Shown here: in pieces, positions 1 through 64,000 of the stretch
Layout: every line of letters begins with the position of its first letter
Numbering within the stretch: position 1 is the first letter of the stretch
Assembly (NCBI GenBank): GCA_018822845.1
Contig: JAHJJD010000052.1
Span: 1-64,000 of the forward strand
DNA from: Gammaproteobacteria bacterium
GTDB lineage: Bacteria > Pseudomonadota > Gammaproteobacteria > Thiotrichales > Thiotrichaceae
DNA: 64,000 nucleotides
Reading direction: 5' to 3'
The notes under the pieces: model-generated
The model's input: the letters and a program-made list of their open reading frames with translations, nothing else
Database searches by the model: none
What the model was told of the DNA's origin: nothing
Position numbers and translations under genes: made by a program

Positions 1-1
1 A

Positions 2-292
2 CACGCTTTCGCGGTCGGCGGCATCGGCATGATGACCCTGGGCATGATGGCGCGGGTGGCACTGGGGCATACCGGGCGCAATGTGTTTGACCCACCGCAA
101 ATCCTGATCGTGGTTTTTCTGCTATTGTTCAGCGCAGCTTTCATCCGGGTGCTGAATGTATGGCTGGTACCGGAATTCTACGGGGAATGGATTCTAAGCG
201 CACAACTGCTATGGATAACCGCTTTCGCCCTGTTTGTATGGCATTATGCGCCCATGCTGGTCAAGCCACGTATCGACGGACGCTACGGTTAG
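2..292 (+). CDS. nnrS: NnrS family membrane protein, C-terminal part (5' end outside window)
   Basis: Only the last 96 residues are present; the reading frame is open to the left edge. The visible part starts HAFAVGGIGMMTLGMMARVALGHTGR, which matches the conserved late-membrane segment of NnrS proteins (His-rich, GMMxRVxLGHTGR). Two hydrophobic helices follow (about 110-170 and 195-260) and the protein ends in a short polar tail. NnrS family members are polytopic haem- and copper-containing membrane proteins linked to nitric-oxide and nitrosative stress. The family assignment rests on this short motif. No terminator is evident before the next gene, 71 bases downstream. Confidence 0.8.
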   Translation, partial: HAFAVGGIGMMTLGMMARVALGHTGRNVFDPPQILIVVFLLLFSAAFIRVLNVWLVPEFYGEWILSAQLLWITAFALFVWHYAPMLVKPRIDGRYG

Positions 293-363
293 GCTTCCAT
301 ACTGTTTGCACAATCGCTCAGTAGAATAATCCCTCAACGGGAAACGAACGGGACACTGTACGC

Positions 364-1632
364 ATGAAAAAAATCATCATCCCCCTGCTGGTGTTGGCCA
401 TCGGCATTGGTTTGGGCAAATTCCTGCTCGAAACCGGCCCGGAGCCTGAAAAGCAGCGCGTCAACAACCCGTCCCCGGTGGTGGAAGTGCAACCACTCAA
501 GTTGCAGGATTACGCCGTCACCATCAACGCTTCCGGCACGGTGCGCGCCCAGACGCAGACCAATCTGGTGGCGGAAGTCTCTGGCAAGGTGCTGGAAACT
601 TCCCCGCGTTTTCAGGAAGGCGGCTACTTCGACCAGGGTGATGCCTTGCTGCGTATAGACAGCGCCAACTATCAGAATGCCATCACCGTGGCCGAAGGCG
701 AACTCGCCCAACGCCAATTGGCTCTTGAAGAACAGCAGGCGCAAGCCAAACTCGCCCGGCAGGACTGGAGCCTGTTCGATAAGGCCAGCAAGCAACAGCA
801 AAGCGATTTCGCTGCCCGCCGCCCGCACATCGCCGCCGCCCAGGCCAATATCGATGCCGCCAAAGCCAAGCTGGAGCAGGAAAAGCTTAACCTCAGCCGC
901 ACCCGCATCCAGGCCCCTTACGCCGGGCGCGTGCAGGAAAAGCGCGTAGATGTCGGCCAGTACGTCACCCCCGGCACGGTACTGGGCGTGATCTACGCTA
1001 CCGATTACGTGGAAGTGCATTTGCCGCTTTCCCTCGCCCAGTATGAGCTGCTCAACATGCCGGAAGCCTTTCGTGGCCAGGAGGTGGACGCAGCCAGCCT
1101 GCCCAAAGTCACGTTCCGTAGCGGCGGCAACGGTGACAGCAATACCTGGGAAGGCCGGGTAGTACGCAGCAGCGCAGCGCTGGATGAGCAAAGCCGCCAG
1201 ATCAATGTCATTGCCCGCATCGACAAGCCCTATGAGGCGGAAAGTGGCGCGAGCAAACCGATCCGTATCGGTCAGTACGTTTCCGCGCGGATTCAGGGCA
1301 AAATTTTCAACGATGTGTATGTCGTACCACCTGCCGCCGTGCGTCAGGGTAAGGAACTGCTGCTGGCGGAAAACGGCAAGGTGCGCATTGTCCCCGTTCA
1401 CCTGCTGTGGAGCACCGAAACTGAAATGGTGGTCAAAACCAACGAAGACCTGAAGCAGCAACGTGCCATTACCACGCCGCTGCCACTGGCGACCAACGGT
1501 TCCCCGGTGGAAATCCTCGGCGAGGGTAGCAAGACCAAAGACAGCGACCGCGCTCCGGCAGATGACAGCATCAAGGTATCAAAAGAAGAGCCACGCAAAC
1601 CGGCCTCCGTATCCACCCGTAAGGAGGATTAA
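364..1632 (+). CDS. RND efflux periplasmic adaptor subunit (membrane fusion protein)
   Basis: This 422-residue adaptor would link an inner-membrane RND pump to an outer-membrane channel. Residues 4-22 form a hydrophobic anchor (IIIPLLVLAIGIGLG), with no lipobox cysteine. The two halves of the barrel-sandwich domain lie near residues 55-95 and 180-205 (RIQAPYAGRVQEKRVDVGQYV). They flank an Ala/Gln/Glu-rich coiled-coil hairpin at about 98-175. A beta-barrel and a membrane-proximal domain follow (IRIGQYVSARIQGK, VYVVPPAAVRQGKELLL). The C-terminal 40 residues are highly charged and probably disordered. The stop lies 3 bases before the permease start and encodes that gene's AAGGAGG ribosome site, so the two are translationally linked. 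No outer-membrane channel gene is present in the window. The substrate cannot be read from the sequence. Confidence 0.9.
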   Translation: MKKIIIPLLVLAIGIGLGKFLLETGPEPEKQRVNNPSPVVEVQPLKLQDYAVTINASGTVRAQTQTNLVAEVSGKVLETSPRFQEGGYFDQGDALLRIDSANYQNAITVAEGELAQRQLALEEQQAQAKLARQDWSLFDKASKQQQSDFAARRPHIAAAQANIDAAKAKLEQEKLNLSRTRIQAPYAGRVQEKRVDVGQYVTPGTVLGVIYATDYVEVHLPLSLAQYELLNMPEAFRGQEVDAASLPKVTFRSGGNGDSNTWEGRVVRSSAALDEQSRQINVIARIDKPYEAESGASKPIRIGQYVSARIQGKIFNDVYVVPPAAVRQGKELLLAENGKVRIVPVHLLWSTETEMVVKTNEDLKQQRAITTPLPLATNGSPVEILGEGSKTKDSDRAPADDSIKVSKEEPRKPASVSTRKED

Positions 1633-1635
1633 GCC

Positions 1636-4600
1636 ATGCACGGCATGATCGCCTGGTTCGCCCGCAACCCCGTCGCCGCCAATATCCTGATGCTGGCGGT
1701 CATTATCCTCGGCCTGTATTCCGTCGCCAAACGCATTCCACTGGAAGTGTTCCCGGAATTTGCCCGCGATGTGGTCAATATCAGCGTTTCCTACCCCGGC
1801 TCCACCCCGTATGAAGTCGAGCAGGGCGTGATCCTGCGCATCGAGGATGCCATTGCCGACCTGCAAGGCATCGACAAGGTATACAGCGACGGCGCGGAAG
1901 GTTCCGCCCGTGTGCGTGTCGAAGTGCGCAAGGGCCACGATGTCACCAAGGTGATGAACGAAATCAAGACCCGCGTGGATGGCATCAGCACCTTCCCGGA
2001 TGACGCCGAACGCCCGGTGATTGAGCAGCAGATGCGCATCCGCGAAGTCATCAGCGTCATGGTGGCAGTGGATGAAAGCACGCCCGAAGCTGAACTGCGC
2101 CGCACCACCGAAAAAGTCCGCGACGAAATCCTCCAGCTTCCTGACACCACCCAGGCCGACCTTGGCGGAGTGCGCCCGTGGGAAATCAGCATCAATGTAC
2201 CGGAAGCCGCGCTACGCCAGTACGGCCTGACGCTGGATAGCATCGCGCAAGCCATCCGTAACGCTTCCCGCGACATCCCCGGCGGCACGGTCAAGACCGC
2301 TGGCGGCGACATTCTGGTGCGTACCCTCGGGCAGGTGTATACCGGCTCGGAATTCGCCGACATCCCGGTGATTTCCCGCAACGACGGTACCCGCATCCGC
2401 CTGGGTGAAATCGCCACGGTCATGGATGGCTTCAACGAAGAACCGCTGTACGCCGAATTCGATGGCAAGAAAGCCGCTTTCGTCAACGTTTCCCGCGTCG
2501 GCGACCAGAATGCCATCACCCTGGCGAATACCATCAAGCAGTACATTGAGGAACGTTCCCACACCCTGCCCGACAACGTGACCTTAAGTTACTGGCGCGA
2601 CAGCTCCAAGATCGTCAAGGCGCGTCTGAGCACCCTGACCAACAGCGCGGTTCAGGGCAGCATCCTGGTATTCCTGCTGCTGGCCTTGTTCCTGCGTCCT
2701 GATCTGGCGTTGTGGGTAAGCGTCGGCATTCCGATCAGCTTTCTCGGCGCGCTGGCCCTGATGCCGGAAATCGGCGTGACCCTCAATATCGTCAGCATGT
2801 TCGCCTTCATCCTGGTGCTTGGCATCGTGGTGGACGACGCCATTGTGACAGGTGAAAATGTTTACACCCACCTGAAACGGCATAACGACTCTTACCGGGC
2901 GGCAGTGGAAGGTACGCAGGAAGTCGCCATCCCCGTCACCTTCGGGGTGCTGACCACGGTGGCAGCATTCTTCCCGCTGCTGATGCTGGAAGGCAACCGG
3001 GGGCCGATTTTCGCGCAAATCCCCATGATCGTGATTCCGGTGCTGCTGTTTTCGCTGGTGGAATCCAAGCTGATCCTGCCCGCCCACCTGCGCCACATGA
3101 AGTTGCGTACTGCCGAGCAGGACAAAAACCCCATCACCCATTTCCAGCGCAGGATTTCGCACGGGCTGGAATATTTCGTCGAGCATTATTACCGCCCCAC
3201 GCTGGAAAAGGTGCTGGACTGGCGCTACCTGACCATCAGCGTGTTTATCGTGATCCTGATCCTGTCGTTTTCGCTGGTGGCGAGCGGGCGTTACAAGTTC
3301 ACCTTTTTCCCGCGCATCCAGAGTGAACGCGCTACCGCCACCCTGGAAATGAAGGAAGGCACGCCGATCGAAACCACCGTCCGCTATGTCGAACGCATCA
3401 CCAAAGCTGCCGAACAGATGCAGAAAAAATATGTGGAAGCGGATGGGAACAGCATCATCGAACACATCCTGGTGATCGTCGGTTCCACCGATTCGCGCCC
3501 AGGTGAAGGCGCTGGCGGGCAATCGCATCTGGCCAGCGTCTCCTTTGAGATTACCCCGCCGGAAGAACGCGAACTGGCCGTCACCAGTTCCGAACTGACC
3601 AACGAATGGCGCAAGCTGATCGGGCAGGTTCCGGGTGTGCAGGAACTCAGTTTCCGCGCCGAAATCGGTCGTGGGGGCGACCCGGTCAATGTGCAACTGG
3701 AAGGCGGCAATTTCGCCGACCTCAACAGCGTGGCCGAACAGGTGATGCTGAAACTGCGCGAATATGACGGCGTATTCGACATCAAGAACAGCTTCGATGG
3801 TGGCAAGCAGGAAGTGCAACTGCGCCTGCGCCCGGAAGCCGAACAGCTTGGCCTGAGCCTCAGTACCCTCGGCACCCAGGTGCGCCACGCCATTTTCGGT
3901 GCGGAAGCCCAGCGTATCCAGCGTGACCAGAGCGAAGTGAAAGTGATGGTGCGCTATCCCAAGGAGGAGCGCTATTCCCTGGCCGACTTGCAGAACCTGC
4001 GCATCCGCACCCCGCAAGGCGCGGAAATCCCGCTGATTGAGGTGGCCGATGTGGCCTTGCGCCAAGGCACCTCGAAAATTTCGCGGGTCGACCGTCAGCG
4101 CATCCTCAATGTTACCGCCGACCTCAACAAGCAAAAGGTCGACGCCAACAAGGTAGCCGCCGACCTCAAGGCGTGGCTACCCGGCATTCTGGCGCAATAC
4201 CCCGGCGTCAGTTACGACATGGAAGGCGAACGGCGCGAACAGGCCGAGTTCTTCGGCAGCCTGATGCTGGGCTTTGGCATCGCCCTGCTGGGGATTTACG
4301 TGCTGCTGGCGATTCCGTTCAAATCCTACACCCAGCCGCTGATGGTGATGAGCATCATCCCGTTCAGCTTCATTGGCGCACTCGGCGGGCACATGCTGAT
4401 GGGTATGGATATCAGCATCAGCAGCGTGATGGGTTTCCTCGCGCTGGTCGGGGTGGTGGTGAACGACTCGCTGGTGCTGGTGGAATACATCAACCGCAAG
4501 ATTCGCGAGGGGATGCCCATGCATGAGGCGATCCGGGTCGGTGGTGGGGCGCGTTTCCGCCCTATCCTGCTGACTTCGCTGACCACCTTCGCCGGGCTGA

Positions 4601-4791
4601 CCCCGCTGATCCTGGAAAAGAGCACGCAAGCGCAATTCCTGATCCCGATGGCGGTTAGCCTCGGTTTCGGCATCATGTTTGCCACGCTGCTGACACTGCT
4701 CCTGATTCCATCGCTGTATTTGATGACGGAGGATGTGAAGGCGTTGCCGGGGAAGGTTTGGGGGATGATGAGGAAGAAGGCGACTGCGTAG
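1636..4791 (+). CDS. RND efflux transporter permease subunit (AcrB/MexB superfamily, HAE1-like)
   Basis: A 1051-residue proton-driven inner-membrane pump of normal RND length. Helix 1 is at 11-33, followed by a large periplasmic porter domain with the typical YPGSTPYEVEQGV start. The TM2-6 block carries the acidic pair of the proton relay in LGIVVDDAIVTGENV. A second periplasmic domain and the TM8-12 block (GVVVNDSLVLVEYINRKIREG, GGGARFRPILLTSLTT) complete the internally duplicated fold. It starts with ATG 9 bases after an AAGGAGG site. It is the second gene of a two-gene operon with the adaptor. The VDDAIV form, rather than VDNAIV, and the short cytoplasmic tail resemble the uncharacterised environmental RND group more than AcrB itself. 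Confidence 0.93.
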   Translation: MHGMIAWFARNPVAANILMLAVIILGLYSVAKRIPLEVFPEFARDVVNISVSYPGSTPYEVEQGVILRIEDAIADLQGIDKVYSDGAEGSARVRVEVRKGHDVTKVMNEIKTRVDGISTFPDDAERPVIEQQMRIREVISVMVAVDESTPEAELRRTTEKVRDEILQLPDTTQADLGGVRPWEISINVPEAALRQYGLTLDSIAQAIRNASRDIPGGTVKTAGGDILVRTLGQVYTGSEFADIPVISRNDGTRIRLGEIATVMDGFNEEPLYAEFDGKKAAFVNVSRVGDQNAITLANTIKQYIEERSHTLPDNVTLSYWRDSSKIVKARLSTLTNSAVQGSILVFLLLALFLRPDLALWVSVGIPISFLGALALMPEIGVTLNIVSMFAFILVLGIVVDDAIVTGENVYTHLKRHNDSYRAAVEGTQEVAIPVTFGVLTTVAAFFPLLMLEGNRGPIFAQIPMIVIPVLLFSLVESKLILPAHLRHMKLRTAEQDKNPITHFQRRISHGLEYFVEHYYRPTLEKVLDWRYLTISVFIVILILSFSLVASGRYKFTFFPRIQSERATATLEMKEGTPIETTVRYVERITKAAEQMQKKYVEADGNSIIEHILVIVGSTDSRPGEGAGGQSHLASVSFEITPPEERELAVTSSELTNEWRKLIGQVPGVQELSFRAEIGRGGDPVNVQLEGGNFADLNSVAEQVMLKLREYDGVFDIKNSFDGGKQEVQLRLRPEAEQLGLSLSTLGTQVRHAIFGAEAQRIQRDQSEVKVMVRYPKEERYSLADLQNLRIRTPQGAEIPLIEVADVALRQGTSKISRVDRQRILNVTADLNKQKVDANKVAADLKAWLPGILAQYPGVSYDMEGERREQAEFFGSLMLGFGIALLGIYVLLAIPFKSYTQPLMVMSIIPFSFIGALGGHMLMGMDISISSVMGFLALVGVVVNDSLVLVEYINRKIREGMPMHEAIRVGGGARFRPILLTSLTTFAGLTPLILEKSTQAQFLIPMAVSLGFGIMFATLLTLLLIPSLYLMTEDVKALPGKVWGMMRKKATA

Positions 4792-5116
4792 GAACAGGCA
4801 CGAAACAACATCCCTGACTCGGCACAACCGTGAAGAGGGCGTATGCGATACGCCCCTACGAAGACCATCCGCTGTAGGGGCGTATCGCATACGCCCTCTT
4901 TGGGAAGTTGTTTCGGGCACGTTCCTTAATGCAACGCCTAAATCTGTTCGGGGTGAACAGGTTTTCCACCTCAAACGACGTTAGCAGCAGACAAAACAAC
5001 TCGAATAGCAATGCCATAGACGGGTAGAGGAAATATCCAAACCTTATCCCCAATGATAGACTGCCAGCATAACCTAATAATTTGCTTGCCGAATGTCGCC
5101 GTTGAGGAGGTTTTAC
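4792..5116. other. intergenic region with one long palindrome
   Basis: This 325-base gap separates the RND operon from the thioredoxin-fold gene. Its main feature is the perfect inverted repeat at 4833-4900. From 4901 to 5100 the sequence is AT-richer and I saw no convincing coding potential or clear sigma-70 promoter. It ends with the GAGGAGG ribosome site (5104-5110) of the downstream gene. Confidence 0.6.
4833..4900. repeat. 27-bp perfect inverted repeat, REP-like
   Basis: The left arm at 4833-4859 and the right arm at 4874-4900 are exact reverse complements around a 14-base loop. Each arm contains a smaller near-palindrome (GGGCGTAT GCG ATACGCCC), so two small hairpins or one long one can form. 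The position just after the RND stop is compatible with mRNA 3'-end protection. There is no T-run, so it is not a standard terminator. The GTAGGGGCGTATCGCATACGCCC core looks like a dispersed repeat. Confidence 0.75.
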
Positions 5117-6172
5117 ATGAAATATGCCTTATCCTTGATATTACTTTTTCTGACTACTCTCGCATGGGCGGAAGAACCGCCAGCCGCTCCCCCTTCCGGC
5201 CTCACCGAAGGTCTGATCAACCCCGGTTACGAAGAAAAGCCTGACTGGTTCAAGGAATCCTTCCTCGACATCCGCGAAGACATCAAGGAGGCAACTGCTG
5301 CCAACAAGCGCGTGATCCTGTACTTCTATCAGGATGGTTGCCCCTATTGCGCCAAGTTGCTCAAGGAAAATTTCGGCAAACAGGAAATCACCGACAAGAC
5401 CCGGAAGCATTTCGATGTAGTCTCCATCAACATGTGGGGCGACCGTAGCGTGGCCGATTTCGACGGCAAGGATACGACCGAAAAGGCTTTTGCGGCTGAC
5501 CTCAAGGTGCAATACACCCCGACCATGCTGTTCCTGGATGAATCCGGCAAGGTGGTATTGCGCGTCAACGGCTATTACGCGCCTGACAAGTTTGAACTGG
5601 CGCTGGATTATTCTGCTGGCAAGCACGACAAGCAAGGCAGCTTCAAGGACTACTACGCCAAACTCAAAACCGAAGGCAAGGTCACCAGCAGTGACAAAAC
5701 CTACGCGCTTCCCGGCAGTCTGCCAGCCCCACTGCGCTTGCAGGATGCCCGCAAAGACAGCAAACGCCCGCTGATGGTGGTATTCGCCCAGCAGGATTGT
5801 GATACCTGCGCGGAGTTGTTCGACGACATTTTCAAACGCAAGGAACTGGCCTACACCCTGAGCAATCTTGACGTAGCGCAAGCCAACCCGGATGACGAGG
5901 CCACCATCCAGACCCCGGACGGCAAGGAAATGAAACTGTCTGACTGGGCCAAATCGCTGGACATTAAATACAGCCCCAGCCTGGTATTCTTTGACAACGA
6001 CGGCAAGGAAGCCTTCCGTACTGAAGCCTACTTCAAAGCCTTCCACACCCACGGGGCGATGGATTATGTGGTGTCAGGCGCGTACCAGTGGATGCCGGAA
6101 TTCCAGCGTTACCTGCAACACCGCCGGGAAGTGCTGGCTGAGCACGGCTTCCCGGCTGACTTGATGGAATGA
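5117..6172 (+). CDS. secreted protein with two thioredoxin-fold domains
   Basis: A 351-residue protein with a Sec signal peptide (MKYALSLILLFLTTLAWA, cleavage near residue 18), so it acts in the periplasm. The first thioredoxin-like domain (about 45-165) has the active site C75-P-Y-C78 in YFYQDGCPYCAKLL. The second (about 205-330) has C228-D-T-C231 in FAQQDCDTCAELF. CPYC is a glutaredoxin/SoxW-like dithiol; CDTC is less usual. The ATG at 5117 follows GAGGAGG by 6 bases and begins the signal peptide; a longer in-frame start at 5093 is less likely. The role is probably thiol-disulfide exchange. A DsbD gene 3-6 kb away could supply reductant, but the true partner is unknown. Confidence 0.82.
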   Translation: MKYALSLILLFLTTLAWAEEPPAAPPSGLTEGLINPGYEEKPDWFKESFLDIREDIKEATAANKRVILYFYQDGCPYCAKLLKENFGKQEITDKTRKHFDVVSINMWGDRSVADFDGKDTTEKAFAADLKVQYTPTMLFLDESGKVVLRVNGYYAPDKFELALDYSAGKHDKQGSFKDYYAKLKTEGKVTSSDKTYALPGSLPAPLRLQDARKDSKRPLMVVFAQQDCDTCAELFDDIFKRKELAYTLSNLDVAQANPDDEATIQTPDGKEMKLSDWAKSLDIKYSPSLVFFDNDGKEAFRTEAYFKAFHTHGAMDYVVSGAYQWMPEFQRYLQHRREVLAEHGFPADLME

Positions 6173-6188
6173 GCAAGCCAGGCTCCTG

Positions 6189-7442
6189 CTACTCCAGCGG
6201 CAGCGGCTTGAAATGGTGAGTCCCATCCCGCCGTAACTGCTCAATCAAACCGAACTCCCAGTCCAGATAAGCCTGCATGGCTTCTGGTGGGGCGTCGGTG
6301 CCTTCGTAAGGCCGCTGGTAGCGTTTCACCGGAATATTGGCCCCACGCATGTGTTCATATTCCGCTGCATAACCGCTTGCTGAAAAATCGGCAGGCGTCA
6401 GACCATCCAGTACATAAACATCCCACGCCATCTGAGCCAGCCAGGAAGCTGACATATTGGCACGGGTTCCGTCGTCATCGACCAGTACAATCCGCGCTCC
6501 CCGCACCGGGGCATACATTTCGGTTTCCTGCACCAGTTGCCCGCCGGGGATGGGGAAAAAGCCCGGAATGTGGCCGGTTTCATATTCAGCAAAACTGCGT
6601 ACATCGAAAAAGTAGCTGGTGCGGCCTTGCTGCGTTGCCCATGCCACCAGTTCTTCCTTGCCAGCGCGTTTGACTCCGGCGCGGTCAGCCACTGCTCGGG
6701 CGCGCTGTCTGGCAGTTGCAGCAGATTCATCCGCTGTTGGCGGGAAAGTGCGGGATTGGCCGAACGCCAGTTGCTGCTTTGCCAGCGTCCAGCCGATGGT
6801 GCCGTTGCGCAAGGCTGCAATGGGGTTGGGCAACCCGGCGTTGATGAGCGATTGCGTGCCGATCAGGCTGCGGGTACGGCCAGCACAGTTGACGATGATC
6901 TGCGTTTGCGGGTTGGGGGCCAACGCTGGTGTCCGCAGCACCACTTCTGCGCCGGGAACGCTAACGCCAGTCGGGATGCACATGGTCTGGTATTCGTCGA
7001 AGCGTCGCACGTCCACAATCACCATGTCTTTTCCGGCGTCGAGCATGGCCTTGACTTCCTGCGCGGAAAACGATGGCGTGTGGCAGACCGATTCCATCAG
7101 TTCGCCGAATGCCTTGCTGGGGACATTCACGTCGATAAAGACTTCGCCGCCCGCCGCTTTCCACGCATTCAAGCCGCCAGCAAACACCGCCACTTCGCTG
7201 TAACCCAGCGCCCGCAAGCGTTCGGCGGCCAGTTCCGCCAGACCTTCGCCATTGTCGAAAGTGACGATGGGTACATCACGGCGCGGCAGTTTGGCCCAGG
7301 CATCCACTGCGAGGCGTGCAAGCGGGAAATTGGCGGCGAACAGCGGATGCCCTTCTGCATGGGGCGCTTCTTCGCGCACATCAAGGAAGGCGATTTCCTC
7401 GCGATTCAGCAATCTTGAACGGACGTAATCATAGTCCCACAT
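6189..7442 (-). CDS. multi-domain rhodanese-like sulfurtransferase
   Basis: About 417 residues with three or more rhodanese modules. Domain 1 (about 5-105) has Asp63 where the catalytic Cys should be (VTFDNGEG). Domain 2 (about 125-225) keeps a cysteine, C186, in IIVNCAGRTRS. Domain 3 (about 270-365) again has Asp in the active loop (LVDDDGTRAN). Only the middle module should therefore carry a persulfide. I chose the ATG at 7442 (MWDYDYVRSRLL). The upstream cysteine dioxygenase stops at 7429, so the two genes overlap by 14 bases on the same strand and are translationally coupled. Sulfur transfer from cysteine-derived thiols is a reasonable inference. The pairing with a cysteine dioxygenase suggests sulfane handling during thiol breakdown. 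Confidence 0.88.
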   Translation of the reverse strand: MWDYDYVRSRLLNREEIAFLDVREEAPHAEGHPLFAANFPLARLAVDAWAKLPRRDVPIVTFDNGEGLAELAAERLRALGYSEVAVFAGGLNAWKAAGGEVFIDVNVPSKAFGELMESVCHTPSFSAQEVKAMLDAGKDMVIVDVRRFDEYQTMCIPTGVSVPGAEVVLRTPALAPNPQTQIIVNCAGRTRSLIGTQSLINAGLPNPIAALRNGTIGWTLAKQQLAFGQSRTFPPTADESAATARQRARAVADRAGVKRAGKEELVAWATQQGRTSYFFDVRSFAEYETGHIPGFFPIPGGQLVQETEMYAPVRGARIVLVDDDGTRANMSASWLAQMAWDVYVLDGLTPADFSASGYAAEYEHMRGANIPVKRYQRPYEGTDAPPEAMQAYLDWEFGLIEQLRRDGTHHFKPLPLE

Positions 7443-8001
7443 TTGAATAACCCGAAATGAACTCCTTGGCCGCACCACCTTCGGCTGGGAACACGTGACG
7501 TTTCACCTTGCCGATGTTGGCTCCGTAAGCGTGAATGCTGATGGAAACCTGATCTTCCAGCGCATTCCTGACCTTATGCACGTCGCCAATGGCGGGTGAG
7601 ACGAATTCAACCGCACCGGGGTTGAGTGCCAGTTCTTCCCCCTTGGGCAGGGGTGTTCCGTCGGCAGCAATTGCGTAGTTCTGCGCCATTTCCGCGCCAC
7701 GCAACATACCGATGACACCCCAGACCGTATGGTCATGGATGGGGGTTTGCTGCCCCGGCCCCCAGACAAAACTGACCACCGAGAATTTACCCTCCGGGTC
7801 GGCATACAGCAGGTATTGCTGGTAGTACTGTGGATGCGGCTGGGCAAAAGCAGGGTCAAGCCAGTCATCCTGCGCCACCAACCCGCGCATGGCTTCGCCC
7901 ACTTTGGGCAGGAAACGGCTTTCATCGCTATCCGCCGCCAGCAGGCTGCTTACGCTGTCCACAAACTGCTGCAACGGTGCAGGCTGGTGATTGTTCTGCA
8001 T
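7429..8001 (-). CDS. cdo: cysteine dioxygenase family protein (cupin)
   Basis: A 190-residue cytoplasmic cupin that would oxidise cysteine, or a related thiol, to the sulfinate using non-haem iron and O2. The three-histidine iron site is visible: H89 and H91 in TPIHDHTVWGV and H142 in IGDVHKVRNA. The ATG at 8001 has a good AAAGGAG site 8-14 bases upstream; extending the frame further upstream adds non-conserved sequence. The gene lies divergently 61 bases from the methionine gamma-lyase and overlaps the rhodanese gene. The same fold serves 3-mercaptopropionate dioxygenases, so substrate specificity is not settled by sequence. Confidence 0.88.
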   Translation of the reverse strand: MQNNHQPAPLQQFVDSVSSLLAADSDESRFLPKVGEAMRGLVAQDDWLDPAFAQPHPQYYQQYLLYADPEGKFSVVSFVWGPGQQTPIHDHTVWGVIGMLRGAEMAQNYAIAADGTPLPKGEELALNPGAVEFVSPAIGDVHKVRNALEDQVSISIHAYGANIGKVKRHVFPAEGGAAKEFISGYSNVGL

Positions 8002-8062
8002 GTTGTAACGCTCCTTTGGTAATATCCTCCAACTATATAGGAAATACGCTTTAGAGGAAGTC

Positions 8063-9262
8063 ATGAGCAAACCAACACACGAGAAAATGGGGTTTTCCAC
8101 CCGCGCCATCCACCATGCCTACGACCCGTATGCCGGAACGGGCGACCTGAACCCGCCAGTGCACATGAGTTCCACCTACACCTTCCCGACGGTGGAAGAC
8201 GGCATGAAACGTTTCGCAGGCGAACAGGAAGGTTTCGTGTATTCACGGGTTGGCAACCCCACCACGGTGTTGCTGGAACAGCGCATTGCCAGCCTGGAAG
8301 GCGGCGAAGCAGCGCTGGTAACCGCTTCCGGCATGGGCGCAACCGCTGCATTGCTGTGGACATTGCTGCAACCCGGTGACGAAATCATTGCCGACAAGAC
8401 GCTTTACGGCTGCACCTATGCGTTTTTCAATCATGGTCTGGCGAAATTCGGCGTCAGTATCCGGCACATCGACATGGCCAACCCTGCCAATCTTGCAGAA
8501 GCCATCAGTACCAAAACCAGAATCGTCTTCTTCGAATCCCCCGCCAACCCCAATATGCGGCTGGTAGACATTGCCGCCGTGTCTGAAATCGCCCATCAGT
8601 ACGAAAACTGCAAGGTGGTAGTCGATAACACTTATTGCACCCCTTACCTGCAACGCCCGCTGGAAATGGGGGCAGATTACGTGGTGCATTCCGCCACCAA
8701 ATACCTCGGTGGGCATGGCGACCTGATCGCGGGAGCAATCGTTGGCGATGCAGAAACACTGAAGGAAGTGCGTTTCTACGGCATCAAGGACATGACCGGG
8801 GCGGTGATGTCGTCGCAGGATGCTTTTCTGGTATTGCGCGGCCTGAAAACGCTGGCGCTGCGGATGGATCGGCACACGCAAAATGCCCAGGCGATTGCAG
8901 AAATGCTGGCTGATCACCCCGAGGTGGAAGTCTGTCATTACCCCGGACTGGCAAGCTTCCCGCAATACGCACTGGCCAAACGGCAGATGGCCAAACCGGG
9001 CGGCATGGTGGCGTTTGAACTCAAGGGCGGCTTCGAGGCCGGTTGCCGTTTTATGAATGCGCTGAACCTGATCACCCGTGCCGTCAGCCTCGGCGATGCG
9101 GAAAGCCTCGCGCAGCACCCCGCCAGCATGACCCATTCCACCTATTCACTCGAAGAACGGGAGGAACACATGATTAGCGAAGGGCTGGTCAGGGTGTCGG
9201 CAGGGCTGGAAGACACTGCCGACCTGCTGCGCGATGTGGAACAGGCGTTGTCAGCCGCCTGA
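8063..9262 (+). CDS. megL: methionine gamma-lyase (PLP-dependent)
   Basis: A 399-residue Cys/Met-metabolism PLP enzyme. The Schiff-base lysine is K213 in HSATKYLGGHGD. The cofactor tyrosine is at 60 in YSRVGNPT. C117 in LYGCTYAFFNHGL is the cysteine that marks methionine gamma-lyases (Cys116 in the pseudomonad enzyme) and is absent from cystathionine gamma-synthases. Long stretches such as ESPANPNM, VVVDNTYCTPYLQRPLE and SLGDAESLAQHPASMTHS are typical of the MGL subgroup. It converts methionine to methanethiol, 2-oxobutyrate and ammonia, and often also attacks homocysteine. It is divergent from the cysteine dioxygenase and ends 9 bases before the convergent dsbD stop. Confidence 0.92.
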   Translation: MSKPTHEKMGFSTRAIHHAYDPYAGTGDLNPPVHMSSTYTFPTVEDGMKRFAGEQEGFVYSRVGNPTTVLLEQRIASLEGGEAALVTASGMGATAALLWTLLQPGDEIIADKTLYGCTYAFFNHGLAKFGVSIRHIDMANPANLAEAISTKTRIVFFESPANPNMRLVDIAAVSEIAHQYENCKVVVDNTYCTPYLQRPLEMGADYVVHSATKYLGGHGDLIAGAIVGDAETLKEVRFYGIKDMTGAVMSSQDAFLVLRGLKTLALRMDRHTQNAQAIAEMLADHPEVEVCHYPGLASFPQYALAKRQMAKPGGMVAFELKGGFEAGCRFMNALNLITRAVSLGDAESLAQHPASMTHSTYSLEEREEHMISEGLVRVSAGLEDTADLLRDVEQALSAA

Positions 9263-9271
9263 GCTTTGTGC

Positions 9272-11212
9272 TTACTGCAACGCCTTGCTCAAATGCGCGG
9301 CAAATGTTTCGGCGGGCATGAAACCAACCTGACGGAACTGGCGCAATTCCTCGCCATCCTTGTTGAAAAACAGGATGGCGGGCGGCCCCGGAATCTTGAA
9401 GTTCGCCAGCAGGGCTTTGGCCTCTGCCGAGTTGTCGGTGACATCCGCTTTCAACAGGATGGCATTGCGCAATTGCGCCTGCACTGACGGGTCAGGAAAG
9501 GTGTATTTCTCCATTTCCTTGCAGGTAACGCACCAGTCGGCGTAGAAATCGACCATGACGGGTTGCCCTTTGGCATCCTTTACCGCCTGCTGGAGTTCAT
9601 CCAGCGATTTGACGGTATTGAAAGGCAATTCGGGCGATGCCGAACCCGCCGTTGCCTGCCCCAACGACAGGCCCCGCAGCGGCTGCCACAGATCACCCTT
9701 GCCGGTAGCACTGCCGACCATCAGCAAACTGCCGTACAGCAACAGCAGGATGCCGGTTCCCTTCCAGAATTTGCGCCAGCCACTGCTGTCTTCCGACAAA
9801 TGGGTGAGCGCGCCAAGGAATATCGCCGAAATCACGAACAGCGCCGCCCACAGCAGCAGGCTTACCGCTTCGGGCAGGATGCGTTCCAGCATCCAGATGG
9901 CGACCGCCAGCAGCATCACGCCGAAGACAGCCTTGATGGCTTCCATCCACATTCCTGCGCGGGGCAGCCACTTGCCCGCCGATGTACCGACCAGCAGCAG
10001 CGGAATGCCCATGCCGATGCTGAGGGCAAACAGCGCCAGGCCACCGAGTAGTGCATCACCGGTCTGGCCGATGTAAATCAGCGCCCCCGCCAGCGGTGCT
10101 GCCACACATGGCCCCACGATCAGTGCTGACAAAGCGCCCATGATGGCGACCCCGATCATGCTGCCGCCTTCCTGCCGGTTGCTGAGATTGTTCAGGCGGG
10201 TCTGGATGCTGGATGGCATCTGCAATTCATAAAAGCCGAACATGGAAAGTGCCAGCAGCACGAAAATGGTACTGAAAATGCCCAATACCCAGGGGTTCTG
10301 GAACATTGCCTGCAAATTCTGCCCGAACACCCCGGCCAGCACGCCCGCCACCGTATAGGTCAGCGCCATTGCCAGCACGTAAGCCAATGACAGGAAAAAT
10401 GCCTTGCGCGGGGTCAAATTCTTTTGCCCGACGATAATGCCGGAAAGGATGGGGATCATGGGGAAAACGCAGGGCGTAAATGCCAGCAGCAAACCAAAAC
10501 CAAGGAAACCCAGCAAGGTCAGCAAAATATTTCCGCTAGCCAGTTTTTCGGCAATCTGATCCTGTTCGGAAAGCGGTGCATCGTCTTTGCCGACCGCTGA
10601 GGCAACTGCTTCCGGCACCTTGGTTTCCACCCAGGAAACGGCTGGCTGTTCACCGGCACGGGGGGCAGGCAGGCTGACCTTGAAGGCTTTCAGTTCCGCC
10701 GGGTAGCACAGTACGTTTTCCGCGCATCCCTGCCAGCCCAGTTCCAGGGTAAAGCTGCCTGCCTTGCCGGATTCGGTACGTTGCACTGGCAAACGCAATT
10801 CAGCCAGATCGTGCACGGCTTCTATCGTGCCGAAAAACTCATCCTGCTTGACCTTGCCGCTGGGCAGCACGGGTTCGCCCACCGTGACGCCTTTCGCTTC
10901 AAATACCTTGACCAGGAATTTATCCTTGTACAGGTAATGATCCGGGGCTATGACCCACCGGATGCGCAATGTTTCACCGTCCAGCGCTGGCTGGCCGATA
11001 GCGAATGCTTCCTCGGCTGACAGGCTGCCATCCTCGAAATCGAAACTGTCATCCTGGCTTTTTTGATCAGTCCCCTGTAGCGCCGCCAACACGCTTGACC
11101 CGGCACTGGCGGATGCAGCCATTCCCAGCCAGCAACACAACACCAGCAGACAAAATTGTACAAATCTGGAAAACTCTGGACAAATGCCCACGCCTTTCTC
11201 CTCCTCTTTCAT
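9272..11212 (-). CDS. dsbD: thiol:disulfide interchange protein DsbD
   Basis: A 646-residue transmembrane reductant conduit from cytoplasmic thioredoxin to periplasmic thiol proteins. A signal or anchor segment lies at about 18-36. The periplasmic alpha domain carries a Cys pair in GCAENVLCYPAELK. The eight-helix beta domain has its two cysteines in FTPCVFPMIP and VGPCVAAPLAG. The C-terminal thioredoxin domain has DWCVTCKEMEKYTF. All six functional cysteines are present. I prefer the ATG at 11212, preceded by a G-rich site 6 bases upstream; an in-frame ATG at 11254 would add 14 residues. It is a natural reductant source for the periplasmic thioredoxin-fold protein at 5117. Confidence 0.95.
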   Translation of the reverse strand: MKEEEKGVGICPEFSRFVQFCLLVLCCWLGMAASASAGSSVLAALQGTDQKSQDDSFDFEDGSLSAEEAFAIGQPALDGETLRIRWVIAPDHYLYKDKFLVKVFEAKGVTVGEPVLPSGKVKQDEFFGTIEAVHDLAELRLPVQRTESGKAGSFTLELGWQGCAENVLCYPAELKAFKVSLPAPRAGEQPAVSWVETKVPEAVASAVGKDDAPLSEQDQIAEKLASGNILLTLLGFLGFGLLLAFTPCVFPMIPILSGIIVGQKNLTPRKAFFLSLAYVLAMALTYTVAGVLAGVFGQNLQAMFQNPWVLGIFSTIFVLLALSMFGFYELQMPSSIQTRLNNLSNRQEGGSMIGVAIMGALSALIVGPCVAAPLAGALIYIGQTGDALLGGLALFALSIGMGIPLLLVGTSAGKWLPRAGMWMEAIKAVFGVMLLAVAIWMLERILPEAVSLLLWAALFVISAIFLGALTHLSEDSSGWRKFWKGTGILLLLYGSLLMVGSATGKGDLWQPLRGLSLGQATAGSASPELPFNTVKSLDELQQAVKDAKGQPVMVDFYADWCVTCKEMEKYTFPDPSVQAQLRNAILLKADVTDNSAEAKALLANFKIPGPPAILFFNKDGEELRQFRQVGFMPAETFAAHLSKALQ

Positions 11213-11285
11213 ATTATCCCCCCAGTGTAACCGATGTATTTGAGGAACATCCATTTACAGTTGAAAATTGGCATTAAGCAAACTG

Positions 11286-11299
11286 TTGATCTACATCAT
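11286..11299 (+). promoter_or_regulatory. FNR/ANR-type box with class II promoter for the universal stress gene
   Basis: TTGATCTACATCAT matches TTGAT-N4-ATCAA at 9 of 10 defined positions. If its centre (11292.5) is at -41.5, the transcription start falls near 11334 and the -10 at 11322-11327, where CATGAT is found. This spacing is that of class II FNR/ANR activation and leaves a 25-base leader before the ATG at 11359. It predicts induction of the downstream gene under oxygen limitation. Confidence 0.55.
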
Positions 11300-11358
11300 C
11301 AAGTCATTGGACAAACCAAGACATGATGCAGTTTCACAGATACAGGAGAAGCCCCCTC

Positions 11359-11814
11359 ATGAAAGCCTATGAACATATCCTCGTACCAGTGGATTTCACT
11401 CATATCAGTTCTGCCATCGTCGCCCGCGCCAATGAGCTGGCAAATTTTTATCAAGCTCGCATTTCCCTGCTGAACGTGTTGAAAGATGTCCCCCTTGGCA
11501 ATGTCACTTTCGGTGGTACCGAAAAGCTGACCATGACGCCAGAATTGCGACAAAAGCAGGTTGACCTCGCGACTGACAAGCTGCGTAAACTGGCGAACGA
11601 TCTGGGCATTCCAGCCAATGCTGCGCTCGAAACCACCTACACCGCAGGCAAGGCCAGCGAAGCCATTATCCAGTTCGTCAGGGAAAATGGCGTCGATCTG
11701 GTTGTGGTGGGTAACAGTGGCAAGAAAGGCGTGCTCGGCTTCATGGGTTCGACCGCCGAAGCCACCCTGAAAGGTGTCCCCTGTGATGTCATGGCGATCA
11801 GGATAGTGGACTAA
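11359..11814 (+). CDS. universal stress protein (UspA family, ATP-binding type)
   Basis: A single-domain 151-residue Usp. It opens with the beta1 strand HILVPVDFTHIS and ends with VVGNSGKKGVLGFMGSTAEATLKGVPCDVMAIRIVD. That segment contains the G-2x-G-9x-G(S/T) nucleotide loop of ATP-binding members. The ATG at 11359 follows an AGGAG site by about 11 bases; an earlier in-frame ATG at 11323 lies upstream of that site and would fall within the predicted promoter. The FNR-like box 60 bases upstream suggests a role in energy or oxygen stress, as for ANR-controlled Usp proteins of pseudomonads. Confidence 0.93.
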   Translation: MKAYEHILVPVDFTHISSAIVARANELANFYQARISLLNVLKDVPLGNVTFGGTEKLTMTPELRQKQVDLATDKLRKLANDLGIPANAALETTYTAGKASEAIIQFVRENGVDLVVVGNSGKKGVLGFMGSTAEATLKGVPCDVMAIRIVD

Positions 11815-11903
11815 ACCAACTACTCGTAGCCGGGAAGTATGGCGTAATGCCGAAAAACCGCTAAGATAGCGCCTTCCCCGGTCTGTAGAGTATCGAAAGA
11901 AGT

Positions 11904-13262
11904 ATGAATAGTCTGGAATGGCGTGTCACAGCGTCACTGGCCGCCATTTACGCAGTGCGAATGCTTGGCTTGTTCATGATCCTGCCTGTTTTTGCGTTGT
12001 ATGCAGAAACCCTGCCTGATTCCACCCCGTTCCTGATCGGCTTGGCAATTGGCATCTATGGCCTGACCCAGGCTATTTTCCAGATTCCCCTAGGCGTCCT
12101 GTCTGACCGGATCGGGCGGAAGCCGGTCATTATTGGTGGCCTGCTGGTATTTGCGCTGGGCAGCATAATCGCGGCGATGGCGCACTCCGTCTGGCTGATC
12201 ATCGTTGGGCGCATGATTCAGGGCATGGGCGCGGTCGCGGGGCCAACCATGGCGCTGGCGGCGGATCTGACCCGCGAGGAAAACCGTACCCGCATCATGG
12301 CAGTTATCGGCATGACTATCGGTATTTCCTTCATGGCAGGCATGATCCTTGGCCCTCTGGTAAGTGAAATTGCCGGTGTGCCGGGCATTTTCTGGTTGAC
12401 CATGCTGCTGGCGCTGAGCGGCATTGCCCTGGTGACACTGGCGGTACCTACGCCCGTACACTCCATCCAGCACCGTGACGCTGGCATCATCAAGGGCTAC
12501 CTCGGCAAGGTAATGGGTAACCTTCCCCTGTTGCGTATGAATGCCGGGGTATTCATACTGCATCTGGTCATGACGGCAAATTTTCTGGTGCTGCCGCCCA
12601 TCTTCGAGCACGATCTGGCGCTGCCGCGTGCGGAACACTGGAAAATCTACCTGCCGGTGTTCGCCGGTTCCTTCCTGGCAGCTATCCCCTTGATCATCAT
12701 TGCTGAAAAGAAGCATAAAATCCGCACGCTTTTGCTGGGCAGTACAGTTGCCCTCATCCTTGCCGAAGCGGGCATGGCACTGGGGCACACCCACATCGCC
12801 TGGCTGATTGCTGCCTTTTTCCTGTTTTTCGTCGGTTTCAATTTCCTCGAAGCCGTGCAGCCATCGCTGGTCGCCAAATATTCCGATGTCAGCACCAAGG
12901 GCACCGCCATGGGGGTTTTCAGCAGTTCCCAGTTCCTCGGCATCTTTGCTGGCGGTTCACTCGGCGGGCTGATCAATCATGAGTGGGGGGCAACTGGTGT
13001 CTTCACTTTCAGCGCAGTTATTGTAGCGGTGTGGCTGCTGCTGGCCTTGCAATTGCCACAGCCAACTTTCTACACTAGCCGGGTCTTGAAGCTTGACCCG
13101 TTGCTGTTCTCCGACAAGGAACGCCTGCATAGCGAATTGCTGGCGGTGCCTGGCGTCAAGGAAGTTGCCGTGGTCGTGGAAGAATGCGTCGCTTATCTGA
13201 AAATTGATCGTGAAAATATTGATGAAGATGCGCTCCGTGCATTCTCCGGCGCTTCAGCGTAA
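11904..13262 (+). CDS. yajR: MFS transporter of the YajR type
   Basis: A 452-residue major facilitator with twelve predicted helices (about 10-390). Motif A is GVLSDRIGRKPVII between TM2 and TM3. After the last helix, residues about 393-450 form a small soluble ferredoxin-like domain (SDKERLHSELLAVPGVKEVAVVVEE) like the YAM domain of E. coli YajR. The full length also fits that family. The substrate is unknown; it is a proton-driven drug/H+ antiporter-type fold. The ATG at 11904 gives the standard N-terminus (WRVTASLAAIYAVRMLGLFM). It is followed 31 bases later by ssb. Confidence 0.88.
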   Translation: MNSLEWRVTASLAAIYAVRMLGLFMILPVFALYAETLPDSTPFLIGLAIGIYGLTQAIFQIPLGVLSDRIGRKPVIIGGLLVFALGSIIAAMAHSVWLIIVGRMIQGMGAVAGPTMALAADLTREENRTRIMAVIGMTIGISFMAGMILGPLVSEIAGVPGIFWLTMLLALSGIALVTLAVPTPVHSIQHRDAGIIKGYLGKVMGNLPLLRMNAGVFILHLVMTANFLVLPPIFEHDLALPRAEHWKIYLPVFAGSFLAAIPLIIIAEKKHKIRTLLLGSTVALILAEAGMALGHTHIAWLIAAFFLFFVGFNFLEAVQPSLVAKYSDVSTKGTAMGVFSSSQFLGIFAGGSLGGLINHEWGATGVFTFSAVIVAVWLLLALQLPQPTFYTSRVLKLDPLLFSDKERLHSELLAVPGVKEVAVVVEECVAYLKIDRENIDEDALRAFSGASA

Positions 13263-13293
13263 AATCGGGTGATTACAGAAGGAAGGATAAAAC

Positions 13294-13764
13294 ATGGCAC
13301 GAGGTATCAACAAAGTCATTCTGGTCGGCACTCTGGGGCGTGATCCCGAAGTCAAATACATGCCTAGCGGCGGTGCAATCACCAATGTGACACTGGCGAC
13401 AAACGACTCCTACAAAGACAAGAACACGGGTGAAAAGAAGGAAACCACCGAGTGGCACAGGATTGTTTTCTTCAACCGGCTGGCAGAAATTGCGGGCGAA
13501 TACCTGCGTAAAGGCCAGCAAGTGTATATTGAAGGCAAAATCCGCACCCGCAAATGGCAGGGGCAGGACGGTCAGGATCGTTACACGACTGAAATTGTCG
13601 CAGATGAAATGCAAATGCTGGGCGGACGCCCCGGTGGCGGCATGGGCGCAGGCAGCTATGACGAGGCACCAGCAGCACGCCAACAAAGTGGTGGCAACAG
13701 CAATAAGGCTGCGGCGGCTCCTGATCGTGGCTTCGAGGATTTCGACGACGACATTCCGTTCTAA
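13294..13764 (+). CDS. ssb: single-stranded DNA-binding protein
   Basis: A 156-residue SSB with an OB fold over residues 1-110. Signatures are [32 protein letters not shown] and [17 protein letters not shown] flexible Gly/Ala/Gln-rich linker follows, and then the acidic partner-binding tip DFDDDIPF at the very C-terminus. A clean ribosome site GAAGGA precedes the ATG. It is followed by an intrinsic terminator at 13804-13836, so it ends its transcription unit. Confidence 0.97.
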
Positions 13765-13803
13765 TAGATAAACATAATCAGCAGCTTATCCCATGGCTGC
13801 ATG

Positions 13804-13836
13804 AAAGCCCGGCCTTATGTATCGGGCTTTTTGTTT
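13804..13836 (+). terminator. intrinsic terminator after ssb
   Basis: The stem AAAGCCCG (13804-13811) pairs with CGGGCTTT (13823-13830) and is followed by TTGTTT. It begins 40 bases after the ssb stop. Confidence 0.85.
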
Positions 13837-14092
13837 AATTCATATTAAAAATCAGCAACTTCAACTAGGGAAAACCCTAATAGAGATGCATGTCTTCCTG
13901 GGTTGTCAGTGCGCCGAATCTTGCTAGAATCCATCTGTGCTTGAGGCAATAAAGCGCAAAGACGCATAGCTAGGAGGAAAACCCAAGCACATATTTCACG
14001 TTGTGACAGCGTCATAATAATTACAAACAATCAAGCCAAAAAACTAAAAGAAGCTAATTGGGGGCCAGATAAACTGGCCCTTCTTGTTTTTT
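13837..14092 (+). ncRNA. candidate untranslated RNA or leader between two terminators (unidentified)
   Basis: No convincing reading frame fills this 256-base stretch. It lies between the ssb terminator and a second strong terminator at 14061-14092. A 7-bp stem GTGCTTG (13937-13943) / CAAGCAC (13984-13990) encloses a purine-rich loop containing GCGCAAAGACGC. It could be a small RNA with its own terminator, or an attenuated leader of the histidine kinase gene 90 bases further on. The CAAAG core only loosely recalls the c-di-GMP (GEMM) riboswitch, and I do not assign that family. Confidence 0.3.
14061..14092 (+). terminator. intrinsic terminator upstream of the histidine kinase
   Basis: GGGCCAG (14062-14068), loop ATAAA and CTGGCCC (14074-14080) are followed by TTCTTGTTTTTT. 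Its position 90 bases before the kinase start means it either ends a small RNA or attenuates kinase expression. Confidence 0.8.
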
Positions 14093-14181
14093 ATGGGGGG
14101 TTTTTCAAAAAAGCGAATAAAATCAATATATCTTTCCCGAAATTGACTATCATCAGCCGAGACCAGATAAAAAGGATGAAC

Positions 14182-15474
14182 ATGATCACAAAGGCTTCGC
14201 CTGCTTCCTCACAATCTGTTACCCGGCCTGAAACACTTGATAAAACTGACCATGCAAAGCAAACGGCCAAGGAACTGGAAGCGGCCAATCTGGAATTGAA
14301 AATTGCCAATGAGCGTCTGCTGCATGAAATTGAGGAGCGCAAGTGGGCTGAAGCCCGTCTGGAAATAGAACACGCCAGACTCGACACCATTTTCCAAAGC
14401 CAACCCAACTGGATTAATATTTGTACACTGGATAGTCGTATTCAGGAGGTCAACCCTGCTGGCCCCATCATCATGGAAGCTGATGGCCCTGAACAGTTGA
14501 TTGGCCGCTCTCTCAGGGATTTTGTCATACCCGAATACCAGCAGGAGGTGGACAAATGTATTGCCAACATCCTCCAGACCGGTGAATCACACCCGCATGA
14601 AGTCCAGGTCAAAACCTTCAGGGGAAACACACGCTGGTTGACAGTACGCCCTGTATTGATCCATCTGGATAATGATGAGCTGCGTATCATGTCCATCATT
14701 ATCGACCATACCGACCGCCAGCTTGCCCAGATCAAACTGGCAGAACGCCAACGGGAACTCGCCCACATCATGCGCCTCAATACGCTGGGTGAAATGGCTT
14801 CTGGCATCGCCCACGAACTCAACCAGCCGCTGTCAGCCATTGCCAATTACATACGCGGCTGTGAACTGCGCATGCAAAACAGTGAATGTAACATGGAGAG
14901 CATTACCGAAGTCATGCGGCTCGTCAGCGTTCAGGTCAAGCGGGCAGGTGAAATCCTGCGTTACGCCAAGGACTTTACCCGTAAGGATCAGGACATCGAA
15001 TGGCTGGAACTCAACATCAGCGAAATTATCAATGACACCCTGCACCTAATGGAAACTACTGAACAGTTCAAACAGGTAAAGTTGATCAAGAACCTGTACC
15101 CTGAACCGCTCATGGTCAACGTAAACAAAATCCAGATCGAACAGGTGCTGGTTAACATGGTATTGAACGCACTGGACTCCATCAGGGAAAGCAACCTGCC
15201 AGACGGCGGTACGCTGGAAATACGCACGGAATTGCCCGATGCGCAGCATGTCCGGGTATCCATCATTGATGACGGCTCCGGTTTGCCTGATGGATACGAA
15301 GACAAGATCTTTCGCCCTTTTTATACCAGCAAAAAGGACGGAATGGGAATGGGGTTGCCTATTAGCAGTTCCATTATTGAAGCCCACAGTGGTAAGCTTG
15401 TGGCCAGTAACAACAGTGAAAAAGGCGCAACTTTTTATTTCACATTACCGATAAAAGGAACATCACGCCAATGA
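14182..15474 (+). CDS. soluble PAS-domain sensor histidine kinase (FixL/DctB-like)
   Basis: About 430 residues with no transmembrane helix, so a cytoplasmic sensor. A short N-terminal coiled coil (about 20-65) leads into one PAS domain (about 65-180, with NICTLDSRIQEVNPAG and a PAC-like end). A HisKA region follows with H211 in GEMASGIAHELNQPLSAI. The ATPase domain has an N-box near NMVLNALDSI and G-boxes DDGSGLPDG and GMGMGLPIS. The HELNQPL form of the H-box is that of the FixL/DctB/TodS group. I prefer the ATG at 14182 because AAGGA lies 6 bases upstream; earlier in-frame starts exist. It overlaps the response regulator start by 4 bases. The signal is unknown. Confidence 0.85.
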   Translation: MITKASPASSQSVTRPETLDKTDHAKQTAKELEAANLELKIANERLLHEIEERKWAEARLEIEHARLDTIFQSQPNWINICTLDSRIQEVNPAGPIIMEADGPEQLIGRSLRDFVIPEYQQEVDKCIANILQTGESHPHEVQVKTFRGNTRWLTVRPVLIHLDNDELRIMSIIIDHTDRQLAQIKLAERQRELAHIMRLNTLGEMASGIAHELNQPLSAIANYIRGCELRMQNSECNMESITEVMRLVSVQVKRAGEILRYAKDFTRKDQDIEWLELNISEIINDTLHLMETTEQFKQVKLIKNLYPEPLMVNVNKIQIEQVLVNMVLNALDSIRESNLPDGGTLEIRTELPDAQHVRVSIIDDGSGLPDGYEDKIFRPFYTSKKDGMGMGLPISSSIIEAHSGKLVASNNSEKGATFYFTLPIKGTSRQ

Positions 15475-16085
15475 ATTACCCGCCTACAGTCTTTATCGTT
15501 GACGATGACCCTGCCGTGCGAGACTCTCTACGCTGGCTGCTGGAATCCATGCACCTGAAAGTCGCCACATTCGGGTCTGCGGAAGAATTCATCAAGTTTT
15601 ACACCATGCACATGATCGGTTGTCTGGTGCTGGATGTCCGCATGCCCGGCATGAGTGGCCTGCAATTGCAGCAGTACCTGAGCAAACAGAAGCATTCCCT
15701 GCCGATCATTTTCATTACCGGACACGGCGATATCCCGATGGCGGTGCGCGCCATGCAGGCAGGGGCGATGTATTTTCTGGAAAAACCGTTTGAGGATCAG
15801 GTATTGCTCGACTACGTGCACGAAGCGCTGGTACTGGACAAGGAATATCAGCAGTCGCGCATCCGCCTGACCATGATTCAGGCGCGTATATCCAACCTTA
15901 CCGAGCGCGAGCGTGAAGTTATGGATCTGGTCATTGGCAACCATTCCAACAAGGAAATTGCCGCAAGGCTAGGCGTCAGCATCAAAACGGTTGAGTTTCA
16001 CCGCAGCCATATGATGGAAAAAATGCACGCCACTTCCCTCATTGAGCTGGTCAACATGACAATGGAAGCAGCGGGCGACGAGTAG
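15471..16085 (+). CDS. FixJ/NarL-type response regulator
   Basis: A 204-residue regulator. The receiver domain (about 6-120) has the acidic cluster DDD11-13, phosphoacceptor D55 in VLDVRMPGMSG, the signalling Thr/Gly in FITGHGD and the conserved Lys in LEKPFEDQ. A LuxR-type helix-turn-helix at about 138-200 (LTEREREVMDLVIGNHSNKEIAARLG) binds DNA. The TGYxE-like architecture and the partner kinase are those of FixJ/TodT systems. The start codon overlaps the kinase stop (ATGA), which couples translation. Its stop lies 4 bases before the convergent gene, and a small CGAGTA/TACTCG hairpin sits at that junction. Confidence 0.92.
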   Translation: MNYPPTVFIVDDDPAVRDSLRWLLESMHLKVATFGSAEEFIKFYTMHMIGCLVLDVRMPGMSGLQLQQYLSKQKHSLPIIFITGHGDIPMAVRAMQAGAMYFLEKPFEDQVLLDYVHEALVLDKEYQQSRIRLTMIQARISNLTEREREVMDLVIGNHSNKEIAARLGVSIKTVEFHRSHMMEKMHATSLIELVNMTMEAAGDE

Positions 16086-16089
16086 TGTC

Positions 16090-16803
16090 TTACTCGAAGC
16101 CCTGCCCTATCCAGGTAGCGAAGGTTTCATGGAACATCAGGTCAACCAGTTCTTCGTGGATGGCCTCTTCCACATCTTCCGCTGTGTATTCCTGCTCCTC
16201 AGTGCGGGCTGTTTCTTCCATCTCGGTGCGTACCTGTTGCAGGTAGGCCAGAATGTCTTCAGCCTCCTTGCGTTCAACTGGCAGTAAGCCGAAGCCGAAA
16301 GTCTGTTCACCGTTGGGCAGGCGTAACAGTCGTGCAGCAATACACAGGTTCTGGGGTATACGGTCTGCTTCCATCGGTACCTGCACGGCAGATTCGTCGC
16401 TCCCCATACGTTTGACGTTGGCATACTCGCCAGCCTTGACGCCAACAACTTCCCACAAGGCTAACTTGGACTCGCTGAGGGCATGCAGGTACTGACAGGC
16501 AAACGATGCTTTGTCTTCCTGCACACGAGTGCGCATGAATTCCTTCAGCACGCTTTCGCCGCCTTCATTGGTTTCAGTGGTAACGAAGTGTTCGAATACA
16601 TGGGCATGGGCCATCTGGCCGAGGGGCTGCTCTTCAAGGTAATCCAGCACCTCGTCGGCAGACAGTTCCAGCATTTCGGCGGCATAGGCAATGGCATCAG
16701 TAAAAACCTCAACCATCCACTCCTCCCACGGTTCCTTGGCGATGTGGCCGCTGAGCAGTTCCATTGCGGCATCGACCTGTGTTTGCTGTTCCGTAGTTAT
16801 CAC
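16090..16803 (-). CDS. uncharacterised acidic cytoplasmic protein
   Basis: A 237-residue acidic protein that I do not recognise. It has no signal peptide or membrane segment. It is helix-rich, with a Glu-dense C-terminal half (RKEAEDILAYLQQV, RTEEQEYTAEDVEEAIHEE). I start it at the GTG at 16803, which has AAAGGA 9-14 bases upstream; the frame stays open further upstream but that region shows no gene-like composition. It lies divergently from the SWIM-SNF2 helicase, with about 146 bases between the two starts. A functional link to the helicase is possible but unproven. Confidence 0.7.
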   Translation of the reverse strand: MITTEQQTQVDAAMELLSGHIAKEPWEEWMVEVFTDAIAYAAEMLELSADEVLDYLEEQPLGQMAHAHVFEHFVTTETNEGGESVLKEFMRTRVQEDKASFACQYLHALSESKLALWEVVGVKAGEYANVKRMGSDESAVQVPMEADRIPQNLCIAARLLRLPNGEQTFGFGLLPVERKEAEDILAYLQQVRTEMEETARTEEQEYTAEDVEEAIHEELVDLMFHETFATWIGQGFE

Positions 16804-16949
16804 GCTTGTTTTCCTTTCGCAGGTATCAGGGTTTTGTGAATTATGTGCCCATGTTAGCATGAACCCCTCAAAACCGTGATACCAAACTTGCACTGTGCCA
16901 GCGTGAATGGGAACATAGCCGATTGCCCGGAAGTTTCCGCTGACCAAGC

Positions 16950-19900
16950 ATGCAACTTAAAACAAAATATACCAATTTACTGGCTGATAACGGCATTTCA
17001 CAGAATGTCCTGCACAGTGTTTTCAGCTCTGCCACCATCGAACGTGGTATCGACTACCGGGAAAGCGGCAAGGTTGCCAGCTTTCACGCCGAACGCAGTG
17101 GCAACGGTAATGTCTCGATACAGGCCAGGGTGCAGGGCAGTAACGAGCAGCCTTATCTTACGATAGTCAATTTCAACGAGCAGTCGCCCCGCTGGATCAC
17201 CGGGGCTTGCACCTGTCCGGTAACAACTGCCTGTAAACATGCTGTTGCCGCCCTGTTTGAGTACCTGGAATATGCCAAACGCCAGCGGGCGCAGGAACTC
17301 CGCCAGAAAGCCAGCGTACCTGCCTTTACTGCCGCCAGCCTGCCGACTGCGCGTACATTGCGCACATCCCCCTCCCCCATCGAACTGTGGTTGCAGGCGC
17401 TGGGTAGCGCTGAAAAAGTCCGGCGGCATCATGTAGAATCAGGCGACCGGCAGGAGGCGGATGAACGCCAACCGCAACTGCTGTACCTGCTGAGCAAGGA
17501 TAACCCTTACAATCCCGACACGGTTTCCCTCGGCCTGTTCAAGTCATCCCTGTTAAAAAAGGGTGGTTATGGCAAACCCTCCCCGGTGGTGCTGGAATCG
17601 CTCCTCACCCCGTACCGGGCGCGCAATTACCATTACGAACCACATGACCTGATGATTGCGCAACTGCTGGCGGTTCCCAGCCTGCGCTTTTCCCACTACT
17701 CACACAAGGACACACTGACCGGTGAAACCGGCGAACAGGTGCTGGAAGAAATCCTCAAGACCGAACGCACATTCTGGGCAACGCTTGATGACTGGCAACG
17801 TGATCAGCACCCACTGCTGGCTGGTTCCCCACGCCCTTTCCAGTTTCAGTGGAAGCAGGATGCAGACCGCCAGTACACCGTTGACCTGGAGCCGGATATT
17901 CCAGTCGATACGCATTTCTGGCTGAATGGCAAACTCTGGTATGTCGACCTGAAACACTACACCTGCGGCTTGTTGCAACATACCGACCTTGATGCAGCGC
18001 AGGTGGAAAAATTTCTGGGTGCGCCGCCCATTCCTGCCGAACAGGTTGAAAGCGTCAGTGAACGTTTGCTGGAAGTGCTGCCGGATGCAGACATCCCTAC
18101 CCCCTCCCCCAGCATCCGCCAGCAAATCGAAGACCTTCACACCGATTGCACGCCTGACCTGTTACTGCAAGCCACCCCGACTCCCGACACCGATGCCCGC
18201 ACCCTGGTCGCCAGCCTGCGCTTCAATTACGGCGGACACCTGTTGCAACCTGACAGCATAACTGCCCGCAGCCTGCTGAAAGTGGGCAACAAGCGCTACC
18301 GCATTCACCGCGACAGCGAGGCTGAACAGGACGCGCTCAACACCCTGCGTGGTTACGGCCTTTCCGCCGAAGGCAATGAGCAATTCGCCCTGCACCGGCT
18401 AGAACTGCGGATGAACTCACCTTCCGCCATGCTCAACGCTTTGCGTTGGCACGACTTCCTGGATACAGGGGTGCTTGAGCTGCGTGATTACGGCTGGAAC
18501 ATCACCATTGCCGACAATTTCGACCTGCACTTCGACACCGTAGCCGACCTTGACGCCGAATGGCAGGAAAGTGGCGCGGGCAACGACTGGTTTGAAATCA
18601 GCCTCGGCTTTCAGGTGGATGGCAAGCGCATCAACCTGCTGCCCATCCTGGTAGAGATGCTGGTGCAAATGGAAAGCCCGCAAGCCTTGCTGGACATGCT
18701 GCAACGTCAGGAACACGTACTTGTGCCACTCGGCAACAATCGCTGGGCCAAACTGGAATCCCGCCGCCTGTCAGCCGTGATGGAAACCCTGGTTGAACTC
18801 TACGACCACCAGCCGCTCAATTCCGAGGGAAATCTGGAACTCAGCCGCTATCAGGGCGCTGGTCTCGGCGAATTGCTCAATGCACCCGGCCTGAAATGGA
18901 AAGGCGCGGAAGAACTGCTCGCCCTCACCCAGAAACTGCGCGATTTCAGTGGCATCCAGAGCGTAGCGCTGCCACAGGGGCTGAACGCCGAATTGCGCCA
19001 CTACCAGCTAGATGGCCTGAACTGGCTGCAATTCCTGCGCGAATACCGTTTCAACGGCATCCTCGCCGACGACATGGGGCTGGGCAAAACCCTGCAAGCC
19101 CTTGCACACCTGCTGGTGGAAAAGCAGGCAGGGCGCTTGCAACAGCCCTGCCTGATCGTTGCCCCCACCAGCCTGATGGGTAACTGGAGGCGCGAAGCCA
19201 ACCGTTTCACCCCAGACTTGCGGGTGCTGGTGGTGCACGGTTCCGACCGGCAGCGGCATTTTGCTTCCTTTGCCGATTATGACCTGATCCTGACCACTTA
19301 CCCACTGATCCTGCGTGATGAGGAACAATACCTGCGCTTCAATTTCCACTACCTGATCCTGGATGAAGCGCAGGCCATCAAGAACGCCACTTCCCGCACC
19401 ACCCAGATCATTTACAGCCTCAAGGCCACCCACCGTCTGTGCCTGACCGGGACGCCACTGGAAAACCATCTCGGCGAACTGTGGTCGATGTTCCATTTCC
19501 TGATGCCCGGCTATCTGGGCACGAATGACCGCTTTACCCGCCTGTTCCGCACCCCCATTGAAAAACAGGGCGACATGGACAGGCAGAAACAGTTGCGCAA
19601 CCGGGTACAACCGTTCATGTTACGCCGCACCAAGGAACTGGTAGCCAACGAACTCCCGCCCAAAACCGAAATCGTCCGCAGCGTGGAACTGGAAGGCAGG
19701 CAGCGCGATCTGTACGAAACCGTGCGTCTGGCCATGGACAAAAAGGTACAGGAAGAAATCAGCAAAAAAGGTTTGGCGCGCAGCCATATCATGATCCTCG
19801 ACGCACTGCTGAAACTGCGTCAGGTTTGCTGTGATCCGCGTCTGGTCAAGCTGGCTAAAGCCGCCACGGTCAAGGAATCCGCCAAGCTCGAACTGCTCAT

Positions 19901-20399
19901 GACCATGCTGCCAGAAATGCTGGAAGAAGGCCGCAAGGTGCTGCTGTTTTCGCAGTTCACCTCCATGCTGGCGCTGATTGAGGAAGCCTTGCAGCAGGAG
20001 GGCATCGTCTACAGCAAGCTGACCGGCCAGACCCGCGACCGTGATAGCGCCATCGCGCACTTTCAGGAGGGTGACGCGAAAGTGTTCCTGATCAGCCTGA
20101 AAGCAGGTGGCACCGGGTTGAATCTGACTGCTGCCGACACGGTGATCCACTACGACCCCTGGTGGAACCCGGCAGTGGAACAGCAGGCCACCGACCGTGC
20201 CTACCGCATCGGGCAGGACAAGCCGGTATTCGTCTACAAGCTGATTACCGAAGACACGGTGGAAGAGAAAATCCTCAAGTTGCAGGAAAGGAAGCAGGCG
20301 TTGGCCGACGCCATTTATACCGGCGAGGAAGGTAAGGATGGGCCGCGTTTCAACGCGGATGACCTGATGGATTTGTTGAAGCCGATGGAAGATTCCTGA
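16950..20399 (+). CDS. SWIM zinc-finger SNF2-family helicase/ATPase
   Basis: A 1149-residue DNA-translocating ATPase. An N-terminal SWIM zinc finger is complete: C87, C89, C95 and H97 in ACTCPVTTACKHAV. A long middle region (about 130-640) follows the bacterial SNF2 pattern. The SF2 motor then has motif I in LADDMGLGKTLQAL, motif II DEAQ, motif III LTGTPLENH, and C-terminal motifs V and VI in SLKAGGTGLNLTAAD and TDRAYRIGQ. Bacterial members are thought to remodel protein-DNA or RNA polymerase complexes. The reading frame ends exactly next to the convergent ung stop (20399/20400), leaving no room for a terminator. Confidence 0.93.
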   Translation: MQLKTKYTNLLADNGISQNVLHSVFSSATIERGIDYRESGKVASFHAERSGNGNVSIQARVQGSNEQPYLTIVNFNEQSPRWITGACTCPVTTACKHAVAALFEYLEYAKRQRAQELRQKASVPAFTAASLPTARTLRTSPSPIELWLQALGSAEKVRRHHVESGDRQEADERQPQLLYLLSKDNPYNPDTVSLGLFKSSLLKKGGYGKPSPVVLESLLTPYRARNYHYEPHDLMIAQLLAVPSLRFSHYSHKDTLTGETGEQVLEEILKTERTFWATLDDWQRDQHPLLAGSPRPFQFQWKQDADRQYTVDLEPDIPVDTHFWLNGKLWYVDLKHYTCGLLQHTDLDAAQVEKFLGAPPIPAEQVESVSERLLEVLPDADIPTPSPSIRQQIEDLHTDCTPDLLLQATPTPDTDARTLVASLRFNYGGHLLQPDSITARSLLKVGNKRYRIHRDSEAEQDALNTLRGYGLSAEGNEQFALHRLELRMNSPSAMLNALRWHDFLDTGVLELRDYGWNITIADNFDLHFDTVADLDAEWQESGAGNDWFEISLGFQVDGKRINLLPILVEMLVQMESPQALLDMLQRQEHVLVPLGNNRWAKLESRRLSAVMETLVELYDHQPLNSEGNLELSRYQGAGLGELLNAPGLKWKGAEELLALTQKLRDFSGIQSVALPQGLNAELRHYQLDGLNWLQFLREYRFNGILADDMGLGKTLQALAHLLVEKQAGRLQQPCLIVAPTSLMGNWRREANRFTPDLRVLVVHGSDRQRHFASFADYDLILTTYPLILRDEEQYLRFNFHYLILDEAQAIKNATSRTTQIIYSLKATHRLCLTGTPLENHLGELWSMFHFLMPGYLGTNDRFTRLFRTPIEKQGDMDRQKQLRNRVQPFMLRRTKELVANELPPKTEIVRSVELEGRQRDLYETVRLAMDKKVQEEISKKGLARSHIMILDALLKLRQVCCDPRLVKLAKAATVKESAKLELLMTMLPEMLEEGRKVLLFSQFTSMLALIEEALQQEGIVYSKLTGQTRDRDSAIAHFQEGDAKVFLISLKAGGTGLNLTAADTVIHYDPWWNPAVEQQATDRAYRIGQDKPVFVYKLITEDTVEEKILKLQERKQALADAIYTGEEGKDGPRFNADDLMDLLKPMEDS

Positions 20400-21077
20400 T
20401 CATACCTTCCAGTCTACCGGCTGCCTGCCGTTTGCCTGCAAAAAGGCATTGGCGCGGGAAAACGGTTTGCTGCCAAAAAAGCCACGCCGTGCCGATAACG
20501 GTGAAGGATGCGCGCTGGCGATAATACAGTGGCGGGTAGCGTCAATCAGCTCTGTTTTCTTCTGCGCATGATTACCCCACAGGATAAACACCAGCGGCTG
20601 TACTTGTGCGCTGATGGCGCGAATCAGCGTATCGGTAAAGGTTTCCCAACCGTGTTTCTGGTGACTTCCGGCCTTGCCCGCTTCCACTGTCAAAACTGTA
20701 TTCAGCAGTAGCACACCCTGCTCTGCCCAGGCTTGCAGGCAGCCGCTGTAACTATTGTCGATGCCCAGATCAGCTTGCAGCTCACGGTTGATATTGTTCA
20801 GCGAGCGCGGCAAGGGGCTAACGTCGGGCTGTACCGAAAACGACAGGCCGTGCGCATGGCCTGGTGTGGGGTATGGATCCTGGCCGAGAATGACTACCTT
20901 GACCTGATCCAGCGGCGTGCTTTGCAGCGCATTGAAACGCTGCCCGGCTGGCGGCAGGATCAGCTTCCCGGCGGCTTCCCCGGCTTGCAGGAAAGCATCC
21001 AGCGTTTGCATGTAGGGTTTGGCGAATTCCGCTCCGACGGCGGCCTGCCAACTGGGGGGCAATGAAGAAGCTTGCAC
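20400..21077 (-). CDS. ung: uracil-DNA glycosylase (family 1)
   Basis: A 225-residue base-excision enzyme that removes uracil from DNA. The water-activating loop is [13 protein letters not shown] with catalytic D67. The uracil-binding strand [17 protein letters not shown] contains the conserved Asn. The DNA-intercalation loop with the catalytic His is [14 protein letters not shown]. Length and motif order are as in E. coli Ung. It is convergent with, and directly abuts, the SNF2 gene. The next gene on its upstream side, modC, is on the same strand 71 bases away. Confidence 0.97.
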
Positions 21078-21148
21078 GGGATACCTTGGGGTCAGAGTTC
21101 AGGAGGCGAAAGTATAGAGGATTTTGCGCTTGGAAGGGGTTACTTCAA

Positions 21149-22236
21149 TCACAGAATGGCAGTGGCCTTGATCTGGGCAAAAACAGGCGTGCCCTTCTGT
21201 AAACCGAGTTGCACGGCAGACTTTTGGGTAATGTGTGCCAGCAAGGGCACTCCACCCAGGTTCAGCCTGATCATGGTACGCCCTTCGCGGTCATGCGCCA
21301 TGCCGGTAATGTCGGCAGGCAGCACGTTGAGGATGCTGGTTTGTTTTGCTTGCTGGAGGGTAATACTGACATCGCGGGCATATACCCGCAGCCGCAAGGC
21401 CGTGCCGACTACCGCCGCCTGCTGGTAAGGCAAACTCAGCACCCCGCCCGCAAACTGCACTTGGCTGAGGTGGAATTCCGGCTCATGCCCACACACCTGC
21501 ACCTGCAACACGGTGGATGCCTGTTTTCCCTGCGCCATCGGTGAATCGAGCCGCGTGAGGGTTTCCGCCAGTGCACCCGATGCCACTACCTTGCCCGCTT
21601 CCAGCACCACCAGATGGTCGGCAAGCTGGGTCACTTCCTGCGGCGAATGCGTCACATACAAAATCGGAATGTCGAGTTCGCGATGCAAGCGTTCCAGAAA
21701 TGGCAGGATTTCCTGCTTGCGCTTGAGGTCGAGCGCGGCGAGAGGCTCATCCATCAGCAACACTTGCGGCTTGAGGGCAAGGGCACGGGCAATGCCAACC
21801 CGCTGGCGTTCGCCGCCGGACAATTGCGCGGGGATTTTATCCAGTAAATGCCCAATCCCCAACATGTCCACGATAGCCGCCAGTTCGGCATCATTGGCGG
21901 ATTGCGTGGCACGTTTGCGCCCGTAATCAATATTCTTGCGTGCGGTCAGATGCGGGAACAAGCTGGCTTCCTGAAACACATAACCCAGGGGGCGTTGGTG
22001 GGTCGGCAAAAACACACCCTTCGTGCTGTCTTGCCATACCTGCCCACGCACTTGCAGGAAACCGCTGTCCGGGCGTTGCAACCCGGCAATACAGCGCAAC
22101 AAGGTAGTTTTGCCAGAGCCGGAATGCCCAAACAATGCTGTTACGCCTCGCCCCGGCAATTGCAAATCGGTTGCCAGCGTGAAGTCACTGAAAGCCAGTT
22201 GGAAGCGGGCGTGTAGCGTATCCTGATTTATTTCGC

Positions 22237-22240
<4 letters not shown>
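21149..22240 (-). CDS. modC: molybdate ABC transporter ATP-binding protein
   Basis: A 363-residue ATPase energising molybdate import. The Walker A motif is [13 protein letters not shown] (about 34-46), the signature [15 protein letters not shown], Walker [12 protein letters not shown] and the switch His in YVTHSPQEV. The C-terminal third (about 295-360) is a TOBE/molybdopterin-binding-like domain ([19 protein letters not shown]), which separates ModC from general sulfate or polyamine ATPases. The start overlaps the modB stop by 4 bases, so it is the last gene of modABC. Confidence 0.95.
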
Positions 22241-23882
<1,642 letters not shown>

Positions 23883-23979
23883 TCATAAGGGCGCGTCTTT
23901 CGCCTGATACTGGTATCACCCCCAGTATTGGTTTGCTTTCAATGCCCTTATCCACGGGTATCTCACAGAGGAGAGTTGT

Positions 23980-25374
23980 ATGACGCAACCGATCAAAATG
24001 ACCGACAGCCAACCATTGGCTGAGAACCACCCAAGACCGTTCAAGGTGTATGCAGCGCGGCATCTTGAGCGTATTCCACAACTACAGGCGCTGCCCGCCG
24101 ACATGCGTTTCGACATGCAGGTGATCGCCAGCGTGCTGCCCTTCCGGGTAAACGATTACGTACTGGAAAACCTGATCGACTGGGGCAATGTCCCCGCTGA
24201 CCCAATGTTCCGTTTGCTGTTTCCGCAGCGTGAAATGCTGGCGGAGGAAGATTTCACCCAGCTTGCCGACCTGTTACGGCGTGATGCGCCTGCTGCCGAG
24301 AAGGAACAGCTTATCCACGCCATCCGGCAGAAACTCAACCCGCACCCTGCCGGGCAGATGGAGATGAACGTACCCATATTCCGTCGCCAACGGGTGCATG
24401 GCCTGCAACACAAATACCGCGAAACCGTGCTGTTCTTCCCCAGTCAGGGACAGGTATGCCATTCCTACTGCACTTTCTGTTTCCGCTGGCCACAGTTTGT
24501 CGGCGACAAGGATCTGCGCTTTGCCAGCAAGGAAGCCGATGACCTGATCACCTATCTCCAGCACCACCCGCAGATTTCCGATGTCCTGTTTACCGGCGGC
24601 GACCCGATGGTGATGAAGACCGCCAATTTTGAACCTTATTTGAAAGGGCTGCTGAAACCGGGGCTGGAGCATGTGCAAAGCGTGCGCATTGGCACCAAGT
24701 CACTCAGTTTCTGGCCACATCGCTTCGTTTCCGACCCGGACGCCGATGACCTGCTGCGCTTGCTGGAAAAGCTGGTGAAAGCGGGCAAACATGTGGCAAT
24801 CATGGCGCATTACAACCACTGGCGGGAACTCGACACGCCGATTGCGCACGAAGCCATCCGCCGTCTGCGCAGCACCGGGGCGATCATCCGCAGCCAGGGG
24901 CCGGTGCTCAACCACATCAACAATGATGCCGGTGTGTGGGCGAAAATGTGGAAAGAACAGGTCAGGTTGGGCATTGTGCCGTATTACATGTTTGTCGAAC
25001 GTGACACTGGCGCACGCCATTACTTCGAAGTGCCGCTGGCACAGGCATGGAATATTTACCGCGATGCCATGCAACAGGTTTCCGGGCTGGCGCGCACCGT
25101 GCGTGGGCCATCCATGAGCGCCAGCCCCGGCAAGGTGGAAGTGCAAGGGGTAACCAAAATTCAGGGCGAAAAGGTATTCGTGCTGCGATTCATCCAGGGG
25201 CGTAATCCTGAGTGGGTGCAAAAGCCGTTCTTCGCCAAATACGACGAACAGGCGACCTGGCTGAACCACCTGCAACCGGCATTGGGGAAATCGTCATTTT
25301 TCTACGAGCCGGAATATCAGGACATGATTGCCCACCGGCATGAAATCCTCAACGAACTGGAGGGTGAGTGCTGA
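23980..25374 (+). CDS. KamA-family radical SAM protein (lysine 2,3-aminomutase-like)
   Basis: A 464-residue radical SAM enzyme. The 4Fe-4S/SAM motif is C160-x3-C164-x2-C167 in QVCHSYCTFCFRWPQF, and the SAM-binding FTGGDPMVM follows, as in KamA/EpmB proteins. Classical lysine aminomutases have RCPMYCRHCTR at this position. The HSYCTFCFRW variant and the missing Arg cluster mark a separate, uncharacterised subgroup. PLP- and lysine-binding residues cannot be confirmed by eye. It is preceded by GAGGAGAG and stands alone between modABC and corA. The substrate is unknown; aminomutase activity is only inferred. Confidence 0.82.
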   Translation: MTQPIKMTDSQPLAENHPRPFKVYAARHLERIPQLQALPADMRFDMQVIASVLPFRVNDYVLENLIDWGNVPADPMFRLLFPQREMLAEEDFTQLADLLRRDAPAAEKEQLIHAIRQKLNPHPAGQMEMNVPIFRRQRVHGLQHKYRETVLFFPSQGQVCHSYCTFCFRWPQFVGDKDLRFASKEADDLITYLQHHPQISDVLFTGGDPMVMKTANFEPYLKGLLKPGLEHVQSVRIGTKSLSFWPHRFVSDPDADDLLRLLEKLVKAGKHVAIMAHYNHWRELDTPIAHEAIRRLRSTGAIIRSQGPVLNHINNDAGVWAKMWKEQVRLGIVPYYMFVERDTGARHYFEVPLAQAWNIYRDAMQQVSGLARTVRGPSMSASPGKVEVQGVTKIQGEKVFVLRFIQGRNPEWVQKPFFAKYDEQATWLNHLQPALGKSSFFYEPEYQDMIAHRHEILNELEGEC

Positions 25375-25399
25375 TCCGCCTCGGTGTGGTTGCCCCTTA

Positions 25400-26353
25400 T
25401 TACAACCAGCCTTTGTGTTTGAAAAACAGGTAAGGCGCAATCCCCGCCACGATCATCAGGCCAATCGCCCACGGGTAGCCCAGCAACCATTGCAGTTCCG
25501 GCATGTGCGTAAAGTTCATGCCGTAAATGCTGGCCACCAGCGTCGGTGGCAGGAAGACCACGGCGGCAATCGAGAAAATCTTGATGATCTGGTTCTGCTT
25601 GATATTGATGAAACCCTGGGTGGAAGCCATCAGGAAGTTGATCTTGTCAAACAGGAAAGTAGTGTGCGACATCAGGCCCTCGATGTCGCGCATGATTTCG
25701 CGCAGGGTTTCCAGTTGTTCCGGCTGGTCGCGCAGATGACGCAACAGGAAAGAAATGCCGCGCTGGGTATCCATCAGGCACAGGCGGATTTTACCGTTGC
25801 TGTCTTCCAGCCGTGCCAGTTCGCTGATCGCGTCTTCCAGATCGGTATCCTCTTCCTCCAGCACCTTGTGGCTGACCTCCTCCAGTTCGTGGTGAATGTC
25901 TTCCAGATAGTCGGCGTGGTTTTCCACCTTGTGTTCCAGAATCGTGACCAGCAATTCGGCGGCATCATGGCAAAGGATGTGACCACGGCGCGCGCGCAGG
26001 CGAAACAGGCGGAAATCAGGCAGTTTTTCATCGCGGATGGTGATCAGCCGTTTGTCTTGCAGGATGAAAGCGACCGATGCGGTGTTGTGGCGGCCTTCCT
26101 CCTGATACATAAATAGCGAGTGCACATGCAAACCGGCCTGGTCGACAAAGAAACGGGCGGAGAACTCGATCTCCTCGACATCCTCGGATTCCGGCAGGTC
26201 GGTACGTAACAGGTTTTCCAGCAGGGCGTGTTCGGTTTCCTCAGGGTCGCACATGTCCACCCAGTTGCTGCCCGCAAGCTGCCCGTCCAGCCGCGCATCA
26301 TCAGCGGCCAGTTCGCGTATGAGTCCGTTTTCCAGGTTGAAAAGTCTGAGCAT
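25400..26353 (-). CDS. corA: CorA-type magnesium/cobalt transporter
   Basis: A 317-residue divalent cation channel. A large acidic, helical cytoplasmic N-terminal domain (about 1-255) includes a long coiled stalk (DTDLEDAISELARLEDS). Two C-terminal helices follow (about 258-280 and 293-312). The pore signature YGMNF with its acidic loop FTHMPEL lies between them, and the protein ends in the basic tail KHKGWL. All are standard CorA features. It is transcribed alone, divergent from the small membrane protein at 26547. Confidence 0.95.
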   Translation of the reverse strand: MLRLFNLENGLIRELAADDARLDGQLAGSNWVDMCDPEETEHALLENLLRTDLPESEDVEEIEFSARFFVDQAGLHVHSLFMYQEEGRHNTASVAFILQDKRLITIRDEKLPDFRLFRLRARRGHILCHDAAELLVTILEHKVENHADYLEDIHHELEEVSHKVLEEEDTDLEDAISELARLEDSNGKIRLCLMDTQRGISFLLRHLRDQPEQLETLREIMRDIEGLMSHTTFLFDKINFLMASTQGFINIKQNQIIKIFSIAAVVFLPPTLVASIYGMNFTHMPELQWLLGYPWAIGLMIVAGIAPYLFFKHKGWL

Positions 26354-26546
26354 GAGCAGTTTCCTTGTGCTGGGCAGAATGGTGCGCGTCGGGCGGCAAT
26401 TCTAACCTTAATCCGTGACATCTCACAGACCCTCCGATCCGAACATGCTACAGGCCGGATCAGCCACACAATGTAGCGGATTTTGACCCTGTACCGGAAT
26501 GCGCCTAGCGTGTTAGCCATGCTGCTGACAAAAAGGAGATGTCATC

Positions 26547-27053
26547 ATGTACAGGAGGTTGTTTTTCCTGTTTCCCTCCCGGAAACAGACATGCGCCGTT
26601 GTCGAGGAACTGGAAGATCTGGGGATTGATGAAGCCGACATCCACACGTTCTCCGCTGACGAACAGCAACTGGAGGGTCTTCCCCCCGCCTCTGGCCGAC
26701 AACAGCAAGGTGTTGATACGCAGGTCGAAAAAATTGCCTGGAACAGCAACCTGCTCCTGTTTTTCATCGCCCTCGCCGGTTTTGTCATTGCGCTGTTTTC
26801 CGCTTCACCCGGTTGGGCACTGGCAATGCTGGCCGTTATGGTAATCACCTTTGGCCTGGGCTATGTATTCGCCACCCGTATTCCCAAGCTGCATCTGGAC
26901 AATTTCAGGGATGCCTTGCGTCACCATGAGATCCTGCTGACCGTCGATGTGCCGGTAAGGCAGGTGGCGATAGTGGAACAGATGGTGCACCGTTTCCACC
27001 CCGAAGCGGTGGATGGTGGCGTGGGTTGGTCTCTGCACCGGTTTGGTCTGTAA
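26547..27053 (+). CDS. small two-helix membrane protein, DUF1269/stress-protein-like
   Basis: A 168-residue protein. Residues 1-45 form an alpha/beta segment (RRLFFLFPSRKQTCAVVEELEDLGIDEADIHTFS). Two adjacent helices at about 67-112 are followed by a second alpha/beta segment (EILLTVDVPVRQVAIVEQMVHRFHPEAVD). This plan, a split ferredoxin-like domain around a membrane hairpin, is shared with the gene at 29064. The ribosome site AAAAAGGAG is strong. The function is not known; the family is often annotated as membrane or general-stress protein. aidB lies convergently 17 bases downstream. Confidence 0.72.
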   Translation: MYRRLFFLFPSRKQTCAVVEELEDLGIDEADIHTFSADEQQLEGLPPASGRQQQGVDTQVEKIAWNSNLLLFFIALAGFVIALFSASPGWALAMLAVMVITFGLGYVFATRIPKLHLDNFRDALRHHEILLTVDVPVRQVAIVEQMVHRFHPEAVDGGVGWSLHRFGL

Positions 27054-27070
27054 CAACTCATCTGCTGGCT

Positions 27071-28747
27071 TCAAGCCAGTGGAGTGGCGCGCGCTATAAT
27101 CGCCCCGCAGTCCACGCCAGTGGGCAAACTGCCGTAATTGCGGATGCCGGTTCCGCCCAGCCGGGAACGAACGAAGGCTTCCGCCACCACACTATTACCT
27201 GCCTGTATCAGCAAACTGGCTTGCATGGTGAGTGCCAGTTGTTCAAGCAACCAGCGGGCCTGGTATTCAGCGTCGCGCAGGTTGCTCAGCGCATCTTTCA
27301 GTCGGGTGACAGCCTGATCCAGTTCCGCCATCTGCCCGCGTGCATTGTCAATTTCGGCGAACCATGCTTCCACGACTACCGGGGTTTTGCTGATGGCACG
27401 CAATACATCCAGTGCCTGGATGTTGCCGGAACCTTCCCAGATGGCATTGACCGGTGCTTCGCGATACAGCCGCGCAAGGATGAAGTCTTCGCTGACGCCA
27501 TTGCCGCCGAGACATTCCATCGCTTCATAGGCGTGGCCGGGAGTGCGTTTGCAAATCCAGTATTTGCCGACCGCAGTACCGAGGCGCACCAGCAGCTTTT
27601 CATGTTCCTGCTCGCGTGTGTCGAGTGCGCGGGCCATACGGAAAGTCAGCACCAGCGAGCCTTCCACTTCCAGTTGCAGGTCGGCCAGCACGTTGCGCAT
27701 CAGCGGCTGCTTTAGCAGTTTCTTGCCGAAAACGTTGCGATGACTGGCATGGTAAGCGGCTTGGGCGACGGCTTGCCGTTGTCCTGCGCTGGAGCCGACC
27801 ATACAGTCGAAACGGGTCATCGCCACCATGCCGATAATGGCCGGTATGCCGCGCCCTTCCTCGCCGACCAGCCAGCCCAGCGCACCGCGCAATTCCACTT
27901 CGGACGAGGCGTTGGAAACATTACCCAGCTTGTTTTTCAGGCGCTGAATCTGCACGGGATTCCTGCTTCCGTCAGGCCGCCAGCGCGGTACCAGAAAACA
28001 GCTCAACCCCACCTGGGTTTGCGCCAGCATCAGGAAAGCGTCACACATGGGAGCGGACAAAAACCATTTGTGGCCAATCAGTTCATAAGCTGCTGCTGGC
28101 CCTTCCTCACCCAGCGGCAAGGCGCTGGTGGTGTTGGCGCGCACATCTGACCCACCCTGCTTTTCGGTCATGCCCATACCGATGGTGACGGTGGTTTTAT
28201 CTTCATGGCTGACATTGCGCGGGTCGTAACGGCATGCCAGGATTTTCGGCAACCAGTACGCTGCGATGGCTGGCGTTCTGTGCAAGGCAGCTACGGACGC
28301 GAAGGTCATGGTAACAGGGCAGCCGTGCCCGGCTTCAATCTGTGCCTGAAGGTAATATTTCGCTGCCCGCGCCACATGGGCACCGGCTTGCGGGTCAGTC
28401 CAGGGCGAAGAATGCAGGCCACTTTCCAGCGCCAGCCGCATGAGCTGGTGATAGGCCGGATGATAGCGGACGTAATCAGTACGGTTGCCGGTACGGTCGT
28501 GACTGCGGAATTCGGGCTTGTATTCGTTGGCGAGAAAGCCCCATTCGATCACTTCGGCAGAGCCGCAACGAGCACCATGGGCACGGATGGAATCCTCCGC
28601 CCAGCCTGCACCTTCCCGCTGTACCGCTTCCTGTAGCGCCGGGTCGCCATCATAAGGATTGTAGTTTTCCAGTGGCGGCGTCTGGTTGAACACCTGATGG
28701 GTTGCTGCCAGCGTACCCAGCCGGGTGTTAGCCTGTGTATTGTGCAT
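27071..28747 (-). CDS. aidB: AidB-type acyl-CoA dehydrogenase family protein
   Basis: A 558-residue flavoprotein of the AidB branch of acyl-CoA dehydrogenases, linked in E. coli to protection against alkylating agents. Visible signatures are the N-terminal FNQTPPLENYNPYDGD, the FAD/substrate loop MTEKQGGSDVRANTT, FLVPRWRPDGSRN, and the C-terminal CLGGNGVSEDFILARLYREAPVNAIWEGSGNIQALD. Length matches AidB (about 540). I start at the ATG at 28747, which has GGGAGGAG directly upstream. The enzyme activity in vivo is uncertain even for the E. coli protein. Confidence 0.93.
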   Translation of the reverse strand: MHNTQANTRLGTLAATHQVFNQTPPLENYNPYDGDPALQEAVQREGAGWAEDSIRAHGARCGSAEVIEWGFLANEYKPEFRSHDRTGNRTDYVRYHPAYHQLMRLALESGLHSSPWTDPQAGAHVARAAKYYLQAQIEAGHGCPVTMTFASVAALHRTPAIAAYWLPKILACRYDPRNVSHEDKTTVTIGMGMTEKQGGSDVRANTTSALPLGEEGPAAAYELIGHKWFLSAPMCDAFLMLAQTQVGLSCFLVPRWRPDGSRNPVQIQRLKNKLGNVSNASSEVELRGALGWLVGEEGRGIPAIIGMVAMTRFDCMVGSSAGQRQAVAQAAYHASHRNVFGKKLLKQPLMRNVLADLQLEVEGSLVLTFRMARALDTREQEHEKLLVRLGTAVGKYWICKRTPGHAYEAMECLGGNGVSEDFILARLYREAPVNAIWEGSGNIQALDVLRAISKTPVVVEAWFAEIDNARGQMAELDQAVTRLKDALSNLRDAEYQARWLLEQLALTMQASLLIQAGNSVVAEAFVRSRLGGTGIRNYGSLPTGVDCGAIIARATPLA

Positions 28748-29063
28748 AATGCTCCTCCCATGACGCCAGTCTACCGGAAGCGTGAAAACAGCAGCAAACC
28801 AAGGTTTATTTATTAAAACAAGCAATAAACAAACATATTATTAATGATCAGATATATTTTATTTCCTTGTGTAACAGAAGGGGTTTTTTGTTTTCAGGCT
28901 ACTCTTGCTACATTTTGGCAAACAGGAAAACGATTACATCGGCCTGATCATCGCCATGCCCCTGATCGCCCACGCCAGTTGGCATCCCTACTGCGATCTG
29001 GTGGTGCAGGGCGAGCAAGCCCCCAGCTAGGCGTCAAGCCATCTGGAATGTCTGGAGGGAACC
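28748..29063. other. intergenic region: AT-rich promoter area and a gene remnant
   Basis: The first 110 bases (to about 28860) are AT-rich and probably hold the aidB promoter, which would be divergent from any promoter for the small membrane gene at 29064. From 28875 to 29030 there is a short open frame that looks like the C-terminus of a degraded membrane protein. The TGGAGGGA ribosome site of the next gene lies at about 29050-29057. Confidence 0.5.
28875..29030 (+). pseudogene. possible remnant of a membrane protein C-terminus (DUF2189-like)
   Basis: A short frame without a start reads GKQENDYIGLIIAMPLIAHASWHPYCDLV before a TAG stop at 29028. The PLxAHASWHxYxDLV ending recalls the C-terminus of DUF2189-type membrane proteins, from memory only. 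The frame is closed by a stop at 28872, so no complete domain can be encoded. Confidence 0.3.
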
Positions 29064-29606
29064 ATGAGAAAACTCTATTTCTTGGCACCGGACGCCCTAT
29101 CGGCCCGCAACATCATTATCGAGTTGCGGGATCAAGGCGTTTACTCACAACACATCAGCATTCTGGCAAACCAGGACACCCAGTTTGACAGCAAGCTGGA
29201 AGTCACCGAACTAAACAGCGAAAACCTGAGCAATTTCGATGAACTGGGTAAAAGCGACCTGCTGCCTGCCTTGGAAAAGGGTGCCGCCATGGGTGGCAGC
29301 CTCGGCCTGATCGGCGGGCTGGCCGCACTGGCATTTCCGCCTGCCGGGCTGGTTATTGGCGGCGGCGCTGTACTGGCTTCAACCACACTCGGTGCTGGGC
29401 TAGGCGCATGGATTTCCTCAATGATCGGCATCTCGGCTCCGCATCACGATATTGAGGAATATGTCAGCGCTATTGAAAGCGGCAGTGTTCTGCTGCTAGT
29501 GGATGTGGATGAGGAAAAACTGGCAAGCATCAAGGGCATCATTGCCAGTCACCATCCCGAAGCTGACATCAAACAGGCGGGCAAACTAATGCCTGGCCCT
29601 GGCTGA
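29064..29606 (+). CDS. small membrane protein with glycine-rich hydrophobic hairpin, stress-protein-like
   Basis: A 180-residue protein built like the one at 26547. The N-terminal alpha/beta segment (KLYFLAPDALSARNIIIELRDQ) is followed by a long Gly/Ala-rich hydrophobic stretch at about 73-130 (GGSLGLIGGLAALAFPPAGLV). A closing segment (GSVLLLVDVDEEKLASIKGIIASHHPEAD) ends with the same HHPEA pattern as its neighbour. TGGAGGGAACC precedes the ATG. The function is not known. The phospholipase D-type gene starts 15 bases downstream, so the two are probably co-transcribed. Confidence 0.72.
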   Translation: MRKLYFLAPDALSARNIIIELRDQGVYSQHISILANQDTQFDSKLEVTELNSENLSNFDELGKSDLLPALEKGAAMGGSLGLIGGLAALAFPPAGLVIGGGAVLASTTLGAGLGAWISSMIGISAPHHDIEEYVSAIESGSVLLLVDVDEEKLASIKGIIASHHPEADIKQAGKLMPGPG

Positions 29607-29621
29607 CAGCGGCACAACTGC

Positions 29622-31724
29622 ATGGATGCAATACTGCACCCCGGCTCCAATTGCTGGTGTATTGAACACGCCGAACGCCTCAGCGTCATCGTCGATACCG
29701 CAGACTATTTCGCCGCTTTCGCCGAAGCCTGTGAATCAGCCCAGCGCCAGATCCTGCTGGTTGGCTGGGATTTTGACCGCTGGGAGTGCCTGCACCGCGA
29801 TGCTGGGCAACACAGGTTCCCCGACCAACTGGGAGCTTTCCTGGCAGCGCTGGTAAGGCGGCGTAATGACCTGAACATCTATTTGCTGTCGTGGGATTTC
29901 AATATGATCTACGCTGCCGAGCGGGAACTGTTTCCAGCCTTGCGTCTGCGGATGCAGGCTCCCCGCCGCTTTCATTTCAGGCTGGATGGCACGCATCCGG
30001 GTGGCGCATCCCATCATCAGAAAGTGGTAGTGATTGACGACCGTATCGCCTTCGTCGGTGGCATCGACCTGAGCCGCTGGCGTTGGGATACCCCGGAACA
30101 CAAGCCGGATGATCCTCGGCGCATCGATCCCAATGGCAATCCATACCCGCCCTTCCACGACCTGATGATGCTGGTGGAAGGCGCAGCCGCAGCCCGCCTG
30201 GGCGAACTTGCCCGCGAGCGCTGGCGGCGCGCGCATGATTGGGAAATCCCCACCCCCAGGACAAACATTTCCCCCTGGCCCCATTCTGTACAGCCCGGCC
30301 TGCACGACCTGCCGGTAGCAATCGCCCGTACCGAACCGGCTTACTCAGGCCGTCAGCCAGTGCATGAAGTTCGCCAGTTGTACCTGGATGCCATCGCCAG
30401 CGCACAACATTTCATTTACATCGAAAACCAGTATTTCACCGCCCGCTGCCTCGGCGAAGCCATTAGCCAGCGCTTGCAGCAAAAAAACGGCCCCGAAGTA
30501 GTCATGGTGTTGCCGGAAAAAACCGGCGGCTGGCTGGAACATATGAGCATGGATGTGTTGCGCGGGCGTATTGTCCAGCGCATGCAGGCCAGCGACCGGT
30601 ATGACCGCTTGCGTGTCTGTTACCCGCATCAGCCAGGGCTGGGCGACACCTGCATCAGCGTTCATGCCAAACTGCTGATCGTGGATGACCACCTGTTGCG
30701 GATCGGTTCCTCCAACACCAGCAGCCGTTCAATGGGGCTGGATACGGAATGCGACCTAGCGATTGAGACGCAGCAGGCTAATGATGATACCGTTGCCTTC
30801 ATCCGCCGCTTGCGCCAGCAGTTGCTGGGCGAACATCTTGGCTGCGAACCGGCGCAGGTCGCGGCCAGCGAGCAGCAACACGGCAGCCTGATTGCTGCCA
30901 TCGAAGCGCTACAATGCGATCAACGCAGCCTGCGTCCACTGGATGTCAGCGTACCGGAGGAACTGGATGATATGGTGCCCGAATCAGATCTGATCGACCC
31001 GGCAGAACCGCTGGTACCGGAATATCTGGTCAATCGGTATGTGCCCAAACAGCGCCGCCCGCTAGGCCGTAAACGCCTGCTCTTGTTGTTTATGATCATC
31101 ATCGGCCTGCTGTTGCTGGCTGCCGCTTGGCGTTGGACGCCCTTGCAGCAGTGGATTACACCAGAACGGCTCAGCAACCTGTTGGCAGGCATCGCCTCGC
31201 CGGAAGCGCGGGCGGCAGTCGCCATTGGCGGCATTACCCTGGCTAGTCTGTTGATGGTTCCGCTGACCCTGCTGGCGGTTGTCGCAGGCATCGTTTTCAG
31301 TAGTTGGCAAGCGTTTTGCTACATGCTGGTGGGCGCATTGCTCAGTTCGGTGGCCGGATTCGGTTTTGGTCAGATGCTGGGGCACAGCGTCGTCAAACGC
31401 TTGGACGGTTCAAAAATTAGCGATCTGAGCAAACAGGTCGCCAAACGTGGCACGGTAGCAATAGCCATTCTGCGCCTGCTACCGATTGCGCCATTCGCGA
31501 TTTTCAACCTGATGGCGGGAGCCTCGCACGTGCGCTTCCGCCAGTTTTTCCTCGGCAGCCTGCTGGGGCTGACGCCGGGGCTGGGAGCCATCACCCTGTT
31601 TTCCAGTAATCTGTGGGCGGCCATTACCAACCCTTCCTGGATCAATCTGGCGGTCGTGGGCGTGGTTGGTGCCGGGCTACTGGCGTTTGGCTGGACGGCG
31701 GAACGCTGGCTGCGCTCCAGGTGA
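29622..31724 (+). CDS. phospholipase D/cardiolipin synthase-like protein fused to a VTT (DedA/TVP38) membrane domain
   Basis: A 700-residue fusion. The N-terminal two-thirds has two HKD catalytic motifs: HHQKVVVIDDRIAFVGGID (about 128) and HAKLLIVDDHLLRIGSSNTS (about 347). This is the arrangement of phospholipase D and cardiolipin synthase enzymes. From about residue 485 there is a helix, then a VTT/SNARE-associated domain (about 525-680) with VAKRGTVAIAILRLLPIAPFAIFNLMAG, which in related proteins moves lipids between leaflets. The stop is 5 bases before the EEP-family gene. In E. coli the ClsB gene (ybhO) is likewise next to an EEP-family gene (ybhP), which supports a role in phospholipid synthesis or remodelling. 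Confidence 0.88.
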   Translation: MDAILHPGSNCWCIEHAERLSVIVDTADYFAAFAEACESAQRQILLVGWDFDRWECLHRDAGQHRFPDQLGAFLAALVRRRNDLNIYLLSWDFNMIYAAERELFPALRLRMQAPRRFHFRLDGTHPGGASHHQKVVVIDDRIAFVGGIDLSRWRWDTPEHKPDDPRRIDPNGNPYPPFHDLMMLVEGAAAARLGELARERWRRAHDWEIPTPRTNISPWPHSVQPGLHDLPVAIARTEPAYSGRQPVHEVRQLYLDAIASAQHFIYIENQYFTARCLGEAISQRLQQKNGPEVVMVLPEKTGGWLEHMSMDVLRGRIVQRMQASDRYDRLRVCYPHQPGLGDTCISVHAKLLIVDDHLLRIGSSNTSSRSMGLDTECDLAIETQQANDDTVAFIRRLRQQLLGEHLGCEPAQVAASEQQHGSLIAAIEALQCDQRSLRPLDVSVPEELDDMVPESDLIDPAEPLVPEYLVNRYVPKQRRPLGRKRLLLLFMIIIGLLLLAAAWRWTPLQQWITPERLSNLLAGIASPEARAAVAIGGITLASLLMVPLTLLAVVAGIVFSSWQAFCYMLVGALLSSVAGFGFGQMLGHSVVKRLDGSKISDLSKQVAKRGTVAIAILRLLPIAPFAIFNLMAGASHVRFRQFFLGSLLGLTPGLGAITLFSSNLWAAITNPSWINLAVVGVVGAGLLAFGWTAERWLRSR

Positions 31725-31729
31725 ATAGC

Positions 31730-32407
31730 ATGAGACTACGGGTCGCCACTTATAATATTCATGACGGTGTGGGTCGTGACCGCTGTTATGACCCGGTGCG
31801 CATCGTCAATATTCTCCGCGAAATCAATGCGGACGTGCTGGCCTTGCAGGAAGTCACCCTGGATCACGCAGGCGAACTCAAACAGCACTTTGCCGCCACT
31901 GGCATGCAAGTCACCGATGGCACAGTGTTCGAACACCGCAAGGGGCGTTACGGTAATCTGTTGCTGACGCGCCAACCGGTTATCGCCACCTGTATCCATG
32001 ACCTGTCCTACCATGGACGTGAACCACGCAATGCGGTGGAACTGGAGCTGGATAACGGCGGAAAACCATTTGGTTTGCTGGCTACTCATCTGGGTTTAGG
32101 CCAGCGCGAACGCAGCGCGCAGATTGAACGGCTGACCGGGATCGTTTCCGCCCGCGACAGCATTCATCTGCTGCTGGGGGATTTGAATGTGTGGTCGGGA
32201 CAAAGCCTGCGCCCGCTGGTTGCTTCTGGCTTTGTTTTCAAGGCGGTGCGCAGTTTCCCTACCTGGCCGGGCGCACTGGTGGCTCTGGATCGGATTCTGG
32301 TGCGCAAACCGGTAATCATCCACCGCTGTTTCCGCTATGAAAGCCTGCTGGCGCGGGTGGCCTCCGATCATTTCCCACTGGTGGCCGAGCTGGCGTTTGA
32401 AATGTGA
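31730..32407 (+). CDS. endonuclease/exonuclease/phosphatase (EEP) family hydrolase, YbhP-like
   Basis: A 225-residue metal-dependent phosphodiesterase fold. Motifs are VATYNIHDGVG at the start, the metal-binding Glu in VLALQEVTLD, GLLATHLGLG, LLLGDLNVW and the terminal SDHFPLVAEL, whose SDH supplies the catalytic His. I start at the ATG at 31730, 5 bases after the upstream stop. Linkage to a ClsB-like enzyme points to a phospholipid or phosphate-ester substrate rather than DNA, but this is inferred. Confidence 0.87.
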   Translation: MRLRVATYNIHDGVGRDRCYDPVRIVNILREINADVLALQEVTLDHAGELKQHFAATGMQVTDGTVFEHRKGRYGNLLLTRQPVIATCIHDLSYHGREPRNAVELELDNGGKPFGLLATHLGLGQRERSAQIERLTGIVSARDSIHLLLGDLNVWSGQSLRPLVASGFVFKAVRSFPTWPGALVALDRILVRKPVIIHRCFRYESLLARVASDHFPLVAELAFEM

Positions 32408-32499
32408 TCTGTCTGCTGCGCGCTCGTCGGATAAGCGGTATATCGCCCGGCATGAGGGGTATGATTGCCTGACCCAATACAATAACAATCAGGGCAACA

Positions 32500-32703
32500 A
32501 TGGAAAAACAACAACACACACTCGCCCACAAGCTGGGTCAGCTCGCTTGCCGGTTTGAATTCTGGATATTGGTCATCGCCATTATCGCCATCCTGTCCAT
32601 CTGGTGGCATAGCGCTTATCTGGTAATGGGGTTCTGCCTTGCGTCCATCTTCGCGTGGATTACTTACGATGCTACCTATCCGGACAGGAATGACTGGCTT
32701 TAG
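32500..32703 (+). CDS. small single-helix or double-helix membrane protein
   Basis: 67 residues, of which 20-56 are hydrophobic (FEFWILVIAIIAILSIWW...LVMGFCLASIFAWIT), enough for one long or two short helices. The tail DATYPDRNDWL is polar. The start has a weak CAGGGC site. I do not recognise the family. It lies 92 bases after the EEP gene and is convergent with pgl. Confidence 0.55.
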   Translation: MEKQQHTLAHKLGQLACRFEFWILVIAIIAILSIWWHSAYLVMGFCLASIFAWITYDATYPDRNDWL

Positions 32704-32723
32704 CCAGGCTGCGTCGGTTTTCC

Positions 32724-33404
32724 TCAGTCGGCAAAGTGCACCAGCAGCCGGTCGCCCGCCTGAGCCAGTAAGGCGGCAACAGGCAAAGCGGAAGTCCCGG
32801 CGGAGGCTGCCTTCAATACCTGCCGTTTGGTTTCGCCCTGAATGAGCAAGTGCATGGCAGGTGCCGACAGCAAGGCCGACAAGGTGAGAGACACCCTGCC
32901 CTCCGCTATACCGGTGGCCTCGATCAGCATGACAGGCGTTGCATTATGCGCAGCAAGTGCCGCTTCCAGATTGTCCGCAGTTGGGAACAGCGAGGCGAAG
33001 TGCCCGTCTTCCCCCATGCCCAGCACGCAAACATCCAGTGGCAACATCTGCTCACGTACTACCCGGTTGAGCGCATCCACATCCATACAGCCATCAACAG
33101 CGTCATACAGGGGAACAAGTTGTGCCCGTGCAGACGCTTGTGGCAAATGGCTGCATATGAAACGCAAATTGGAACGCGGGTTATCCGCTGCAACCTGCCG
33201 CTCATCCGTCAGGGTCAGCCTGACGCTTTCCCATGGCAGGTTTTGCTTGTCCAGTTCAGCCAGGAATGCCTGTGGCGTCGTACCGCCGGATAACGCAATC
33301 CGGGCTACACCGTTTTGTCCAATGGCAACCCTTATCTGCTCGGCAACAATGTTCGCCAGCGATTCAGCCTGACTTTCCCTGTTGATATATTTTACCAGCC
33401 TCAT
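32724..33404 (-). CDS. pgl: 6-phosphogluconolactonase
   Basis: A 226-residue enzyme of the oxidative pentose-phosphate pathway. Signatures are ARIALSGGTTPQAFLAEL, LTLTDERQVAADNPRSN and VLGMGEDGHFASLFP, which carry the sugar-phosphate site of the glucosamine-isomerase/6PGL family. GGGAGG lies before the ATG. It follows glgC by 26 bases on the same strand, suggesting a carbon-storage and glucose-6-phosphate unit. Confidence 0.95.
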   Translation of the reverse strand: MRLVKYINRESQAESLANIVAEQIRVAIGQNGVARIALSGGTTPQAFLAELDKQNLPWESVRLTLTDERQVAADNPRSNLRFICSHLPQASARAQLVPLYDAVDGCMDVDALNRVVREQMLPLDVCVLGMGEDGHFASLFPTADNLEAALAAHNATPVMLIEATGIAEGRVSLTLSALLSAPAMHLLIQGETKRQVLKAASAGTSALPVAALLAQAGDRLLVHFAD

Positions 33405-33430
33405 GTATTACCTCCCTCACCCACCAGCAG

Positions 33431-34711
33431 TCAGGACGGGGCCTTGTTGCTGGTGGCCGGGCCATTTTGCCCCAGCATTTCCGGCGTAACCAGCACAATA
33501 CCCTTCTCCGTTACCCGGAAACGCTGCGCATCTGCCTCCCGGTCTTCGCCAATGACAGTGCCTTCCGGAATATGGCAACCACGGTCAATGATGGCGCGGG
33601 TGATGCGGCAATGCCGCCCGATATTGACTTCCGGCAACAGCACCGAGTCATGCACCACACTCCAGGAATTGGCTTTCACGTTGGAAAACAGCAGGGAATT
33701 GAAAATGGCCGCACCGGAAATCACGCAGCCTGCCGACACCACCGAACCCAGCGCCTTACCTTCGCGCCCCGGCTCCTGATGCACGAATTTGGCCGACGGC
33801 AACTGACGGTGGTAGGTGAGGATAGGCCAGCTGTCATCGTACAAATCCAGTTCCGGATCAACTGCCACCAGCTCCATGTTGGCTTCCCAAAAAGCATCGA
33901 TCGTCCCCACATCACGCCAGTAAGGCTGGTCACCCGTCACCGGATCGCGGAACGGATACGCATAGACCTTATGTTCGGCAATAATGCGGGGGATGATGTC
34001 CTTGCCGAAATCATGGCTGGAATCCGGGTCTTCAGCATCCTGCTGCAACTGCTTGAACAGGAATTCGGTGTTGAAAATATAATTGCCCATCGAAGCCAGC
34101 GCAGTGTCTTCCGAACCCGGCATAGGCTGCGGGTTAGCTGGCTTTTCGTCGAAAGCCATCACCCGGCGGTTTTCATCGACCGTCATCACCCCGAAGCCTT
34201 TGGCGTCTTCCAGCGATACGCCCACGCAGGAAACGGTCATATCCGCCCCTTTCTCAACGTGGTAGGCCAGCATTTCACCGTAATCCATCTTGTAAACATG
34301 GTCACCAGACAGCACCAGCACGTATTTCGGGTTGATGGCTTCCACGATGTCGAGATTCTGGAAAATCGCGTCGGCAGTCCCGGCATACCAGTTGCCTGTG
34401 GTGCGCTGCGAAGCGGGCAGGACTTCCATTGCCTCACCCAGATCGGTGCGGAAATGTGACCATCCCTGCACCAGGTGGCGGATCAGCGAATGTGCCTTGT
34501 ACTGGGTCAGCACCCCGATCTTGCGGATGCCGGAATTGACGCAGTTGGATAGCGGGAAATCGATGATACGGAACTTGCCACCAAAGAATACTGCGGGTTT
34601 GGCGCGCCGGTCCGTGAGTTCGTACAGGCGTGAACCACGCCCGCCTGCCAGTACCAAAGCCAGGGTGTCGCGGGTCAGCAGGCTGACAAAACGCGGATGA
34701 TTGGTAGACAT
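33431..34711 (-). CDS. glgC: glucose-1-phosphate adenylyltransferase
   Basis: A 426-residue enzyme that makes ADP-glucose for glycogen. The nucleotidyl-transferase loop [19 protein letters not shown], the substrate strand [16 protein letters not shown], the metal-site [10 protein letters not shown] and the glucose-1-phosphate region FDEKPANP are all present. The C-terminal left-handed beta-helix (about 290-420) has the usual hexapeptides ([27 protein letters not shown]). It is the first gene of a pair with pgl. Confidence 0.97.
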
Positions 34712-34911
34712 GTCGTTTTCCTCTTATTGTCGATTCATCCCTGCCATTCTAACCTGTCCGGGTTGTACAGTTTATGACTTGTATTGGGGTATTTGCCGGG
34801 CAAGGCTTTAAATTCGCAAAATTATGCGTACCGGTTGTTAGAAACGATAGTAAAGTTTTCCTTATAACCCTGCTAAACTGTTAACCACACAGACCACCGC
34901 AAGGGCTTGCC

Positions 34912-35349
34912 ATGAACGAACCAACCCCAACGCACCCCATCACAGTAGACACGAGTGCCGTCAGCAAATACGACGAATCGCTGCTCGACAGCTTTTCCAA
35001 AGACGTAGCGGGGCAAGCCACGCGACTGGATGATCTCGCCAGACAACTGATCACCCTGAACATTGCCATTCCGGGTTTATACGCCACCGTCCTCAAATTT
35101 ATCAGCGGGGACAAAGCCACCCTACAAGAACCGCTGATGCTGTTGATTATCTTCGGCGCGTGGCTGCTGGCTCTGGGGTTTGCCTTCACCAGCCTGTACC
35201 CGGAACCGTACAGCGTTGACCCGGATAGCCCCAGCGACATTGAGCAATATTTTCACCACAGCGCGAGACGCAAGCTCAAATGGCTGGCTGCTGCCGGTTT
35301 GTTCAGTTTTTTCGGCATTTGTTTTGCCGTTTTCAGCCTGTTTGTTTAA
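34912..35349 (+). CDS. two-helix membrane protein of a CHAT-STAND cassette
   Basis: A 145-residue protein I do not recognise. The N-terminal 55 residues are polar and helical (KYDESLLDSFSKDVAGQATRLDDLARQLI). The hydrophobic segments are about 77-98 (LMLLIIFGAWLLALGFAF) and 123-143 (WLAAAGLFSFFGICFAVF), separated by an acidic loop (DPDSPSDIEQYF). The gene begins a compact three-gene unit: 10 bases to the zinc-ribbon gene and then 1 base to the CHAT-STAND protein. A membrane partner for a protease-NTPase sensor is a plausible role, such as an effector or anchor. Confidence 0.75.
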   Translation: MNEPTPTHPITVDTSAVSKYDESLLDSFSKDVAGQATRLDDLARQLITLNIAIPGLYATVLKFISGDKATLQEPLMLLIIFGAWLLALGFAFTSLYPEPYSVDPDSPSDIEQYFHHSARRKLKWLAAAGLFSFFGICFAVFSLFV

Positions 35350-35359
35350 GGGGGAAATC

Positions 35360-35614
35360 ATGGGGCAATCAACCAGACGTATTACGCACTGCGGTCAGTG
35401 TGGCAAGTCATTTTCGTACCGTTATGACATGGGGCGAATCCCGGAAGGCGTGACTAACTTTCCGCTGTCCTGCCCGTTTTGCAGCACCCGGCAGGTTGTG
35501 CCACTCACCGCTGTACGCAAGGTAGACTTGCTGCGTGACGGAACCAAGCAGGAAATCGTGGTGCTGGAAGTACCGGAGAATCCCGTTGGCGTAGTGAAAG
35601 AAGGGGGGGAGTAA
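35360..35614 (+). CDS. small zinc-ribbon protein of a CHAT-STAND cassette
   Basis: An 84-residue protein with two CxxC pairs, C11/C14 in HCGQCGKSF and C38/C41 in LSCPFCSTRQ, that form a zinc ribbon. A hydrophilic beta-rich tail follows (RKVDLLRDGTKQEIVVLEV). The ATG at 35360 follows AAGGGGGA. The family is not recognised. The position between the membrane protein and the CHAT-STAND gene, with almost no spacing, suggests an obligate partner, possibly a recognition or adaptor subunit or a protease target. Confidence 0.75.
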   Translation: MGQSTRRITHCGQCGKSFSYRYDMGRIPEGVTNFPLSCPFCSTRQVVPLTAVRKVDLLRDGTKQEIVVLEVPENPVGVVKEGGE

Positions 35615-35615
35615 G

Positions 35616-38594
35616 ATGTCACAACCAACACCTTTCATCATTACCCCACCCGCTGACCTGCTGAAAGACCATCCACCTATCAAAGGCATGGCGGAAAGCC
35701 TCAGTTCCGCCTACGCCAGCCATAAGCTGGTTGAAGAAAAACACTTGCAGGCAATGGGGCAAGCCTTGTGGGACGCCCTGCCCAACGGTGCAGCGCTGGA
35801 AGCCGCGAAACAGGCCGCCGGACAACAGGCATTGCCGATCATCATCGAGTCAGATCACGCCGCCATACTCACCCTGCCGTGGGAAACGCTGTATCACCCG
35901 CAGTACGGCTTTCTGGGGCGGGAAACCGGTTTCAGCCTGTCGCGGCGTAACCCGACTATCAAGGTAAGGTTGCCCGATGTGCCATGCGAACCATTGCGTG
36001 TGTTGCTGTTCACCTCGCTACCCGATGACCTGACTGAACTGGAACGGCTGGATGTGGAAGCAGAACAGGCCGCCGTACAGGAAGCCCTGATGAAGCAGGA
36101 ACAAGCGGGCGAAATCGTGCTGGAAATGCCGGATGACGGGCGGCTGGATACCTTCCGAGCCAGTTTGCAACACTTTCAGCCGCATCTGGTTTACCTCAGC
36201 GGGCATGGCAACTTTACCCACGAACACCATAATCAGCAGGCGTATGGCAGCTTCCTGTTTGAAGATGCCATTGGGCGCAAACAGGAAGTTTCTGAAACGG
36301 AACTGACAGCCTGTTTCCAGAATACCCAGGTGCAATTGCTGGTGTTGTCAGCGTGCCTGAGTGCCAAACAGCACCCCAACTACCCGCACAACGGCTTGAG
36401 TGCAGCGTTGTATAAGGCAGGCATTCCCCACGTGATCGGGATGCGCGAATCCGTTTTCGACAAGGCGGGCATCCAGTTTGCCAAAGCCCTGCTGGAAACG
36501 CTGGGAAAACGCACCACGGTGGATGTGGCCTTGCAGCAGGCACGCAACGCCATCACCCAACCTCTCAAGGAGGCAGGTGGCTACAAAGAGAGCAGCAACC
36601 CGATCCGTACCGAAGCCTCGTATGGGCAATGGTGTTTGCCACAACTGTTGAGCCATGACCTGAAGCAGGGTCTGGTGGATTGGGGATTTACCCCGCAACC
36701 CCGTAAACGGGCAGAACTGAAAACCTTGCTGGGGCAGATTTCCGTACCTGAACAGTTCCGGGGTCGGCGGCGTGAACTGCGCCAATGGCAAAACCGTTTA
36801 CGCAGTGAACAAAACAGTCTGCTGATCACCGGTATCGGCGGTATGGGTAAAACTGCCCTCGCCAACAAGTTGTTGCAAGGTTTGCACAAGGACGGCTATC
36901 AGACCTTCAGTTTTTCCCTGCGCCCGGAACATGACTGGCAGAATGTGCTGCTGGATATGGAACTGGCGCTGGCTGAAGACGAAGGTGCGTACAAGAAATA
37001 TGAACTCATCCAGCGCAAAGGTCTGGACGAAGCAGCCCAAGCCAGTTATTTCCTCAAATTCCTGCTGGCGCGTTATGGCGGCAAACTGGCCTTGTTCTTC
37101 GACAACCTGGAATCCGTACAGGACGGGAAATTTCCCCACGCCGTAACCGATCCCACGCTTCAACACTGGCTACAGGCGGCACAACAACTGACCACGCAAG
37201 GCTTGAAGCTGATCCTCACCTCGCGCTGGCGGCTGCCCGACTGGGCGGAGGCGGCACACTACCCGCTGGGCAAACCCGTGTATGGCGATTACGTGGCGAT
37301 GGTGCGTCTTAAAGGCTTGCCGCTGAACGGCGCACGCCTGCAAACCGCTTATGAAACACTGGGCGGTAACTTTCGCGCCCTGGAATTTTTTGCCGAGGCC
37401 ACCCGGCATATGTCAGTCAAGGAAGAACAGGCATTTATCGCAGCCCTGGACAAAGCTGCGGATGACAGCCAGACCGATATGGCGCTGGCCAAAGTGCTGG
37501 AACAACGCCATGCGGGTGAACATGCCTTGTTGCATCGCTTACTGGCTTACCAGACGGCTGTTCCGTTGACGGGGCTGGAAGTGTTGTGGGAAGAACCCTC
37601 ACCCCCCAACCCCCTCTCCCGCCAAGCGGGCGAGGGGGGGCAAGATGATTGGGCGGTGCTGCAACGTTTGCTGGCGGTATCACTGGTGGAACAATTCACC
37701 AACCCCTATAGTGAAGAAACTGAATATCAGCTTGCGCCACTGGTGCGCAGTTGGCTGCTGGCGAATGGTGCGCCTGATCCATCCCTGTCCATGTTGCAAA
37801 CCGCCGCCGAGTTCCTGCTGTGGCAACTGGAAGAACGCCAGAACACCACCTGGGAACACCAACTGTCTACCCATGCCGCGCTGCTGGCTGCCAACCTCAC
37901 CGAACAGGGGCAGCGGCTGGTACTGGACTGGATCATCGGGCCGCTCACTATGGCGGGCATGTACCGCACCCTGCTGGACGACTGGCTGCCCCCGCTCGCC
38001 GAGGCTGACAACCAGCAGATCAAAGGGGAAGCACTCGGACAGATCGGCAAGCAATACCTCCATATTGGTCAATACGACACCGCTCTCGACTTCCTCAAAA
38101 AGTCGCTCGCCATTCAACAGGAAATCGGCGACAAATCCGGCGAAGGCACTACCCTCAACAATATCTCGCAAATCTATGATGCACGCGGCGACTACGACAC
38201 CGCTCTCGACTTCCTCAAAAAGTCGCTCGCCATTCAACAGGAAATCGGCGACAAATCCGGCGAAGGCACTACCCTCAACAATATCTCGCAAATATTCAAG
38301 GCACGCGGCGACTACGACACCGCTCTCGACTTCCTCAAAAAGTCGCTCGCCATTCAACAGGAAATCGGCGACGTGGCGGGTTTGTGCGCCACTTTATTCA
38401 ACATGGGGCATATCCATTTGCAAAATGAAGAAGTCGCAGAAGCCGTGCAAGCATGGGTAACGGTTTACGGCATCGCCAAACAGATCAATCTGGCAAATGT
38501 GCTGCAAGCGTTGGAAAGCTTGGCAGGAAACCTTGGCTTACCCGGCGGGTTGCAAGGCTGGGAAATGCTGGCAAAACAGATGGCCGAAAAATAA
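35616..38594 (+). CDS. CHAT protease - STAND NTPase - TPR protein
   Basis: A 992-residue signalling protein. The N-terminal CHAT (caspase-like) domain (about 70-345) has the catalytic dyad H197 in VYLSGHGNF and C247 in LLVLSACLSAK. A STAND/NB-ARC-like ATPase follows, with Walker A GIGGMGKTALANK at 406-418 and Walker B LALFFDNLE (D496). A winged-helix-like region reaches about residue 740. TPR repeats begin near residue 800, including three 40-residue units whose DNA is nearly identical. The region 659-675 (PSPPNPLSRQAGEGG) is encoded by an inserted palindromic repeat. In known families the TPRs bind a trigger, the NTPase oligomerises and the protease is activated, as in bacterial conflict and cell-death systems. 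An antiphage role here is inferred. Confidence 0.87.
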   Translation: MSQPTPFIITPPADLLKDHPPIKGMAESLSSAYASHKLVEEKHLQAMGQALWDALPNGAALEAAKQAAGQQALPIIIESDHAAILTLPWETLYHPQYGFLGRETGFSLSRRNPTIKVRLPDVPCEPLRVLLFTSLPDDLTELERLDVEAEQAAVQEALMKQEQAGEIVLEMPDDGRLDTFRASLQHFQPHLVYLSGHGNFTHEHHNQQAYGSFLFEDAIGRKQEVSETELTACFQNTQVQLLVLSACLSAKQHPNYPHNGLSAALYKAGIPHVIGMRESVFDKAGIQFAKALLETLGKRTTVDVALQQARNAITQPLKEAGGYKESSNPIRTEASYGQWCLPQLLSHDLKQGLVDWGFTPQPRKRAELKTLLGQISVPEQFRGRRRELRQWQNRLRSEQNSLLITGIGGMGKTALANKLLQGLHKDGYQTFSFSLRPEHDWQNVLLDMELALAEDEGAYKKYELIQRKGLDEAAQASYFLKFLLARYGGKLALFFDNLESVQDGKFPHAVTDPTLQHWLQAAQQLTTQGLKLILTSRWRLPDWAEAAHYPLGKPVYGDYVAMVRLKGLPLNGARLQTAYETLGGNFRALEFFAEATRHMSVKEEQAFIAALDKAADDSQTDMALAKVLEQRHAGEHALLHRLLAYQTAVPLTGLEVLWEEPSPPNPLSRQAGEGGQDDWAVLQRLLAVSLVEQFTNPYSEETEYQLAPLVRSWLLANGAPDPSLSMLQTAAEFLLWQLEERQNTTWEHQLSTHAALLAANLTEQGQRLVLDWIIGPLTMAGMYRTLLDDWLPPLAEADNQQIKGEALGQIGKQYLHIGQYDTALDFLKKSLAIQQEIGDKSGEGTTLNNISQIYDARGDYDTALDFLKKSLAIQQEIGDKSGEGTTLNNISQIFKARGDYDTALDFLKKSLAIQQEIGDVAGLCATLFNMGHIHLQNEEVAEAVQAWVTVYGIAKQINLANVLQALESLAGNLGLPGGLQGWEMLAKQMAEK
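37592..37640. repeat. C/G-rich palindromic repeat inserted in the CHAT-STAND gene
   Basis: The unit ACCCTCACCCCCCAACC... ends with CTCTCCCGCC AAG CGGGCGAGGGG, a hairpin-forming C-run/G-run element. The same type occurs at 38701-38743, 39396-39440 and 41712-41832. It keeps the reading frame and adds about 16 low-complexity residues between the NTPase and the TPR region. Confidence 0.75.
38072..38373 (+). repeat. tandem 120-bp TPR-coding repeats (2.5 copies)
   Basis: Units at 38072-38191 and 38192-38311, and the first 62 bases of a third at 38312-38373, are almost identical at DNA level. Units 1 and 2 are identical over 38101-38160 versus 38221-38280. They encode the TPR sequence YDTALDFLKKSLAIQQEIGD. 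Identity at silent positions implies recent duplication or repeat-number change. Confidence 0.93.
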
Positions 38595-38597
38595 ATC

Positions 38598-38745
38598 CCC
38601 TCTGTCTCCCCATTTTCAAAGGGGAGTACCCTCCAGACAAAGCACGCTATAACTGGAGAGCCTCCCCCTTTGCAAAAGGGGGAACGAGGGGGATTTTCTT
38701 CCTCCCTTCACCCCTTGCGGGGGAAGGGTCGGGGATGGGGGGTAA
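38598..38745. repeat. clustered palindromic repeats between the CHAT-STAND gene and gcvP
   Basis: The 152 bases between the two convergent stops consist mostly of two repeat types. One, about 38598-38699, has outer arms AATCCCCTC / GAGGGGGATT and an internal CCCCCTTTGCAAAAGGGGG hairpin. The other, 38701-38743, has the core TTCACCCCTTGCGGGGGAAGGG. They may act as a bidirectional transcription or RNA-end barrier. Confidence 0.7.
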
Positions 38746-38746
38746 T

Positions 38747-41692
38747 CTACCGATAACTATCCACACTCGGACAAGAACACACCAAATTCCGATCTCCATA
38801 CACATTATCAATCCGGTTCACGGTAGGCCAATACTTCGCCGTCGGGCTAACACCCTGCGGGAACACCGCCTCGGTCTGGCTGTAAGGGCGTTCCCAAGCA
38901 TTCACCAAATCATCCAGCGTATGCGGCGCATTCACCAGCGGATTATTGTCCGCAGGCCACACGCCCTCCTGCACCTTGCGAATCTCTTCCCGAATCGCAA
39001 TCATCGCATCGCAAAAACGGTCAAGCTCCTCTTTCGGCTCGGATTCGGTCGGCTCGATCATCAGCGTACCCGCCACAGGAAACGACATGGTAGGCGCGTG
39101 AAAACCGTAATCCATCAAACGCTTGGCGATGTCCGACTCATCCACACCCGACTCGGCCTTGATGGGACGAATGTCGAGAATACACTCATGCGCCACCCGC
39201 CCGTTCGCCCCCCGGAACAGCACCGGATAATGCCCGGACAAACGCTGCATGATGTAATTGGCGTTCAAAATCGCCATCTCGGTCGCACGTTTCAAGCCTT
39301 CCGCGCCCATCAGCTTGATGTAAGCCCACGAAATCGGCAGGATCGCCCCACTCCCATAAGGAGCCGCCGACACCGCGCCAGTGCCATCCATCTTTAGCCC
39401 CTCCCCCCCTGCGGGGGAGGGGTTGGGGTGGGGGGGTTCTTCCACATGCCCCGGCAAAAACGGAGCCAAATGCGCCTTCACCCCAATCGGCCCCATGCCA
39501 GGGCCACCGCCACCGTGTGGAATCGCAAAGGTCTTGTGCAGGTTCAAATGCGACACATCCGAACCCATTTTACCCGGTTTGGAAATGCCCACCTGCGCAT
39601 TCATGTTCGCGCCATCCATGTACACCTGCCCGCCGAACTGATGCACGATCTCGCAGATTTCCACAATATCCTGCTCGAAAACGCCGTGGGTAGACGGGTA
39701 AGTCACCATCAAACACGATAGCTTGTCAGCGTGCTTTTCCGCTTTCGCACGCAAATCGGCCACATCCACGTTGCCGTTCTTGTCGCACTCGACCACCACC
39801 ACCTTCAGGTTCACCATCGCCGCTGATGCCGGGTTGGTACCATGTGCGGAACTGGGGATCAAACACACATCGCGATGCCCCTGCCCAATGCTCGCCTGAT
39901 AACGGCGGATCGCCACCAGACCGGCGTATTCCCCCTGCGCCCCCGAATTCGGCTGCATCGAAATCGCATCATAGCCAGTCACTTCGATCAGCCAGTCTTC
40001 CAGCTCCTTGATCATGGCGCGATAGCCCACGGTCTGTTCACTCGGCGCAAACGGATGGATGTCTGCAAATTCAGGCCAGGTCACCGGAATCATTTCCGCC
40101 GTCGCATTCAGCTTCATGGTGCACGAACCCAGCGGAATCATGCCGTGCGTCAGTGAGAAATCCTTGTTTTCCAGCCGCTTGAGGTAGCGCAGCATTTCGG
40201 ATTCGGAATGGTGGGTGTTGAACACCGGATGAGTCAGGAAATCACTGCTGCGTTTGTAACCGGACGGGATACCGCCGAAACCTTCTGCCACAACTGCGGC
40301 ATCCAGCGCAGCCACATCCAGCCCATGACCCGCACCCAACAACACATCGAACAATTCGGCAATATCCGCCCCGGTTTTACGCTCATCAATGCTGATACCG
40401 ATATTGCCGTCAGGGAAATGACGGAAGTTGAGGTGGAATCCCTCTTCTGTAGGAGCTTGCCCTGCAAGCGATTCCCCCGACGAAGAATCGCCAGCACGGC
40501 TGGCTCCTACAGGGGAAGCAATCGTCAGGGTGTCGAACCAGGTATCGTTGACCAGCTCCACACCTTTCTGCTGCAAACCCTTCGCCAGGATATTGGTCAA
40601 CCGATGAATCCGCCCGGCAATCTTCTTCAAGCCCTCCGGCCCGTGATACACCGCATAGAACCCTGCCATATTCGCCAGCAACGCCTGCGCGGTACAAATA
40701 TTGGAAGTCGCCTTTTCACGACGGATATGCTGTTCACGGGTCTGCATCGCCATACGCAACGCCTGTTTGCCGTGGCTGTCGATGGAAACCCCGATCACGC
40801 GCCCCGGCATGGTGCGCTTGAACACATCCTTGGTAGCAAAGAAAGCCGCATGTGGCCCGCCGAAACCCATCGGCACACCGAAACGTTGCGAGTTGCCAAC
40901 GACAACATCCGCACCCATTTCACCCGGTGCTTTCAACATCACCAAGGCCATCAGGTCGGAAGCCACGCACACCAGCGCTTTCTGCTCATGTGCCTGCCTG
41001 ATCAGCGCCTCAACGTCACCGACTGCGCCAGTTGTACCTGGGTATTGCAGCAATACCCCAAACACTTCGTGCTGCGCCAGCTCGCTGTACGGGTTGCCGA
41101 TAACCAGCTCGAAACCAAAATACCCGGCACGGGTTTTCAGCACGTCGATGGTCTGCGGATGCACATCATCGGCCACAAAGAATTTATCCGTTTTCAAACG
41201 GTTGGAGCGCTTACATAAAGTCATTGCTTCCGCCGCTGCGGTGGCTTCGTCCAGCAACGAAGCGTTGGCAATGTCCATGCCGGTCAGGTCAGTGACCATC
41301 TGCTGGTAATTGAGCAAGCCTTCCAGACGCCCCTGGGAAATTTCCGGCTGATACGGCGTATAAGCAGTGTACCAGCCCGGATTTTCCAGCACGTTACGCA
41401 GAATGACTGGCGGCACGATGGTGTCGTAATACCCCGTGCCGATGTACGACTTGTTCACCTTGTTTTGCTGCGCCAGTCCCTTCAGGTAGGCCAGCACTTC
41501 AGTTTCAGTGCGGCTACTCTCCATTGCCAGCGGCGCGTTCAGCAGGATGCTGGCGGGAACCGTGCTGTTGATCAGCGCATCCAGTGAGTCCGCGCCCACG
41601 GTTTGCAGCATTTCCGCTGTATCCGCGTCGGAAGGCCCGATGTGGCGGGCGATAAAATCGTCGTGTTGTTCAAGTTCGTACAAGCTTGTCAT
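38747..41692 (-). CDS. gcvP: glycine dehydrogenase (decarboxylating), glycine cleavage P protein
   Basis: A 981-residue PLP enzyme that decarboxylates glycine and passes the aminomethyl group to GcvH. The N-terminal signature is [17 protein letters not shown]. The PLP lysine lies in [21 protein letters not shown]. The C-terminal half includes [15 protein letters not shown] and [16 protein letters not shown]. It is somewhat longer than usual because palindromic repeats are inserted in frame at residues about 394-415 (40447-40512) and about 751-766 (39396-39440). Both fall in loops between conserved blocks, so activity is probably kept. It is the last gene of gcvT-gcvH-gcvP, behind a glycine riboswitch. 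Confidence 0.97.
39396..39440. repeat. C/G-rich palindromic repeat inside gcvP
   Basis: AGCCCCTCCCCCCCTGCGGGGGAGGGG and a following TTGGGGTGGGGGGG match the repeat type at 37592 and 41712. Read on the gene strand it encodes [14 protein letters not shown], between the conserved LAPFLPGH and GAVSAAPYG blocks of GcvP. Confidence 0.85.
40447..40512. repeat. REP-like palindromic repeat inside gcvP
   Basis: The outer arms CTGTAGGAGC and GGCTCCTACAG, with an inner GCTTGCCCTGCAAGC hairpin, resemble the TGTAGGAGC-type REP elements of pseudomonads. It stays in frame and encodes about 22 residues ([15 protein letters not shown]...), rich in Ser, Gly and Ala. Confidence 0.85.
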
Positions 41693-41711
41693 TCAGTCGT
41701 TACCTGTTTGT

Positions 41712-41832
41712 ACCCCTCACCCCCCAGCCCCCTCTCCCTCAAGGGGAGAGGGGGAGCAAGAAAAAGGTGTGTGACGGGAATTTGGTCTTAGCCCCTCTCC
41801 CCTTGAGGGAGAGGGGTTGGGGTGAGGGGTTC
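41712..41832. repeat. two inverted copies of the C/G-rich repeat between gcvH and gcvP
   Basis: The left copy at 41712-41755 (CCCCTCACCCCCCAGCC...) and the right copy at 41791-41832 are reverse complements over about 40 bases. Each also holds its own CCCTCAAGGGGAGAGGGG hairpin. The right copy ends 3 bases before the gcvH stop. The RNA could fold into one very long stem between the two coding regions. Confidence 0.85.
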
Positions 41833-41835
41833 TTA

Positions 41836-42225
41836 TTACTCTTCCGCTTCCGCTGCATACGCTTCGGCATCCAGCAGTTCGCCCAGCGCGTCTTCGTCAT
41901 CCACGCGCATGACGAACATCCAGCCGTCGCCATAAGGGTCGGAATTGATCAGTTCCGGCGAATCCTGCACAGCTTCGTTGACTTCAACGATCATGCCCGG
42001 AACCGGTGCATAAATGTCGGAAGCCGCTTTGACAGATTCAGCCACCGCACAACCGTCTTCTGCGCCGTATTCCGCGCCGGGTTCAGGCAGTTCGATGTGA
42101 ACCAGATCGCCCAGCAGCTCCTGTGCGTGGTCGGTGATGCCGACAGTTACAGTACCGTCGCCATTGTCGCGTACCCATTCGTGGGATTTGGTGTATTTCA
42201 GATCGGAAGGGATATTGCTACTCAT
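41836..42225 (-). CDS. gcvH: glycine cleavage system H protein
   Basis: A 129-residue lipoyl carrier that shuttles the aminomethyl intermediate between GcvP, GcvT and the lipoamide dehydrogenase. The lipoylated lysine lies in [17 protein letters not shown]. Other signatures are YTKSHEWVR and the C-terminal [13 protein letters not shown] start at the ATG at 42225, with GGAG 10 bases upstream. It ends in a long acidic tail ([11 protein letters not shown]). The gene sits 22 bases after gcvT and 143 bases before gcvP. Confidence 0.97.
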
Positions 42226-42247
42226 GAGGGTCACTCCAAAAACTTGA

Positions 42248-43327
42248 TTACAAAACAGATTTGCCATTGCGCACGAAGCTGGGCTTCACTACTTTGGCAG
42301 GGTGAAATTTGCCGCGAATATCAACCTCACAGGTGTCGCCACAACTTGCCGGAACCCGCGCCAGCGCAATCGCTACGCCGAGTGTAGGCGAAAAAGTGCC
42401 GCTGGTGGTTTCGCCTTCACCGCCGTTACACACAACTTTCATGTGGCCGCGTAACACGCCTTTGCCTTCCAGTACCAGACCGACGAATTTTTGTTTGATT
42501 CCGGCAGCTTTCAGGGCTTCCAACGCGCTGCGACCGATAAAGTTACGCTCTTCGGGCTGCCAGGCAATTGTCCAGCCAAGGCCGGAAGTCAGGGGGGATG
42601 TGGTTTCGTCCATGTCGGTACCGTAGAGGTTCATCCCCGCTTCCAGACGCAGGGTGTCGCGCGCGCCCAGGCCAATCGGTTTGATGTCGGCAGCCAGCAG
42701 CGCATCCCAGACTTTTTCGGCTTGTCCATTCGGGAACATCATTTCAAAGCCATCTTCGCCGGTATAACCCGTGCGGGCAATAAACCAGTCGTTGACGAAT
42801 GCGCCGTAGAAGGTTTTCAGCGGTTCAACGATAGCAACTTCATCCGCAGGCATAATGCCCAACACTTTCGCACGCGCATTCGGGCCTTGAACGGCAATCA
42901 TGGAAAGGTCGTCACGTTCAGTCAGGGTCGCGTCGAAGCTGGCGATTTGTTGTTGCATCCACGCGATGTCTTTTTCGCGCGTACCGGCATTGACCACGAT
43001 GCGCCACTGGGTATCGGTGATGAAATACACGATCAGGTCGTCGATGACAGTGCCTTCCGGGGTCAACATGCAGCTATACAGCGCCTTGCCGGAGTCTTTC
43101 AGCTTGTCGACATTGTTGGCCAGCAGGTATTGCAGGAAGGCTTTGGAACCAGCGCCTTCGAGGTCAAGGATGACCATGTGCGACACGTCAAACATGCCTG
43201 CGTCGTTGCGCACCTGATGGTGTTCTTGCAGTTGGGAGCCGTAATGGATGGGCATTTCCCAGCCCGCGAAATCGACCATTTTGGCACCGGATTCGAGGTG
43301 CCTGGTGTAGAGAGCAGTACGTTGCAT
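42248..43327 (-). CDS. gcvT: aminomethyltransferase, glycine cleavage T protein
   Basis: A 359-residue tetrahydrofolate-dependent enzyme that releases ammonia and 5,10-methylene-THF from the GcvH intermediate. Signatures are [16 protein letters not shown], the conserved Asp in [19 protein letters not shown] and [18 protein letters not shown] start at the ATG at 43327 ([20 protein letters not shown]), preceded by GGAAG. A slightly longer start at 43354 falls inside the riboswitch terminator and is rejected. It is the first gene of the glycine operon. Confidence 0.96.
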
Positions 43328-43354
43328 GGTTGTTCTTCCCAGTATGTTAGGCAT

Positions 43355-43390
43355 AAAAAAAGGGCGGCAGACCGCTTGATCTGCCGCCCC
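43355..43390 (-). terminator. riboswitch expression-platform terminator before gcvT
   Basis: On the gene strand GGGCGGCAGA, loop TCAAGCGG and TCTGCCGCCC are followed by a run of seven T. It starts directly after the closing bases of aptamer 2 and ends 28 bases before the gcvT ATG. Confidence 0.92.
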
Positions 43391-43428
43391 TCTGTCCTGT
43401 TACCTGAGAGATTCCCTTTGAACTTCTG

Positions 43429-43503
43429 CCTTCGACTCCGCTCAGGCATCGAACCCCGTCCCGTTGTACGAAGCCGAAGCCGTTCCCTGAGCGGAGTCGA
43501 AGG
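43429..43503. repeat. palindromic repeat inserted in the glycine riboswitch
   Basis: CCTTCGACTCCGCTCAGG (43429-43446) and its exact reverse complement (43486-43503) enclose a 39-base spacer that contains a smaller GAAGCCGAAGC element. The CTTCGACTCCGCTCAGG sequence looks like a dispersed bacterial repeat and is not part of any glycine aptamer. Confidence 0.85.
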
Positions 43504-43731
43504 GAACAAGGTTACTACCCTTCGGTGAGCGCATCCGCGCTGCTCTCCAGAGTCAGATATAGCACTGCCAGTCCTTTTGCCTGAGCGTTTCCGGGCGGAA
43601 TTGCGCCTTCGGCGGCTGCCACTTGGGCAACTCTCTCCTGCCAGTTTTTACTGAATCGGGCGATTGTAGCGGATGCGGCGCAGCAACAGAAGGGGGCTAC
43701 GATAAACCTTGCCTTTTGTCAGAAGAGATAG

Positions 43732-43753
43732 AAAAAAACCGCTCAAGCGGTTT
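43732..43753 (-). terminator. minus-strand intrinsic terminator between the gcv leader and the mrp/nuo-like operon
   Basis: On the minus strand AAACCGC, loop TTGA and GCGGTTT are followed by a T-run. On the plus strand no T-run follows. It would stop antisense transcription leaving the divergent mrp-type operon before it reaches the gcv leader. Confidence 0.5.
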
Positions 43754-43847
43754 ATCCTCTTGGCGGTGTGTGGAGCTGAAGAATATAATCACATTCTAAT
43801 AGACCTGATCAAAACACAAACGACTCCTGCAACTGAGAGCTAGCAGT

Positions 43848-44363
43848 ATGATAAGTAAAGGTATATCGGGCAAAGGGCGGAATACCGCCATCATGTTTGC
43901 AACGCTGATGCTGTTCTGGCTGATGCTGAACGGCAAACTGGAAGCCGACATCCTCATCGTCGGTGCCCTGGTTGCGCTGGTCATTGCCGTGTTGTATCGC
44001 GATGGCCTGTCTTTCTTCACTGAGTTCCGTTTCACCCCTGCGGCTTTCATCGCCGGTTTTGGCTACTACGGCTACTTTTTCAAGGAGCTGTTCAAATCCA
44101 ATATCAAGCTGGCGGCCATCGTGCTGTCGCCTTCCCTGCCGGTCAAGCCTGCCATCGTCAAGGTACGCACCAAGCTCAAAACCCGCATGGGGCGGCTGAT
44201 GCTGGCCAATTCCATCACCCTGACGCCGGGGACGCTAACGGTGGAGATGGAGGGCGAGTGGCTGTACGTGCACTGGGTACGGATGGAAGCCGACGCTATT
44301 GAGGAAGCCACTGCGCGCATTGTCAGCGGGTTCGAGTCCTATCTTGAGGTGATGTATGGTTGA
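43848..44363 (+). CDS. mrpE: Mrp-type antiporter subunit E (MbhA/MbxA-like)
   Basis: A 171-residue membrane subunit with N-terminal helices at about 15-52 and one at about 62-80. A soluble domain follows with the MrpE signatures SPSLPVKPAIVKVRT, RLMLANSITLTPGTLTVEMEGEWLYVHWV. It is the first gene of a 13-gene operon and overlaps the next by 8 bases. In Mbh/Mbx complexes this subunit belongs to the Na+-translocating membrane module. A typical ribosome site is not obvious. Confidence 0.92.
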   Translation: MISKGISGKGRNTAIMFATLMLFWLMLNGKLEADILIVGALVALVIAVLYRDGLSFFTEFRFTPAAFIAGFGYYGYFFKELFKSNIKLAAIVLSPSLPVKPAIVKVRTKLKTRMGRLMLANSITLTPGTLTVEMEGEWLYVHWVRMEADAIEEATARIVSGFESYLEVMYG

Positions 44364-44616
44364 AATCCTGATCATGCTGGCCGCCGGTCTGGCCGGAGCC
44401 GCATTCCTGCTGGCCTTGGTGCGTTTCATCCGTGGCCCTTCGCGGCTTGACCGGGTGGTGGCGTTTGACGTGCTGACCGTTATTGCCATTACCTTCATCG
44501 TGCTAGCGGCGCTGGTGGAAAACCGGGGAATTTATCTGGATGCGGCGCTGGTCTATGCGCTGTTGTCTTTCCTCGGTGTCATCTCTATTGCCCGTTATCT
44601 GGAGGGGCGTTTCTGA
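44356..44616 (+). CDS. mrpF: Mrp-type antiporter subunit F (MbhB/MbxB-like)
   Basis: 86 residues with three helices and the conserved RFIRGPSRLDRVVAFDVLTV loop of MrpF. It ends SFLGVISIARYLEGRF, as in other MrpF proteins. It overlaps mrpE by 8 bases and mrpG by 1 base, consistent with translational coupling and fixed stoichiometry. Confidence 0.93.
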   Translation: MVEILIMLAAGLAGAAFLLALVRFIRGPSRLDRVVAFDVLTVIAITFIVLAALVENRGIYLDAALVYALLSFLGVISIARYLEGRF

Positions 44617-44954
44617 TGGGTCTGATCCTCGACATTATCGGCGGGCTGCTGCTGGTGGGCGGCGCGTCCTTCCTGCTGTTTGGCGGGCTGGGGCTGGTGC
44701 GGATGCCGGATATTTACAACCGCATCCAGGCAGGCGCGAAAACCACCACACTAGGCACACTGCTGACACTGGCTGGCGCGGCCTGCCTGCAACCGGCCTG
44801 GGGCTGGAAGCTGTTGCTGATCGGCGTGTTCCTGATTTTTACCAATCCGGTTTCCGCGCAAGTGCTGGCGAATACTGCCCATCGGCGTGGGGCAGAAAAA
44901 TCCCCCCTGACCAAAATCGACCGTCTGGCTGAAGACCAGGAGGGTAAAGCATGA
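44616..44954 (+). CDS. mrpG: Mrp-type antiporter subunit G (MbhC/MbxC-like)
   Basis: 112 residues with three helices. The motif GGLGLVRMPDIYNRIQAGAKTTTLGT is the MrpG signature (RMPDxYxRxHAxTKxxTLG), and ANTAHRRGAEKSP follows the last helix. It begins on the last base of the mrpF stop and overlaps the next gene by 4 bases. Confidence 0.93.
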   Translation: MGLILDIIGGLLLVGGASFLLFGGLGLVRMPDIYNRIQAGAKTTTLGTLLTLAGAACLQPAWGWKLLLIGVFLIFTNPVSAQVLANTAHRRGAEKSPLTKIDRLAEDQEGKA

Positions 44955-45205
44955 GTATGGTGTTGATTGCCATCGCTACGTTGCTGACGATAGCCATGAT
45001 CGGTGCGGCATGGGTGACCATCCGTGCCAAAAAAGTCGCTACTGCCATGCTGGCGGCGGGGCTGGTAAGTTTGTTTGCTTCGGTCATGTTCCTGTTCCTC
45101 GCCGCACCGGATGTGGCAATGACGGAAGCCGCCATTGGCAGCGGCCTGACCACCTTCCTGTTCTTCTTTGTACTCGGACGGGTACGGGGAGGCAGCGATG
45201 ATTAG
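44951..45205 (+). CDS. MbhD-like subunit (DUF4040, equivalent to part of MrpA)
   Basis: 84 residues with three helices and the motif FLAAPDVAMTEAAIGSGLTTFLF, which matches the C-terminal DUF4040 part of MrpA and the separate MbhD/MbxD subunit. The TEAAIG glutamate is conserved in the family and thought to lie on the ion path. Its existence as a separate small gene is a feature of Mbh/Mbx-type operons rather than of classical seven-gene mrp operons. Confidence 0.88.
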   Translation: MSMVLIAIATLLTIAMIGAAWVTIRAKKVATAMLAAGLVSLFASVMFLFLAAPDVAMTEAAIGSGLTTFLFFFVLGRVRGGSDD

Positions 45206-45899
45206 GAATTTTGCCGTTTTCCTGCTGTTGCTGGGGCTGGGCGCGATTTTCCTGCACCTGCTGGACGGTTATGTCCCGGCCAGCGAACTCAACCAGACCG
45301 CCCGTTACTACGCGGAACATACCGCGCAGGATTTGGGCGCTGCCAATATCGTCACCGCCATCATCGTCACCTATCGGGGGCTGGATACGCTTGGGGAAGT
45401 CACCGTGCTGTTCCTCGCTTCCACCATCATCGGCATGGTATTGGCGCAAGGCAGCAAGCGTCAGCGCGCGTTGCAACGCAAACTGCCAGCTTCCGGCGAA
45501 TTGCTCACAACGGGCAGCCGCTTGCTGGTGCCGCTGATTTTGCTGTTCGGTGCGTATGTATTCGTCAATGGTCATCTGACACCCGGCGGTGGTTTTCAGG
45601 GCGGCGCAATTATCGCGTCGGCAGCACTGCTGGTGCTACTGACTGATCCGCTCAAGCGTTTCAGCCACAAGCTGATTGCGCTAGTGGAATCCATTTCCGG
45701 CCTGGTATTCGTCGGGGTTGGCGTGCTGGGCATGCTGTTGGCAGGCGGCTTCCTTGACAACCGCATTCTGCCGACTGGCGAATTCGGGGCGCTGTTCTCC
45801 GCCGGAGCCATTCCGCTTATCTACAGTTTCGTCGGCCTGAAAGTCGGCGCGGAATTCACCTCAATGCTGACCAATCTGGCAGAAACGGAGAAATCATAA
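45198..45899 (+). CDS. fused MbhE-like / MrpB subunit (MbxF-like)
   Basis: 233 residues. The N-terminal 95 (LLLGLGAIFLHLLDGYVP...IVTAIIVTYRGLDTLGEVTVLF) match the MbhE-type segment with the RGLDTLGE loop. The C-terminal part (about 105-230) is MrpB, with the hallmark FVNGHLTPGGGFQGGAIIASA. I use the ATG at 45198, which overlaps the previous gene by 8 bases; a start at 45168 would overlap more. In archaeal operons MbhE and MbhF are separate and in Mbx they are merged, as here. Confidence 0.87.
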   Translation: MIRNFAVFLLLLGLGAIFLHLLDGYVPASELNQTARYYAEHTAQDLGAANIVTAIIVTYRGLDTLGEVTVLFLASTIIGMVLAQGSKRQRALQRKLPASGELLTTGSRLLVPLILLFGAYVFVNGHLTPGGGFQGGAIIASAALLVLLTDPLKRFSHKLIALVESISGLVFVGVGVLGMLLAGGFLDNRILPTGEFGALFSAGAIPLIYSFVGLKVGAEFTSMLTNLAETEKS

Positions 45900-46255
45900 T
45901 GGACTGGATTGCAATGGCCACCGGTTTCATCCTGATCCTGATGGGACTGTATGGCGCACTGACCGAGCGTAACATCCTGCGCATCATTGTGTCGTTCACG
46001 GTCGCCAATACCGGGGTGAATCTGGTGCTGGTGGCGGTGGGCTACATGCACGGGCGTACTGCGCCGATTCTGGACAAGACTGTCCCTGTTGCCGAAGCGG
46101 TTGCGCGCATCATCGACCCGGTGCCGCAGGCGCTGGTGCTGACCGCTATCGTGATCGGCCTTGGCGTTACTGCGATGATGCTGACCTACGCCTACAAGCT
46201 TTATGAAGAAAAAGGCACGCTGGATGTCTCCAAATGCAGGGATCTGAAATGGTAA
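45899..46255 (+). CDS. mrpC: Mrp-type antiporter subunit C (NuoK/MbxG-like)
   Basis: 118 residues with three helices. NuoK/MrpC signatures are GLYGALTERNILRIIVSFTVANTGVNLVLV and DPVPQALVLTAIVIGLGVTAMML. The buried acidic residue of NuoK helix 2 is represented in the first of these. It starts on the last base of the preceding stop and overlaps the following gene by 7 bases (ATGGTAA). Confidence 0.93.
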   Translation: MDWIAMATGFILILMGLYGALTERNILRIIVSFTVANTGVNLVLVAVGYMHGRTAPILDKTVPVAEAVARIIDPVPQALVLTAIVIGLGVTAMMLTYAYKLYEEKGTLDVSKCRDLKW

Positions 46256-49200
46256 GCCCAATGTATATCATTGCTGCCGGGTTGGGCGGGGCTTTCCTGC
46301 TGGGCCTGTTGCCGAACAAGTGGCGGACTATCCCTTACGCCATTACGCTGGCTATCCTGGGAATCATGGCGTGGATTGCCGGAAGCTGGCTGTATGCGTT
46401 TGCGGTGCAAGGCGCTGCCAGCGTGGAAATTTTCACCGCAGGCACGCAGCCGCCGTTTGCGATCAATTTCCGGGTCGGGCTGGCGGAAGCCTCGCTAGCC
46501 TTGCTGACCACACTGGTCGGGCTGCATTCCGCGCTGTACATGAAAGACACCCTGTTCAAACAGGGGCGGCAGGCGATGGCGGTACTGCTGATTTTCATCA
46601 TGGCGTTATGCGGGGTCATTTTTACCCGCGACGTATTCAACCTGTTTGTGTTCATGGAGCTGGTAGTCATCGCCACTGCCGGGCTGGTGCTATTGTCGGC
46701 TGACCGGCGGGCGCTGGGCGCTGGCATCAAGTACCTGATCGTGTCGCAACTGGTATCCATCCTGCTGCTGGTGGGCATCATCTTCCTGTATCACGCCACT
46801 GGCACGCTGAACATTGACGACATGGCAGCCGCGCAGGTCAACCTGCTGCAAGGCGGTGCAATGGCGTTTTTCCTGCTGTTTGTCGCGGTGCTGGCAGAGT
46901 TGAAACCGTTCCCGGCGAATGGCTGGGGGCTGGATATTTACGAGTCGGCGCATCCAGCGTTTTCGGCAATTTTCTCCACCGCAACGGGTGGGGCAACCAT
47001 CTACGCGGCAGACAAGATGTTGCAGATTGGTGGCGCGGAATGGCTACCGGCGGCAACAGCGATTGGCATCGTCACCTTCGTGGCCGCCAATATCTTTGCG
47101 CTGGTACAGAATAATGACCGGCGCTTGCTGGGTTATTCATCGGTGGCGCAGATTGGCCTGCTCCTCACTGTGGCGGGGCAACGCGATATTCTGGGTGACG
47201 CCTATTACTACGTTGCGGGCGGTATTTTGCTGGCTCATGCGGTATCCAAAGCCGGGCTATTCTGGTTGTCCGGGCTGGTAGCGCAACGGGAACTGACCGA
47301 TTGGGCCGCACTACGCAGCCAGCCCGTGCTGGTGTTCGCGTTTGCCACGTTCCTTGCCTTGCTGGTGGGTTTGCCGCCCTTCCCCGGTTTCTATGCGAAA
47401 TGGGATCTGGCGCATCATCTGGCGGCTGAGGGCAGGCTGTGGCTGCTGGGGCTGATCCTGTTCGGGGCGCTGGTGGAAGCGGCTTATTTGTTCCGCTGGT
47501 TTGGCTATGTGATCAAGCGTGAAGCCAGGGAAAATGGCCTGGCATGGCAATCAGTCAAGGCTGACGTGGCATTCAGTGCGGTGATTGTGGCCTGGTTGCT
47601 GGCGTATTTGTGGGGGCATTTGTCCGGTCATGGCAACCTGTTGCACGCCGTTCCGTTGCTGTTTGCGCTGCTGTTCCTGCCGCTGGACTGGCTGCCTGCC
47701 AAACTCAAGAACGTGCTGGCCATTAGCGGGTTGCTGTACTGGTTCTACCTGAACTATCCGTCTTACGACCCGTTGCAATTGATCTTTGCGGCGGTGATGT
47801 TGCCGGGTGGGGCGCTGATCCTGCTGGCCAGTTTCCAGACGCAAAAACGGCGGGTAGGCTTCTATCCGGCTGCGATGCTGATGTTTGCCGGGCTGGCGAT
47901 GCTGATTGTGGCGAAAAGCTCGTTCGATTTCTTTGCGGCGTGGGAGTTGCTGACGGTGGGTTCGTATTTCCTGATCCTGCGAGGCAAGCATTCCGAGCCT
48001 CATGCGCTGTCGTACCTGGTTTTCTCGCTGGGTGGCGCATTCCTGATCCTGGCCGGGTTTGCGATTGCGGCGCAGGGTGCGCCTGACTTCAAGCTGGCGG
48101 CGCTGGCGCAAGTGGCGCAACCGTATGCACCGTGGGTATTTGCCATGCTGGCGATTGGTTTCATGACCAAAACGGCAGCAGTGGGCGTGCATATCTGGCT
48201 GCCCGGCGCACATGCCGAAGCGGAAACCGATGTGTCGCCGATGGTGTCCGGCATCCTGTTGAAAGCTGGGCTGTTCGGCCTGTTCATGCTGCTAATTACG
48301 ATGGGCAAGCAGCAGCTTTACGGGGTAGAACTGACCTATGTGATGCTGTGGATTGGCGCAATTTCGGCGCTGATCGGCAACCTGATGGCCATTTTCCAGG
48401 AGGACGCCAAGCGCTTGCTGGCCTATTCCTCTATCGGGCAGATGGGCTATGCAGTGTTTGGTCTGGCGTTGATGAACCATCTGGGCTGGCTGATGGCGCT
48501 GATGTTCGTCATCAACCATTATATTTACAAGTCGATGCTGTTCCTGTCAGTGGGTGGCATTGCCAAGCGCACCGGCACGCGCCTGATGTACCGTATGGGT
48601 GGGCTGATCACGCTGATGCCGCTGTCGTTCATTGCGGTGATGATCGGCATTATTGCGATGTCGGGTGTGCCGCCGCTGTCTGGTTTCGGCGGGCGCTGGA
48701 TTTTCTACAATGCGATCATGACGGCGGAATACCGCTTGCCAATGGTGATTGTGTTCCTCGCCGGGCCAATTGCGTTCCTGTACCTGTTCCGGCTGATCCA
48801 CACCATTTTCCTCGGGCAGTTGAAGGATGAAATGCGCAAGATCAAGGAAGCGCCGTTCTGGATCGTGCTGCCGCAGATGATTTTCGTGGTCGCGCTGATG
48901 GTGTTCGCGCTGGTTCCCGGCCTGGCACTGCGCAAGGTGGATCTCTATATGACGCAATTCTTTGCGGGGAATGGCCACCTGAACTGGGAAGGGCTGACCA
49001 TCAGCAGCGATTTCGGCTACTGGAACCCGGTCGCCATCATGGTCATCATCGGGGTGATTTTCATGACATTGTTCCTGTGGCTGCTATTCGTTAACCGCAA
49101 GGCACAGCCGGTGAAACAGTTCAATATCGTGTTCTCAGGCGAACGTCCGTTCCGCCCGGAGACTACCCATTTTGCGTGGAATTTCTTCGCGCCTTACCGC

Positions 49201-49383
49201 AAGGCTTTGGGCTTCCTGACCCAGCCGCTGGTGACCATTTTCTGGGAAACAGTCAGTGAGTTGCTGCATTCGGCGGCGGACATCCTGCGGCGTTTTTACA
49301 CCGGCAACGGGCAGACTTATGCGATTCACCTGCTGGGCTTTGTGATCATTGTCTACATGTTGTGGATGGGGGGTAAGCCATGA
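46249..49383 (+). CDS. double antiporter subunit: two MrpD/NuoL-N-like domains fused (MbxH-H'-like)
   Basis: 1044 residues with about 26-28 helices in two antiporter repeats. The first (about 1-480) has the TM5 Glu in VFNLFVFMELVVIA and the TM7 Lys in FVAVLAELKPFPANGWG, then NNDRRLLGYSSVAQIG. The second (about 510-900) has FFAAWELLTVGSYF and GFMTKTAAVGVHIWLPGAHAEAETDVSPMVSGILLKAG, then FQEDAKRLLAYSSIGQMGY. The Glu-Lys pairs needed for ion pumping are kept in both. A linker with about three helices joins them, and a C-terminal helical tail (about 930-1044) follows. In P. furiosus Mbx/Mbs these are separate genes, H and H'. It starts at the ATG at 46249, overlapping mrpC. Confidence 0.9.
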   Translation: MVSPMYIIAAGLGGAFLLGLLPNKWRTIPYAITLAILGIMAWIAGSWLYAFAVQGAASVEIFTAGTQPPFAINFRVGLAEASLALLTTLVGLHSALYMKDTLFKQGRQAMAVLLIFIMALCGVIFTRDVFNLFVFMELVVIATAGLVLLSADRRALGAGIKYLIVSQLVSILLLVGIIFLYHATGTLNIDDMAAAQVNLLQGGAMAFFLLFVAVLAELKPFPANGWGLDIYESAHPAFSAIFSTATGGATIYAADKMLQIGGAEWLPAATAIGIVTFVAANIFALVQNNDRRLLGYSSVAQIGLLLTVAGQRDILGDAYYYVAGGILLAHAVSKAGLFWLSGLVAQRELTDWAALRSQPVLVFAFATFLALLVGLPPFPGFYAKWDLAHHLAAEGRLWLLGLILFGALVEAAYLFRWFGYVIKREARENGLAWQSVKADVAFSAVIVAWLLAYLWGHLSGHGNLLHAVPLLFALLFLPLDWLPAKLKNVLAISGLLYWFYLNYPSYDPLQLIFAAVMLPGGALILLASFQTQKRRVGFYPAAMLMFAGLAMLIVAKSSFDFFAAWELLTVGSYFLILRGKHSEPHALSYLVFSLGGAFLILAGFAIAAQGAPDFKLAALAQVAQPYAPWVFAMLAIGFMTKTAAVGVHIWLPGAHAEAETDVSPMVSGILLKAGLFGLFMLLITMGKQQLYGVELTYVMLWIGAISALIGNLMAIFQEDAKRLLAYSSIGQMGYAVFGLALMNHLGWLMALMFVINHYIYKSMLFLSVGGIAKRTGTRLMYRMGGLITLMPLSFIAVMIGIIAMSGVPPLSGFGGRWIFYNAIMTAEYRLPMVIVFLAGPIAFLYLFRLIHTIFLGQLKDEMRKIKEAPFWIVLPQMIFVVALMVFALVPGLALRKVDLYMTQFFAGNGHLNWEGLTISSDFGYWNPVAIMVIIGVIFMTLFLWLLFVNRKAQPVKQFNIVFSGERPFRPETTHFAWNFFAPYRKALGFLTQPLVTIFWETVSELLHSAADILRRFYTGNGQTYAIHLLGFVIIVYMLWMGGKP

Positions 49384-50300
49384 TGGAGGCACTCGTGGAA
49401 TTCAACTGGATGCGCATTCCGTGGGCATTGCTGACAGTGTTCATCGTCTTTAACTACGGTTTCCTGATGACAGCGCTGATCCAGAAAATCGCGGCGCGGG
49501 TGGGTCGGCGGCATGGCATCCCGATCTGGCAGAATTATATTGACCTGATTAAGAACTATGCGCTGCGTACCTCCATTACCCATGGGGTGATGTTCTATCT
49601 GGGGCCGGTGTTCCGGCTGTCTGGCGGGGTGGGCTTGTTGCTGTTCGTGCCGACCATTTACGGCTCGGACATGTTCAGCAATTTCTCGTTTGCGGGCGAC
49701 CTGATTCTGGCGCTGTATTTCGTGTTCTTCGGCACGCTGGGCATGGCATTGGGGGCGGCGGAAAGCGGGCATCCCTATTCCGCCATTGGCATTACCCGTG
49801 GGCTGTCGCAAATGACGGCAGCGGAATTGCCATTTGCACTAGCGGTGTTTGCGGTGGCGCTGCAATATCAGACACTTTCCATCACCGACATCGTGGCGGC
49901 GCAACAGGGCGGCGTACTGAACTGGACGCTGTTCACCAACCCGTTTGCGGTAGCGGCGGCAATGATGTCGTTCCTGGGTTCGATGATGCGCCCGCCGTTT
50001 GACGTGGTGCTGGCTCCGCAGGAAATTCCCATCGGCCCACCGACCGAATACCATTCCTCGTTCCTGGCCATGATGCAGACCAACCGGGCGCTGTTCCCGA
50101 TCGCCAAGATTGTGGTGTACATGAACCTGTTCTTTGGCGGTGCGGCAAGCTGGCCGGTGTTGTTCCTCAAGGTATTCCTGATTTACATGGTATCGGCGTT
50201 TGTCGGCGTGGTGTTCCCGCGTTTCCGGGTGGAACAGTCGATCCGCTGGTTTTTAATCTGGGCAGTGCCGCTGGGCATCCTCGCCGTGGTACTGGTGTAA
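49380..50300 (+). CDS. NuoH-like membrane subunit (MbxM/EchB/HyfC type)
   Basis: 306 residues with eight predicted helices. Characteristic segments are the cytoplasmic loop HGIPIWQNYIDLIKNY, GMALGAAESGHPYSAIGITRGLSQM and SMMRPPFDVVLAPQEIPIGPPTEYHS, which face the NuoB/NuoD-like subunits and form the coupling cavity. It belongs to the short hydrogenase-type NuoH group rather than the respiratory complex I group. It overlaps the previous gene by 4 bases. Confidence 0.92.
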   Translation: MMEALVEFNWMRIPWALLTVFIVFNYGFLMTALIQKIAARVGRRHGIPIWQNYIDLIKNYALRTSITHGVMFYLGPVFRLSGGVGLLLFVPTIYGSDMFSNFSFAGDLILALYFVFFGTLGMALGAAESGHPYSAIGITRGLSQMTAAELPFALAVFAVALQYQTLSITDIVAAQQGGVLNWTLFTNPFAVAAAMMSFLGSMMRPPFDVVLAPQEIPIGPPTEYHSSFLAMMQTNRALFPIAKIVVYMNLFFGGAASWPVLFLKVFLIYMVSAFVGVVFPRFRVEQSIRWFLIWAVPLGILAVVLV

Positions 50301-50304
50301 GGTT

Positions 50305-50946
50305 ATGAAAGAAGAATTACTTAAACGCATCGTCAAAACGCCCGACGGTCAGGAGATCGAGGTTGACCCGCTGTTGGATTATTACTGTCAGGAAGGGCCG
50401 ACGGTACAGCCGCCCGCTTACACCGCGATTATCGAGAAGCTGTTCAACTGGGCGCGTTCCGAGTCGCTGTGGATTCTGGGTTTCGGCACGGGCTGCGGGG
50501 CGATTGAAATGCGCCCGCTGATGACACCGCGTTTCGACGCTTACCGTTACGGCATCCAGTGGCGGCCTACCCCGCGCCAGTCCAACCTGTTCGTGATTTC
50601 CGGCTACCTTTCCACCAAGACGCTCAAGCGCGTGATCCGCTCCTACGAGCAGATGCAGGGGCCGAAATACGTGGTGGGCTTAGGGTCATGCACCATCAAC
50701 GGCGGCATGTACTGGGATTCCTATAACACCATCAAGCGGCTGGACGATTACCTGCCGGTAGATGTGTACATCGCTGGCTGTATGCCGCGCCCGGAAGCCT
50801 TGTTGGCCGGGTTTGAAGAACTGAAAAAGATCATCCGCGCAGGCAAGGCGGAAGGCGCAAATCTGTATGCCAAGAACTTTGAATGGTACAAGGCAAACCA
50901 GAAAAGCGTCATCCACGACTGGGACATGCCGGACTACAACTGGTGA
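50305..50946 (+). CDS. NuoB-like iron-sulfur subunit lacking one tandem cysteine (MbxJ-like)
   Basis: 213 residues. NuoB normally binds the N2 cluster with four cysteines, including an adjacent pair. Here the corresponding positions are C64 in FGTGCGAIEM (the next residue is Gly, not Cys), C129 in GLGSCTINGGMY and C159 in IAGCMPRPEALL. Only three ligands remain, so the cluster would have an open or differently liganded iron. This fits the site-differentiated cluster proposed for archaeal MBS better than complex I. The order H-B-C-D follows MbxM-J-K-L. It overlaps the next gene by 1 base (TGATG). Confidence 0.92.
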   Translation: MKEELLKRIVKTPDGQEIEVDPLLDYYCQEGPTVQPPAYTAIIEKLFNWARSESLWILGFGTGCGAIEMRPLMTPRFDAYRYGIQWRPTPRQSNLFVISGYLSTKTLKRVIRSYEQMQGPKYVVGLGSCTINGGMYWDSYNTIKRLDDYLPVDVYIAGCMPRPEALLAGFEELKKIIRAGKAEGANLYAKNFEWYKANQKSVIHDWDMPDYNW

Positions 50947-51488
50947 TGGTTATGCAGGCACTTTACGACACCTTGAAACAACGCTTCCCGCTCGGTGAAC
51001 TGACCGTGCAGCGCGACAATCTGGCCTTCATCACCGTGGAAGCGGTGCGGCTGTACCCGCTGCTGCGCTACCTGCGCGACCACGAAGGCTTCAGCCATCT
51101 GGTGCTGCTGACAGCAGTGGACTGGCTGGAAGACGGGCAATTCCAGCTTACTTACCTGCTCAACAACCGCGCCAAGTGCCAGGATGTGGGTTTGCGGGTG
51201 ATGATTCCGCGCGACAAGCCGGAAATGGAAAGTATCCACGACCTGTGGCCTGCCGCCGCTACTTACCAGCGCGAACTGCGGGAAATGTTCGGCATAGACT
51301 TTCCCGGCAGCCCGCGACTTGAGGAAGAATTCATCCTCGAAGGCTGGCACGGCATCCCGCCCTACCGGCGCGACTTCGACACGCTGGCGTATGCACGCGA
51401 AACCTTCCGCGACCGCCCCGGACGTGAAACCCGCGACCCGGCACAACACATGAAACAACAACTGTACGGGGACAAAGGCGATGTTTGA
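50946..51488 (+). CDS. NuoC-like subunit (MbxK-like)
   Basis: 180 residues. The conserved 30-kDa subunit motif is ELREMFGIDFPGSPRLEEEFILEGWHGIPPYRRDF, preceded by VLLTAVDWLEDGQFQLTYLLNN. I start at the ATG at 50946, which overlaps the NuoB-like stop. The subunit scaffolds the NuoD-like subunit in all members of the superfamily. No fusion with NuoD is present, unlike in many enterobacteria. Confidence 0.92.
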   Translation: MVMQALYDTLKQRFPLGELTVQRDNLAFITVEAVRLYPLLRYLRDHEGFSHLVLLTAVDWLEDGQFQLTYLLNNRAKCQDVGLRVMIPRDKPEMESIHDLWPAAATYQRELREMFGIDFPGSPRLEEEFILEGWHGIPPYRRDFDTLAYARETFRDRPGRETRDPAQHMKQQLYGDKGDV

Positions 51489-52653
51489 GTTAGACCGCAG
51501 CCAGTACCCGCAAAAGAAGCCTGACGGCACACTGGACATTGATCTCAGTTCCGGCAAATACCTGAAGCTTTGGCAAGGCCCACAGCATCCCGGCATCACC
51601 GGCAATATGGCGATCGAGCTGACCGTATGCGGCGACGAAGTGGTGGAAGGCAAAACCCACGTCGGCTACCTGCACCGTGGCTTTGAAAAGCTGATGGAAC
51701 GCCGCACCTTCATGCAGTGCTTCCCTATCGTCTGCCGCATTTGCGTTCCCGAACCCGATTTCAACGAATACTGCTACGCCGCCGCCGTGGAAGAACTCGC
51801 CGGGCTGGAAGTGCCGGAAATGGCTAACTGGATCCGTACCCTGATCCTGGAAATGGGGCGCATCAACAGCTACCTGATGTACCTCGGCGGGCAGGCAGGC
51901 GCACTCGGCCTCGGCGTCATCGGCCAATGGACAACTTACGTGCGTGACCTGATGCTCGACCGTTTCGAGGAACTGACTGGCGCACGCATCTACCACATGT
52001 TCATTCTCCCCGGCGGGGTGCGTGACCGGCTGCCGGAAGGTTTCGCCGGACGCATGGAAAAAGCCCTACAAGAAATCGAAAGCACCCTCGGCGATGTCGA
52101 AAAGGTGATGTTCCACAATGCCGTGTTCAAGAAGCGCACCGTCGGTGTTGGCGTGATTGAAGCAGGCTGGGTGGACAGTTACGGCATCACTGGCCCCAAT
52201 GCCCGCGCCGCCGGAGTCGCCAAAGACGTGCGTAAAGACCAGCCCTATCTGGTCTACCCCGAACTTGATTTCGAGCTTGTCACTGGCAAGGATTCCGACA
52301 TTTACGCCCGCGCCGATGTGCGCCGCCGCGACCTGCTGCTGTCGGTCGATTTGATCCGGCAAATACTGGCGAAAATGCCTAAAACCGGCGAAGTGATGGC
52401 GAAATTACCCAACGTGCTACACTGGAAAATACCGCGAGGCGAAACCTATGTGCGTGGAGAATGTTCACGCGGTGAATACGGCTACTACCTTGTTACCGAT
52501 GGCAGCGGTTACCCGCGCCGGGTGAATGTGCGTGGGCCTTCTTACACACATTCCATCGCGCTGTTTGAACGTATGGTGATCAACGCCAATATTTCCGATG
52601 TCGCCGCCCTGCTGGTGTCGCTCCATACCTATCCGCCGGAGATCGAACGATGA
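51481..52653 (+). CDS. NuoD-like catalytic-fold subunit without NiFe ligands (MbxL-like)
   Basis: 390 residues of the NiFe-hydrogenase large-subunit/NuoD fold. GPQHPGITGNMAIEL and GYLHRGFEKLMERR are family signatures. At the hydrogenase RxCxxC site the sequence is FPIVCRICVPEPDFNEYC: C85 and C88 are present but the second NiFe cysteine is replaced. The C-terminus (SLHTYPPEIER) lacks the DPCxxC pair. It is therefore not a hydrogenase. The quinone-site His of NuoD (HPSTHG) is Gly here. Residual cysteines near the cluster of the NuoB-like subunit may matter for catalysis. It overlaps its neighbours by 8 and 4 bases. Confidence 0.92.
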   Translation: MFELDRSQYPQKKPDGTLDIDLSSGKYLKLWQGPQHPGITGNMAIELTVCGDEVVEGKTHVGYLHRGFEKLMERRTFMQCFPIVCRICVPEPDFNEYCYAAAVEELAGLEVPEMANWIRTLILEMGRINSYLMYLGGQAGALGLGVIGQWTTYVRDLMLDRFEELTGARIYHMFILPGGVRDRLPEGFAGRMEKALQEIESTLGDVEKVMFHNAVFKKRTVGVGVIEAGWVDSYGITGPNARAAGVAKDVRKDQPYLVYPELDFELVTGKDSDIYARADVRRRDLLLSVDLIRQILAKMPKTGEVMAKLPNVLHWKIPRGETYVRGECSRGEYGYYLVTDGSGYPRRVNVRGPSYTHSIALFERMVINANISDVAALLVSLHTYPPEIER

Positions 52654-54449
52654 TCCGTGACGTGCTATCCCCTTTCACCGCGTGGAAAAACCTGTTCCGC
52701 GAACCGGTGACCATCAAAGACCCGCTCAACGAACGCCCCGGTTCTGCCCGCTATCGCGGCTTCCACCAGAACGACCTGGACAAGTGCATCGGCTGCGGCA
52801 CGTGCGAAACCATCTGCCAGAACGGTGCAATCGACATGCTGCCGGTGGACGGTGTGCCAGCCAAACTGGGCGATTCCGGCCTGCGCCCACGCATCGACTA
52901 CGGGCGCTGCTGCTGGTGTGCGCTGTGCGTGGATGTGTGCATGACCGGCTCGCTCACCATGTCCAACGAATACAAGTGGATCGAAAGTGACCCGGACAAA
53001 TACCTTTACATGCCGGGGGTGGACAAGAAGCACTGGGATAATGCCGAACTGGGCTACCGGCGGCATGAAGAACGCCACCTCTCCCCCGGCGATCGTGTGG
53101 ACATGCCTGAACTGCACGCCGAAGAACGTATCGGTTCCTTCATCGAAATGGTCAAGGGCTATGACATTGCCCAGGCACAACTGGAAGCCGACCGCTGTGT
53201 ATCCTGCGGACTGTGCATTGCCTCCTGCCCGGCACACATGGCAATTCCTGATTACATCAAGGCAGTGCGTAACGGCGACTACGAGCGCGGTGTGCAACTG
53301 CTGTACGAAACCAACCCGTTCTCGCAGGTGTGTGGTAGAGTTTGCACCCATTGCTGCGAAAGCGCCTGTGCCGCCCGCCACGAAGGCGACCCGATTGCCA
53401 TCCGCTGGCTCAAGCGCCACATCATTGATCAGGTTCCACAAGAACGGATTCTGCAACTGATCGGCAAACCGGCTGCCCCGACCGGCAAGAAAGTCGCCAT
53501 CGTTGGCGCAGGCCCCGCTGGCTTGACCACTGCGTTTGACCTTGCCCGTCTGGGTCACGCTGTCACGGTGTTTGAAGCGCAGGCAGCAGGCGGCGGCATG
53601 ACCCGCTACGGTATCCCCGAATATCGCTTGCCCTACGACGCGCTGGATCGGGACATTGCCGTGATCACCGCGATGGGTGTCGAAATCAAGTACAACCACC
53701 GTGTCGGCACGGACATTTCCATGCAGCAACTGGAAACGGACTATGACGCCGTAGTGTTGGCAATCGGCCTGCATCAGGGGCGTTCCACCCGCATCCCCGG
53801 TTCCGACCACCCGCAGGTGCGCAAGGCCGTTGACTTGCTGCGCCAGATTACGACGGGTGAAAAAATTGACGTACCCAAGTCCATGGTGGTGATCGGCGGT
53901 GGCAACGTGGCGATGGACATTGCCCGCAGCATGGCGCGTTTGCAAATGCAGCAATACGGCGAAATCCGCGTGACCCTGACCGCGCTGGAAGACAAGGCAC
54001 ATTTCCTCGCCGACCCGGTAGAGGTGAAGGAATCCATCGAAGAACAGATCAACATCCTCGATAGCCGTGGCCCCCAAGCCTGCGTGATCGACGCCGACGG
54101 CAAGCTGCTCGGGCTGAAAACCTGGAAAGTGCTGTCCATCTTCGACGAGGATCGCCGCTTTGCCCCTAAATATGACCCAGCAGATGAACAAATTCACGAA
54201 GGCAAAATGATCGTCGAAGCGATCGGTCAAATGGCGGATGTCAGCCTGCTCGGCGATGCCCTCACCGAAAAACTGGAATGGAACCGTGGCCGCATCCAGA
54301 TTGACCCGAACGGACGCACGTCCGAACACTGGCTGTGGTCGGCAGGCGATTGCGTCAAAGGCCCGGATGTCATCAATGCCGTGGCAGATGGACACCGCGT
54401 CGCCACCAGCATCCACTGCGTATTGACCCAACAGGAAGCAAAGATATGA
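52650..54449 (+). CDS. fusion of NuoI-like 8Fe-ferredoxin and GltD/NfnL-type FAD-NAD(P)H oxidoreductase
   Basis: 599 residues. Residues 40-105 are an 8Fe ferredoxin with C46/C49/C52/C56 and C87/C90/C93/C97, equivalent to NuoI/MbxN. From about 155 a full GltD-like unit begins. Its own cluster cysteines are C183/C186/C189/C193 and the VCGRVCTHCCESAC group. FAD binds at VAIVGAGPAGLTTAF (284-298) and NAD(P) at VVIGGGNVAMDIARS (about 413-427). The C-terminal SAGDCVKGPDVINAVADG closes the FAD site. The fusion would carry electrons from NAD(P)H through the ferredoxin clusters to the NuoB-like subunit, or the reverse. It overlaps the NuoD-like gene by 4 bases and the diiron gene by 4 bases. Confidence 0.92.
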   Translation: MIRDVLSPFTAWKNLFREPVTIKDPLNERPGSARYRGFHQNDLDKCIGCGTCETICQNGAIDMLPVDGVPAKLGDSGLRPRIDYGRCCWCALCVDVCMTGSLTMSNEYKWIESDPDKYLYMPGVDKKHWDNAELGYRRHEERHLSPGDRVDMPELHAEERIGSFIEMVKGYDIAQAQLEADRCVSCGLCIASCPAHMAIPDYIKAVRNGDYERGVQLLYETNPFSQVCGRVCTHCCESACAARHEGDPIAIRWLKRHIIDQVPQERILQLIGKPAAPTGKKVAIVGAGPAGLTTAFDLARLGHAVTVFEAQAAGGGMTRYGIPEYRLPYDALDRDIAVITAMGVEIKYNHRVGTDISMQQLETDYDAVVLAIGLHQGRSTRIPGSDHPQVRKAVDLLRQITTGEKIDVPKSMVVIGGGNVAMDIARSMARLQMQQYGEIRVTLTALEDKAHFLADPVEVKESIEEQINILDSRGPQACVIDADGKLLGLKTWKVLSIFDEDRRFAPKYDPADEQIHEGKMIVEAIGQMADVSLLGDALTEKLEWNRGRIQIDPNGRTSEHWLWSAGDCVKGPDVINAVADGHRVATSIHCVLTQQEAKI

Positions 54450-54940
54450 GCGAAGCCAGCATTGAACGGCTGAAAAGCAAAACCACCCTGAAGGAAATCC
54501 TGGCAGTCGCCACCGAATTTGAACGTACCGCCCGTGATTTCTACACGGCCCTTGCCCCCAAAGTGCAGAAGAACATCCGCTACCTAGTGCAGGAACTGGC
54601 GGAAGAAGAACAGCGCCACTACGACCTGTTTACCCAACTGGCGGAACGCACCGACCTGGAGCAACAACTACAAGTCGAAGTGGAACGCCCGGTCAGTGAC
54701 CACAAGTTTTCCGACTGCATCCACTTGCCCGACCTTGGCGAACAGCCGGACGATCAGGCGGTGCTGCAATACGCGCTGATGCGGGAACATGCGGCGATGG
54801 AACAGTATCACTCACTGGCGCAGAGTACAGAATCAGGGCCGATCCACGACCTCTTCCTGTTTTTGGCCAATGAAGAAACCAAACACAAAAATGAGCTAGA
54901 AAAGGTTTACTATGAGACGGTGCATAGCGGCGGAGTATAA
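54446..54940 (+). CDS. rubrerythrin/ferritin-like diiron protein
   Basis: 164 residues forming a four-helix bundle. The diiron ligand pattern is E26-x6-Y33, E55-x2-H58 in EEEQRHYD, E114-x6-Y121, and E144-x2-H147 in ANEETKHKNE, as in rubrerythrins and related sulerythrins. There is no C-terminal rubredoxin domain. The ATG overlaps the oxidoreductase stop (ATGA), so it is part of the operon. It might reduce peroxide with NAD(P)H-derived electrons or protect the sensitive FeS complex. A structural role is also possible. Confidence 0.87.
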   Translation: MSEASIERLKSKTTLKEILAVATEFERTARDFYTALAPKVQKNIRYLVQELAEEEQRHYDLFTQLAERTDLEQQLQVEVERPVSDHKFSDCIHLPDLGEQPDDQAVLQYALMREHAAMEQYHSLAQSTESGPIHDLFLFLANEETKHKNELEKVYYETVHSGGV

Positions 54941-54969
54941 ACCACCATGCACCTTCCATAGTCTGGAAT

Positions 54970-55185
54970 TTATTCTGCGGCCATTGGCGTAATGCCGGTT
55001 TGCCGCCCATTCTTGTCGTAGCTATAAAGCAGCCCCCCTTTCTGTACGCTGATATTGGTAGGTGTGTAAGCCTTCAGGCCATCAGTCGGCCACCGGCTAG
55101 GAGCTGAAATGGATGTAACCGCCTTCCCTTCCTGATCGTAGATGTAAATCAATGTACCACGTTGCACTGCTTTTCCTATCGGCAT
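54970..55185 (-). CDS. small protein with two internal beta repeats, FNR-type promoter
   Basis: 71 residues. Two similar halves are visible: VQRGTLIYIYDQEGKAVTSIS (about 7-27) and VQKGGLLYSYDKNGRQTGIT (about 47-66), which suggest paired beta-hairpins. No signal peptide or cysteine is present. AGGAGA precedes the ATG by 8 bases. I do not know the family. The promoter region carries a well-placed FNR/ANR box, so expression should rise at low oxygen. It is convergent with the diiron protein gene, 29 bases between stops. Confidence 0.75.
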   Translation of the reverse strand: MPIGKAVQRGTLIYIYDQEGKAVTSISAPSRWPTDGLKAYTPTNISVQKGGLLYSYDKNGRQTGITPMAAE

Positions 55186-55256
55186 AATCGGTTCTCCTCG
55201 TGTAGTAAAAATAATCCGTCTAGAATTTTGTTTATTGGGAATACACTTTGGTTATT

Positions 55257-55298
55257 ATTGTAGTCTTTTAAATCGCCTGTACGATTGACTTACATCAA
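55257..55298 (-). promoter_or_regulatory. class II FNR/ANR-type promoter for the 71-residue protein
   Basis: TTGACTTACATCAA (55285-55298) matches TTGAT-N4-ATCAA with one mismatch. On the minus strand a TACAAT -10 element lies at 55262-55257. The resulting start near 55250 places the box centre at -41.5, the class II position. The untranslated leader would be about 65 bases. The 186-base intergenic region is otherwise AT-rich. Confidence 0.6.
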
Positions 55299-55371
55299 TC
55301 AGGGCTGCGCTATAACAGCAATGTCATATAATCTGGGACATAAATCCGATAAGCGGTAATTAAAAACAGGA

Positions 55372-55947
55372 CTAATGGGCAGCCAGCCCCCGCACAATCT
55401 GGTTGGCAAGATCGGCAACCAGATTGCTTTGCGCCCTGACCACAGCTTCTATACCCGACTCGGTCAGCTTGCGTTCCAGCGCAACGGGTTCGCTACTGAG
55501 TATCTTGCTGTCACTGGCAGACTGGAGCTGCCACAACCCATGTAAAACAGCTTTTTCACCGGGCGTGCCGTCAAACTGGTCGAGTTTGACTTCCACCTGA
55601 TATTGCGGCGTCTGGCTGAGTTCCCACGGAATGCCCTGCACCCGCGTGGCAGGCAGACGTAACTGCAACTGCTGGGTAAGCGCGTTGAGAAATTCGTCTT
55701 CCAGTTCCCCGCCCCACAGATGGGAATCGGATACTTCCACCGTGGTAGCATCCTTGCGGATCACCATGCCCTCACGATCCAGCAGGGTCGGTAGCTTGAC
55801 CGGCCCTACCCCCAGACTTTTGATTTTTTGCGAAACATCGGCGGCGGCTTCTGCCCCCACTGAACCGGTCGCCAATGTGTGGTAAAGCGTAGGGTCGCTG
55901 GAACAGGCAGTCAGGCTGAGTGCAAGGATCAGGATTGGTGTTCTCAT
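55372..55947 (-). CDS. pqiC: PqiC-like ABC-type transport auxiliary lipoprotein
   Basis: 191 residues. The signal sequence ends in the lipobox LSLTACSS, so Cys15 should be lipidated. The body has the PqiC/YmbA features DREGMVIRKDATTVEVSDSHLWGGELEDEFLNAL and a beta-rich C-terminal half. I start at the ATG at 55947, 4 bases after the pqiB stop. In E. coli PqiC is an outer-membrane lipoprotein that contacts the PqiB tunnel for lipid transport across the periplasm. Confidence 0.9.
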   Translation of the reverse strand: MRTPILILALSLTACSSDPTLYHTLATGSVGAEAAADVSQKIKSLGVGPVKLPTLLDREGMVIRKDATTVEVSDSHLWGGELEDEFLNALTQQLQLRLPATRVQGIPWELSQTPQYQVEVKLDQFDGTPGEKAVLHGLWQLQSASDSKILSSEPVALERKLTESGIEAVVRAQSNLVADLANQIVRGLAAH

Positions 55948-55951
55948 GTGT

Positions 55952-57616
55952 CTAGTCCCCTTTCTTGCCACGAATCAGCGACGTTGGCTGGCGTTGCAGG
56001 GTTTCGGTCAGGCTGCGCACGGAACGGGAAGCCGCCGTCAGCTCTTCCAGCATTTCCTGCAACTGGTATTGCGTTGGCGAGTTCTGCGCTGTCAGACGGT
56101 CAATCTGCACCATTGAACCCTGGATTTTCTGCAAGGTTTTTCCCAGGTCAAGCGTAATCTGGTTGATGCTTTTGTTGACGCTGGGCAAGGTATCCTTGTC
56201 GACCGTCATGATGGCCTGCTTGGCAGCTTTGACGGCCCGTTCGGCTTCAGCCAGCACCCCGTTTAGGTTGTCGACCGTCTTGTCCAGCTTGCCACTACCG
56301 ACCAGTTTTTTAACGCTATCGAGCGTTTCCTGCAAACTAGCCATGATATCAATGGCCATCAGCGGCAGGTCATCCAGCGCAGAGCCCACCGTTGGGAACT
56401 CGCTATAGAACTGGGTAGCGGCAATCTGCGCCGGTTCCGCATCTTTTTCCATGCTCAGGGTAATCAGCTTCTGCCCGGTCAACAGGCTGGCGGTATCCAG
56501 CTTGGCGCGCAACCCCTTTTCCACCAGCTTGCGCATGGTGGCTTCGGCGTCATCCTTGCTTATCTTTTCATCAAATTGTTGCGGCTGGATGGAAACCAGC
56601 ACCGGAATGCGTACAACCAGCGATTCCCTGTCCATACGCATGTCGATGTTTTCAACCTGCCCTACCGGAATGCCCTGGAATTCTACCGGTGCACCCACCG
56701 CCAGACCGCGAACAGTGCCACTGAAATACATCACGTAATACAGTTTCTGGCTGAACTGCTTTTCCTGCGATGCGGCAAAATTGCTGTACAGGACAAATTC
56801 ATCCCCATCATTGCTGATTTCCCCGGCAGCAAAGGATTTGGGCGTTTCAAATGCAATCCCGCCGATCAGCAGTGAAGTCAGTGATTCCATGCGGAATTCC
56901 GCCCCGGCAGCACTCATTTTGAATTCCGCCCCGCTGGCATTCCAGAAACGGGTATTGGTGCGGACAAAATCGTAATAAGGGTCGCGGATGAAAACCTCCA
57001 TCCGCACCTGATCCTGTTCCGGCAGCAGTTTGTAATCAATCATCTCGCCAACCTGTAACTGCTTGTAGAAAATCGGCGCGCCTATATCCATCGAACCCAG
57101 TGAATCTGCCAACAGGAAGAAACGTTTGCCGTTTTCGGAAGGCGCAATCACTGGTGGGCGATCCTCACCCTGATAAAAACTCAGGTCATCGGTATTGGTG
57201 CCCGGATCCATACCTATATACGTACCGGAAAACAGCGTCGTCAGCCCGGAAACGCCAGAGCGGTTGACACGCGGGCTCACCACCCAGAAACGTGCATCAC
57301 TGCCCAGATGGCGGCCAATTTCCTTGTTCAGCTCGATGTTCGCTTCAATGTATTTCAGGTCATCACTCATCTTGAGTTTCTTCACCTTGCCCACTGTGAC
57401 CGCCTTGTAACGCACTTCGGTCTTGCCTGACTCTATCCCCTCCGCGCTGGAAAACTGCACAATGATGTCAGGCCCCTTCTGGTACCAGGTCTGGAACAAC
57501 AGCCAGCAACCAATCAACAGTGCCGTCAGCGGAATCAGCCAGACAGGCGACGGCCAGCGCTGCTCGCGCACATCCACATCCGGCAAATCATCGTCACGTC
57601 TTTCAGCACTACTCAT
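55952..57616 (-). CDS. pqiB: PqiB-like MCE-domain lipid-transport protein
   Basis: 554 residues. A single N-terminal helix (about 25-43, PVWLIPLTALLIGCWLLF) anchors it in the inner membrane. Three MCE/MlaD domains follow (about 50-140, 165-270 and 290-400), with repeats such as GIESGKTEVRYKAVTVG and LAVGAPVEFQGIPVGQV. A long C-terminal coiled coil (about 430-545) forms the needle. The arrangement matches E. coli PqiB. The start at 57616 overlaps the stop of the upstream pqiA-type gene by 1 base. Confidence 0.94.
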   Translation of the reverse strand: MSSAERRDDDLPDVDVREQRWPSPVWLIPLTALLIGCWLLFQTWYQKGPDIIVQFSSAEGIESGKTEVRYKAVTVGKVKKLKMSDDLKYIEANIELNKEIGRHLGSDARFWVVSPRVNRSGVSGLTTLFSGTYIGMDPGTNTDDLSFYQGEDRPPVIAPSENGKRFFLLADSLGSMDIGAPIFYKQLQVGEMIDYKLLPEQDQVRMEVFIRDPYYDFVRTNTRFWNASGAEFKMSAAGAEFRMESLTSLLIGGIAFETPKSFAAGEISNDGDEFVLYSNFAASQEKQFSQKLYYVMYFSGTVRGLAVGAPVEFQGIPVGQVENIDMRMDRESLVVRIPVLVSIQPQQFDEKISKDDAEATMRKLVEKGLRAKLDTASLLTGQKLITLSMEKDAEPAQIAATQFYSEFPTVGSALDDLPLMAIDIMASLQETLDSVKKLVGSGKLDKTVDNLNGVLAEAERAVKAAKQAIMTVDKDTLPSVNKSINQITLDLGKTLQKIQGSMVQIDRLTAQNSPTQYQLQEMLEELTAASRSVRSLTETLQRQPTSLIRGKKGD

Positions 57617-58269
57617 TAATGTTGTTCCTCTTTCCGGGAAATATCCCAGATCAGGTGCTCGTCCAGGGTGCGCGCAGCAAACATGGTCAGCACCACGACA
57701 GCGGCAAAGGATAAGCTGCCTGCATTGGCTTCCACCCGTGCCAGATTGCCAAACTGCACCAGCCCCACCAGTATGGAAATCACAAAAACATCCACCATCG
57801 ACCAACGCCCTACATACTCGGTAATCTTGTACAGCACTAGCCGGTCACGTTGCCGCCAGCGCGATTTACGCTGGATGCTGATCAACAGAAAGCTGAGGGT
57901 AATCAGTTTCAGCAAGGGCACTACGATACTGGCCGCAAACACCACCAGCGCCAGTGGCCACTGTCCCGACTCCAGCAAGTGGAAAACCCCGCTGATGATC
58001 GTATCAGGCTGGCCTGAACCCAGCATATACACGCTCATGATCGGCATCGTATTGGCCGGAATGTACAGCAGCGCGGAAGCAATCAATAGTGCCCAGGTAA
58101 TTTCTATACTGTTGGAATGCTCATGCAAATGCAAACGTGCCCCGCAGCGCGGGCAGCGCATGATGGTACGTTTGCTGACTTGTGCAGGCGGATGGCTCAG
58201 GCAGCCACAGGTGCGGCACTGGAGCAACCCCGCCTCACGGGCAGTTTGCGGCTCATGTCGTGACTGCAT
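57616..58269 (-). CDS. pqiA: PqiA-like membrane protein, second unit
   Basis: 217 residues. A zinc-ribbon-like N-terminus has CRTCGCLSHPP and MRCPRCGARLHLHEH. A four-helix PqiA domain follows (ALLIASALLYIPANTMPIMSV, LALVVFAASIVVPLLKLITL and others) with VGRWSMVDVFVISILVGLVQFG. It corresponds to the C-terminal half of the 417-residue E. coli PqiA, which is encoded here as two separate genes. The ATG at 58269 overlaps the end of the upstream unit by 17 bases. Confidence 0.9.
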   Translation of the reverse strand: MQSRHEPQTAREAGLLQCRTCGCLSHPPAQVSKRTIMRCPRCGARLHLHEHSNSIEITWALLIASALLYIPANTMPIMSVYMLGSGQPDTIISGVFHLLESGQWPLALVVFAASIVVPLLKLITLSFLLISIQRKSRWRQRDRLVLYKITEYVGRWSMVDVFVISILVGLVQFGNLARVEANAGSLSFAAVVVLTMFAARTLDEHLIWDISRKEEQH

Positions 58270-58888
58270 GTTGCCTTTCCTTGCAATGCCCCAGCATCCG
58301 CCAGACCACAAACGGCTCCAGCATGGAACTGGCCGCCGCCATCGTCAGGATCAGCCCGGCAAATGACCAGAACGCCGTTCCCACAATCAGGGTTGCCAAA
58401 TCGCCCAGTTTGACCACTGACACCAGAATCCCCAGCATGAACACTTCCAGCATCCCCCACGGCTTGATTTCACGCATCCAGCGGAACAGGAAAATGGCCA
58501 GCCCAGGCTTCCAGCCATATTTGGCCGTCAGCGAAATGATCATCAGGGAAACCAGCTCAAACAACGGAAATACTATCGTATTGAGCACGATCAGCCCCGC
58601 CAGCAAATGGTAACCTTGCCCCCAAAACGCCACGCTGGCCCCAAACAGGAGTAAATCCTGCTCAACCCCTTGCGCACGCAAGCCCAGCAGCGGGAACAGA
58701 TTGGACAGGAAAAACAGCAGTAGCCCGGCAGTTGTCAGCGCCAGCACGCTTTCCAGCATGTGCTTGCGGTTACGGTACAGCACCGACCCACAACGTTTGC
58801 ACATCGCGGTCTTACCCTGCGCAATCGGCTGGTAGCGGTGTAACTGACCGCATTCCGGGCAAGCTATACTAGAAGAAACATCTATCAT
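58253..58888 (-). CDS. pqiA: PqiA-like membrane protein, first unit
   Basis: 211 residues. The N-terminal zinc ribbon CPECGQLHRYQ...CKRCGSVLYR is followed by four helices with the PqiA segment MREIKPWGMLEVFMLGILVSVVKLGDLA. It is equivalent to the N-terminal half of E. coli PqiA. Both units keep their own zinc ribbon, so this is a natural two-gene form, also seen in pseudomonads, rather than a broken gene. It is the first gene of pqiA1-pqiA2-pqiB-pqiC. Confidence 0.9.
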   Translation of the reverse strand: MIDVSSSIACPECGQLHRYQPIAQGKTAMCKRCGSVLYRNRKHMLESVLALTTAGLLLFFLSNLFPLLGLRAQGVEQDLLLFGASVAFWGQGYHLLAGLIVLNTIVFPLFELVSLMIISLTAKYGWKPGLAIFLFRWMREIKPWGMLEVFMLGILVSVVKLGDLATLIVGTAFWSFAGLILTMAAASSMLEPFVVWRMLGHCKERQHAVTT

Positions 58889-59063
58889 TAACATCCCAAA
58901 TAATTAACTTCTGCCAGTATAGAGGAAATGCCAGTGCGCACGAAATAAAGCGGGAGAGCTTGGATCGGTTCAAACGACTTCCTCGCTGTTATTGCTGCTG
59001 TTTTATTACCTGCCTTGAGGTCGGTATGATGGAGCACATGCAATAAAACGAGCCTGCCGTCCC

Positions 59064-60635
59064 ATGAGTCAAAACACGCTTTCCAACCCCAAAACCCAAC
59101 TCCAGGTACGCAACGCCACCATTGCCGATATTCCGCAAATCTCGGTGCTCTCCACCCGCGCTTATGAGGGCACAGGCATGTACGGCTACTCGGAACCGGT
59201 GCTAACCGGCCAGCTCAACCACTTCCCGGAAGGACAGTTTGTGGTGGTGGCAGGCGAAAAGGTCATCGGCTATTGCGCCACCCTGCGCATCAGCGAACGG
59301 GAGGGCATGAAAACCCACACCTGGGGCGAAGTCACTGGCAATGGCTACGCCTCCACCCACGACCCCAACGGCGAATGGCTGTACGGCATGGAAGTGTGCG
59401 TCGACCCGGATTACCGTGGCTACCGCATTGGTCAACGTCTGTACAACGCCCGCAAGCAACTGGCGGAACGGCTGGAACTGCGCGGCATCATGTTCGCCGG
59501 GCGTCTGCCCACCCTCGCCAACCGTATCAAGCGATTTGGCAGCGTGGAAACCTACGTGGATGCCGTTCAGCAGAAAAAGCAGCGTGACCCGGTGCTCTCC
59601 TTCCAGTTGCGCAACGGTTTCGAGATCATCGGCATCATTCCGCACTACCTCGATGCCGACAAACAGTCGCTTGGTTATGGCATCCACCTGATCTGGCGCA
59701 ATCCCAAAGTCCAGCAGACGACGGAAAAAGGCAAAAAGAAAACCTACGGCAGCCGCTTGCCCGACAGTGTGCGGGTCGGGTCGGTACAGTACAAACAGCG
59801 GCGGGTGAAATCCTTTGAGGAATTCATCGACATCGTGCGTTACTTCGTCGATGTGGTGGCCGATTACAAAGGCGATTTCGTGGTATTTCCCGAACTGTTC
59901 ACCCTGCAACTGCTGTCGATGGAATCGCAGGAACTCACCCCGGTGCAGGCAATTGAAGCCCTCACCAAATACACCCCACAACTCAAGGAGGCGCTACGCG
60001 ACCTTGCGCTGCGTTACAACATCAACATTATCGGCGGCTCGCACCCGACGCGGATGCCGAACGGACGGGTGGAAAACATCTGCTACGTATTTCTGCGCGA
60101 TGGCAACATCCACGAACAGGCCAAGATTCACCCTACCCCCAACGAATCTTACTGGTGGAATATCGAAGGTGGCAGCGAACTCGACGTCATCCAGACCGAT
60201 TGCGGCCCCATCGGCGTACTGATCTGCTACGATGCCGAATTCCCGGAACTGGCGCGTCACCTGACTGATCAGGGCGCGCAAATCCTGTTCGTACCGTTCT
60301 GCACCGACGAACGCCAAAGTTATCTGCGGGTGCGTTACTGCTGTCAGGCGCGCGCGGTTGAAAACCAGATCTATGTGGTGCTATCCGGCAACTGCGGTAA
60401 CCTGCCTAATGTAGCAAACATGGACATCCAGTACGCGCAAAGCTGCATCCTTACCCCTTGCGACCTGCCGTTTGCGCGTGACGGCATCGCCGCCGACACC
60501 ACCCCCAACACCGAAATGGTAGCGATTGCCGACCTGCGCCCGGAAATCTTGTTGACTGCCCGCCACAGCGGTACGGTGCAAAACTTGCGCGACCGGCGGC
60601 ATGATCTTTACCATATCCACTGGAAAGGAAAATAA
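59064..60635 (+). CDS. fusion of GNAT acetyltransferase and carbon-nitrogen hydrolase (nitrilase family)
   Basis: 523 residues. An N-terminal GNAT domain (about 12-215) has the acetyl-CoA loop VCVDPDYRGYRIGQRLYNARKQL. A nitrilase-superfamily domain (about 228-520) has the Glu-Lys-Cys triad: E277 in VVFPELFTLQ, K354 in QAKIHPTPNESYWW and C388 in GVLICYDAEFPEL. This two-domain form is recurrent in bacteria but its substrate is not established. It is expressed alone, 175 bases from pqiA and 145 bases before the solenoid protein. Confidence 0.92.
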   Translation: MSQNTLSNPKTQLQVRNATIADIPQISVLSTRAYEGTGMYGYSEPVLTGQLNHFPEGQFVVVAGEKVIGYCATLRISEREGMKTHTWGEVTGNGYASTHDPNGEWLYGMEVCVDPDYRGYRIGQRLYNARKQLAERLELRGIMFAGRLPTLANRIKRFGSVETYVDAVQQKKQRDPVLSFQLRNGFEIIGIIPHYLDADKQSLGYGIHLIWRNPKVQQTTEKGKKKTYGSRLPDSVRVGSVQYKQRRVKSFEEFIDIVRYFVDVVADYKGDFVVFPELFTLQLLSMESQELTPVQAIEALTKYTPQLKEALRDLALRYNINIIGGSHPTRMPNGRVENICYVFLRDGNIHEQAKIHPTPNESYWWNIEGGSELDVIQTDCGPIGVLICYDAEFPELARHLTDQGAQILFVPFCTDERQSYLRVRYCCQARAVENQIYVVLSGNCGNLPNVANMDIQYAQSCILTPCDLPFARDGIAADTTPNTEMVAIADLRPEILLTARHSGTVQNLRDRRHDLYHIHWKGK

Positions 60636-60780
60636 ACTGGCAAGAACGGCAGCAAACCAACAGGATATTGACCTAACCAGAGGGTTTTGGGGGTACACAA
60701 CTTGAACCCGCAGCAAAATTGTTTTACAAGGTTTAGCGGATCGCATCATTACTGAATAAAGACAGGAGACGGAGTAACTC

Positions 60781-62967
60781 ATGGCAACCCGGGACGAACT
60801 CAAAGATCAGGCATCCAGCTGCACCGACGCAGCCTCTTGCGCAGCCCTCGCCAAACAGGCGCTAGCGGAACCCGCCGACCCCGACTACGCAAAAGAACTG
60901 CTGGAAAAGGGCGAATCCTATTGCTCCTTCCCTGACCATTACATCAGTGTTGCTGAAGGCTATGTGGCCGCAGGCGACAAGGACAAGGCCGCAGCACTGT
61001 ATGACGAAGCCGCTGGAGCCTGCTTTGAAGGCAGCGAAAAGGCTGCCGTCGGCTACAGCATCGCCCTGCACCTCGGCGACAAGGACAAGGGCCGCGCCCT
61101 GCTGGAAGAAGCTATTGGCGAAACTTCCAACACCAACGAACTGCTTTCCTACGCCTCCTACGTACAGGAAGCCCTGCAAGACAACGCGCTGGCCAACAAG
61201 CTGTTCGGCAAGGTTACAGGCAACTGCAAAACCATCGCCGATTACCAGAAACTGGCCGCAGGCATCAAAGCCGAAGGCAATGAAAATGCCGCGCGCATGA
61301 TCTTCAAAAAAGCCGAGCCTTCCAGCAACGACACCCAGGATGTGGTCGAATACGCTGCTGGCCTGAAGGCACTGTTCGGCGATGATGCCGCCATTGAAAG
61401 TACCTTGGGTGAAGCCGAAGGCGGCTGCATGTTCCCGGCGCAATTCGTTGCCCTCGCAGGTGGCTTCATGCAGCTGCTGGGTAATAAGGACAAGGCAGAG
61501 GAATTGCTGGAAAGCGGCAAGAACTTCGCCATGAGCGGGGAAGAAAACCTCGACCTCGCTACCGGCTACGCCAGCCTGCTAGGCGACCAGTCCACCGCTA
61601 CTGACATGTACAACATCGCCCTGAATGAATTCAGCAGCAAGGATGACCTGCTCAAACTGGCCAGCCAGGTCGCCGCCAACATGGATGACAAATCCATTGC
61701 AGGCAAGGCATACGACAAGCTTGCCAGCAAGCTCAGCACCCCGGCTGACCTCGCCATGCTGGCCAAAGCCGTCAACGACAGTCTTGGCGACAAGGATCGG
61801 GTCGCCAGCATTTACGCCGCAGCCGAAGGCAAGGCTACCAACGCCGCCGCACTGGTGACACTGGCAGCTGAAGTTACTGCCAACCTGCAAGACGCTGGCA
61901 AGGCCAATGGCCTGTACGCCAAAGCCGTGGATTCCTGCAAGGTCTTCACCGACAGCGTCAGCGTACTGGATGCGCTGGCAAAAACCACGCCGGATGCAGC
62001 CCTCGCCAGCAGCGCCCTGCAAAAAGCACTCGACCTGACCGAAACCAATGCGCAAGTGCTGGATGTCGCCCAGCGCGCCCACAAACTCGGCGACAGCGCT
62101 ACCATCACACAGGCACTCGACAAGGCAGAAGCCAATGTCAGCTCACTGGATGAAATGCGCAAGCTGGCCAATGCTTCCAGGCAACTGCTGGCGGATGATG
62201 CCGAGCGCAATACGCGCATTGCCGACAAACTCACCAAGCGTGAAGCCAGTCAGGCGCGTTACGTCGAATTCCAGAATCAGGAAAAGACCCTCACCCGCCC
62301 CAACCAGTTCATTGATCTGGCAGGTCAGGTGGTGTCAGAACTGGACGATACTTCCTACGCGACCCAGTTGCTGACCACTGCCGAAGAAAAGATGCAGGCC
62401 GCTGGCAGCTTCAGTTTCGCCACTTACCAGCCACTGATCCTCGCGGTTGGCAACCTGGTCAAGGACAAGGCATGGCTGGGCCGCCTGCTGGATCTGGCCG
62501 CAGCCAACAGCAACACCTTCGCGCAGGTGCGCAACCTCGGTGAAACCGTTTGCAAGCAGCTTGCTGACAGCAGCTTCGGCAAGCAATGGACACAAAAATT
62601 CTACGCCGACCAGCTCACCAAACTGGACAGCAGCAACGCCAGTACTTTCGAGTACAACAAGCTGGCGAAAGTGGTCAAGGAACACCTCGATGACGACGCC
62701 ACTGCCCAGCAGATTATGGACAAGGCTGAAGCCAAGGCAGAAAACCATTTCCACTTCGCTTATCTGGCCGAACTGGCGCAGAAATGGGGCGATGGTGGCA
62801 AGGCCGAAAGCCTCTACAGCAAGGCGGCTGCTGCCTGCACCAACACCAGCCAGTATCGTGAACTGGCTGACCTGATGCAGAAAGCAGGTGCTGGCGTCAA
62901 TGATGCCGTCAGCAGTGCGCTGAGTTCAGCCAAACAGCAGGCTTCCGGCAAAGGCCATTACTGGTAA
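60781..62967 (+). CDS. large alpha-solenoid repeat protein of unknown function
   Basis: 728 residues, almost entirely made of about twenty degenerate helix-pair repeats of 33-36 residues. Recurrent elements are LAxxVxxxLxDxxxAxxLYxKA and DLxxLAxxV (for example DLLKLASQVAANMDDKSIAGKAYDKL and ELLSYASYVQEALQDNALANKLF). There is no signal peptide or membrane helix. Ala, Lys and Asp are abundant, and cysteine recurs at repeat boundaries (SYC, GAC, GNC, GGC, DSC, AAC). A strong site GGAGACGGAG precedes the ATG, and a strong terminator follows. Both suggest a stand-alone, well-expressed gene. I do not recognise it; a scaffold or chaperone role is only a guess. Confidence 0.8.
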   Translation: MATRDELKDQASSCTDAASCAALAKQALAEPADPDYAKELLEKGESYCSFPDHYISVAEGYVAAGDKDKAAALYDEAAGACFEGSEKAAVGYSIALHLGDKDKGRALLEEAIGETSNTNELLSYASYVQEALQDNALANKLFGKVTGNCKTIADYQKLAAGIKAEGNENAARMIFKKAEPSSNDTQDVVEYAAGLKALFGDDAAIESTLGEAEGGCMFPAQFVALAGGFMQLLGNKDKAEELLESGKNFAMSGEENLDLATGYASLLGDQSTATDMYNIALNEFSSKDDLLKLASQVAANMDDKSIAGKAYDKLASKLSTPADLAMLAKAVNDSLGDKDRVASIYAAAEGKATNAAALVTLAAEVTANLQDAGKANGLYAKAVDSCKVFTDSVSVLDALAKTTPDAALASSALQKALDLTETNAQVLDVAQRAHKLGDSATITQALDKAEANVSSLDEMRKLANASRQLLADDAERNTRIADKLTKREASQARYVEFQNQEKTLTRPNQFIDLAGQVVSELDDTSYATQLLTTAEEKMQAAGSFSFATYQPLILAVGNLVKDKAWLGRLLDLAAANSNTFAQVRNLGETVCKQLADSSFGKQWTQKFYADQLTKLDSSNASTFEYNKLAKVVKEHLDDDATAQQIMDKAEAKAENHFHFAYLAELAQKWGDGGKAESLYSKAAAACTNTSQYRELADLMQKAGAGVNDAVSSALSSAKQQASGKGHYW

Positions 62968-62992
62968 GAATCTACCAGTATGGACAGGCTTG

Positions 62993-63022
62993 AAAGCCCC
63001 GTAGTGATACGGGGCTTTTTTT
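62993..63022 (+). terminator. intrinsic terminator after the solenoid gene
   Basis: AAAGCCCCGTA (62993-63003), loop GTGA and TACGGGGCTTT (63008-63018) are followed by a T-run. It begins 26 bases after the stop codon. Confidence 0.93.
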
Positions 63023-63101
63023 GGCCTTATGCACGGATAAACCATAATATCCAATATAATCCAGCAATGGTTTTGCGCACCCCGACCCATAGGCCAGACA
63101 C

Positions 63102-64000
63102 ATGACTGCAACGACTTTATCCCGGCAGCAATGCCCTACCAGCACCAATCTCCACCACCAGCATGATTTCGGTCAGGGTTACAAGCGCAGCGCGGAACGG
63201 CGTACCCTGCTGGTAACGCTGCTGACGATTGTCACCATGTTTGCGGAAGTGATTGGCGGGCTGATTACCGGTTCCATGGCCTTGCTGGCGGATGGTATCC
63301 ACATGGGTGGGCACGCCATTGCGCTGGGGCTGGCATTCATGGCGTATTACCTGGCACGGCGTTATGCCACTGACCGCCGTTTCACCCTGGGCAGTGGCAA
63401 GATCAACGATCTGGCAGCCTACACCAGCGCGCTGTTGCTGGGATTGAGCAGTGCCTGGCTGATTGTCGAATCCATCTCCAGACTGCTTTCCCTGCAACCA
63501 CTGTTACCAAAGGAAGCGATGGCAGTTGCTGTCGTCGGGCTGCTGGTCAACCTGCTGTCGGCATGGCTGCTGGCGGAGCATCATGACCACGGGCATGATC
63601 ACCACCATTCACATCATGATCACCACCATCACCACCACGACGATCATCATGCCCATTTACATGAACATCATGGGCATGACCACAACCTGCATGCTGCACT
63701 GATGCATGTGCTGGCCGATGCCGTCACCTCGGTCGCCGCCATCATCGGGCTGGCGGCTGCCTGGCTATGGGGCTGGAACTGGCTTGACCCGGTGATTGCG
63801 CTGGCTGCTTCGTTCGTCATCCTGCGTTGGGCATGGCAGTTGCTGCGACAAACCGGCTCCATCCTGCTGGATGCAGAAGGCCCTTCCGAATTGCGTCAAC
63901 AGATTCGCCAGCGACTGGAGAGCATTGCAGGTACCCAGGTAAAAGACCTGCACCTATGGTCGGTTGGGCAGGGTTCGTGGACACTGATGGCATCAGTTGT
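63102..64000 (+). CDS. dmeF: DmeF-type cation diffusion facilitator (3' end outside window)
   Basis: 299 residues are visible and the frame continues past the right edge. The N-terminal HHQHDFGQGYKRSAERRTLLV and the TM2 region GGLITGSMALLADGIHMGGHA contain the HxxxD-type metal site, and a second site is LMHVLADAVTSVAAI. A very His-rich cytoplasmic loop (63589-63690, over 20 His) lies between helices 4 and 5. This is the DmeF/CzcD pattern for export of Co, Ni or Zn. The ATG at 63102 is the first good start after the terminator at 63022; its ribosome site is weak. Confidence 0.9.
   Translation, partial: MTATTLSRQQCPTSTNLHHQHDFGQGYKRSAERRTLLVTLLTIVTMFAEVIGGLITGSMALLADGIHMGGHAIALGLAFMAYYLARRYATDRRFTLGSGKINDLAAYTSALLLGLSSAWLIVESISRLLSLQPLLPKEAMAVAVVGLLVNLLSAWLLAEHHDHGHDHHHSHHDHHHHHHDDHHAHLHEHHGHDHNLHAALMHVLADAVTSVAAIIGLAAAWLWGWNWLDPVIALAASFVILRWAWQLLRQTGSILLDAEGPSELRQQIRQRLESIAGTQVKDLHLWSVGQGSWTLMASV

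Follow-up and report, generated by a model that had tools for sequence, protein, structure and literature searches.

The window analysed here, a 64,000-nucleotide stretch of a gammaproteobacterial contig (JAHJJD010000052.1), harbors between positions 43848 and 54940 thirteen densely packed, genuine open reading frames (ORFs) on the + strand. A sequence-only reading had placed these genes in named families; Pfam and NCBIfam matches agree with it for all thirteen, with start corrections at 45198, 50946 and 54446.

43760..43789, + strand: weak sigma-70-like promoter match 5' of the first gene (TTGGCG-18-TATAAT, 10/12; 1 seen vs. a shuffle mean of 0.4)
43848..44363, + strand: MrpE / MbsA-like (Pfam MNHE, 6e-38)
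44356..44616, + strand: MrpF / MbsB-like (Pfam MrpF_PhaF, 1e-17)
44616..44954, + strand: MrpG / MbsC-like (Pfam PhaG_MnhG_YufB, 1e-22)
44951..45205, + strand: MbhD / MbsD-like (Pfam MbhD, 1e-17)
45198..45899, + strand: MbhE-MrpB fused subunit (Pfam MnhB, 2e-24; MbhE, 5e-8)
45899..46255, + strand: MrpC / MbsG-like (Pfam Oxidored_q2, 1e-23)
46234..49383, + strand: double antiporter-like subunit, a fusion of MbsH (N half) and MbsH' (C half) (two Proton_antipo_M domains; PDB matches)
49380..50300, + strand: NuoH / MbsM-like (NADHdh; 6u8y_M 141 bits, second match 48.5)
50305..50946, + strand: NuoB / MbsJ-like, with a three-cysteine proximal cluster site (Oxidored_q6; 6u8y_J 225 bits, second match 132; motif GTGCG)
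50946..51488, + strand: NuoC / MbsK-like (Pfam Complex1_30kDa, 5e-28, scored on the longer ORF)
51481..52653, + strand: NuoD / MbsL-like, without NiFe cysteine pairs or quinone His/Tyr (Complex1_49kDa; PDB scores, tree, residues)
52650..54449, + strand: gene 12, MbsN/NuoI (2 x [4Fe-4S]) + NfnL-type flavoprotein (2 x [4Fe-4S], FAD, predicted NAD(H)) (Fer4/Fer4_20/Pyr_redox_2; YRR absent)
54446..54940, + strand: gene 13, rubrerythrin-like diiron protein lacking a rubredoxin domain (Pfam Rubrerythrin, scored on the longer ORF; ligand positions)

For the MbhE-MrpB subunit, ATG 45198 is a more likely start than the listed TTG 45168, as is ATG 50946 than the listed 50883 for MbsK/NuoC; for the rubrerythrin, 54446 (ATGA overlap) was judged better than the listed GTG 54335, which falls within gene 12.

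The gene order, previously likened to that of the Pyrococcus furiosus mbx/mbs operon, is indeed the one common to MBS, and a search for it recovered the arrangement, whole or in part and far above chance, in other proteobacteria and in Thiothrix, which supplies the nearest named relatives and fits the proteobacterial host suggested earlier. The L subunit had no match at E <= 1e-60 among 72,556 plasmid records. No flanking sulfur gene conserved across the loci was seen, and the flanking families listed as conserved in at least three groups proved, by their coordinates, to be nearly all antisense or other-frame ORFs within the operon. At locus L014, a 1026-aa ORF with matches in three other loci lies downstream of the operon.

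An MBS-like core

Every core part searched against the PDB scores highest with the P. furiosus MBS (formerly Mbx; PDB 6U8Y, PMC7684303), which the operon also resembles in gene order; the NuoD/MbsL-like subunit, for example, yields 323 bits for 6u8y_L, 214 for Nqo4 and 135 for MBH. In the L-subunit trees it joins MbsL in one clade (100/100), separate from NuoD, MbhL and HycE, the outgroup branches being long (a warning of the tree program for both the first and the extended tree). Three cysteines of the NuoB-like subunit that correspond to the proximal cluster (C28, C93, C123) are conserved in 32/32 sequences, and the CC pair is absent from 31/32, the exception being a type C sequence with a complex-I-like CC; the two features coincide in 17/17 type A (the window form), 11/11 type B and 3/4 type C sequences. 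The quinone residues Nqo4 H38 and Y87 are replaced in all 32 sequences, window included (by T or E and by V, respectively), MbhL E21 is likewise absent from 32/32, window included, and one of the four NiFe-binding cysteines is retained in type A. These residues give the active site an MBS-like appearance.

Respiratory complex I and the group 4 NiFe hydrogenases belong to the same superfamily, but fall into separate clades and possess active-site residues that are missing here; residues, tree and PDB scores together rule out a NiFe hydrogenase. A variant respiratory complex I, in which NADH reduces quinone, could call upon the generic homology of NuoB/C/D/H/I and upon the single type C sequence with a CC pair. 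It is, however, largely refuted and highly improbable, given the universal replacement of the quinone residues, the general lack of the CC pair, an L clade distinct from NuoD, and a separate, ordinary NuoD (L082) elsewhere in the same genome. The MBS/Mbx-like identity first read from the sequence is thus upheld by tree and residues, and neither the PDB scores of the NuoB- and NuoD-like subunits nor the L tree placed them inside complex I or the hydrogenases.

Like MBS, the complex has an Mrp-like arm, whose two antiporter-like units form one chain in the window form and are split in type B; the ‘double antiporter’ recognized earlier corresponds to MbsH fused to MbsH'. Its C half matches 6u8y_X (183 bits, residues 452-1040), the whole chain matches 6u8y_H (137 bits, best stretch 12-263 in the N half), and both halves match MBH 6cfw_H (149 bits). 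In comparison with MbsH', E571, K646 and K677 are conserved in the C half, and H336 and K399 are replaced by F758 and R821. In contrast to MBS, where H and H' are separate, the operon contains an extra rubrerythrin gene, glycine occupies the position of the non-ligand MbsJ C25, and tyrosine that of MbsL C385. The two probably also differ in electron input: MBS draws ferredoxin electrons at MbsN (PMC7684303), which is here joined to an NfnL-type flavoprotein.

A NuoI-flavoprotein fusion

Gene 12, formerly described as NuoI-like, does include a NuoI part, but is a single 599-aa ORF joining it to a complete NfnL/GltD-type flavoprotein; it scores 882 bits against NCBIfam NF010590/PRK13984, for which the cut-off is 946. 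The C-terminal part has the Fer4_20 + Pyr_redox_2 architecture and the fold of NfnL (5jca_L, E 5.7e-45), the structure model being weak in the NuoI part (pLDDT <50 at 1-36, 58-62, 80-89 and 107-134). Cysteines for four clusters are conserved in 31/31 gene-12 sequences. The YRR motif, a mark of NADP(H), is absent from 28/28 type A and B sequences and present in 4/4 of type C. According to work on DsrL (PMC7596348), proteins without YRR use NAD(H) in sulfur oxidizers and those with YRR use NADP(H); since YRR is missing from the window form, we predict NAD(H) as its cofactor, which retains the NAD(P)H module proposed earlier in narrowed form. In the phylum of locus L022, 9/15 loci also encode a flavoprotein without YRR, and the L022 genome itself has no dsrA match; absence of the motif is therefore not exclusive to sulfur oxidizers, which weakens it as their marker.

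Two relatives of the flavoprotein bear comparison. DsrL-1, an NfnL-family iron-sulfur flavoprotein of rDsr sulfur oxidizers, likewise has no YRR and prefers NAD(H) (PMC7596348), but carries its ferredoxin part at the opposite end and has rDsrAB as partner; proteins near dsrA that we call DsrL-like by position and length share just 30-33% identity with gene 12. NfnL of Nfn (5JCA, 4YLF) shares the fold, but the operon here lacks a gene for an NfnS partner, and gene 12 lacks YRR.

The composition had been thought to be without counterpart, which does not hold. The fusion family occurs in 40/117 genomes of the phylum of L022 and in Thermotoga maritima, whose NF010590 member, included as a control, we take to be part of the mbx operon; the fusion is therefore not new. 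A 13-subunit MBX is described for T. maritima (PMC9431562), and a ‘putative Mrp-Mbx complex’ had already been named in the Riftia symbiont, an rDsr sulfur oxidizer, in a source that marks its function and direction as unknown (PMC11636981); by name, it is of the same type.

Such a fusion might instead serve an Rnf-like, ion-driven NADH:ferredoxin (or ferredoxin:NAD+) oxidoreductase that provides carbon fixation with reduced ferredoxin; the NuoB/D pocket would then not be the redox site. MbsN relays ferredoxin electrons in MBS, NfnL pairs with ferredoxin in Nfn, P. furiosus Mbx has been cited as a ferredoxin:NADP+ oxidoreductase (PMC6349859), and rTCA co-expression is reported for Endoriftia (PMC11636981). 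We consider this unlikely, as it would make the invariant proximal cysteines needless and sits poorly with the co-occurrence of sulfur genes described below.

Rubrerythrin and the separate histories of the two halves

The diiron module predicted for gene 13 is a rubrerythrin whose ligand positions (E/ExxH/E/ExxH) are invariant in 26/26 type A and B sequences; profile searches of the 164-aa product found no match to the C-terminal rubredoxin domain of classical rubrerythrin. The gene lies immediately 3' of gene 12 wherever the contig is long enough to show it (16/16 type A and 12/12 type B loci), and its degree of conservation is close to that of the flavoprotein half. No rubrerythrin match was found at 3/4 type C loci, which have YRR, or at a further 5/5 YRR-type loci inspected; the loci from the L022 phylum weaken the idea that rubrerythrin is missing in anaerobes. 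Adjacency, conservation, and a model (PRK12775) whose name points to a ferritin domain joined to an NfnL-like part could suggest a device chiefly against oxidative stress, in which rubrerythrin reduces peroxide with NADH and ion pumping is secondary. However, a 12-gene ion-pumping complex would be superfluous for removing peroxide, and YRR-type relatives mostly do without rubrerythrin, making this reading very unlikely.

Core and flavoprotein half have conflicting histories, each tree rejecting the grouping of the other in AU tests, which were run on the first trees with groups A, B and C named after the identity table had been seen, so that their p-values do not come from blind testing. Locus L008, whose L subunit is broken over frames, was left out of all trees, and the truncated L021, L024 and L025 out of the first flavoprotein tree; the extended trees include 12/20 type A rows for the L subunit and 11 in the other. 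Well-supported branches were few in a tree of the NuoI domain, which played no part in the grouping tests. A switch point at the NuoI/flavoprotein linker proved wrong: the identity of type B exceeds that of type C from about residue 226, and strongly so from about 350-375. By identity and position, rubrerythrin accompanies the flavoprotein half.

Co-occurrence with sulfur oxidation genes

Within a 369-genome class sample, dsrA, taken by assumption to be of the oxidative type, is present in 16/16 carriers of the complex vs. 117/369 genomes overall (p = 5e-9), and soxB in 16/16 vs. 151/369; this co-occurrence is new here. Among soxB-positive genomes, carriers account for 16/105 with dsrA and 0/46 without (p = 0.003); among dsrA-positive genomes, they account for 16/105 with soxB and 0/12 without (p = 0.37). 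As all 16 carriers are also soxB-positive, the effect of dsrA is not isolated from that of complete sulfur oxidation. RuBisCO was found in 13/16 carriers, with no match in 3/16. RuBisCO-positive genomes include carriers in 13/102 cases with dsrA vs. 0/80 without, but autotrophy does not appear to drive the distribution, carriers making up 13/102 of dsrA-positive genomes with RuBisCO vs. 3/15 without (p = 0.43). Among 20 named carriers, dsrA was found in 18 genomes; the other two are non-proteobacterial (Cloacimonadota, Melioribacteraceae).

Because the surveyed proteobacterial carriers have dsrA, the complex probably links the cellular NADH supply to sulfur or sulfide, and the sulfur connection raised in the sequence-only reading gains support.

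Proposed function and direction

We tentatively propose that the complex is a reversible NADH:(poly/per)sulfide oxidoreductase with ion coupling, which in dsr-bearing oxidizers would run mostly from sulfide/persulfide to NAD+, driven by the gradient. The version with an ion-gradient-driven, quinone-independent sulfide:NAD+ oxidoreductase, built by plugging an exchangeable NADH-type flavoprotein and rubrerythrin onto an MBS-like pump, is possible, if on balance doubtful. We infer how the electrons travel, which cofactor, substrate and coupling ion are used, in which direction the complex runs and what rubrerythrin does. NAD(H) would exchange electrons at the FAD of gene 12; between this FAD and the proximal cluster of the NuoB-like subunit, which would be site-differentiated, they would pass through the four [4Fe-4S] clusters that the gene 12 product itself carries. 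At the proximal cluster, the S-S bond of polysulfide or persulfide would be formed or cleaved, a step coupled to ion movement via the Mrp-like arm. For dsr-bearing sulfur oxidizers, Thiothrix among them, the ion gradient would most likely, and mainly, drive oxidation of sulfide/persulfide with reduction of NAD+, such that reverse electron transport without quinone would yield NADH, leaving polysulfide or sulfur for storage and the Dsr pathway. Rubrerythrin would probably take electrons from the flavoprotein, clearing peroxide or O2 near a labile cluster.

The same enzyme may work mainly in the opposite direction: in the absence of oxygen, NADH from fermentation of storage polymers would reduce stored sulfur or polysulfide while Na+ or H+ is pumped, as by ferredoxin-fed MBS. 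The driving force would be small: by familiar potentials, only ~10 kJ is released per 2 e- from NADH to polysulfide. For MBS, 41 kJ is stated (PMC7684303), and a two-pump complex fed by NADH would therefore be more easily driven backwards. The lack of YRR, as in the oxidative DsrL-1 (PMC7596348), and the presence of dsrA in all sampled proteobacterial carriers, with soxB in the class sample, also speak against sulfur reduction. In its favor, the complex is directly homologous to MBS, whose known activity is reductive; sulfur induces mbxA of T. maritima (PMC9431562); and in the co-expression account of the Riftia symbiont, MBX, like the hydrogenases, has first neighbors in common with rTCA genes, but not with the CBB, the side to which Sox, rDsr and Sqr belong (PMC11636981). 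The YRR-bearing class carriers L097 and L099, both dsrA-positive, also count against our preferred reading, as do the lack of a conserved flanking sulfur gene and the 3/16 carriers with no RuBisCO match, and for a different, six-gene Hyf/Mbx-like cluster a survey argued against a role in sulfur reduction (PMC4053972). NADH-driven sulfur reduction is a possible reading, with sulfide-to-NAD+ reverse electron transport slightly favored over it.

The conflicting histories of core and flavoprotein half indicate that a relative of complex I has had its electron-input end swapped within a single reading frame, and the forms are predicted to differ in NADPH versus NADH use. NADH is required by sulfur-oxidizing autotrophs, whose textbook route to it sends quinone-level electrons uphill via complex I, at considerable cost. 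If the favored reading is true, NADH would be joined directly to the sulfide/sulfane-sulfur couple, a cheaper route than that via complex I, which would explain why sulfur-oxidizing proteobacteria possess an MBS-type pump.

Operon structure and genomic context

The operon lies on contig C33 of a 4.0 Mb host genome (G000), and the host's closest named relatives among the 53 loci listed are Thiothrix, whose gene 12 is at most 89% identical. Its position and surroundings are:

43848-54940, + strand: thirteen-gene operon, in which adjacent genes overlap or are separated by a few bases (with starts assigned from the sequence)
Upstream of the operon, opposite strand: glycine-cleavage genes (Pfam)
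Downstream of the operon: ABC_trans_aux/MlaD/PqiA set (Pfam)
5' of the first operon gene: promoter-like match

Family searches confirmed the subunit families claimed for the thirteen genes in the sequence-only reading, with one amendment: the gene called NuoI-like (gene 12, 52650..54449) does carry a NuoI part, but is not a plain NuoI: its 599-aa product continues into an entire NfnL/GltD-type flavoprotein (NF010590). Its predicted structure (pLDDT 81, pTM 0.79) is best matched by NfnL (5jca_L, E 5.7e-45, target TM 0.88). Antisense to this gene lies a 588-aa open frame (52665-54431, - strand) with no Pfam match, probably a codon-bias shadow. The host genome also harbors further NiFe-hydrogenase large-subunit matches on contigs C129 and C8 (L001-L004), one spanning the full profile.

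Three forms of the locus

Beside the window, 35 loci were compared, and three forms are distinguished. Type A (20 rows including the window; Thiothrix, Gallionella, Sideroxydans, other MAGs) shows 81-92% identity in the NuoD-like L subunit. Type B, consisting of 11 class-survey loci plus the partial L098, retains the window's gene order, rubrerythrin included, apart from L092, in which no MbhD was found, and encodes the antiporter-like H and H' as separate genes; its L subunit is only 43-48% identical to the window's, whereas the flavoprotein half stays nearer, at 57-65%, and so does the rubrerythrin, at 52-73%. Type C comprises L097 and L099, both class-survey loci, together with L022 (titled Cloacimonadota) and L023 (Melioribacteraceae). 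Its core is closer to type A (L, 55-63%), but its flavoprotein half is not (37-41%); in L099, MbhD and MrpG are reversed in order. The four cysteine tetrads of gene 12 are kept throughout (16/16 A, 11/11 B, 4/4 C). The L gene of Ca. Thiothrix singaporensis (L008, 8832-10001) is split into several pieces in the assembly, probably by sequencing errors, and in L014 an ORF of 1026 aa lying 3' of the operon (13161-16241) is matched in three other loci.

An MBS-type core

PDB searches covered the NuoI part and the L, J, M and double antiporter subunits; for each of these four subunits, the top match was P. furiosus MBS (6U8Y). The L subunit scored 323 bits to MBS (214 to Nqo4, 135 to MBH), J 225 (132 to the next) and M 141 (48 to the next), while the double antiporter matched MbsH' over its C half (183), followed by MBH 6cfw_H (149) and 6u8y_H (137), and MbsN was the best NuoI-type match of the NuoI part (81 bits). 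In contrast, E. coli HycE as query places 6u8y_L tenth. The tree of L subunits unites MBS with every A, B and C sequence in a single clade (100/100), recovered again with more rows added, with NuoD, MBH and HycE outside on long outgroup branches.

In MBS, polysulfide is reduced at the proximal [4Fe-4S] cluster bound by MbsJ C28, C93 and C123, and Nqo4 H38/Y87 and MbhL E21 are lacking (PMC7684303, in excerpt). All 32 aligned sequences, including the window, retain the three cysteines and carry T or E at the H38 position and V at the Y87 position. The residue following C28 is G in 31/32 and C, as in complex I, in one type C sequence. At the MbsJ C25 position, a non-ligand in MBS, types A and C have G whereas type B has C; at the MbsL C385 position, type A has Y.

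A GltD-type gene also precedes the NuoB/(C)/D-like genes of L044, L051, L052, L054 and L056 (titled Deltaproteobacteria, Nitrospinae/Nitrospinota and Nitrospirae), and comes after them in L037 (FCPU426). The D-like subunits of L037, L044, L052, L054 and L056 group with NuoD in the L tree, which suggests a separate GltD-linked complex I variant.

Cofactor motif and apparent exchange of the flavoprotein half

In T. maritima NfnB, the NADP phosphate is bound by a YRR motif, and DsrL proteins with YRR use NADP(H), while those without it prefer or need NAD(H) (PMC7596348, in excerpt). YRR is missing in 28/28 A and B sequences and found in 4/4 C, so that the input of the window's gene 12 is predicted to be of the NAD(H) type. 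Three DsrL-like proteins near dsrA (L101, L102, L104; named by position and length only) also lack YRR. The phylum of L022 supplied 15 more loci, nine lacking YRR and six having it.

The subunit trees conflict. Type A groups with C in the L tree (100/98), where A+B is rejected (p-AU 9e-6), as it is in the J tree (p-AU 0.006), but with B in the flavoprotein-half tree (100/100), where A+C is rejected (p-AU 6e-4). After extension by ten loci of L022's phylum, the flavoprotein tree splits into a non-YRR (100/99) and a YRR clade (99/92), whose carriers are intermixed in the L tree. The NAD(P)H-handling half thus appears, from these trees, to have been exchanged between cores; the switch zone falls at about residues 226-375 of gene 12.

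The rubrerythrin, judged by identity and position, appears to travel with the A/B flavoprotein. It directly follows gene 12 in 16/16 A and 12/12 B loci with sufficient contig (four A contigs stop earlier), with diiron ligand positions unchanged in 26/26; in type C it does so in one of four loci, at 30% identity. In the phylum of L022, ten larger loci were inspected: in L120 and L122 the next gene is rubrerythrin-like (by eye), L121 has a 27% match beyond a CBS-domain-like gene, all three being non-YRR, and the five YRR loci gave no match. Weak matches (25-32%) are present in L109, L110 and L113, which are likewise non-YRR. T. caldifontis (L006) has a second rubrerythrin-like stretch from 17338, 82% identical to the window's and ~5.5 kb downstream of the first. 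A CBS-domain-like protein, a possible regulator, follows the fused-Mbx operon in 4/10 loci of the phylum of L022 (L121, L123, L125, L126; by eye).

Distribution and association with dsrA

In the order survey, carriers (NF010590, E <= 1e-150) make up 11/63 genomes and 9/16 within the window's genus; dsrA occurs in 11/11 carriers vs 47/63 overall at E <= 1e-20, 43 above the family cut-off (p = 0.03, kinship ignored). In the class survey, 16 carriers among 369 genomes spread over 15 families, and dsrA (E <= 1e-60) occurs in 16/16 vs 117/369 (p = 5e-9, kinship between genomes ignored), the match in G325 being partial and below cut-off. These carriers also have soxB (16/16) and RuBisCO (13/16), and their dsrA is presumably of the oxidative type. 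The operon around gene 12 was inspected in all 16 (the window and L085-L099); at contig ends, L098 shows gene 12 and rubrerythrin only, and L097 starts at MbhE-MrpB. Among 20 named genomes (L006-L025, of the 53 loci), 18 have dsrA at E <= 1e-60, 15 above cut-off; it was not found in L022 or L023. The three sets share some genomes. Outside these proteobacteria, the fusion family occurs in 40/117 genomes in the phylum of L022 and, among 14 control genomes, in T. maritima only. Four genomes of that phylum (G445, G467, G483, G537) have two fusion matches each, in G445, G483 and G537 one per score class.

Function and direction

The literature already covers MBS biochemistry and T. maritima MBX; transfer of an mbx operon to Thermotoga is described in an excerpt of PMC2246101, and a putative Mrp-Mbx complex is mentioned once for a sulfur oxidizer, the Riftia symbiont, in one of PMC11636981. 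A search with little coverage of subscription journals returned no report of a non-YRR fusion with rubrerythrin, of dsrA association or of module exchange.

The MBS-type site, the distribution among sulfur oxidizers and the NAD(H)-type input make it likely that the complex, both directions taken together, is an ion-coupled NADH:(poly/per)sulfide oxidoreductase; its coupling ion, partner sulfur species and rubrerythrin role we infer. A less favoured reading has NADH driving (poly/per)sulfide reduction. This is the known direction of MBS, and it agrees with induction by sulfur in T. maritima (PMC9431562, in excerpt) and with data from the Riftia symbiont, in which Mrp-Mbx is co-expressed with rTCA and not with the CBB side, to which the sulfide oxidation genes belong (PMC11636981, in excerpt). 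That forms without YRR occur in the phylum of L022 also argues against NAD+ reduction. We nonetheless lean towards NAD+ reduction as the main direction, because NADH has little drive, by redox potentials, to reduce polysulfide while moving ions, against 41 kJ per 2 e- stated for MBS (PMC7684303, in excerpt), and because the DsrL-1 of sulfur oxidizers likewise lacks YRR.
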